A stretch of 34,341 bases of DNA from positions 1-34,341 of the forward strand of contig JADFCY010000020.1 of the NCBI GenBank assembly GCA_018263335.1, given 5' to 3'. A program made the position numbers and the translations under genes. This document shows, one piece after another, positions 1 to 34,341 of this stretch. Positions within the stretch are counted from its first letter, which is position 1, and each line of letters opens with the position of its first letter. The stretch is from Methanolinea sp. (lineage in GTDB: Archaea; Halobacteriota; Methanomicrobia; Methanomicrobiales; Methanospirillaceae). The notes under the pieces are model-generated. The model saw only the letters and a list, made by a program, of their open reading frames with translations, did no database searches and was not told where the DNA came from.

Positions 1-124
1 GGGTGATCTCCTTTTGGTTTTGTCACCAGTGAGATCATCCCATGAGGGATTATCTTAGCCGATTTTTGGACACGATCGATTTTTTGGAAAATTTCCGAGC
101 AGGCTCACCTCTCCCCCTGGAGGG
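1..124. other. Left flank of the IS, no gene seen
   Basis: No coding region is supported here. There is a loose hairpin (positions 4-10 pairing with 31-37), a run of six T at 80-85 and an 11-bp palindrome just after it, which fits the 3' end of a gene lying to the left of the window. The flank ends in the target-site copy at 125-130. Confidence 0.4.
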
Positions 125-130
125 ATTCGT
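125..130. repeat. Target-site duplication, left copy (ATTCGT)
   Basis: These six bases directly abut the left inverted repeat and recur exactly at 1798-1803 next to the right inverted repeat, as expected from staggered-cut insertion. Confidence 0.85.
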
Positions 131-155
131 CCTCATCTCCCACCCGATTAGGCAC
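131..155 (+). repeat. IS left terminal inverted repeat
   Basis: Begins CCT and contains TCCCA, then four variable bases, then ATTAGGCAC. It pairs with the reverse complement of 1773-1797 at 18 of 25 positions. The transposase stop codon (complement of 148-150) lies inside it. Confidence 0.8.
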
Positions 156-1686
156 AAAGGTTGAGTGCAGTCAGAATATCCCTCTGCCGCTTGGTTACTT
201 CGGTAGGGATCCTGGTTCCATCAGGGAGGACCATCAACCGAAGTTTCTCCAGTTCCGTTAACAGCCCCTCGATAGAGTACTTCTTATTCAGACCAGCTTC
301 CTTCACCAACCGGAGCAGCCGCATGCGAAGGATGAGTGCCAGGAAGCAGACGAACAGGTACCCAGCCACAGTAGCATCTTTCCTCACATTCAACGGGAGA
401 GCATCGATATCATTTTTCAGCACCGCAAACACTTTCTCAACGATATCCTTGCATCGATAGAGGGCAAGACACTCATCCCAAGCAAAGCTCCCCTGGAACA
501 GCAGGATAAAGAGTCCCATCCGGTTGACCCGTTGGGACACCGCGTTCTTCCGGATGCTCACCTCAAACGAATGGTCCTTGACGTTCCATTCCAGGTACGG
601 AGTAAAACTCCTGGCAGTTTCCTTGACGACATCTGCAGGGTTCATCCAGGATTTTATCGAGACACGCCGCAGTTTTTCCGCGATATCATGTAACCGCCGA
701 TAGAAGAGACGCCGTTCATCCTGTTCCCGTCTCTGATCATAGAATGCATACCCCTGCAGGGAAACCGAACCAACAGTGAGAGTCACTGGCATCACGAAGA
801 GCGGTTCATCCTGGTAGAGTTTCAGGTTATTCGGATCCTCGATTGCCACATGGACCGATGAAATCGCCTGTTTGGCTGTCTTGAGCGAGAGCGGTGCCGG
901 AATAATGAACGAATACCCCTGCGCCACCAGGTCTTCCACGTTCATTGTTGAGAAGAATCCCCGGTCCATAACAAGAGTACAGTTCTCAATTCCCTGGCTC
1001 TGCATCTTGGCAATCGTGTTTTTAATGGTTGAAACATCGACGATGCTGCCGGGATATAGGTCATACATGAGTGGGATCCCCCTTTCCGGGTCGACCATCA
1101 TGGCAAGGTTGATCTGGGGAAGATCGAGATGGTCCCGGTTATACCCGTATTCCAGGAGGTTGATCAGCTGAGAAGAAGAGGAGAGTGAAGTGATGTCATA
1201 CACCATCGTGCGGTGAGGATTGGTCAGCTGAATGAGTTCGCGGGCGAATTCGTGGTGGACTGTAGTTTCCCCGATTTTCGTGAGGAGATTACTGATCGAC
1301 TGCGATGAGAGGGGGAGATCCGGGTGGTCATCAGAGAGGATGGTCCCCTCGTACCAGCTGTTGATATGGCTAAGTGCGCGTGGTCGAATAACCTGGCTCA
1401 TGGCCATGGTGAGCAGGGACCAGGTCTGTACTGATGAGAAGAATTTCGTGAGGTGCCGTTCGAGCTCGAGTTCTCGTGCGATGTGGAGTAATGGGAGAAA
1501 TTCACCGTATGAGAGTACCCGTTTAGGGGGATGGTATTGTGATCGTACTTTGACTGGGACGCCATTAACATTCTTCCCGAGGTACCGGGTTTTCTGGCGT
1601 AATTTGTTCTTCTCGTCCCGATACGGTGTAACCTCGTAGAGGTACTCCTGCCCCTTGATAACCTTCACCCTCGTGAACGGCTTCAT
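148..1686 (-). CDS. IS1634-type DDE transposase, 512 aa
   Basis: Catalyses cut-and-paste movement of the surrounding element. The DDE triad is visible: D164 in VYDITSL, D241 in VMDRGFF and E417 within the IS4-superfamily signature Y-x2-[KR]-x3-E-x6-K (Y410, K413, E417, K424). The N-terminal ~60 residues are basic with many aromatic residues, as usual for the DNA-binding part of this family. The frame is full length without interruption. The ATG at 1684-1686 has no Shine-Dalgarno sequence, but a TATA-like element is centred about 27 bp upstream, so the mRNA is probably leaderless. Codon use is more AT-rich than in the housekeeping genes to the right, consistent with transfer. Assignment to the IS4 superfamily is firm; IS1634 rests on size, single gene and target duplication length. 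Confidence 0.9.
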   Translation of the reverse strand: MKPFTRVKVIKGQEYLYEVTPYRDEKNKLRQKTRYLGKNVNGVPVKVRSQYHPPKRVLSYGEFLPLLHIARELELERHLTKFFSSVQTWSLLTMAMSQVIRPRALSHINSWYEGTILSDDHPDLPLSSQSISNLLTKIGETTVHHEFARELIQLTNPHRTMVYDITSLSSSSQLINLLEYGYNRDHLDLPQINLAMMVDPERGIPLMYDLYPGSIVDVSTIKNTIAKMQSQGIENCTLVMDRGFFSTMNVEDLVAQGYSFIIPAPLSLKTAKQAISSVHVAIEDPNNLKLYQDEPLFVMPVTLTVGSVSLQGYAFYDQRREQDERRLFYRRLHDIAEKLRRVSIKSWMNPADVVKETARSFTPYLEWNVKDHSFEVSIRKNAVSQRVNRMGLFILLFQGSFAWDECLALYRCKDIVEKVFAVLKNDIDALPLNVRKDATVAGYLFVCFLALILRMRLLRLVKEAGLNKKYSIEGLLTELEKLRLMVLPDGTRIPTEVTKRQRDILTALNLCA

Positions 1687-1708
1687 TATGGGTAATATTA
1701 GGCATAAT

Positions 1709-1722
1709 GCTATAAGGATCTT
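1709..1722 (-). promoter_or_regulatory. Putative promoter of the transposase gene
   Basis: On the minus strand this reads as a purine-rich BRE-like stretch followed by CCTTATAGC. The TATA centre near 1713 is 27 nt from the ATG, the spacing expected for leaderless archaeal transcription. It lies inside the IS. Confidence 0.4.
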
Positions 1723-1772
1723 TTGGTCTGTTTTTTCGGATGAATCAGAGAATGACAGCGCGTGGAATAATA

Positions 1773-1797
1773 GTGCCTAATTTATTGGGAAGTCAGG
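1773..1797 (-). repeat. IS right terminal inverted repeat
   Basis: Reverse complement begins CCT, then TCCCA, four variable bases and ATTAGGCAC, mirroring 131-155. A further ATTAGGCAT lies subterminally at 1697-1705, between the transposase start and the repeat, and may be a second transposase contact site (inference). Confidence 0.8.
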
Positions 1798-1803
1798 ATT
1801 CGT
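1798..1803. repeat. Target-site duplication, right copy (ATTCGT)
   Basis: Exact copy of 125-130, abutting the right inverted repeat. Joining base 124 to base 1798 restores the presumed empty site. Confidence 0.85.
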
Positions 1804-1925
1804 GGAATGCCGGATAAAGGCAAGCTGCCTTGCTCTCAATCCACCAATCACAACACATTTCTCCTCCTGCTCCCGATATAGTGGAGAACAGAACTGCGGT
1901 CTTCACACCCGGGAGACAGAACACA
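1804..1925 (+). promoter_or_regulatory. rfcS upstream region with weak TATA-like element
   Basis: This 122-bp leader lies between the IS target duplication and rfcS. It holds a five-base-pair hairpin (gcaag/cttgc around 1821-1834) and GATATA at 1875-1880. If that is the TATA box, transcription would start near 1900 and the mRNA would carry the GGGAGA ribosome site at 1911-1916. The whole element survived the IS insertion. Confidence 0.3.
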
Positions 1926-2894
1926 ATGGAAGACACCACGATGATCTGGATAGAGAAGTACCGGCCGGTTACGCTTGCTGATATCGTGGGCCAGGACGAT
2001 ATTGTGGAGCGCCTGCAGAGTTACGTGAGGACCGGGAACCTCCCCCACCTCCTCTTCACGGGGAGTGCAGGAGTCGGAAAGACGACGGCTGCTGTCGCCC
2101 TTGCCCGGGAGTTCTTTGGGGAGTCATGGAACCTGAACTTCAGGGAACTCAATGCGTCCGATGAGCGGGGGATAGATGTGGTGCGAAACCAGATCAAGCA
2201 GTTTGCCCGGACTTCTCCGCTGGGAGGCGCCACGTTCAAGATACTCTTCCTTGACGAGGCCGATGCCCTTACTCCAGACGCCCAAGCGGCACTTCGGCGG
2301 ACCATGGAGAGCTACGCCACCACCTGCCGGTTCATTCTCTCCTGCAACTATTCCTCGAAGATCATCGATCCCATCCAAAGCCGCTGCGCAATCTACAGGT
2401 TCAGGAGTCTCTCCGCCGAGGCCATCACAAAGGAGATACTGAGGATCGCAGAGAATGAGAAGATCAGCATCACCGGGCCGGCCATCCAGGCGATCGTCTA
2501 TATCGCGCAGGGGGATATGCGTAAAGCCATCAATGCGCTCCAGGGTGCCGCAATCCTTGCACAGGAGATCGACGCAGGCATGGTCTACGCCATCACCGCA
2601 ACGGCCCGCCCCGACGAGATAGAGGACCTTTTATCCACATCCCTCTCCGGGGACTTCGAGGGAGCGGAAGCCATCCTCCACCACCTTCTGCAGGATCGCG
2701 GTATTGCGCCAAACGAGCTGATCAACCAGTGTTACAGGACGATAGTCAGGCGCGAGATGGATCCCAACCTCAGGGTCGCCCTCATCGACCAGCTGGGGAC
2801 CACGGACTTTCGCCTCTCCGAGGGGGCCAGCACCGATATCCAGATGGAAGCCATGATCGCACAGTTTGTGCTCCAGGCAAGGAAGCATGGCTAA
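1926..2894 (+). CDS. rfcS: Replication factor C small subunit, 322 aa
   Basis: AAA+ subunit of the clamp loader that opens the PCNA ring and places it on primer-template DNA. Starts with the RFC-typical WIEKYRP. Walker A GSAGVGKT lies near residues 46-53, Walker B LDEAD near 109-113, and the SRC motif with the trans-acting arginine near 152-155. The C-terminal third is the helical collar that holds RFC pentamers together. I chose the ATG at 1926 because GGGAGA stands 9 nt before it and 322 aa is normal for archaeal RfcS; upstream in-frame TTG codons add a non-conserved tail. It overlaps mcm by 8 nt, so helicase and clamp loader are probably translationally coupled. All catalytic motifs are intact, unlike the paralogue at 11715. 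Confidence 0.95.
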
Positions 2895-5028
2895 AAGGGA
2901 GGACGCTGCAGCCGCCGATGCTGCACCCGAGATAATCGATCGCGACGCAGACTGGAGCCGTTTTCTTAAAAGCAGGTATAAAAAGCAGCTCTCCGAGCTC
3001 TCCAGGGAGTATCCCTACCGGCGATCACTTGAGATCGATTACCGTGAACTGGAGAGCTACGGGCGGTCGGGACTCCGGATGGCCGACGAGCTCCTGGACA
3101 ATCCGGGGAAAGTCATCGAGGACGTGCGAAACGCCATCAAAAACCACCAGCTCGTGAAAGGGAGGGACGGAAAGGCCACAGGGGAGGTGAATGTCCGGTT
3201 CGTGAACCTTCCCAGGAAGATCGGGATTCGGCACATCCGTTCCGATCACATCAACCGTTTCATCAGCGTCGAAGGGATCCTGCGGAAGACCACCGAGGTC
3301 CGCCCCCGCATTGTCCAGGCAGTCTTCAGGTGCCCTGGCGGCCATATCACCATCAAGGAGCAGGGATACGGTAAATTCAAGGAGCCTGACGGGTGTGCAA
3401 CAGAGGGGTGCACGTTCAAGAAGCTTGACCTGATCGCAAGGCGCTCGCGTTTTGTTGACTCGCAGAAGATCCGCATCCAGGAGTCCCCCGAGGGACTGAG
3501 GGGCGGTGAGCAGCCCCAGACCCTTGACGTAGACGTGACTGACGACCTGACCGGGAAGGTCGCACCGGGCGACCGGGTGGTCATCAACGGGATACTGCGG
3601 TCCATGCAGCGGATTACCCACGGTGAAAAGAACACACTCTTTGACATCTACCTCGAGTGCAACTCAATCGAGATTGCGGAAAAGGAGTTCGAAGAGGTGC
3701 AGATCGATGAAAAAGACGAGGAAGAGATCCTTGCCCTCTCCCGTGACCCTCACATCTACCGCAAGATAATCCACTCCATCGCACCCACCATCTACGGCAA
3801 CGAAGACGTAAAGGAGGCAATCGCGCTCCAGATCTTCGGGGGAATCAGCAAGGAGATGCCCGACGGGAGCCACCTTCGGGGGGATATCCACGTCCTCCTC
3901 ATAGGGGACCCCGGCATCGCAAAGAGCCAGCTCCTCCGCTACGTCGTCAAGCTCTCGCCAAGGGCCATCTACACGAGCGGGCAGTCTTCCACCTCCGCAG
4001 GCCTGACCGCAACCGCTGTCAAGGACGAATTCGGTGACGGGCGGTGGACGCTCGAAGCAGGGGCACTGGTGCTTGCCGATATGGGGATCGCGGCTGTGGA
4101 CGAGATGGACAAGATGCAGAAGGAAGACCGGTCCGCGCTGCATGAGGCCATGGAACAGCAGTCAATCAGCGTGGCGAAGGCAGGGATCACGGCAACCCTC
4201 AAGTCACGCTGCGCCCTCCTCGGCGCTGCAAACCCGAAACTTGGACGGTTCGACGCATATCTCCCCATCCAGGACCAGATCAATATGCCAGGGTCACTCC
4301 TCTCGAGGTTTGATCTCATCTTCAAGATGAGCGACATCCCGGACCATACCAGGGACAGCGCCATCGCCGATCACATCCTCAAGGCCCACAGCATCGGGGA
4401 GACCATCGCCCAGCACAAGAGGACACCCATACCCGGAGTGGACGACGCATACATAGAGGAGCAGCTCCGCCCCGTGACCCCGGAGATAGAACCCGCGCTC
4501 TTCAGGAAATACGTCGCATACGCAAGGCGTACCTGCTTCCCGCGCCTCAGTGAGACGGCCCGCGAAGCCTTAATCGGGTATTACATGCAACTGAGGGACC
4601 TTGCGGCAGGTTCTGACAAGCCCGTCCCTGTGACCGCACGTCAGCTCGAGGCCCTGGTGCGTCTTGCAGAAGCGAGCGCCCGGATCCGCCTCTGCCCAAC
4701 TATCGAGAAGAAGGATGCCGAACGCGTGATCAAGATCGTTGACACCTGCCTGCGCGAGGTGGCCTATGACGCAAAGACCGGCTCATTTGACATCGACAAG
4801 GTCGTCACCGGGATATCAAAGGGGAGGCGGGACCTGATCAGGGTGATCAAGCAGACAATCCGGCAGATACAGAAGGACACCGGAAACGACCGGATCGCAA
4901 TCGCCGAGCTGATCGAGATGCTCATGCCCCAGGGTTTCACCCGTGAGGAGATCGATGCGCAGATCAAGGTATTCCTCCGCGAGGGGGAGGCGATGGAGCC
5001 AAAGAGCGGCTTCATCAAGCTGATCTGA
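2887..5028 (+). CDS. mcm: Replicative helicase MCM, 713 aa
   Basis: ATP-driven hexameric 3'-5' helicase that unwinds DNA at the archaeal fork. The N-terminal part carries a zinc site (CPGGH followed by a C-x4-C pair) within the OB-fold. The AAA+ core has Walker A GDPGIAKS near residues 340-347, Walker B with D405-E406, sensor-1 N449 in [10 protein letters not shown] and the arginine finger R474 in LLSRFD. A C-terminal winged helix of about 80 residues ends FIKLI. The ATG at 2887 follows AGGAAG and overlaps the rfcS stop. Length is normal and no intein is seen in the Walker A or other core motifs, a common intein site in archaeal MCMs. A run of seven T follows the stop. Confidence 0.96.
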
Positions 5029-5045
5029 ACACCGCTTTTTTTGCC
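5029..5045 (+). terminator. U-run terminator after mcm
   Basis: Seven T at 5036-5042 begin 8 nt after the mcm stop. Archaeal RNA polymerase can stop at such runs without a stem-loop. mptD begins only 23 nt later, so termination may be partial. Confidence 0.45.
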
Positions 5046-5067
5046 TCCCGGCCCAAAAAATACCACC

Positions 5068-5391
5068 ATGCAGACTGCAAGGGAGCGGGCGGCATTCGAG
5101 GCCGGGATCAAGCTCGGGGCTCTCTACCACCAGTGGGTGGGAACACCCGTCTCGCCGGGAACGGCCAGGTCCATTGAAGAGGCGATAGAGAAGAGTGTCG
5201 GGCTGCAGCCGCACGTAGAGGGGATCACCGTCCGGCTCGACAGGGGGATCATGGAGCCGAACATGTTCGGGTACTCCGAGCTGCAGGGTCTCATGCTGGA
5301 CGTCGAGATCACGACCCGCGTGGAAGGGGAGTCCTGCCGCGCCCGGATCCGGCGCGAAGGCAACTATCCGCTGATGGAGATCGTGGAGTAG
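5068..5391 (+). CDS. mptD: Archaeal dihydroneopterin aldolase (DUF372/MptD), 107 aa
   Basis: Converts 7,8-dihydroneopterin to 6-hydroxymethyl-7,8-dihydropterin and glycolaldehyde in methanopterin synthesis; cytoplasmic. The family block AFEAGIKLGALYHQ is present, with E11 and H21 ten residues apart and a late tyrosine (Y100). To my recollection this matches the active-site Glu, His and Tyr described for the Methanocaldococcus jannaschii enzyme. The ATG at 5068 gives a family-like N-terminus; an in-frame TTG at 5041 would add nine residues lacking conservation. No clear Shine-Dalgarno is present. The next gene begins on the base after its stop. Methanopterin is the C1 carrier of methanogenesis, consistent with the organism. 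Confidence 0.85.
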   Translation: MQTARERAAFEAGIKLGALYHQWVGTPVSPGTARSIEEAIEKSVGLQPHVEGITVRLDRGIMEPNMFGYSELQGLMLDVEITTRVEGESCRARIRREGNYPLMEIVE

Positions 5392-6219
5392 ATGGGCGGC
5401 GATTCGTTCCCGATCACGGACCACCACATCCATATCGATCCCCGCAATGGGAGGGGTATCGATGCCGCAAAGGACTTCAGGAGATCTGGGGGCACCCACC
5501 TGTTCCTGGTCAGCAAGCCCTCCTCATCGTTTGGGATCCTTCCCTCAAGGGGCGAGGATTTCCTCCCGGTGTTCGAGGAGACCCTGTCGGTTGCACGGAT
5601 GATATCAGAGACGGGGATCGTGGTATACCCGGTCCTCGGCGTGCACCCCGCCGAGATCACGCGCCTCCTTGACCTGTTCCCCCTGGAGAGGGCCGTGGAG
5701 ATCATGAAAGGAGGGATTTCGCTTGCCGCGAGGTTCGTTGCTGACGGTGCCGCGGTCGGCATCAAGAGCGGGAGGCCGCATTACGAGGTCTCGCAGGAGA
5801 TCTGGGATGCCTCAAACGATGTCCTCTCCTACGCATTCCAGCAGGCAGGCGAGGTGGGGTGCGCAGTCCAGGTGCACGCCGAGAGCGGTCCCTGCGCCGA
5901 CATGCAGAGGATGGCAAGCGTTGCCGGGCTCTCCCCTGACAGGGTGGTGAAGCACTATGCCGTCCCCGGGACCCCTCTTGTGCCATCGTTGCTCGCAACT
6001 CACCCCGATATCCCCGAACTCGCGGGGTCAGGGCGGGAATTCATGATGGAGAGCGACTACATGGACGAGCATTCCCGCCCGGGCGCAGTCATCGGCCCGC
6101 GATCGGTACCCCGTGTCACCACCAGGCTGCTCGCCCTGGGCAGGATCGACAGCGAAGCGGTCCACCGGATCCACGTCGCCACGCCATCCCGGGTGTACGG
6201 CGTGGACATCGTTCTCTGA
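5392..6219 (+). CDS. TatD-like metal-dependent hydrolase, 275 aa
   Basis: Member of the amidohydrolase/TatD superfamily (TIM barrel with metal ions); the exact substrate is unknown. Metal-ligand signatures are DHHIH at residues 10-14, a histidine in VHAESG (H162), H188 in VVKHY and an acidic residue in MESDY (D222). The classical TatD glutamate after strand 3 is not evident: the equivalent stretch reads GIKSGRPHY (123-131), with K125 where a ligand is expected. A carboxylated lysine, as in some amidohydrolases, is possible but unproven. The ATG directly follows the mptD stop, and GGAG lies just upstream within mptD. Archaeal copies are usually annotated as TatD-related DNases; physical linkage to mptD raises a pterin-related role as an alternative. 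Confidence 0.75.
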   Translation: MGGDSFPITDHHIHIDPRNGRGIDAAKDFRRSGGTHLFLVSKPSSSFGILPSRGEDFLPVFEETLSVARMISETGIVVYPVLGVHPAEITRLLDLFPLERAVEIMKGGISLAARFVADGAAVGIKSGRPHYEVSQEIWDASNDVLSYAFQQAGEVGCAVQVHAESGPCADMQRMASVAGLSPDRVVKHYAVPGTPLVPSLLATHPDIPELAGSGREFMMESDYMDEHSRPGAVIGPRSVPRVTTRLLALGRIDSEAVHRIHVATPSRVYGVDIVL

Positions 6220-6228
6220 TGGCCGCCA

Positions 6229-6245
6229 GTTACAGTATTATTACG
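6229..6245 (+). promoter_or_regulatory. Putative promoter for the DUF424-NMD3-Taw2-CoaBC operon
   Basis: An AT-rich AGTATTATTA lies in a GC-rich setting about 31 nt before the DUF424 ATG. There is no Shine-Dalgarno before that ATG, so a nearly leaderless transcript is likely. Confidence 0.45.
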
Positions 6246-6268
6246 CTTCCCTTCCCACATGTGGTACC

Positions 6269-6562
6269 ATGTATATGAAGGTTCACCGTTCTCCTGCCGG
6301 GGACGAGGTGGTGGCGGTGTGCGACCGTGAGCTGATGAATACGACGATCTCCGGGAACGAAGTGGAGATCAGGATCACCGGGTCTTTTTACGGGACAGCT
6401 CTCGCATCCCCAGACGAGGTGAGATCGGCGCTTTCCGGGGCAGAGAACGCAAACCTCATGGGGGAGCGAGCCGTTGCCATCGCGGTGGAGATGGGGCTTC
6501 TCTCCCGTTCAGCATGCCTGATGCTCGGGAATGTACCCCATGCACAGGTATTCCGGATCTGA
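6269..6562 (+). CDS. DUF424 family protein, 97 aa
   Basis: Small archaeal protein of unproven function. Family features seen are MYMKVHRSPAG at the start, VVAVCDREL, the SFYG turn at 39-42, NLMGERAVAIA near 62-71 and the terminal NVPHAQVFRI. DUF424 genes are often found beside translation genes in archaea, and here the next gene encodes NMD3. The ATG at 6269 gives the family-length protein; a second ATG six bases later (MKVH) is possible. The next start lies one base after its stop. Cytoplasmic, with no signal or membrane segment. Confidence 0.85.
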   Translation: MYMKVHRSPAGDEVVAVCDRELMNTTISGNEVEIRITGSFYGTALASPDEVRSALSGAENANLMGERAVAIAVEMGLLSRSACLMLGNVPHAQVFRI

Positions 6563-6563
6563 T

Positions 6564-7604
6564 ATGGATATAAGGGAGACCATCTGCCCCCTCTGCGGCA
6601 AGCCTTCGCTCGACGGGGAGGTCTGCGGGCAGTGCCGGGCGGAAAAGACGCGCTGGCTGGAATGCCCTCCCCGGGTATCCACGGTAATCTGCCCGACATG
6701 CGGGGCCAGGAAAGAGGCTGGGGGATGGTCCGACCTCCAGATCGAGAGGGATGATCTTGCCCGCCAGCTGATCACGAGGGTGATACGACTTCACCCGGAC
6801 CTTCGCGACATCGGGATGACTCTCACCCTCGACGAGATAAGCGTCAACCGCACCAGGGCCGAGTGCCTGGTCTCAGGGACGCTCTTTGGGGTGCCGGTAG
6901 AAGGGTCCTGTGCCACGGAACTAGAATGGAAGCGGGAGCAGTGCGACCGCTGCTCCAGGATCTCGGGGAGTTACTACGAGGGGGTAGTCCAGGTACGTGC
7001 TACGGGGAGGAGACCTTCACCACGGGAAGTCGAAGAGACGACAAGGATCGCCTGTGCGGTCGAGGCGTCCATGAGGGAATCAGGGGAGCGCCTCTCGTTC
7101 ATTTCACGCCTCGAAGAGCACCGGGACGGCATTGACATCACGGTGGGGTCCCAGCGCCTGGGTTCCGAGATCGCCGCCGCAATCTCCCGCGACCTTGGGG
7201 GGAGGTTCACCACCCACCCGAAACTCGTGGGGGAGAAGGCGGGCAGGCAGGTCTTCCGTATCACTTACTCGCTCCGCCTCCCCCGCTATTCACGGGGTGA
7301 TGTCGTCGTGGTCGGAGGCAGGCACATGGAAGTGCTCGGCGTGGAAGGCAGGCAGCTCCGGTGCCTGGACCATTCGTCAGGCCAGGTCAAATCAGTCCCT
7401 GAACGCCAGGTCGAGAGGAGGGCAGGCCACAAGGGCGATGCCGCCGCCTGGATGGTGGCCTTCCGGGACGGCGACCTCCTGGGAGTCCTCGACCCATTGA
7501 CCGGGGTTACCAAAGAGGTGAAGATCCCAAAGGGAAGGGAGATCTCACCTGGGACAACGGTTCGCATGCTAAAAGACGGTGACCGTCTGGTGTTGATGGA
7601 GTGA
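6564..7604 (+). CDS. nmd3: Archaeal NMD3 family protein, 346 aa
   Basis: Homologue of the eukaryotic large-subunit export adaptor NMD3; in archaea it is thought to act on 50S subunit biogenesis or ribosome recycling. N-terminal zinc ribbons are visible as C8-x2-C11, C21-x2-C24, C34 and C43-x2-C46. A hallmark CDRCSR followed by SGSYYEGVVQVR comes at about residues 133-152, followed by the conserved HxDG-like segment and an OB-like C-terminal part with repeated basic/acidic strands. Start chosen at ATG 6564, just after the DUF424 stop; earlier in-frame codons lie within DUF424. It ends where the Taw2-like gene begins, so the two are cotranscribed. Confidence 0.9.
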   Translation: MDIRETICPLCGKPSLDGEVCGQCRAEKTRWLECPPRVSTVICPTCGARKEAGGWSDLQIERDDLARQLITRVIRLHPDLRDIGMTLTLDEISVNRTRAECLVSGTLFGVPVEGSCATELEWKREQCDRCSRISGSYYEGVVQVRATGRRPSPREVEETTRIACAVEASMRESGERLSFISRLEEHRDGIDITVGSQRLGSEIAAAISRDLGGRFTTHPKLVGEKAGRQVFRITYSLRLPRYSRGDVVVVGGRHMEVLGVEGRQLRCLDHSSGQVKSVPERQVERRAGHKGDAAAWMVAFRDGDLLGVLDPLTGVTKEVKIPKGREISPGTTVRMLKDGDRLVLME

Positions 7605-7609
7605 TGACG

Positions 7610-8479
7610 ATGCGGGTGAGGGAAATCCCCGGCAAAGACCTCAGGGCACTCAGAGATGCAGAGTGGGTCGACCGGACGAGGCGGCCGTATGTCAAGGGAA
7701 CGACCGCGTACGTGCCGGTGAGAGAGGGCTATCCCTTCACCGCGACCATTCCCCCAAGGAGAACCTACTGCGGCAGGGGATACTACATGCTTGGCGACGT
7801 GGCGGTCTTCCACGGCAAGAGGCCCGGTGAAAGCGAGATCCGCGCCCTCATGGAATGGAAGAACCCGGCCGGTATCCTCTGGGTGGAATGCTGCGAGGGT
7901 GTCACGAGGACTCCCCGGGCAGAGATACTCGCAGGGAAGCCCGGTGAAGTCCGGCACCGTGAGTCCGGGATCACGTACTGGCTCGACCCTCTGCGCATCA
8001 TGTTCTCGATGGGGAACCGGGCCGAGAAAGAGCGGATGCGCTCCCTTGTCCGTCCAGGAGAAGACGTTGCCGACATGTATGCCGGGATAGGGTATTTCAC
8101 CCTCCCTGCAGCGATTGCGGGGGCGCGGGTCCATGCGATGGAGATACGTCCCCTCTCATTCTCGTATCTCGAGAGGAACATCCGGGAGAATGGTGTCGGA
8201 CACCTGGTGACCGCGGAACTCGGGGACTGCAGGAAATGCCTCGCAGGGACCTACGATCGTATCATCATGGGGCATTTCGGGGCCATTGACCATCTCCCCG
8301 CTGCACTCGCCCATTCCCGGCCGGGAACAGTCCTCCATGTGCATATGGCAGGTGATCGGACGGATGAGATCATGGCAGTCCTCAAAGCGCAGGGGGTCCG
8401 AGCCCGCGTGGAGACCCATAAGGTAAAGAAACTGGGGCCTCATACCTGGCATTACGTGCAGGACGTGACGCGCGAATGA
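7610..8479 (+). CDS. taw2: Taw2/Tyw2-like tRNA(Phe) 4-demethylwyosine aminocarboxypropyltransferase, 289 aa
   Basis: Belongs to the Trm5/Tyw2 class I SAM enzymes acting on position 37 of tRNA(Phe). IMFSMGNRAEKERM resembles the MFSxGNxxEK block of Tyw2 rather than the FSxRL type of Trm5. The SAM loop DMYAGIGYFTLP follows, then an acidic strand end in AMEIRPLS. The usual N-P-P-Y/NLP methyltransferase motif is replaced by IIMGHFG, as expected for the aminocarboxypropyl-transferring branch. I therefore prefer Taw2 over Trm5, with moderate certainty. ATG 7610 is favoured because GGAG at 7598-7601 is 8 nt away; ATG 7604 would be too close. Its ATGA overlap with coaBC shows cotranscription. Confidence 0.8.
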   Translation: MRVREIPGKDLRALRDAEWVDRTRRPYVKGTTAYVPVREGYPFTATIPPRRTYCGRGYYMLGDVAVFHGKRPGESEIRALMEWKNPAGILWVECCEGVTRTPRAEILAGKPGEVRHRESGITYWLDPLRIMFSMGNRAEKERMRSLVRPGEDVADMYAGIGYFTLPAAIAGARVHAMEIRPLSFSYLERNIRENGVGHLVTAELGDCRKCLAGTYDRIIMGHFGAIDHLPAALAHSRPGTVLHVHMAGDRTDEIMAVLKAQGVRARVETHKVKKLGPHTWHYVQDVTRE

Positions 8480-9669
8480 GTGCCTCCGGAACACTCATCG
8501 GAAAGGAGATCGTGCTCGCGGTGACCGGGAGCATCGCAGCGGTGGAGACCGTGCGGCTTGCCCATGAGCTCCGGCGAAGGGGTGCACGGGTACAGGCGGT
8601 GATGAGCCGCGCCGCCACTGGAATCATCCATCCCGATGCCCTCACATATGCGACCGGCAGGCCCGCGATCACCGCGATCACCGGCATGGTCGAGCATGTC
8701 ACCTCCTGCGGTGAGGGAGGGACCGCGGATCTCCTGCTGATAGCACCGGCAACCGCAAACACCCTCTGCAAGATCGCGGCAGGAGTCGATGACACCCCGG
8801 TCACGACCTTTGCCACCACCGCGATCGGGAGGGGAATGCCGGTGGTGGTGGCGCCTGCCATGCACGAGAGCATGTACAGGCACCCGGGTGTCGCGGGGTG
8901 TCTTTCGACCCTGCAGGGATGGGGGATCGTGGTGGCGGGCCCCAGGATCGAGGAAGGAAAGGCAAAGATCGCCGGTATCAGCGAGATTGTCCTTCTCTGC
9001 GAGCGGGAACTGATGGGAAAACCTCTCCTAGGGCGCCACGTCCTCATCACCAGCGGCCCCTGCAGGGAGAAGGTCGATGACGTGCGGATTCTCACCACCC
9101 GGTCGCGCGGGCTTATGGGCAGGGCACTCGCGATGCAGGCGTTTCGGCTCGGAGCCCGGGTCACGGTCGTCCATGGGGACCGGTTTGTAGGGGCAGAGAA
9201 CGTGCATGCTGCAGATGCCCGGACGATGCACAAGGAGGTCTGCCGGATATGCGCAGACGACCCGGTCGATCTCTTCATCTCTGCTGCCGCGGTCTCGGAC
9301 TTTTTGCCCGAACCCATGGCAGGAAAGATTCCCAGCGGAAGACCGGTAACCCTCACCCTCAATCCCCTGCCAAAGATCATTGATGATGTCGTGGACCGTT
9401 TCCATGTGCCCACCATTGCCTTCAAGCTCGGTGACGATGCCGTGGCAAGGGGAAAGGCAATGCTTCGGGACAGTATAGGGCTCGTGGTGGCAAACGATCC
9501 CCGCGCCATGGGGGAGAGAGACACCTCCGTGACGCTTCTTGGAGAAGGGGGATTCATGCGTGAAGCCTCCGGCAGCAAGGAGGCGGTTGCAGCCGAGATA
9601 CTCGATTGCGCACTTGATATCTTTCAATTTTCAAAAAAAGAGGCAAAAACCTCTTTTCCTGGAAGATAG
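8476..9669 (+). CDS. coaBC: Bifunctional CoaBC (phosphopantothenoylcysteine synthetase/decarboxylase), 397 aa
   Basis: Joins 4'-phosphopantothenate to cysteine (CoaB) and decarboxylates the product to 4'-phosphopantetheine (CoaC, FMN-dependent). The N-terminal flavoprotein half shows VTGSIAAVE, a histidine in VEHVTS, the flavin-binding APATANTLCKIA and the archaeal PAMHESMY loop. The CoaB half starts near residue 190 with LITSGPCREKVDDVR, and has the synthetase motif SAAAVSDF and a K-x-K-x-like segment after MAGKIPSG. ATGA overlap with the preceding gene. Its coding end contains a hairpin with T-run (9636-9657), so the last residues (KKEAKTSF) are part of a likely terminator. Pathway partners PoK and PPS lie 455 bp downstream. 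Confidence 0.94.
   Translation: MSASGTLIGKEIVLAVTGSIAAVETVRLAHELRRRGARVQAVMSRAATGIIHPDALTYATGRPAITAITGMVEHVTSCGEGGTADLLLIAPATANTLCKIAAGVDDTPVTTFATTAIGRGMPVVVAPAMHESMYRHPGVAGCLSTLQGWGIVVAGPRIEEGKAKIAGISEIVLLCERELMGKPLLGRHVLITSGPCREKVDDVRILTTRSRGLMGRALAMQAFRLGARVTVVHGDRFVGAENVHAADARTMHKEVCRICADDPVDLFISAAAVSDFLPEPMAGKIPSGRPVTLTLNPLPKIIDDVVDRFHVPTIAFKLGDDAVARGKAMLRDSIGLVVANDPRAMGERDTSVTLLGEGGFMREASGSKEAVAAEILDCALDIFQFSKKEAKTSFPGR
9636..9657 (+). terminator. Hairpin with T-run inside the 3' end of coaBC
   Basis: An eight-base-pair stem (AAAAGAGG pairing with CCTCTTTT) encloses a six-base loop. It lies within the last codons of coaBC, 12 nt before the stop. The T-rich 3' arm could terminate transcription. 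Confidence 0.4.
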
Positions 9670-10124
9670 CCATCGCATATCTGAATGGGCCATGGCTTGA
9701 GGTCCTGCGCCTGAACATGTGGGATAAATCCCTGACAGTCTATTTTTCCCTTCTCCAATTTTCGGATTCAGCCACATTCCCTTATCACGATAACGCTCCA
9801 TGATGCGCCCACCACGGCCCAAGGAGCGCCGTGCGGAGTACCCACGCACACGTCTGAAGTGTCCCAATCCTTCCCGCAGGCTATCTCGTCGGAGGGGGGG
9901 AGGAGTTAGATGGGGGTCCGAATCCCCCTTCATAATTGCAACAATCAGGAAATCGGCCGACCGAAATGGCCTTGATTGCTCCGGTGTCGGAAGGAAGAAA
10001 GCCCAACGCACCCTTTCCCCCCACTCCCTGGAGGACCCCGCCAATCGCGGGGATTCAGCCCTGCCGGGTCACTTTCTTAAGCTTTTAACACGAACCAATT
10101 GGAAGAAAAAGCCCAATCCCTCCC
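9670..10124. other. 455-bp stretch without a convincing gene
   Basis: No frame here shows conserved protein features. Structured pieces are a five-base-pair stem with seven-base loop at 9912-9928, a bulged hairpin at 9942-9977 (CAATCA/TGATTG and GGCC/GGCC) and a six-base-pair stem CCCCGC/GCGGGG at 10036-10052. A possible promoter for pantoate kinase lies at its right end. It could be a dispersed intergenic repeat, an untranslated RNA or a degraded gene; sequence alone does not decide. Confidence 0.4.
10078..10092 (+). promoter_or_regulatory. Putative promoter for the pantoate kinase operon
   Basis: AAGCTTTTAACA at about 10079-10090 is a good archaeal TATA candidate. Transcription would begin near 10111, giving a leader of roughly 14 nt before the GTG at 10125, and no Shine-Dalgarno is seen there. 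Confidence 0.45.
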
Positions 10125-11000
10125 GTGATTATTGTGCCCTCCTTTGCCTCTGCATTCAGCCCCGGTCATCTCTCAGGGTACTTCAGGCCCGTCTACGGTC
10201 CCGACCCTGCACACACGGGGAGCCTTGGCGCCGGTATCGTGATACGGGAGGGGGTCACGACCACGGTATGGCCTTCTGACGACACAGAAGTGACCGTAGA
10301 ACGCAGGGACCCTGTCCTGGGCAATGTAATCGAAGTATTTCACGCCTCCCCCCCCATCCGCTACCTCCTTTCACGAATGGGAGTGACTGCCAGGGTGAAG
10401 ACCGTGTGCAGCCTTCCCATAGGGGCAGGGTTCGGCCTCTCTGCAGCAGCACTCCTCTCTACTGCCACCGCGGCAAATGCCCTCTTTCGCCTCTCGCTTG
10501 GGGCATCAGAGTGTGGGGCACTGGCTCACGAGACTGAGATTGTCCACAAAACCGGCCTTGGAGACATCGCGGCCTGCATGGGGGGCGGCCGGGACTGCAG
10601 GAAGGGTGCAGGGATCATGGCTGATATCAAGCGCGAATACGACAATCCCGCGTCCCTGTGTGCCGTGGTCTTCGGCCCTCTTCCCTCTCCGGAAGTACTT
10701 GGCTCACCCGAAGCGATGGCAAAGGTCGCCCGGGCATTCCCCGGCCGCTGCCCTGGGGATATCGCGGACTTCTTTCGACTCTCCAGGAGGTTTACCGACG
10801 AGAGCGGGCTTGCCACGCCGCAGGTCCTTTCCGCACTGGCTGCCTGCGATGATGCCGGAATCCCTGCTACCATGACGATGCTCGGCAACGGCGTCTTCGC
10901 ATCCGGCGAAGGCGCCTTCCCACTGCTCTCACGCCTGGGAGAGGCCTTCCTTCTCCACCCCGCGGACGAGGGAGTCCGCCTGCTCGAGGTGGGGAGATGA
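10125..11000 (+). CDS. Archaeal pantoate kinase (GHMP kinase), 291 aa
   Basis: Phosphorylates pantoate to 4-phosphopantoate, the first step of the archaeal CoA route. The N-terminal AFSPGHLSGYF and the GHMP ATP loop PIGAGFGLSAAALL (about residues 104-117) identify the family, as does TGLGDIAACMGGG with a downstream R-x-x-AG stretch. The C-terminal third shows the usual MLGNGVFA strand. The start is GTG at 10125 (a second in-frame GTG at 10134 is possible); no ATG is available before the conserved part. The gene overlaps phosphopantothenate synthetase by ATGA. Commonly named PoK. Confidence 0.92.
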   Translation: MIIVPSFASAFSPGHLSGYFRPVYGPDPAHTGSLGAGIVIREGVTTTVWPSDDTEVTVERRDPVLGNVIEVFHASPPIRYLLSRMGVTARVKTVCSLPIGAGFGLSAAALLSTATAANALFRLSLGASECGALAHETEIVHKTGLGDIAACMGGGRDCRKGAGIMADIKREYDNPASLCAVVFGPLPSPEVLGSPEAMAKVARAFPGRCPGDIADFFRLSRRFTDESGLATPQVLSALAACDDAGIPATMTMLGNGVFASGEGAFPLLSRLGEAFLLHPADEGVRLLEVGR

Positions 11001-11728
11001 TCCCCCTAAACCATCCCCGGTACCGGTCGCTCGTCGCGAGGGAACGGCTGGCACGCTATGCTGCAGAAGGTATTGTCTCCCTCGAAGGCCTCGCAGCCCA
11101 CGGTCGCGGCGAGGCGTTTGACTATCTCCTTGGTGAGAGGACCACGGAGAGCGCCCTGCTTGCGGAGAAGGTGGCGGCCGCACTGATGCGTGGCGCAAAG
11201 AGACCTGTGATCTCTGTGAACGGAAACACTGCGGCACTGGCCGCCGAACTCCTCGCACCCCTGCAGGAGAATTCCGGAGCAAAGGTCGAGGTCAACCTCT
11301 TCCACCGGACCGAGGAGCGGATGCAGAAGATTACCCGCCTGCTCCGCGAACACGGCGTCCGTGTGGAGGAGGGGGTTGCCGAGAGGCTCCTCCCCCTCTC
11401 CCATGACCGCGCCCTTTGCCTCCGGGATGGCATCTACAGTGCAGACGTCATTCTCGTTCCCCTCGAGGATGGCGACCGCTGCCAGGCGCTGCGGAAAATG
11501 GGCAAGACCGTGATCACCATTGACCTCAATCCCCTTTCGAGGACCGCAAGGAGTGCGAGCCTCACGATCGTTGATGAGCTCACGAGGGCCCTCCCCCACC
11601 TCACCACATTCTGCTCCTCCCTTTCAGGGGAAGAGGCCGCGGTGCTCGCCAGATCCTTCAAGAACGAGTCTTTTCTGGAAGTTGCACGAAATACCATGAG
11701 ACGGGGGCTCCTCCATGCTCTGGATTGA
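10997..11728 (+). CDS. 4-phosphopantoate--beta-alanine ligase (phosphopantothenate synthetase), 243 aa
   Basis: Condenses 4-phosphopantoate with beta-alanine using ATP to form 4'-phosphopantothenate. The N-terminal [20 protein letters not shown] is the family signature. [11 protein letters not shown] (near residues 71-81), the NLFHRTEER segment and [14 protein letters not shown] near 172-185 are also conserved features of this archaea-specific family. It directly follows pantoate kinase with a 4-nt overlap and overlaps the next AAA gene by 14 nt, so the three are one transcription unit. With CoaBC the window encodes pantoate to 4'-phosphopantetheine. Commonly named PPS. Confidence 0.92.
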
Positions 11729-12728
11729 AAAGTACCGGCCTCGATCACTTGACGAGATCATCGGGCAGGAGAAGGTGGTGGAACGGCTGAAACACTTTGC
11801 CTCTTCCCGGGCCGTGCCGCACCTCGTGCTGGCAGGACCACCGGGAACAGGAAAAAGCGCGAGCGTCGAGTGCCTGGCACGGGAGCTGTACCGCGACTTT
11901 GCCGAAGAAAACCTCACCATCATCCCCACAAGCGACCTCTTCTCGCTCGGAAAGAAATTCCTCGAGGGAGAAGAGCGGTACTCCCATCTCTACCGCGCTG
12001 ACGAGAGCCTGCTCTCAAACTTCAAGCGAATCATTAGGGAGTATTCATCGGTTCGACCCCTGGATGCAGAGTTCAAGCTGATGGCATTCGAGGGGGCTTC
12101 ATCGCTGCCACGCGAGGCCCAGCAGGCGCTCCGCCGGATCATGGAGCGGTCCTCGCGGACCTGCAGGTTCATCTACTGCACGAGCCACCCCTCGGCAGTC
12201 ATCCCCGCCATTGCATCCCGTTGCCTGCCGGTATTCTTCTCCCCCATCCCGGACCCGCTCGTCGAATCCCACCTGCAGGCCATCTGCACCGCGGAAGGAA
12301 GAGGGGGATGCCCCATCAGGGAAGACCAGATCGGGCTCCTGGTTGCCGCCGCACGCGGGGATCTCCGGAAGGCCGTGATGCTCCTCCAGGTGCTCGCAGA
12401 GTCAGGCCCCGACGCAAACCTCCTCTCAATCTCCATGACAGAGACCGACCAGGTCGCGACCGCCGCGTTCTCGGCGATTCGCGCGGGTGATATCCAGGCA
12501 GGAAGGCGCAGGCTTGAGACACTCCAGATCGAATACGGCCTCTCAGGGAGGGAGGTGCTGGGGGCGCTCGGCAACGTCGTGAAGCGGGACTTTAACGACC
12601 CCCGTATCGCCTGCGCCCTCGCAGAGACCGACTGGGTGCTGGGGCACAGCCAGAACGAGTACCTCCAGCTCAATGCGCTGGTGAGCAGGATTGCAAGGGA
12701 GGCGGCAGATGTCAGGCGTCCAGGATAA
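11715..12728 (+). CDS. RFC small subunit-like AAA protein with degenerate Walker B, 337 aa
   Basis: Clearly an RFC small-subunit paralogue: it begins [16 protein letters not shown], has an intact Walker A GPPGTGKS (residues 41-48), [11 protein letters not shown], and an SRC motif with its arginine (IASRC). Aligned with the canonical subunit in this window, Walker B LDEAD is replaced by FEGAS (125-129), so the catalytic glutamate is glycine and both aspartates are lost. It may bind ATP but should hydrolyse it poorly. Three-subunit RFCs (RfcS1, RfcS2, RfcL) are known in Methanosarcina and haloarchaea, and this may be the RfcS2-type partner. It overlaps phosphopantothenate synthetase by 14 nt and the methyltransferase by 20 nt, an odd neighbourhood for a replication gene. 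Confidence 0.85.
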
Positions 12729-13437
12729 GGTCCAGCAGCATTACGATGAGATGGCGGAGGTCTACGATTCCCGATACGACCACCGCAGGGGGAGGGCCTA
12801 TTATTCCCACATCTCGCGCCACGTGATGTCGCATCTCCCGAGGAGAGGAAGGCTCCTTGACGTGGGGTGCGGGACCGGCCTCTTTGTGTATCGCTATACT
12901 TCCCAGGGAGGAAGCGCGGTGGGCCTTGACATCTCGAGGGGAATGATCACCCGCGCCCGCGCCAGGAACCGCAGCGCGGATTTTGGCACCGGGAATGCAG
13001 AGATGCTCCCATTCAGGGACGAGTCGTTTGACGCGGTGGCAAGCCTCCTTGCCTTCTCATACCTTAAGAACCCTGAACAGATGCTCAAAGAGGCGTGGAG
13101 GGTGCTTGCGCCGGGAGGAACGCTCGCCATCTGCACGCTGGGAAGAAATTTCCTTACCTCCGGCCTTCCTGCGGTATATTCCCTCGGCGAGGCGATGCGG
13201 ATTCGGCAGGTGGGCGTGGGTGCGTTTGGAGAGAGATACTATACCCCTGGAGAGATGATCGCGCTCCTTGAGGCCGCGGGGTTCTGCGACGTGTCGGCCA
13301 GGAAGTGCTCGTTCGCTCACCTCAACCTCGTCGACCCCCTCTATTCCATCGCACGCCGCATCGAGCCGTTCGTCGAGGAGAAGATCCCGTCGCTTGCGTA
13401 CAATCTCATTGCCAGCGGGAAAAAACCAGGAAGATGA
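12709..13437 (+). CDS. Class I SAM-dependent methyltransferase, 242 aa
   Basis: Methyltransf_11/UbiE-like protein with an unknown substrate. Motif I is [11 protein letters not shown] (near residues 44-54), followed by the acidic strand end GLDISRGMI, then [12 protein letters not shown] and the post-motif [22 protein letters not shown]. The protein starts with the common [12 protein letters not shown] lead-in. The ATG at 12709 follows GGGAGGCGGCAG and is preferred over an upstream TTG. It overlaps the RFC-like gene by 20 nt and ends the plus-strand operon. No membrane segment. The C-terminal part (after about 160) is variable and may bind the substrate. Lipid, quinone-like or small-molecule targets are all possible. 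Confidence 0.8.
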
Positions 13438-13481
13438 AGAGAAGTAGAAGTCTTTTCATGCCGAAAATACCCGGCGTTCCC

Positions 13482-14828
13482 TCACTCTCTCTTCCTGAGG
13501 CGGGCGACCATCCGCTCTTTCTTCTGCATGGCGGCCAGGGCCGCAGCCTCGACTGCCGCTTTCATCTCTTCAAAGTCCCTCCCGCCGCGGTCCACCACCT
13601 TCTTGACCGGAGTATACGCTGACTCGCGGAACCGTGGGGTAAAGTCCCTCAACCCCTTCCCGGTGAGGAGGAACGCGCCTGGGCTTCCCTCTTCCACGGA
13701 CCCGATCTCCTGCACCCTCACCCCCGCACTCCTGATCACCTCCATGATCGAATGGGCGGCATCGGGCGGGGCGGTGATAAGGAGTGCATCGAGCGAGACC
13801 CCCAGCGGGTCGATTGAGAGACGCTCGAGGAGCGATCCGACTTCCTCCTGCACGAGCCCGTGCACCTTCTCCTCCTCGACCACCACCCTGCACCCGGCAG
13901 TCGATGCGAGTTCGTGCGCGTCGCCGCGCAGCCCCCCGTTGGTGACGTCTGTCATCGCGTGGATGCTCTGGAGGGCGGGGCTTGCCAGGAGGGCCTCGCA
14001 TGCCTGGAGGAAGTGGAGGTTGATGGTCTGTTCCACGACCTCCGGGTACCCCGAGTAGAGGGCCGCAGTGGCAATTGTCCCACCCCCCGCTCCTTCCGTC
14101 ATAAGGATCACGTCCCCGGGCCGGGCCTCCCGGCGGGCAGTCAGGTGCGAGGCGATTCCGACAGTCCCCACGCAACCGGTCATCCGTGAGCCGAGCACCA
14201 TGTCCCCTCCGATGCGAAGCGTCGAGCCTGCAACAAGGGGCACCCCCATCGACTCCCCCACTGCGCACACTCCTGCCGTGTATTCAAATATTTTTGCGAC
14301 GTCTCCGCCGTCGGCTACGTGAATGTCAGAGAAGAGGAGAAGTGGGCGGGCACCCATGACATACACGTCGCGCATCGTCGCACGTGTCACGTGGAAGCCC
14401 GCGAGGAAGGGAAAATCCGAGAGCCGGGAGTGCATGCCGTCGACTGTGCAGACTACCTGGAGGTCGTGACTCGCGGAGAGAGCTGGGATGGGGACCGCCC
14501 CTGCGTCGTCCATCTCGTCTACCCCTACGGTGGCGCCGGTGCTCCCTATGATCCTTGCGATCTGGCGGTGGGCATAGAAGTCGCCGGTGCCCCGGGAACC
14601 CACGCCGAACTCCCCCATGCTGACGCCAGCCTCACGGAAGGTGAAGAGATCACCTGAAAGGCCCGTGGTATTCTTGACCTCCGCGATGACCGCCTCTGCT
14701 AACTCGTCGATATACCCTGGTTCCGCACCCGGTTTGAACCCCCGTATGCACCTGGCAAGGCGATCCTTCACCGCGTCTTCATGGAGCCCGGCCGCGAGTG
14801 CCTTCCGGGCGAACTCCTCAACGTCCAT
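13482..14828 (-). CDS. AIR synthase-related (PurM/HypE/SelD superfamily) protein, 448 aa
   Basis: ATP-binding PurM-like protein of undetermined reaction. After an alpha-helical N-terminal stretch of about 80 residues, the PurM-like N-domain includes VGVDEMDDAGAV and GGDMVLGSRMTGCVG. The C-domain includes MTEGAGGGTIATAA and the family-typical MTDVTNGGLRGDAHELA. Methanogens have several such paralogues, including HypE, methanogenesis marker proteins and AIR-synthase-related proteins of about 450 aa; this length fits the last group. I start at ATG 14828, where a protein-like N-terminus begins; an upstream ATG adds 15 unlikely residues. No strong ribosome site is seen. It is convergent with the methyltransferase operon, 44 bp apart. 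A hydrogenase- or cofactor-maturation role is inference only. Confidence 0.75.
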   Translation of the reverse strand: MDVEEFARKALAAGLHEDAVKDRLARCIRGFKPGAEPGYIDELAEAVIAEVKNTTGLSGDLFTFREAGVSMGEFGVGSRGTGDFYAHRQIARIIGSTGATVGVDEMDDAGAVPIPALSASHDLQVVCTVDGMHSRLSDFPFLAGFHVTRATMRDVYVMGARPLLLFSDIHVADGGDVAKIFEYTAGVCAVGESMGVPLVAGSTLRIGGDMVLGSRMTGCVGTVGIASHLTARREARPGDVILMTEGAGGGTIATAALYSGYPEVVEQTINLHFLQACEALLASPALQSIHAMTDVTNGGLRGDAHELASTAGCRVVVEEEKVHGLVQEEVGSLLERLSIDPLGVSLDALLITAPPDAAHSIMEVIRSAGVRVQEIGSVEEGSPGAFLLTGKGLRDFTPRFRESAYTPVKKVVDRGGRDFEEMKAAVEAAALAAMQKKERMVARLRKRE

Positions 14829-14930
14829 ACCCAGTGTTATTGCCGGTCCATGCTGATAAGGGCGCGGCCACAAGGAGCATGGATGACAGGAGTGTGCGTC
14901 CTCTCCTTTGGCCAGGGAAAAATAAAATGT

Positions 14931-15425
14931 CTACCAGGAACGGACCTGGGGTGGTATCTCGAGCGCATCAATGAAGGTTGCGACCGAGCCGTCTGGGAAA
15001 CGGATAGTGGTCACCGAGGGGGAGAGATCGGCACTGATGAGTGGGGCAAACCAGTAGGTCCTGAGGATCCCTCCACCTTCAGCAAAGGAGAGGCCGGGTG
15101 TCTGCACGGTGGTCTTTCCATCCCTCTCGGTCACGCTGGCAAATGAGTCCACCGAGAGGTGCACGCTCCCGCTGTCGACCCCGGTCACTGTCACGGGCTT
15201 GTGGAAGTTTGACTCCAGGGCTTTTTTGAGTTCCTGTGCAGGGTCAACCAGGCGAAGGTAGACTGATATATATTCGATCCATTTGAGGCGGTACGTGAAA
15301 TGGATGTCCGCGTTGCCGTCATTGGTGATCGTGATATCCAGGCTCTCCGAGGTCATTGCTGCCGCGGGGGCAATGAACAACGCAAGGCAGGCGAGGATGG
15401 CAACGAGACAGGAGATCGTTCTCAT
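14931..15425 (-). CDS. Secreted hypothetical protein, 164 aa
   Basis: I do not recognise a named family. Residues 1-23 form a clear signal peptide (MRTIS, a hydrophobic core, cleavage near AAA-M), and the rest is soluble, with many beta-prone segments and short acidic loops. The first mature segment (LDITITNDGNADIHFTYRL) resembles the start of adhesin-like or carboxypeptidase-regulatory beta-sandwiches. The ATG has AGAGGTG about 7 nt upstream on the minus strand. It is divergent from the envelope operon at 15554 and shares a 128-bp intergenic region with it, so joint control is possible. A T-rich stretch follows the stop. Confidence 0.7.
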   Translation of the reverse strand: MRTISCLVAILACLALFIAPAAAMTSESLDITITNDGNADIHFTYRLKWIEYISVYLRLVDPAQELKKALESNFHKPVTVTGVDSGSVHLSVDSFASVTERDGKTTVQTPGLSFAEGGGILRTYWFAPLISADLSPSVTTIRFPDGSVATFIDALEIPPQVRSW

Positions 15426-15553
15426 ATTACTGCACCTCTTTTATGCGTGAGTATTGCCGGCACCTTCCATAAATCCTTTCTCGCCGGCACGCCTTCCAAA
15501 ATTCAACGTGCGATATCCTCTTTACGACTTAACGACATACCAAGAGCATATCC
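15426..15553. promoter_or_regulatory. Divergent promoter region
   Basis: Minus strand: GATTTATGG at about 15468-15475 could drive the secreted-protein gene, leaving a leader of about 20 nt with its AGGTG ribosome site. Plus strand: CTCTTTACGA near 15519-15528 could drive the envelope operon nearly leaderless (start 15554). The two GCCGGCAC repeats lie between and around these. Confidence 0.35.
15456..15490. repeat. Direct repeat GCCGGCAC x2 in a divergent promoter region
   Basis: GCCGGCAC occurs at 15456-15463 and 15483-15490, 27 bp apart, each followed by CCTTCCA-like bases. The inner GCCGGC is a palindrome, as in many operator half-sites. The copies flank a minus-strand TATA-like element at about 15468-15475 and lie upstream of the envelope operon. 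They may be regulator-binding sites. Confidence 0.4.
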
Positions 15554-15814
15554 ATGATGAAGAAACACCTGGCCATATCTGCACTGGCGGGGTGGATCCT
15601 CCTGGTCACAGGTTTCATGATACTGGCACGGACGCTTGACCTCGAGATATTCTTCGTGCTCTGGCTGATTGGAATTCTGGTCATCGTTGAGCTGGTCTCT
15701 GACCACGCTGCTACTCCGCGTTACCTGCGATACCAGAGACTGGTCATTGCATCGGGTGTGATTCTCTTCGGGGCGATCGTAGCCCGCAAGATACTGGAGA
15801 TACTTGCACGATGA
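15554..15814 (+). CDS. Small membrane protein, 86 aa
   Basis: No family name recognised. Three hydrophobic segments are visible, at about residues 9-26, 31-50 and 64-80, with a short DHAATPRYLRYQR loop between the second and third, so it is an integral membrane protein. The start is the first of two tandem ATG codons. It overlaps the next gene by 4 nt, so it is the first gene of the MoxR/DUF58 envelope operon. A small polytopic protein at this place may help to insert or scaffold the DUF4129-like partner, but that is inference. Confidence 0.7.
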   Translation: MMKKHLAISALAGWILLVTGFMILARTLDLEIFFVLWLIGILVIVELVSDHAATPRYLRYQRLVIASGVILFGAIVARKILEILAR

Positions 15815-17595
15815 GACGACTCCCTGCACTCCTGGTGAGTGGAACGCTCATACTCGCATGCCTCCTTCTGATTGGAATGCAGGCCGGATCACCCCTCCTT
15901 TACAGCCCTCGGTCAGACCCGGGTGGCGGGGACCATTCGAACCCTGCGGCATTCGATCGGGTCAGGGGTGACCGTGCGGCCCAGCTGCTCCCCCTGATCT
16001 CCGATCTCATGGATTCACCGGGGTCGCTCGTTCTGAACATCAGGAGCGGGGACTTCGAATATGCCGCACGTGATCTCGAAAATTACCGCAAGGTCTCCAG
16101 GAACCTGGACAGTCTCGTGATCAACCTGGATATGACCGAGGGCGAGCTTTTAGAGTTCCGCAAGGCCAACCAGCAGAACCTGGCAATACTGACGGAGCTC
16201 TTCAATGGGACCGGGAGATGGAATGAACTCCAGACGCTGGAGATCAGATACAGGGACAGCGGCGACTCCCAGATGCTCACCACCATTACCTACGAGGGTG
16301 AGGCACTCCGCAGGCGGATCCAGGATCTCTACAGGGACTACCTGGAACAGGACCAGGTGATGAGAGGGACAGGTGAGAAGTTCGGCCTGGATACTTCTGG
16401 GTATGCACAGAGTGTCGTCGATTTCCGGGAGATTGTCAGCCGTATTGACCGCGAACAGCATGAGAAAATGACCACCCTGCAGACCACGGTCACGCCGGGT
16501 ATGGACACCTACCGGCTCACGCTTGGAATCGAGAGGCAACGGGTTTCGTACCTTGATGCGGTGAACATAGAGGGTCTCCTCTGGGAACACAGGAAAGATC
16601 GACCTGACGAAGTGGACCTCTTCATCGATTCAAGGAAGGCAGGTTCGATTCCCACGAAACCGGATGGCTCCTTCTCATATTCCCACCTGGTTGAGCATGA
16701 CCGGGCAGGAACTCACACCGTGTTTGCGGTCTACTCGGGGTCAGTCTTCTCGGAGATCAGGACTTTTTTTGTCGAGACGTCCGAAACCTCCCTCGAACTC
16801 AAGCCCCCCTCACTTCACGATGGGCGAGCGGGATTTGAAGGGGTGCTCCTCGCGGGATCGATTCCAGTCCGTTTTGCACCAATCGAGATCCTTGCAGAAG
16901 GGAAGCGGGCGGGGACGGCACACACAGGAGAAGACGGCAAATTTTCAGTTGACCTGAAGCTCTCTCCCGGTGACCACAAGGTTTATGCATTCTTTTCGGC
17001 GGACACATTCCCCCTTGCCCCCTCTGAAAGCGCAACCTTTGAAATTTTCGTCCCGGAACCCTCCCCTGATATCGCCGGGGAAGACGGTCTCCTCGCAAAT
17101 CCCCTTTATGGGGCAATCATTGCGATATCGTTGTGCGCCTCTTGTATCGGGGCATTCCTCTACCTTCGCCGGCAGAGGCCAAAAATCACCCCTCCGGGTC
17201 CGGTCTTCCACCTGCCCGGCGAGCGCGCTGCGATGAGCGCTGACGATGAAGAGCTTCGTCTTTCCGACGATGGGGGGCCGGTTGCAGGAGTTGTCCAAGC
17301 TGCCGGCGAGGCAGATGCAGTAGACACCGTGCCCGTCGGCGATCTCTCCTGCCTTTTCTCGGCCCTGCGGCTGGCAGTCGGAAGGCACCTGGCATTTTTG
17401 TATCCCCTCTCCCTCACTCCCCGGGAACTCTGCGCGATGTGCAGGGAACTCCCCATCCGTGCGGCGGTATGCAGGTTCACGAAGATCTATGAGCAGGCAC
17501 AATACCGCGGTGCACCTGTCCCGGACGATGAACGTGACATGATTGCAGGCGCTGCCAGGTCTGCAATAGAAGGCCTGGGGGGGGTCGATCATTAG
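15811..17595 (+). CDS. Membrane-anchored protein with Ig-like repeats and DUF4129-like C-terminus, 594 aa
   Basis: Residues 1-25 are a signal peptide or anchor. The outside part holds a long charged helical region (about 50-230) and two Ig-like beta-sandwiches (about 250-330 and 335-415) beginning VDLFIDSRKAG and FAPIEILAEGKRAG. A membrane segment (about 433-452) is followed by basic residues (RRQRP), and the cytoplasmic tail ends with a DUF4129-like domain: LTPRELCAMC, then KIYEQAQYRG at about 530-570. DUF4129 is usually found with MoxR, DUF58 and DUF4350, as here, in envelope-related operons. The fusion to Ig-like repeats is unusual: many DUF4129 proteins carry only transglutaminase or membrane parts. 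Function is not proven. It overlaps the preceding gene by 4 nt. Confidence 0.75.
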   Translation: MRRLPALLVSGTLILACLLLIGMQAGSPLLYSPRSDPGGGDHSNPAAFDRVRGDRAAQLLPLISDLMDSPGSLVLNIRSGDFEYAARDLENYRKVSRNLDSLVINLDMTEGELLEFRKANQQNLAILTELFNGTGRWNELQTLEIRYRDSGDSQMLTTITYEGEALRRRIQDLYRDYLEQDQVMRGTGEKFGLDTSGYAQSVVDFREIVSRIDREQHEKMTTLQTTVTPGMDTYRLTLGIERQRVSYLDAVNIEGLLWEHRKDRPDEVDLFIDSRKAGSIPTKPDGSFSYSHLVEHDRAGTHTVFAVYSGSVFSEIRTFFVETSETSLELKPPSLHDGRAGFEGVLLAGSIPVRFAPIEILAEGKRAGTAHTGEDGKFSVDLKLSPGDHKVYAFFSADTFPLAPSESATFEIFVPEPSPDIAGEDGLLANPLYGAIIAISLCASCIGAFLYLRRQRPKITPPGPVFHLPGERAAMSADDEELRLSDDGGPVAGVVQAAGEADAVDTVPVGDLSCLFSALRLAVGRHLAFLYPLSLTPRELCAMCRELPIRAAVCRFTKIYEQAQYRGAPVPDDERDMIAGAARSAIEGLGGVDH

Positions 17596-17611
17596 CCGCG
17601 CTGCGTGGGTT

Positions 17612-18472
17612 GTGGTGATCCTGGTACTTATCGGACTTGTTGCCGTGCTCTCACACCTCGCGTCCACGACGCTGGAATACAGCCGTTATAACCCAGAGTG
17701 GAACGGGACATCCCGCCTCTTCCAGGACATCATCGAGCGTGACGCGCTGATGATATCGAGCTTCCACGAACTCCCGGGAGGAGGCGATGCGCTCCTCCTC
17801 GTCCTTGCCCCTGGCGAAGAGTTCGCCCCCGACGAAATTGGCCTCCTGCGTTCGTTTCTCGAGGAGGGAAATGCCGTCGTGCTGGTATCTGACCGGGAGA
17901 GAGAGAACTTGCTGATTTCAGGTCTCGGGAGCACGATCCGCATTCGCGATTCGAACCTGACGAGCATTGACCGATACTATGACCACCCCTCTTCTGTCCT
18001 TGCCTTCCCTGCCGGGCAGGATCCACTCGGGGCAGGGATCTCCCGCATCGTGCTGAACAACCCTTCCTACCTCGAGGGGGGTGAGCCGGTATTTGCCACC
18101 TCGATCCTCTCCTGGATCGATGCCGATGGAGACTCGCGGCTGAGCCGCGAGGAGTCCCTCCAGAGATTCACGGTAATTGCTGCAGAAAGGGTCGGAGATG
18201 GGGTCCTCTACGTTATTTCGGACCCAAGCATCTTCATAAACGGGATGCGTGGGATCGGCATGGATGACGAAAATTACGCGCTTGCGCGGCAGATCATCTC
18301 GGCGAGACCTCGGTTGATTGTCGAGCAGGGCCATTCCCGCACCGCATATGCACCAGAGGCAATCCGAGTGGTTAATCTGGTCAAGGATTCTACCATTACC
18401 AAAATGGCTGTGATCACCCTGATCTTCCTTGCAGGATCCATACTGGTCATAAAGAGGAGGGAGGAGAGATGA
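17612..18472 (+). CDS. DUF4350 domain protein, 286 aa
   Basis: Single N-terminal membrane segment (residues 1-18), then a soluble extracellular or luminal domain of about 240 residues, then a C-terminal membrane segment (about 261-281) ending in KRREER. The DUF4350 core has the alpha/beta look LLLVLAPGEEFAPDEIGLLRSFLEEG with a strand VVLVSD, resembling a catalytically altered glutamine-amidotransferase fold. The first usual start codon is GTG at 17612, but an AT-start (ATC 17588 or ATT 17591) preceded by eight Gs would add SRAAW with a positively charged flank. It lies in the typical position before MoxR, with an ATGA overlap. Confidence 0.75.
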   Translation: MVILVLIGLVAVLSHLASTTLEYSRYNPEWNGTSRLFQDIIERDALMISSFHELPGGGDALLLVLAPGEEFAPDEIGLLRSFLEEGNAVVLVSDRERENLLISGLGSTIRIRDSNLTSIDRYYDHPSSVLAFPAGQDPLGAGISRIVLNNPSYLEGGEPVFATSILSWIDADGDSRLSREESLQRFTVIAAERVGDGVLYVISDPSIFINGMRGIGMDDENYALARQIISARPRLIVEQGHSRTAYAPEAIRVVNLVKDSTITKMAVITLIFLAGSILVIKRREER

Positions 18473-19437
18473 ACGATATCGGCGATGACCTTGCCCTCCT
18501 CTCCAGGTATTACCGCGATATTCGGGACCGAATGGGGGACTTCATCGTCGGCAACGAGCTGCTCGTCGAGCTCTGCATGATCGGGCTCCTCTCAGGCGGC
18601 CATCTCCTGATGGAAGGGACTCCTGGCACGGGCAAGACCTCCATGGTAAAGACCCTTGCCCGGCTCACCGGGTGCGACTTTGCCAGGTTCCAGTGTGCGG
18701 TAGACAGCCAGCCTGCAGATATCCTAGGAGTGCGCATCTTCGACCAGGCAAAGAGGGACTTTACCCTTCGAAAGGGACCAATCTTTTCCAATTTCCTCCT
18801 CATCGACGAGATCAACAGGCTGGCGCCCAAGACCCAGAGCGCGTTTATCGAGGCCATGAGCGAGCGCCAGGCAACTCTCGACGGGATCACCACCCGTATC
18901 AATCCTCCCTTTATAGTCCTTGCAACGCAGAACCCCTTCGAGTTCGAGGGAACGTTTCCCCTCATCGAGGCACAGAAGGACCGGTTCATGTTCTCGATGA
19001 CCCTCTCCCAGCTGGACGCAGAGGGCGAACTCGAGATCATCAGGAGGGAGCACTTGGGCAGGCTTGACTGGGACACGTTCTTCTCGACGCTTCGCCCGGT
19101 GATGAACAGCGACCTGATTCTCCGGTTCATCGCCTCTGTTTCCAGGCTGCACATCGAGGAACCGCTCCTTGGCTACATCCGCGACCTGGTAATGGCCACA
19201 AGAAGCCATGGCGATGTTCACATAGGCGCCAGTTCCCGGGCGTCTATCGCGCTTGTCAGGGGGACCAAAGCGCTTGCAGCGCTCAGGGAACGCTCCTATG
19301 TCATCCCCGATGATATCAAGGAACTTGCCCCGCGAGTCCTCATGCACCGGATTATTCTCACCAGGGAAGCCGAGATCAGTGATATCACTCCAGGCCGTGT
19401 GATCGCCGAGATACTGGAACGCGTCGAGGTGCCATGA
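18469..19437 (+). CDS. MoxR-family AAA+ ATPase, 322 aa
   Basis: AAA+ ATPase of the MoxR group, which acts as a chaperone or assembly factor for membrane and metal-enzyme proteins. Walker A GTPGTGKT lies at about residues 50-57 and Walker B LLIDEINR at about 109-116. The following KTQSAFIEAMSERQ, sensor-1 region LATQNPFEFEGTFPLIEAQKDRF and C-terminal helical lid are complete. In many genomes MoxR is paired with DUF58 as here. It overlaps the DUF4350 gene by 4 nt and the DUF58 start lies three bases past its stop. Cytoplasmic, probably acting on the membrane partners of the same operon. Confidence 0.93.
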   Translation: MNDIGDDLALLSRYYRDIRDRMGDFIVGNELLVELCMIGLLSGGHLLMEGTPGTGKTSMVKTLARLTGCDFARFQCAVDSQPADILGVRIFDQAKRDFTLRKGPIFSNFLLIDEINRLAPKTQSAFIEAMSERQATLDGITTRINPPFIVLATQNPFEFEGTFPLIEAQKDRFMFSMTLSQLDAEGELEIIRREHLGRLDWDTFFSTLRPVMNSDLILRFIASVSRLHIEEPLLGYIRDLVMATRSHGDVHIGASSRASIALVRGTKALAALRERSYVIPDDIKELAPRVLMHRIILTREAEISDITPGRVIAEILERVEVP

Positions 19438-19440
19438 CCC

Positions 19441-20736
19441 GTGGAAGCGACGCGTTCTACATGGGGATTTATCTTTGCGGCCATCGGAACCCTTCTCTTT
19501 GCATGGTTCCTTGACTCGGTCCCCGCACTCTTTTTTTCCGCGTTCATCGCAGGGTTCCTGGTGTTCCGGGCAATCGCATTTATCGGGCGTGCCGGAACCG
19601 CGGCATCGATGATCACCGTTGAGCGGGTTGCAAAGCCCGAGTGGACCAGGCAGGGGGGAGTGGTGACGGTCTCGACCTCTGTCCGCATCACGGTACCAGA
19701 GGGGTTGTCTGCCAGGGTTTGCGACCTCCCTCCACCAGGGGCACCGGTGGTTCACGGCCTGGCATGCTCGCCAGAAGCGGGTGCCGGGGACCATGCACTC
19801 AACCTTCGGTACGGGGTGTCCTGCCTCTCCAGCGGAAATATCCGGTGGAGGGGAGTTGATCTCATGGTCTCCGACAGGTTCTTCTCTCTCGTGCTGCCCT
19901 TTCGCGGTGATAATTTCCGTTCACCTGTCATCAGGGTGGACCCCGTGGGCAAATACCAGAAAAGGGAGGGACTTGGGTTCTTCGGGGAGAGGGATCTCGA
20001 GAAGCTCACGGTGCTGAAAGGGACGGGTGTCAGATCGTTTCGCGATTACATGCCCGGTGACGACCCCCGTTCCGTTGACTGGAAACTCTCTGCAAAGCAC
20101 GGGAAACTCTTTGTTCGCGAGTATGCGGGCTTGTCCGGCACACACCCCCTCCTCGTCGTGGATCTCCCCGACGGGGCAGTCCCATGCCCGTATGACTTGA
20201 GGGATACGGTGGTCGGGGCAGCCCTTGATGCTGCACGGGAGATGGTCAACGGACCGCATGGCTGCAGCCTGATGGTTATCTCCGGGGCAAACCTCCTTTC
20301 CTTCCTCCCAGACGAGCGGTCACTGCACAAGGTCGAACGATCGCTCCTTGAATACCACTCTCCCCAGCGTCCGGTCCAGTGTTTCCGCACACTCGACCCG
20401 ATCGCTGCAGAGGCGCTTCGTACCCGCCTTTCTGGCAGCTCCGCGGTACATGGCAGCCTCGAGAGGCGTCTTCTCCAGGTGTATTCCCGATTCATCCCGG
20501 AGATCCGGCCCCTCCCTTTCGATATCCAGTGCACCAAGGCGCTTGGACGCAGGGGAGAGACCGCATTGCACGTGCTGACCACCGGGACGGGGGATATGAG
20601 TCACCTCGCCACGCTTGGCCTGCAGGCCCGGCGGCTGAATATCGAGGCAAGCCTCGGCCTCCCTGATGCGACCGCAACCCCGGGTCTTGTCCGACGTCTC
20701 CGGGGCATGGGGTATTCCATCGTCAGGGTGGTCTGA
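19441..20736 (+). CDS. DUF58 domain protein, 431 aa
   Basis: Two N-terminal membrane segments (about residues 8-26 and 29-48) are followed by a variable beta region. The DUF58 core then has the signature RSFRDYMPGDDPRSVDWKL at about 198-216, followed by ARTG-like KLFVREY. DUF58 proteins sit at the membrane with MoxR and often resemble VWA domains; here a MIDAS-like DLPDG (LLVVDLPDG) occurs near residue 238. The GTG start at 19441 has GAGGTG about 10 nt upstream; an out-of-frame ATG nearby is not used. It ends TGATG with the next gene. Function is thought to be delivery or maturation of envelope proteins, not proven here. Confidence 0.9.
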   Translation: MEATRSTWGFIFAAIGTLLFAWFLDSVPALFFSAFIAGFLVFRAIAFIGRAGTAASMITVERVAKPEWTRQGGVVTVSTSVRITVPEGLSARVCDLPPPGAPVVHGLACSPEAGAGDHALNLRYGVSCLSSGNIRWRGVDLMVSDRFFSLVLPFRGDNFRSPVIRVDPVGKYQKREGLGFFGERDLEKLTVLKGTGVRSFRDYMPGDDPRSVDWKLSAKHGKLFVREYAGLSGTHPLLVVDLPDGAVPCPYDLRDTVVGAALDAAREMVNGPHGCSLMVISGANLLSFLPDERSLHKVERSLLEYHSPQRPVQCFRTLDPIAAEALRTRLSGSSAVHGSLERRLLQVYSRFIPEIRPLPFDIQCTKALGRRGETALHVLTTGTGDMSHLATLGLQARRLNIEASLGLPDATATPGLVRRLRGMGYSIVRVV

Positions 20737-21203
20737 TGAGGGCCGGAGTCCCCATGCTGGTCGCCCTGTTCGCGTGTGCAGCCGGTTCTGCCGCTGCCCT
20801 TGTCGGGAACCCTGCCTTTCCGATCGCCGTCTCGGCGGCGGTAATTTCCCTTGGCGCAGGGCTCCTTGTCCTCTGGTTCTGCCATTCCGACCCTGCGCTC
20901 TTTCTCCTGGCCCAGCCCTGCCTTTTCCTCACCTGGGAGATCTCACCTCTCCTCACATTCTTCTTCGAGGCAGTCCTCGTTTCGGCACTCCTCTTCTCGA
21001 TGGGCCTTCTCCGCACAAAGACTGACGTTGCATATTCCGGCGTCTATCTCGTCGTCATGGGGTGCATGGCACTCCTCCTCTCGGGGCAGTCGCACGTCTT
21101 TTTCCCCCTTGCCATCTTTGTCCCCGCGGCAGGGCTGGCATGCCTCGTTGTACTCGGACTTGCATACCGGACCATGGTCCGCGCGGGAGGGGGGACCCAA
21201 TGA
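20736..21203 (+). CDS. Polytopic membrane protein, 155 aa
   Basis: No family recognised. Four to five hydrophobic helices (about residues 5-25, 28-48, 54-88 as one or two, 96-115 and 120-145) make up almost the whole protein; charged residues are few. The gene overlaps the DUF58 stop by one base (TGATG) and overlaps the next start by ATGA, so it belongs to the same operon. Many MoxR/DUF58 operons carry such a small membrane protein, presumably part of the same membrane complex. Confidence 0.75.
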   Translation: MRAGVPMLVALFACAAGSAAALVGNPAFPIAVSAAVISLGAGLLVLWFCHSDPALFLLAQPCLFLTWEISPLLTFFFEAVLVSALLFSMGLLRTKTDVAYSGVYLVVMGCMALLLSGQSHVFFPLAIFVPAAGLACLVVLGLAYRTMVRAGGGTQ

Positions 21204-22012
21204 AGATCCGACCCCACAATGACTATGTGCTTTCGGGCATCGTGCTCCTCGCTGCAGCCCTTGTCCTCCTTGCCGTCGCTACGCTGACCGACCGCGGCGA
21301 CATGAGCAGCGCCACCCTCTTCCTGCTGGGTGTCGCCTGCTTTCTGGCGGGAGTCTTCATGCTCAGTTTTTCCAGGTCCGACCCGCTGGACACGGAGGTT
21401 GCCTCGCTCCTGCCGGTGGCGGGGATGCTCAATGTCTGCCGCATCTGCGCAGACCTCGGGGTCCGGGGAGATGCCTGGTTCATTCCTCCTTCCGGCGACG
21501 AGAAGGCCTTACGGGAGTTCATCCCGGTCCAGGGCCTTGAGATCCCGGACGCGTTCCCAGATTTCTCATTCCTTACCGATCCTGCATCTCCCGGCATCCT
21601 CCTTGCTCCTTCTGCCTCCCCGCTCATCGAGTACCTGGAGAGGAAGGGAGGGCTCGTGGTGCCTTCAGGAGAACCCGGGCTCCTGCACGGGATACGGGAG
21701 ATCTGCGAGGATGTGCTGGAACTTGCGGAGGAGGTAGTGATCGAGAGGGAGGGCGAGACACTGGTGATGAGCGTGAAGGGATACCGCCTCTATCCCGGAT
21801 GCCTCTCCATCGCAGCGCAATCCCCCAAGTGCTGCACGATGCACCCGTGCGGGATCTGCAGCCTGGTGGCCTGCCTCCTTGCGCGGGGGCTGTCTGTCCC
21901 GTGGCACCTCGAGCATGTCCGCATCGAGGAAGCCCGCAGAGGGCTGGTGGTGGTGTACCGGAGCGTCACCGGACCCGCACCCAGAGGTGAAGGTCCCGAT
22001 AGCTCTGGTTGA
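21200..22012 (+). CDS. Membrane-anchored Cys-rich protein, 270 aa
   Basis: No family recognised. Two N-terminal membrane helices (about residues 10-31 and 38-57) anchor a soluble domain of roughly 210 residues. The domain contains GGLVVPSGEPGLLHGIREICEDVLELAEE-type alpha/beta sequence and a dense cluster of Cys and His: C211, C212, H215, C217, C220 and C225. That spacing suggests a metal or disulfide site. The start ATG overlaps the previous stop by 4 nt. The last 47 bp overlap, tail to tail, the end of the minus-strand DUF1616 gene, limiting both C-termini. It ends the MoxR/DUF58 operon and may be its specialised output or partner (inference). Confidence 0.7.
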   Translation: MKIRPHNDYVLSGIVLLAAALVLLAVATLTDRGDMSSATLFLLGVACFLAGVFMLSFSRSDPLDTEVASLLPVAGMLNVCRICADLGVRGDAWFIPPSGDEKALREFIPVQGLEIPDAFPDFSFLTDPASPGILLAPSASPLIEYLERKGGLVVPSGEPGLLHGIREICEDVLELAEEVVIEREGETLVMSVKGYRLYPGCLSIAAQSPKCCTMHPCGICSLVACLLARGLSVPWHLEHVRIEEARRGLVVVYRSVTGPAPRGEGPDSSG

Positions 22013-22949
22013 TCCGCTCGGCTCCCCAGAGCGAATCGGGAGGCGCTTCGTCCATGAAGAGGAGGAACTTGAGCTGGTTTCCCCCTGTCCGGTTGACCGA
22101 GAAGGTATGCTGCTCCTGGGAGGTGGTATTGTGCATAAGGGTGACCGGGAAAGAGGCGATCCTCTCCATTGAGCGTACGGTGCTCGTGTTGGTCGCGGGG
22201 TCGAACTCCTGGTCCACGAAATGGAGTTCCACGAAGTATGTCACGTTCCGGTACTCGTGGTTTCCCACGCCTATGATGATTGACTCCGCCTGGCCTGCCC
22301 GGAGGTCGGTCGGATAGTCGGCTGCCTTTCCCTCCTTTCCCAGGATGTAGAACTCGGTGAACTTCTCACCTTCCTTTGGAACCACCACGACGTAGACAGT
22401 GGTTGCCACCGCGGCAACGATGGCGACGAGGAGGATCGCCGAGAGGGCACGGTCTATCCTTGAACTCTCCGAAGGGAAGAATTCCGCGCGGAGTGCCGCC
22501 CACATCTCCCTGAACGGGACCTCGAACCTCTCGCTCCTTGGCAGGCCTGCCCTCCTGACCTGGGCTGATACGGCCATGCAGAGGGTGAAGATCACAAGGG
22601 ATGTGACCACCGGGTCGAGGCGAATCCCGAAGGGGGTATAATTGAGCACGAGGCCGATGAGGGGGACCACCGCGATCGAGAGCCCAAACGAGAGTGCCAG
22701 CCTCTCCAGCCCGTCGATCTCCCCCCTCCCGGGGAAGAGCGCGGCGATCAGGGAGTAGCCCGGGAAGAAGAGCACCATGGGGAGCGCCAGGATCAACCGG
22801 AGTGGGGTCTCGTTCACCACCGGTGCATAAATTGCAAGAGCGGAGAGGACTGTCCACAGGTAGACGATCACCAGGTCCGCAGGGGTGTTCTCCGGTGAAA
22901 ACGAGGAGAAGAGTCTCCCCAACGGGGGGATGCTGCCTTCTTTGGGCAT
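21966..22949 (-). CDS. DUF1616 membrane protein, 327 aa
   Basis: Matches DUF1616, an archaeal-type membrane family, by its run of N-terminal helices with LILALPMVLFFPGYSLI at about residues 50-66 and LSFGLSIAVVPLIGLVLNY at about 86-104. Four helices lie in the first 140 residues, a fifth (about 168-190) leads to an outward domain of about 135 residues with N-glycosylation-like sites (NVT, NTS, NTT, NRT, NQS). In other archaea DUF1616 sits with glycosyl-transfer and S-layer-type genes. It is cotranscribed with the surface protein upstream (6 bp apart) and converges with the MoxR operon, overlapping it by 47 bp. Confidence 0.82.
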   Translation of the reverse strand: MPKEGSIPPLGRLFSSFSPENTPADLVIVYLWTVLSALAIYAPVVNETPLRLILALPMVLFFPGYSLIAALFPGRGEIDGLERLALSFGLSIAVVPLIGLVLNYTPFGIRLDPVVTSLVIFTLCMAVSAQVRRAGLPRSERFEVPFREMWAALRAEFFPSESSRIDRALSAILLVAIVAAVATTVYVVVVPKEGEKFTEFYILGKEGKAADYPTDLRAGQAESIIIGVGNHEYRNVTYFVELHFVDQEFDPATNTSTVRSMERIASFPVTLMHNTTSQEQHTFSVNRTGGNQLKFLLFMDEAPPDSLWGAERINQSYRDLHLWVRVR

Positions 22950-22955
22950 CCCGGT

Positions 22956-23879
22956 TCAGCGGCGCCTCATCGCGCGGACAAGGAGCACAAGGGCGATCCC
23001 GAGCGGGGCGAGGTACGCCGGGATCGGCGTGCCTGTGGGAGAGGGGGACGGCGGCAGCGGTTGCTCCTGGGTGACTTTCACTTCGCCGACAGTCACTGTA
23101 GCAGTCGGAGTGGCCGTCTCCGGTGCAGTGGGGGCGCTGGTCGCCGGGGTTGTCTGGGGTGACGTCGGCGTGGTGGTCACGGTCGCAGGAGCAGTGGTCG
23201 CATATACCTGGGATACTCCCCCTCCCCCGCCGCTCGAGTAATATGTCTGGGTGGGTGTTACCGCAAGAGGGTTTCCGACCTGGATAGTCCGGGTGAGTGC
23301 GATCCCGCCGTCCACAGAGACCGTGACGGCGACTTCTCCCTCGGCAACGCCGTCAACGATAAACGTGATCTCTGAGTCGGCAGGACCTGTCTTTCTCCCC
23401 TGGATGGTCATGCTCGCAATGATGCGGGTTGCATCCGCAGCTGCCGTCCCGCCAAGGGAGATCGTATCGTAAGTTCCCGCCGGGATGGAGCCGGAATCGG
23501 TCGTCGAGAAGACGCCATTCTGGGAGAGGCCCACCTTCTTCACCTCGGTGTCGCCCTTCTTTACTATCAGGACGTTGGTATCGGTATTCCTGAGTGTCGC
23601 GGAGAGAGAGCCGTCGTCCAGGGCAAAGGGGAGGACGAGGTCCCTGGTCTCAAAGGAGAACGTCCCCCCGGGAGTTGCGGCAAAGGTCCCCTCGATATGC
23701 ATCGAGAAGGTGCGGTTGTCCGGCAGGTCGACGATTGATACGGTGACCTGGTCCCCTCTCTCGACCTGCTCCGGTGCGACGGTGATCGACAGGGCATGGA
23801 CACCCTGTACTACAATTGCGACGAGAATGATGCTATATAACAGGTGCAGTCTTTTCACAGGCATATTCCCCCTGGCCAT
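22956..23879 (-). CDS. Surface protein with Thr/Pro-rich stalk and C-terminal anchor, 307 aa
   Basis: Residues 1-30 form a signal peptide (LHLLYSIILVAIVVQGVHA). A beta-sandwich domain of about 180 residues follows, then a Gly run and a Thr/Pro-rich stalk (about 225-275). The C-terminus has the tripartite form PIPAYLAPLG, a short membrane segment and RAMRRR, like archaeal sorting signals processed by archaeosortases. A glycosylated cell-surface stalk protein is the best reading. ATG 23879 is taken as the start; ATG 23864 (MPVKR) after a purine run is possible. Only 6 bp separate it from the DUF1616 gene, so the pair is one operon. It is divergent from the large PKD protein. Confidence 0.78.
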   Translation of the reverse strand: MARGNMPVKRLHLLYSIILVAIVVQGVHALSITVAPEQVERGDQVTVSIVDLPDNRTFSMHIEGTFAATPGGTFSFETRDLVLPFALDDGSLSATLRNTDTNVLIVKKGDTEVKKVGLSQNGVFSTTDSGSIPAGTYDTISLGGTAAADATRIIASMTIQGRKTGPADSEITFIVDGVAEGEVAVTVSVDGGIALTRTIQVGNPLAVTPTQTYYSSGGGGGVSQVYATTAPATVTTTPTSPQTTPATSAPTAPETATPTATVTVGEVKVTQEQPLPPSPSPTGTPIPAYLAPLGIALVLLVRAMRRR

Positions 23880-24135
23880 TATATTCTCATGGTATGGGCC
23901 TTCTTATTATCAATTCGGTGTGTAAAAATCCGGGTCCTGAACGACCTGACCTTAGTGGGTTGCACTTTTCCTGGCGGGGGAGTATCCGCTGATGCCACCC
24001 CGCATTCGAAATCCCGGGAAGAAACAGGCTTTTTTTTCCCATACATTTAAATGCAGGGTGGTACAAGGACCATATATATAAATCTGTGCACCATCCCAAC
24101 GGTGCGTACACAAGAGTGGAGGGAGAGAGTCAGGT
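23880..24135 (+). promoter_or_regulatory. Divergent intergenic region with strong TATA box and 5' UTR hairpin
   Basis: CATATATATAAAT near 24071-24083 is a strong archaeal TATA box. It would start transcription near 24100 and leave a leader of about 35 nt. The leader region has a hairpin (GCACC 24088-24092 with GGTGC 24101-24105) and then a GGAGGG ribosome site about 12 nt before the ATG at 24136. Further left are a T8 run at about 24030-24037 and the palindrome CATTTAAATG near 24044-24053. On the minus side, a T-rich element near 23920 may serve the divergent surface-protein gene. Confidence 0.55.
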
Positions 24136-27100
24136 ATGAAGAGTAAGAGAGCGGAATTGAAATCCCGGACCGTGACACCTGATACCTGTCGTGTCAGGCA
24201 ATCGCATACAATATGGGCCAAACGGGGGGTGGCTGGGCTGCTTGTGCTGGTGCTCATTGCCCAGGCATGCAGTGCAGCCCCGCCAGTATTTGCACGTCTG
24301 GACCTGAACCAGTCCCAGACGTACAGGAACATGACCGTCTCAAGCCTCGAGACGGTTGATATCATGAACCTCTCCATCTCCCGGGTCACTCTCCACTCCA
24401 CGACAGGGGACTGGACCGACACCAAGAACCTCACTCTCCCCTCAATTCACGAAATTCGCAGGATATTTTATCCCAAGGACAATGCGACGTGGAACGGAAA
24501 CACCTTGACCGTTATGGATGCGGATTCAACCGTCTCAGGGAGTGGATTTAAGGGTTTTACTCTCTTCACTCAGAAAAAAATTCCTGTTATCCAATGCCAG
24601 GTCAATGAAGCACAGGGAGACATTTTCCTTTCGAGAATAGAGGGATCGAATGTTCCTGCCAACTTGAGCCAATTTCTTACAAATACTGATCGGCTTTACA
24701 TACTTCGTACATTTGGTGGTGTAGGACTGGAGATCCTCCCTAATGGCACGGTGGGGAAGAATACTTTTATCAATGTGTCTCTGAGTGATTTCAACCAAAC
24801 CGACATGGGATATACCCTGCTAAAAAACGAGAATCTTCTCGATAATTTCATACTCGATCGGATTATTGCGCAACAACTTTCGGCCTCGAATAATCCTCCT
24901 CCTCTTTCTGGAGAATATCTCCTCTCGGGATTCCAGTACACTCCCCCCCCAACGGGAAAGATCACTACCTACGCCGCGTGGCCAGTGATCATCCTTGACG
25001 GAGATAACCGCCTCACACTGGTTGGAAAGACACATCCATATCTCTATAACAAGAGGACAGGGGGTGACCTGAGCCTCACCTTTGAGAATACCGCACATAT
25101 TCATAACCTCAGCTATGTTTTTATCAAGGAAGCAGAGACTTACGATGCCGATGTCCGCGTGAACATGACGGCGCTCGAGGAATGTGGCGGTGCGGTGAGC
25201 CTCGATCTCATCCTCTCCGGAAACCCGTTCCTTTCGATTTTAAAAGATCTGGGACTCGGTCAGAGCGACCTGAAGAAAGTGGTCTCGTATTCGATCAAGG
25301 CAGTGGGCAATTCCACGCCCCCGCACTCCTCCCACTTCTCGAAGATCAACATCACGCCCGGGTATGGCACATCAGGATATGCGCTCCATGCAAGCCAGGT
25401 GACCATCCCCTTCGATGACCTGCAGGGATTGCTCTCCGGAAATTTCAGCATCTATGCACTTGGAGCCGACGTGAACAACACGGTCGTCGCACTCGACCAG
25501 GACCGGATATCAATCGGGAATTCCCCGCTGGCAGACTTCAATGCCTCCCCCACTACTGGTCCGGCCCCCCTCCCGGTCCAGTTCACTGACCTGTCCAGTG
25601 ACTCTCCCACTGCGTGGAACTGGACGTTTGGCGACGGCGGCATCTCGGCTGCACAGGACCCCAGTCATACCTATACCGTTCCGGGCCTCTACAACGTCAC
25701 CCTGACTGCGTCGAACGCATTCGGGTCCGGCACCGAGCGGAAGGACTTCTACATCAACGTCACTTCGTATCTCCCGCCGGATGCAGATTTCTTTGCCACT
25801 CCCACCACGGGCCCTGCCCCACTCGCCGTCCAGTTCACCGACAATTCCACGGGGACGATTACCTCCCGTGCATGGACCTTCGGGGACGGGGGGACCTCGA
25901 CCGGTGTCAATCCGTCGCATACTTACCTCTCTGCAGGGACGTACACTGTCTCCCTGAACGTCACCGGCCCCGGCGGATCGGACACGGAGACCAAGATCGG
26001 CTATATCACTGTTTCGCCCCCCGCACTCCAAGCTGACTTTTACGGGACTCCGACCGCCGGGTTCGTTCCCCACTTTGTCCAGTTCACCGACACATCCACC
26101 GGGCCGCACGACACCTGGAACTGGGACTTCGGCGACGGAGGGACCTCCACGGCCCAAAACCCGGGCCATACGTACACCTCGACCGGGACGTACACGGTCT
26201 CTCTTTCGGTGAGGATGGGGAGCGGCACGCCTTCGGTGAAGACGAGGACCAATTACATCACCGTGTTCGCGGTCCCGCCCCCGCCTGTGGCCCAGTTCAC
26301 GGCGAACGTCACGACCGGAGATGCGCCGCTGCCGGTCCAGTTCACCGACCTCTCGAGCGGGTCGCCCTATGAATGGAACTGGTCGTTTGGCGACGGCGGG
26401 AGCAGCACCGACCGGAACCCGCTCCACACCTACGCATCTCCGGGGAACTATACTGTCTCGCTCACCGTCAGGGGCCTTGGAGGGTTCGACACCGAGACGA
26501 AGGCAAACTACATCCACGTCCTGGCACACCCGCCGGTCGCTGACTTTGTCGCAAATGTCACGGCCGGAGACGCCCCGCTCCCGGTCCAGTTCACGGACCT
26601 CTCATCCGGCGATCCGACCTCCTGGAGCTGGACGTTTGGGGATGGGAATACTTCCTTACTCCAAAACCCGGTTCATGTCTACCATCATGGCGGGAATTAT
26701 ACTGTAGCCCTGACGGCAGCGAATGCATATGGTGGGAACACAATTACCAAGGAAGGATATATCCATGTTCTTCCCCCCGTGCTTCGTGCAGATTTTATTG
26801 GGGCACCGACAGAGGGATATGCCCCTCTTCTCGTATCCTTTAGTGACCTGTCAAAAGGTGACCCACTCAGCTGGAACTGGTCCTTCGGTGACGGGTCTAT
26901 CTCTACCGCAGTGAATCCCGTTCATTCGTATAATACTGCAGGGACCTATTCAGTCTCACTCACAATATCAAACGGTACTGCCAACGACATTCTGGTGAGG
27001 AATAATTATATCACAGTTCGTCACAGAGGAGGTGGCGGTGGAGGGGGAGGCGGGAGCGGCGGGACATTCTTTGTCACTGCGAGTCCCACACCATATGTGA

Positions 27101-27750
27101 CAATCACTGTTACCCCGACACCTACCCAAATCTATGAGAAGACGCTGCCATTAGGGCCCGAAAACCGGACTTCCCAGCCTGTGATGGTCGGGTCCTATGA
27201 CGGTATCGCGACCATCTCAATAGGGATTGGGGTGGCGGTGACCGGTGCGAACGGCACACCACTCGCAGACATCAGCATCTTCCCGGTCAACCCTGGCGAC
27301 CTCTCCAATCTCCCCGTCGATCCGGCTTTCACGGGATACCCCTACCTGGTGTCGCCGGAAGAGGCACAATTTGACCCCGAGGTGCTGCTCACCCTCTCCT
27401 TCACTCCTGAAGAGTGGGCAGCGCTCTCCGGCCGGGACCTTGTCCTTATGCGGTATGACCCGGGTTCGGGGAGCTGGGTGCCGCTCCCCACATCGGTCGA
27501 CGCTGCAGGGAGGACGGTGATCACCGGCATCTCGCACGGAGGCACCTATGGCCTGTTTGCCCGGCAGCCTGCCACACCCACCCAGACAGTGGTGCCGGTC
27601 ACCACCGCGGTACCCGAAGAAGTCCCACTGCCATGGACCTTGATACTCATCATCGTGGTTGTAGTGATCATTGGAGCGGGTGTTGCAGTCTACTTCCTGA
27701 AGGTCAGGCCGGGTGCGCGGGAGCCGCCTGGAAAGGACGAAATCACCTGA
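24136..27750 (+). CDS. Giant cell-surface protein with six PKD domains, 1204 aa
   Basis: An N-terminal segment of about 33 residues with several basic residues precedes the hydrophobic core of the signal (GVAGLLVLVLIAQACSA), so the leader is longer than usual. Residues ~50-460 form a beta-rich ligand-like region with many Asn-X-Ser/Thr sites. Six PKD domains follow at about 465-960, each with the FGDG core and a closing YTVSL/YNVTL strand. A run of nine glycines (near 965) and a Pro/Thr linker precede a final beta domain (about 1010-1140), a membrane segment (about 1165-1190) and KVRPGAREPPGKDE. PKD arrays are typical of extended surface proteins of Methanomicrobia. Likely an adhesin or sheath protein. 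Confidence 0.88.
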   Translation: MKSKRAELKSRTVTPDTCRVRQSHTIWAKRGVAGLLVLVLIAQACSAAPPVFARLDLNQSQTYRNMTVSSLETVDIMNLSISRVTLHSTTGDWTDTKNLTLPSIHEIRRIFYPKDNATWNGNTLTVMDADSTVSGSGFKGFTLFTQKKIPVIQCQVNEAQGDIFLSRIEGSNVPANLSQFLTNTDRLYILRTFGGVGLEILPNGTVGKNTFINVSLSDFNQTDMGYTLLKNENLLDNFILDRIIAQQLSASNNPPPLSGEYLLSGFQYTPPPTGKITTYAAWPVIILDGDNRLTLVGKTHPYLYNKRTGGDLSLTFENTAHIHNLSYVFIKEAETYDADVRVNMTALEECGGAVSLDLILSGNPFLSILKDLGLGQSDLKKVVSYSIKAVGNSTPPHSSHFSKINITPGYGTSGYALHASQVTIPFDDLQGLLSGNFSIYALGADVNNTVVALDQDRISIGNSPLADFNASPTTGPAPLPVQFTDLSSDSPTAWNWTFGDGGISAAQDPSHTYTVPGLYNVTLTASNAFGSGTERKDFYINVTSYLPPDADFFATPTTGPAPLAVQFTDNSTGTITSRAWTFGDGGTSTGVNPSHTYLSAGTYTVSLNVTGPGGSDTETKIGYITVSPPALQADFYGTPTAGFVPHFVQFTDTSTGPHDTWNWDFGDGGTSTAQNPGHTYTSTGTYTVSLSVRMGSGTPSVKTRTNYITVFAVPPPPVAQFTANVTTGDAPLPVQFTDLSSGSPYEWNWSFGDGGSSTDRNPLHTYASPGNYTVSLTVRGLGGFDTETKANYIHVLAHPPVADFVANVTAGDAPLPVQFTDLSSGDPTSWSWTFGDGNTSLLQNPVHVYHHGGNYTVALTAANAYGGNTITKEGYIHVLPPVLRADFIGAPTEGYAPLLVSFSDLSKGDPLSWNWSFGDGSISTAVNPVHSYNTAGTYSVSLTISNGTANDILVRNNYITVRHRGGGGGGGGGSGGTFFVTASPTPYVTITVTPTPTQIYEKTLPLGPENRTSQPVMVGSYDGIATISIGIGVAVTGANGTPLADISIFPVNPGDLSNLPVDPAFTGYPYLVSPEEAQFDPEVLLTLSFTPEEWAALSGRDLVLMRYDPGSGSWVPLPTSVDAAGRTVITGISHGGTYGLFARQPATPTQTVVPVTTAVPEEVPLPWTLILIIVVVVIIGAGVAVYFLKVRPGAREPPGKDEIT

Positions 27751-27808
27751 TGACCAATGGAGGGTCGAGTCGCTTTCTTATTTATCTGGGAAAAAATGAG
27801 GAATGGGT
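27751..27808. terminator. Convergent gap with T-run on the minus strand
   Basis: The 58-bp gap separates two genes meeting tail to tail. Six A at 27791-27796 read as T6 on the minus strand, 12 nt past the stop of the secreted-protein gene at 27809, a plausible archaeal terminator. The plus gene has only a weak TTCTTATTTAT stretch. Confidence 0.4.
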
Positions 27809-28624
27809 TTAAATAATTCTTCTCATAGAGAGAAGAAGGAGAAAGATCCCCAGCATAAGGAATGGACAGAAGAATACAGGTTCAATTCCTGCCTTGTTTT
27901 GAGTCCCTTCAGGCAGTGTCTTTGAGTTGGAGGGACTTGTGAGAACATTGACTGTATTATTTAATCCTGTCTCTTCGGATTGAGTTGTTGCAGTCGAAAG
28001 ACCACCTTCAATTACTGTCGGAGTAGTGACTGCCGATGATGCCGTTGGAGTTGCCATGGATCCAACGCTACTTGAGACTGTGCTACCGCTACCACTGCTC
28101 CCACCACCTCCTGCACCCCCCGTGACGGTAATCCCAGAAGTGGAAGGTGGAGTGCCTGATGTGGTGACAGAGGTTGTGCCGGAAGATTCTTGAACTGAAT
28201 CTGGTTGACTTTCCACCAAGAGGTCAAGTTCCGTCAACTCAGATGGCCTGAAAGGATAGCTCTCGGCATATGCAGACTCTGAACCGGTCTCACGGCAGAG
28301 GGCCCGGGCATTACTGATAAAAAAATAGACCGGGGTATCCACTGTGATAGCTCCTGATACGATCAGCTTTTCGTCAAAGGAGCCGGGTCCCCCGAACTGA
28401 CCGTTTTTACTGACCAGAACAGGATTTCCGGCAGTCCCATTCTGTATTCCAGGGCACCATGCCTCGACAATTGTTCCTGCCGGAGCAGGCAATCCCCCGA
28501 TGTATGCTTGGCCATAAAAGAGGTGGGGCATCAGGGGTTCATTCTCGGCAAGTGCTCCTGGGACCAGCAGCAAGAGAGAGAATGCCACGGCCATGAAGAG
28601 TACTCCAATACGAAATGGTTTCAT
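27809..28624 (-). CDS. Secreted Gly/Ser/Thr-rich surface protein, 271 aa
   Basis: Signal peptide at residues 1-27 (MKPFRIGVLFMAVAFSLLLL, then ALA). An N-terminal beta domain (about 30-125) starts PHLFYGQAYIGGLPAPAGT and contains C, GNP and FDEKLIVSG. A Thr/Ser/Gly-rich stalk (about 140-235) follows, ending in a hydrophobic tail and MRRII, a tripartite C-terminus like that of the protein at 22956. ATG 28624 follows GGAGG with 8 nt spacing; an earlier TTG is not needed. The N-terminal domain has no name I can give; similar domains carry short carbohydrate-binding-like turns. Divergent from the dual protease across a 232-bp promoter region. Confidence 0.72.
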   Translation of the reverse strand: MKPFRIGVLFMAVAFSLLLLVPGALAENEPLMPHLFYGQAYIGGLPAPAGTIVEAWCPGIQNGTAGNPVLVSKNGQFGGPGSFDEKLIVSGAITVDTPVYFFISNARALCRETGSESAYAESYPFRPSELTELDLLVESQPDSVQESSGTTSVTTSGTPPSTSGITVTGGAGGGGSSGSGSTVSSSVGSMATPTASSAVTTPTVIEGGLSTATTQSEETGLNNTVNVLTSPSNSKTLPEGTQNKAGIEPVFFCPFLMLGIFLLLLSMRRII

Positions 28625-28856
28625 ATTCAGATCCTCCAAGGAGAGAAAGGAGGTAATCCTATAAAAAGACCGAGAGAATGAACCTGCATAACCACTCTCA
28701 ATTCTTTAGTGAAATTCCACAATAGTCCCAAATTGCGAGTGATTAGGAAGTATATCAGGTTTTTTGCACCCTTTTCTGTTTTCGAATATTATTAAAGAAA
28801 ACAAATAATAATGTTTATCTTCCCAGGTGAGGAGTACCTCGTAGGTGGAGTACAAT
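28625..28856. promoter_or_regulatory. Divergent promoter region of the secreted protein and the dual protease
   Basis: On the minus strand CTTTTTATAGG (28659-28669) is a TATA box about 40 nt from the ATG, leaving a short leader with GGAGG. For the plus-strand protease gene, AAATAATAATGTTTAT at about 28802-28817 is the likely TATA region. The leader holds a small GAGG/CCTC hairpin and the ribosome site AGGTGGAG at 28843-28850. The AT-rich middle has no gene. Confidence 0.45.
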
Positions 28857-31800
28857 ATGTCTTATCTTTTCAAACAAAAAGTTGCTATTTTATTACTTAT
28901 TGTATTCCTAGTTACCGGTATCGGGTCTGCATCTCTCGAAACTCCAGTACCCGCAGAGTATGAGCCGGGTGTCCTCTTCGTCTGTTTCACACCCGACGTG
29001 GCAGGGGATCCGCACCTGTTTGAAGAGACCGAAGCACGCATCCACGGCGCAATTGGATCGAGAGTCCTCGAGGATTCGGATGATCTCGGCATGGATGGGG
29101 TCCAGTTCATTGCGCTCTCCCCGGATATCTCGGTCGAAGATGCACTGGACTTCTACCTCTCTGAACCGGCGATCCTCTGGGCAGAGCCAAACTACATCGT
29201 TCGTGTGCCAGAGCCATCCTCCGGCCTGGGGGATGGGGAGGGCGTTTCCGGTTTTTCCGTCCATGGAGGGGATACCCCGGGGATCCGGCAGAGTGCTGCC
29301 GCCTTCTCCTCAATGCGGTTCTCCTCACCTGCGTTTTTTCCCAATGACCCGGACTTCTCCCGGCAGGGGAACCTCGGAAGGGTCGGGGTCCCGGCAGCAT
29401 GGAATATCGCGACAGGATCGCCATCGATTGTCATCGCCGTGATCGATACCGGCATCGACTTCTCGAACCCGGACTTCTCCGGACGGAATTGGATCAACCC
29501 GGAGGAGATCCCGGGCAATGGCATCGATGACGATGACAACGGGTACATCGATGATGTGCATGGCTGGGACTTTGTCAATTCTGACAGTGATCCGGATGAT
29601 GACTATGGACACGGGACTGCCGTCTCGTCCGTGATTGCCTCCCGGGTCGATAACGGGTTCGGGATCGCGGGGATGATGCAGGACGTCCGGGTCATGCCCC
29701 TCAAAGTGGGGGATCAGACCGGGCGCCTCTCCTCGCGGGACATCATGAAGGCCATCCGGTATGCCCGGGAGAATGGTGCCCGGATCGTGGTCTGTTCGTT
29801 TGGAAAATATACTCCAGATGCCCTCGAGAGGACGCAGATACAGCAGTCTCCCGGCCTGCTCTTCGTCTGCGCTGCCGGAAACGAGGGCAATGACAACGAT
29901 ATCCGGCCTTTTTATCCTGCAAGTTACCCGTTCCCAAATGTCATCTCGGTGGCCGCAACGGGAAATAGCGATGAACTCCCGCCGTGGTCCAACTATGGCA
30001 GGACTTCTGTCCACGCCGGTGCACCCGGTGTCGATGTCCCCGTCTACCACCTCTCTCATGCGCTTGAACCCTCATCCGGAACCTCCTTTGCCGCTCCCCA
30101 CGTTGCCGGTGCCGCCGGTCTCCTCCTCGCAAAGGACTCCTCCCTCTCTCCCCTCCAGGTAAAAAACCTGATCCTCGACTCTGCAGATCCCTGTCCGTCC
30201 ACCGGGCACGCGATATCGGGAGGACGGATCAACGCATACCAGGCCCTGTCCCTGCTCTCGCCCCTGCCGACCACTGTCCCGACCACCGTCCCGACCACCG
30301 TCCCGACCACAGTACCTCCCACGCCGACCCCTGCCGCACCCGGAGCTGACTTCTCCGCCGATGTCACCACCGGTCCGGCACCGCTCACAGTCCGGTTCAC
30401 CGATGCATCGGGAGGGATCCCGACAGCATGGTCATGGAACCTCGGCGACGGGACGGTCTCCACCGAGCAGAACCCGACCCACACCTACGCGAGACCCGGC
30501 ACCTATTCGGTCTCTCTCCGCACCACGACGCCGTCCGGGGGGTACAGGATTCTCAAAACGGGATACATCACGGTGGAACCATCGGGTATCTCTCCGATGC
30601 CCACGCCGACACCGTCGCCAACCCTGACACTGATACCGACCCCGACACCCACACAAACACCCGCGGTGACTCCCCCTCCGACGTCCGTCCCCTCTCCGGT
30701 CGACTTTACCGCAAGCCCGACCTCCGGAGCAGTACCTCTCACCGTGCAGTTCACCGATATATCGACAGGGAACCCCAACGGATGGTCATGGAACTTCGGC
30801 GACGGGACAGTCTCCACCGAGCAGAACCCGACCCACACCTACGCAAAACCCGGCACCTATTCGGTCTCCCTCCGGGTCACGACGCCGTCCGGAGGATTCC
30901 GGATACTCAAACCCGGCTTCGTCACGGTCGGGACTGCATCTGCAGGAACAGCGGCACAGGAGTCTGACGGATCCCTGGGAGAACCGGAGAGTCCCTCCCC
31001 GGCAGACCCGGGCCCCCTCAACCCGGACTTCCTTGCCTACCTCGAATCCCGGTCAACGGCAGCTCTCGAGACCGACGGGTTCAGTGGGGGAGCCATCCCG
31101 TTCCCGATCAACCTCTCTCCCCTGCAGGGAAAACAGCTCGTCTTCCCGGACAGCGCGGTGGCGTCCCTCCCCTCCCGCTTCGACCTCCGCGAGGAGAAAC
31201 GCGTGACACGCGTGAAGGACCAGGGAGGTTGTGGGAGCTGCTGGGCATTTGCGACCTACGGTTCGCTTGAGTCCGTGCTCATGTCGCAGACCGGCATGGA
31301 ATACGACTTTTCGGAGAACCACCTGAAGAACACCCACGGGTTCGACCTTGATCACTGTGGGGGCGGGACCAGCGCAATGTCCATGGCATACCTCACGCGG
31401 GGGAGTGGTCCCGTCAACGAGACGGACGACCCGTATAACCCGGGTTCGGGCACTTCCCCACCGGGACTCTCCCCCGTTCTGCACGTCCAGGAGGTCACCA
31501 TCGTTCCTCCGCGGGCGGGACCGGTGGACAATGAAAATATCAAGAGGAGCATCATGGAATGTGGGGGGGTGTATTCAACATTTTATTTAAATAGATATAT
31601 TTTTATAAACCTTGCTGGTGAAAAGGATTATTATTATCCTTTTACCGAAAAAAACGATTCGCCCCGTGGCGGAGGTTTCCATGCCATAACCCTTGTAGGC
31701 TGGGACGACAATTACCCCAGGACAAAATTCACGTATTTGCCGCCGGGAAACGGTGCATTCCTCGCGAAGAACAGCTGGGGATCAGACCGGGGTTATGGAG

Positions 31801-33602
31801 GATACTTCTGGATCTCCTACTATGACACATTTCTTGGAAGGGAAGGATCTGTGGGAACTCCTTTAACTTTAAGTATATTATATAATCCAAACAGTGCCTT
31901 CAACGCCTCCCCCCTTTCCACGTATGATTATATCTACCAGTACGACCCCCTCGGATGGACCTCTTCCACGTATGGTGGAACCTATCCTGCAGAAACCGCC
32001 TGGTACGCAAACATATTCACGGCAAACCGGAACGAGGAACTTGTCGCCGTGGGGACGTATGTCTACTCTCCCGGATCCACGTACGAGCTCTCCATCTATT
32101 CCCTCGATGGCAGCTCCGGGCCGGTGAACCCGGCACGACGTGTGGCCCAGAAGCGCGGAACGATAGATAACCCCGGGTACCGGACGATCCCCCTCGACAA
32201 CCCCGTGCGCCTCTGGCCCGGGGAGCGCTTCTCTGTGGTCCTGAAGCTGACGACACCGGGATGGACCTATCCCATTCCCATTGAGAAGCCAATACCGCAT
32301 TACTCCAGCAGAGCAACTGCCTCCCGTGGCGAGAGCTATATCAGTCCAGATGGCACATCCTGGACGGATATCACAACCCACAATACCAATGTCTGCCTGA
32401 AGGCGTATACCCGGAATATCCGTCCCCCGGTTGCAGGTTTCACCGCATCACCCACATCCGGTCCTGCACCCCTCTCCGTCCAGTTTTCCGATACCTCGAC
32501 GGGGAACCCCACGATCTGGAACTGGAACTTCGGCGACGGCAACTCATCCAATCTCCAGAACCCCATCCATACCTACAGAACCCCCGGCACCTATACTGTA
32601 TCCCTGACGGTAACCAATCCCGGCGGGTCGAACACGACCCGCGCAGAGAACCTGATCCATGTATCTCCCCCGGTAACCACCATCCCGACCACCGTCCCGA
32701 CCACTGTCCCGACCACCGTCCCGACCACTATCCCAACCACTGTCCCGACCACTATCCCAACCACTGTCCCGACTACCGTCCCGACCACTATCCCAACCAC
32801 TGTCCCGACCACCGTCCCGACCACAATCCCAACCACTATCCCGACCACCATCCCGACCACTGTCCCGACCACTGTCCCGACCACCGTCCCGACCACTGTC
32901 CCGACCACCGTCCCGACCACCGTCCCGACCACTGTCCCAACCACTGTCCCAACCACTGTCCCAACCACTGTATCCCCCACGCCGACCCCCGCAGCACCGG
33001 GAGCTGACTTCTCCGCCGATGTCACCACCGGTCCGGCACCGCTGACCGTCCGGTTCACCGACAGATCGACGGGGAACCCGACGGCATGGTCATGGAACTT
33101 CGGCGACGGGACGGTCTCCACCGAGCAGAACCCGACCCATACCTATACCAGACCCGGCACCTTCTCGGTCTCCCTCCGGATCACGACGCCGTCCGGGGGG
33201 TACAGGATTCTCAAAACGGGATACATCACGCTGCATTCACCCGATCCCTCTCCGACTCCCACGGTGACCCCGACTCCAACTCCCACTCCGACTCCCTCTC
33301 CGACTCCCACGGTGACCCCGACTCTAACTCCCACTCCGACGTCCGTCCCCTCGCCGGTCGACTTTACTGCGAGCCCGACCTCCGGAGCAGTCCCCCTCAC
33401 CGTGCAGTTCACCGATAGATCGACTGCGAACCCGACGGCATGGTCATGGAACTTCGGCGACGGGACGGTCTCCACCGAGCAGAACCCGACCCATACCTAT
33501 ACCAAACCCGGCACCTTCTCGGTCTCCCTCCGGATCACGACGCCGTCCGGAGGATTCCGGATACTCAAAACAGGGTTGATATCCGTCCAGCCCTCTCTAT
33601 GA
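28857..33602 (+). CDS. Secreted dual protease: S8 subtilisin plus C1A papain-like, with five PKD domains, 1581 aa
   Basis: In order: signal peptide (1-27); S8 prodomain-like region; subtilisin domain with D197, H252, N342 and S410 (GTSFAAPH); a (TVPT)4 linker (470-485); PKD domains near 496-575 and 615-695; papain-type domain with oxyanion Q789, C795 in CGSCW, H942 in FHAITLVGW and N972 in KNSWG; lectin-like beta region (about 1010-1170); PKD near 1192-1265; (T[VI]PT)24 linker (1276-1371); PKD domains near 1382-1460 and 1501-1581. Both catalytic sets are complete. The ATG at 28857 follows AGGTGGAG with 6 nt spacing; the earlier GTG is not needed. There is no C-terminal membrane segment or anchor, so the protein is probably released. 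Likely degrades extracellular proteins, but its targets are unknown. Confidence 0.92.
30264..30311 (+). repeat. 12-bp minisatellite, 4 units (T[VL]PT linker)
   Basis: Four in-frame 12-base units coding [L/V]PTT lie between the S8 domain and the first PKD. It is the short counterpart of the 24-unit tract at 32682. Confidence 0.9.
30312..30912 (+). repeat. PKD-linker-PKD module, first copy
   Basis: Together with its preceding (TVPT)n tract this module recurs at 32970-33570 with the same 2658-bp offset at every anchor checked (30311/32969, 30321/32979, 30343/33001, 30701/33359, 30901/33559). The PKD parts are strongly similar at nucleotide level; the Pro/Thr linker between them has diverged but kept its length. 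Confidence 0.85.
32682..32969 (+). repeat. 12-bp minisatellite, 24 units (T[VI]PT linker)
   Basis: Exactly 288 bp of 12-base units coding VPTT or IPTT. The unit is four codons, so gain or loss of copies keeps the frame. Val and Ile units alternate irregularly in the left part and are all Val in the last nine, suggesting recent expansion at that end. The high Thr/Pro content suggests an extended, possibly O-glycosylated spacer. Confidence 0.92.
32970..33570 (+). repeat. PKD-linker-PKD module, second copy
   Basis: Co-linear copy of 30312-30912, placed after the papain-like and lectin-like parts. It differs by substitutions such as DRS for DAS or DIS and by a 48-bp tandem linker repeat. Confidence 0.85.
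33245..33340 (+). repeat. 48-bp tandem repeat, 2 copies, in the last Pro/Thr linker
   Basis: 33245-33292 and 33293-33340 are almost identical copies coding a Pro-Thr rich 16-residue unit ([16 protein letters not shown]-type). It lies between the last two PKD domains, and 48 bp keeps the frame. Confidence 0.8.
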
Positions 33603-34317
33603 ACATCCCATTTTTTTCTCCCTTGCTGATTTGGGTATAAAAGTATGGAATGAAAATTTTAAATCTGTAAACCAAATGAGTGAGTGAACCGCCGGCCGGG
33701 ATGTGGCATTCTTGATTGAAGAGGGGCTCAAAGTCGAAAAGTCTCCCACACGCTATCCGACTAATCGACCTTTCTTACTCGTATATAAAAGAGCCCCTTT
33801 TATTAATGGACAATCTTTTCAGACGTTTCCCCTGTTTTCAGGATAACACGTAAAATGGATGATATTTTGTGAATAGATGATATTCTCTCTTGGCGGTTGT
33901 TGCCAGCAATGAATGCCTGATTGTCACTTCTGGTTCAATTGATCGGTCAAAATCGCACATCTTACAGTAACTTGATTAAATCGGCAGACTACGATACCAA
34001 CGGAAAGTAGTGTGAAGAGACCAATGTGAATAATGGAGGTCGTGCCTCAGCGAGATCTGGCAATACGAGGGTCACGAAGAGAGACCTGATTGCCTGAAAA
34101 TGGGAGACAATGCCATGAGCGCTGAATTTTAGGCAATATTACTACGAAATCTTTATATGACTGTAAAGAACAAAAGTCATTTATATCCAACGCACAAGTC
34201 AGAGCGACCGAGTGATGGATAGATAAGGTGGCATCAAAGGCAGGCAGGCTTATAGATTCATCATTCTATCACTTCTGGCTATCGGAAGATATCGAGGTGG
34301 CAAAGGTATGTTGACAT
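33603..34317. other. 715-bp AT-rich region without a supported gene
   Basis: Features seen: TATA-like GGTATAAAAG near 33635-33644, TATATAAAAG near 33783-33792 and TTTATAT near 34152-34158 and 34180-34186. There is an 8-bp inverted repeat 33722-33729/33791-33798, a doubled GATGATATT (33858, 33876) and a strong hairpin with 12-bp arms and one bulged G (34089-34101 with 34126-34137). A 47-codon open stretch starting at a GTG near 33700 has no recognisable similarity. The region may hold small RNAs or the promoter of a gene to the right. Confidence 0.4.
33608..33620 (+). terminator. U-run terminator after the dual protease
   Basis: Seven T at 33611-33617 begin 9 nt after the stop at 33602, with C-rich flanks. 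A simple archaeal U-run terminator is likely. Confidence 0.5.
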
Positions 34318-34341
34318 ATGAAAAAAGCAAGAGAGTTTCTG
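34318..34341 (+). CDS. Possible start of a truncated gene
   Basis: An ATG at 34318 opens a frame coding MKKAREFL before the window ends. It lies about 110 nt after the second TATA-like element at 34180 and just past a stop in the same frame at 34312. Eight codons are too few to identify a product. Confidence 0.2.

Follow-up and report, generated by a model that had tools for sequence, protein, structure and literature searches.

The second small subunit of replication factor C (RfcS2) in Methanolinea sp. belongs to a family that keeps, without variation, the face acting on a neighbour's ATP and has lost most of what acts on its own. Loss of the Walker B motif is a family trait of RfcS2 in the phylum sampled and is not an error. 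It is very likely that RfcS2 takes the terminal E position of an RfcL-RfcS1-RfcS1-RfcS1-RfcS2 pentamer, where it would serve as a non-hydrolysing stator and give its arginine finger to RfcS1. That RfcS2 is an end subunit is already known: the RFC of M. acetivorans is reported to consist of three kinds of subunit at 3:1:1 (PMC3984812), with one copy of RfcS2 per pentamer and a single small-subunit interface (PMC2880001, PMC3984812). In those parts of the literature that our search reached, neither the Walker B loss nor the insert described below was found stated for RfcS2; Chen et al. (2005, 2009), on the M. acetivorans RFC, may already report part of this.

The rfcS2 gene lies in a 34,341 bp stretch of contig JADFCY010000020.1 (assembly GCA_018263335.1), hereafter the window, and the genome has one full-length copy (Table 1). 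The encoded protein matches the NCBIfam model for RfcS2 (NF009067) over residues 1-329 with 373.8 bits (cut-off 317), and falls below the cut-off of the model for the ordinary small subunit (200.3 bits versus 303). Its nearest named relatives come from Methanolinea and Methanoregulaceae assemblies of the order Methanomicrobiales. Separate, intact RfcS1 and RfcL coexist with RfcS2 in the source genome, the former in the window and the latter on another contig (G000:C13; 315.8 bits, cut-off 280). PADLOC gave a weak match of RfcS2 to mad8 (20.6 bits), which we take as a shared P-loop, and an identity as a defence-related AAA protein was dropped.

Table 1. Coordinates of the clamp-loader genes, the adjoining ligase gene and the RfcS2 motifs in the window.
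Feature	Coordinates	Strand	Basis
RfcS1, catalytically intact small subunit	1926..2894	+	NCBIfam NF001679, 487.1 bits, cut-off 303; ATG at 1926
4-phosphopantoate--beta-alanine ligase	10997..11728	+	3' end overlaps the rfcS2 start by 14 bp
rfcS2, replication factor C small subunit 2	11715..12728	+	ORF of 337 aa
Walker A GPPGTGKS (residues 41-48), intact	11835..11858	+	Lys47 in 152/152 RfcS2
RfcS2-specific insert region (residues 72-97), strand beta-2 to helix alpha-4	11928..12005	+	Length comparison
Switch position Ser98 (Arg in RfcS1)	12006..12008	+	Aligned column
Degenerate Walker B FEGAS (residues 125-129)	12087..12101	+	Alignment with RfcS1 and RfcS2 relatives
Coupler helix QQALRRIME (residues 136-144)	12120..12146	+	Gln136, Arg140, Arg141 and Glu144 in 152/152 RfcS2
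Sensor-1 position Ser157 (Asn in RfcS1)	12183..12185	+	Aligned column
SRC motif (residues 168-170) with arginine finger Arg169	12216..12224	+	Ser168 and Arg169 in 152/152 RfcS2

Motif counts were taken from an alignment of 152 distinct RfcS2 sequences (82 from Methanomicrobiales and 70 from other families of the phylum) with 44 rows of RfcS1 or single RfcS. The 152 are not independent: exact duplicates were removed and near-copies kept, and a few copies are incomplete or frameshifted (for example L046 and L099). The Methanomicrobiales rows leave out fragments under 150 aa (L100, L106, L109), the outgroup (L101-L104), sequences that are not RfcS2 (L002-L006) and L001, which is the window's own gene again. 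The other 70 are the best 30 plus 40 chosen by hand from the same list, with four (L176-L179) scoring below the family cut-off; the list comes from a search of 246 genomes, of which 136 have a match above that cut-off. The 44 RfcS1/RfcS rows comprise 29 loci (30 genomes), the window RfcS1 and 14 loci (16 genomes), and represent 43 genes, the window RfcS1 being the same gene as locus L200; G191 of the 30-genome set and G152 and G158 of the 16-genome set were left out, having no usable full-length sequence. The RfcL sample consists of 29 sequences from 30 genomes searched.

Where RfcS1 has the Walker B sequence LDEAD (2250-2264), RfcS2 has FEGAS, so that the catalytic glutamate is Gly127, the first aspartate Glu126 and the second Ser129. 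This agrees with the preliminary description of this DNA, which reported FEGAS for LDEAD, a catalytic glutamate changed to glycine and the loss of both aspartates relative to the subunit at 1926; the span that it gave (12084-12101) encodes AFEGAS, and the first aspartate is replaced by a residue that is itself acidic. Glu126 might hold magnesium. The same description rightly had Walker A and SRC as remaining. That description did not mention two further differences from RfcS1: RfcS2 also lacks the switch and sensor-1 residues, and it contains an insert, about 21 residues long, that RfcS1 does not have.

These losses extend across the family. Of 152 RfcS2, 11 have the catalytic glutamate, 15 the second aspartate of the DExD box, 9 the sensor-1 asparagine and none the switch arginine, versus 44 of 44 RfcS1/RfcS rows for each. 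The Asp-Glu pair, likewise found in 44/44 of those rows, occurs in four RfcS2 (L074, L082, L084, L099), which still have neither the switch arginine nor the sensor-1 asparagine. FEGAS is one local form, found in 26 of the 82 Methanomicrobiales sequences, and glutamate in place of the first aspartate is confined to that order (59/82 versus 0/70). Outside Methanomicrobiales the commonest form is LDNAE (34/70). The preliminary description had proposed an alignment with RfcS2 of Methanosarcina and haloarchaea; among the 70 RfcS2 from other families of the phylum, 67 lack the catalytic glutamate. In Methanocalculus chunghsingensis, RfcS2 (L084, 8001-8978) has FDEAD, an apparently restored Walker B, with the switch and sensor-1 residues still gone; its near relatives L083, L085 and L108 have FDCAD. 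An RFC-like subunit from another genome of the same phylum (L226, genome G158, family code f15) has an aberrant Walker A in the alignment (GQKDSVKQ) and VLFEADR at Walker B, and is possibly a case of separate, deeper degeneration or a misaligned protein.

The residues that serve binding and the neighbouring subunit are kept. In Walker A, Gly41 and Gly46 are as invariant as Lys47 (152/152 each), and no exception occurs at the finger or coupler positions listed in Table 1. In the T4 clamp loader, Gln118 is reported to tie the DExD strand to the arginine-finger helix and Arg122 to contact the second aspartate of the preceding subunit's DExD box (PMC8121543). By the QxxLR pattern, and in a register that is our own match, these would correspond to Gln136 and Arg140 of RfcS2. 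Catalytic sites, finger and coupler are all intact in 44/44 RfcS1/RfcS rows. In work by Chen et al. from 2005, Walker A and SRC mutations in MacRFCS2 reportedly left clamp loading in vitro unimpaired, in which case the finger would not be essential there.

The large subunit tends the opposite way. In 29 of 29 RfcL the protein's own site is intact (Lys, switch Arg, Asp, Glu, second Asp and Asn), and 9 of 29 have an arginine in the aligned finger column. We therefore dropped the strict claim that RfcL lacks a finger, and the register of its helix in the Gln136 and Arg140 columns is uncertain. Judged by these motifs, the losses in RfcL and RfcS2 affect roughly opposite faces, both of which are complete in RfcS1, a pattern that the chain RfcL-RfcS1-RfcS1-RfcS1-RfcS2 explains directly. 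Against an E-position stator we count the possible magnesium ligand Glu126, the FDEAD of L084, the three other sequences with an Asp-Glu pair, the nine RfcL with an arginine in the finger column, the tolerance of MacRFCS2 mutations reported by Chen et al. and the fold comparisons given below.

In such a chain, the ATP site of RfcS2 would open onto the gap where the ring ends, with no neighbour to supply an arginine finger, and catalysis there would thus be dispensable. RfcS2 probably keeps a nucleotide bound through its intact Walker A as a structural plug, without hydrolysing it; this could equally be ATP or ADP, the latter being reported in the E subunit of yeast RFC (PMC8893722). On the opposite face, Arg169, backed by the Gln136/Arg140 coupler helix, would complete the ATP site of the last RfcS1 in trans, and RfcS2 would cap the chain so that no further small subunit could add. 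The insert probably faces the DNA channel or the C-terminal domain of RfcL. It may act like the eukaryotic E-plug, and we propose DNA, PCNA or the RfcL C-terminal domain as possible contacts. Judging from sequence and from published end subunits, capping, nucleotide holding without splitting and finger donation are the most likely roles of RfcS2. Two features expected of an E-position stator were found, a degenerate site of its own (Gly127, Ser98, Ser157) and a retained finger for the neighbour (Arg169). The suggestion in the preliminary description of a non-hydrolysing stator in a heteromeric loader fits well with the family-wide loss and the invariant neighbour face, but the loss is not exceptional, being the normal state of RfcS2.

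The window protein is predicted to have a clamp-loader subunit fold (pLDDT 88.5). Among the 50 Foldseek matches listed, the highest query TM-score (0.69) belongs to the E chain of yeast Rad24-RFC (7st9_E) and the lowest E-values to archaeal RfcS. In VIA-align the highest Z scores are those of B-position chains, with E chains having lower rmsd (4.7-5.2 Å) and slightly lower Z. We dropped the assignment of the E position by fold, as these rankings do not single out E chains and domain orientation in a single-chain prediction is unreliable.

The degraded site could also reflect plain decay, in which RfcS2 is an end cap whose ATP site, freed from constraint, is drifting, and any bound nucleotide has no regulatory role. 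This is compatible with the end position and disputes only a function for the dead site; we consider it plausible, if on balance doubtful. At the catalytic position, RfcS2 sequences have N, G, D, E, S, C or A. On an earlier unrooted tree of 67 rows, with five trait columns left out, the state 'glutamate or not' changes six times, the RfcS1/RfcS2 split included, and the position thus still moves within RfcS2. Pairwise dN/dS of RfcS2 against five relatives is 0.067-0.135, above the 0.015 and 0.043 of RfcS1 in the two pairs compared. On the other hand, the invariance of Lys47, Gly46 and Gly41 suggests that nucleotide binding is still selected, and the LDNAE form, held by about half of the sequences from outside Methanomicrobiales, argues against free drift in that group.

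On a tree rooted with RfcL, 35 RfcS2 rows form one clade (support 98/100; 97% of bootstrap trees) that includes the window protein, most simply read as a single origin within the sample. Deep branching in this tree is weak, as the outgroup row OUT_L102 falls among RfcS1/RfcS.

Instead of the main loader, RfcS2 might serve an alternative one, analogous in archaea to Ctf18-, Elg1- or Rad24-RFC. As a second paralogue with a divergent face and an insert of its own, encoded apart from rfcL, it would suit such a role. Eukaryotic alternative loaders, however, are reported to change the A subunit and have the other four in common (PMC8893722), the RFC of M. acetivorans is reported to combine three kinds of subunit at 3:1:1 (PMC3984812), and all three RFC genes of H. 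volcanii are reported to be essential (PMC7776575), which makes this reading improbable.

Hydrolysis of ATP by RfcS2, with Glu126 or another residue replacing the lost glutamate, seems highly improbable. Glu126 is present in the window protein and in 59 of 152 sequences, and the Asp-Glu pair persists in four. Nevertheless, the switch arginine is missing in 152/152 and the sensor-1 asparagine in 143/152, and at the end position there would be no trans finger, a point for which we draw on PMC3740443.

A sequencing error or a pseudogene, which the preliminary description would have suspected had close homologues carried an intact DEAD, is practically negligible: the separately assembled relatives L036 and L037 (94-95% identity) share FEGAS, which together with the low dN/dS indicates a conserved gene under purifying selection, the loss is family-wide, and the one interrupted rfcS2 encountered (G101, its match split in two frames) has no parallel in the window gene.

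Between strand beta-2 and helix alpha-4, all RfcS2 contain an insert, about 21-27 residues long (40 in one). The span of residues 66-120 is 55 residues long in the window protein and 55-61 across RfcS2 (74 in one), compared with 33-34 in 44/44 RfcS1/RfcS rows and 31-37 in the 29 RfcL, and a phmmer match of RfcS2 against solved RfcS breaks at this place. Its anchors, Phe76 (146/152), Lys/Arg80 (141/152), Lys/Arg88 (146/152) and an aromatic residue at 89 (147/152), show stronger conservation than Walker B. Since a regular expression for the motif found 110 of 152 RfcS2 (and 0 of 44 RfcS1/RfcS rows), our statements on the insert rest on its length and on counts per column. The structure model of the window protein shows short helices here (block pLDDT about 88-95). 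The insert averages +2.0 charges in the 34 LDNAE sequences, presumably haloarchaeal given their net charge, against -25 for the whole proteins, which suggests contact of the insert with nucleic acid in that group. The Methanomicrobiales insert has a mean charge of -0.8, and such contact is not suggested there.

The eukaryotic E-plug is described as a beta-hairpin with which the E subunit reaches into the major groove (PMC8893722, PMC11067034). We rejected the insert as its homologue. In our own, unaligned reading of one yeast Rfc5 peptide printed in PMC8893722, the hairpin-like stretch precedes Ser-Asp. The RfcS2 insert comes after Ser73-Asp74, and its model is helical. The insert is possibly an independent counterpart, an analogue, of the E-plug. 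We entertain, tentatively and as a rather unlikely extension, that archaea and eukaryotes separately evolved one kind of end subunit, with the catalytic site lost, the neighbour-serving face kept and a DNA-facing plug gained in the beta-2/alpha-4 connection. The insert, with Phe76, basic residues at 80 and 88 and the aromatic residue at 89, would then be an archaeal E-plug in place of the switch segment that senses DNA, and would block or grip DNA inside the chamber of the loader.

Among known systems, the closest is RfcS2 of the M. acetivorans and H. volcanii type, whose model the window protein matches; loss on the proximal side, an intact finger and the insert are common to relatives from many families of the phylum. 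The window protein differs in having glutamate for the first Walker B aspartate and glycine at the catalytic position, where 57 of the 70 sequences from outside Methanomicrobiales have asparagine. RfcS1 and the single archaeal RfcS (solved as 2chq and 1iqp) have the same fold and domain order, but lack the insert and retain the Asp-Glu pair, switch arginine and sensor-1 asparagine in 44/44 rows. Bacterial delta-prime is not known to bind a nucleotide, in contrast to RfcS2 with its intact Walker A. Delta-prime is reported as a single-copy E-position subunit without ATPase (PMC3331839), as we propose for RfcS2. The Rfc5/E subunit is described as ATPase-incompetent, with a natural Walker B change (D141N) and no trans finger, and as holding ADP (PMC3331839, PMC3740443, PMC8893722, PMC11067034). 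Yeast Rfc5 and human RFC3 thus resemble RfcS2 in a natural Walker B loss, in the absence of hydrolysis (predicted for RfcS2) and in an element added in the beta-2/alpha-4 connection (PMC3740443, PMC8893722, PMC11067034). Rfc5 keeps the glutamate and loses the aspartate, whereas RfcS2 mostly loses the glutamate.

The motif loss in one protein becomes a rule for one archaeal phylum: wherever found, a second small subunit of this family has a degraded ATP site and keeps its helping face. Given one-faced losses at opposite ends, the order of subunits in a clamp loader may be readable from sequence. A loader of three proteins is a simpler natural system than one of five for asking why non-hydrolysing end subunits persist, and the conserved insert is a concrete element that could be deleted in Haloferax or Methanosarcina.

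Directly upstream of rfcS2 are coenzyme A genes, coaBC, pantoate kinase and phosphopantoate--beta-alanine ligase (8476-11728, +). The ligase and rfcS2 are adjacent in 65 of the 69 loci with enough upstream sequence (loci including L036-L099 and L105-L108); the four without this adjacency, L101-L104, are from outside Methanomicrobiales. In the window, rfcS1, mcm and rfcS2 all lie within about 11 kb (1926-12728), and several other genomes likewise have rfcS1 and rfcS2 on one contig, separated by about 9-12 kb. Directly adjoining rfcS1 is a gene for a DDE transposase (DDE_Tnp_1; 148-1686, -). At 28845-33602 (+), a single protein of 1585 aa combines a subtilase, a papain-family protease, a lectin-like domain and several PKD domains, and contains long runs of PTTVPTT-type repeats. 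Finally, a MoxR-type ATPase adjoins a DUF58 protein at 15811-21203 (+), a common arrangement, and more ORFs lie on the same strand.
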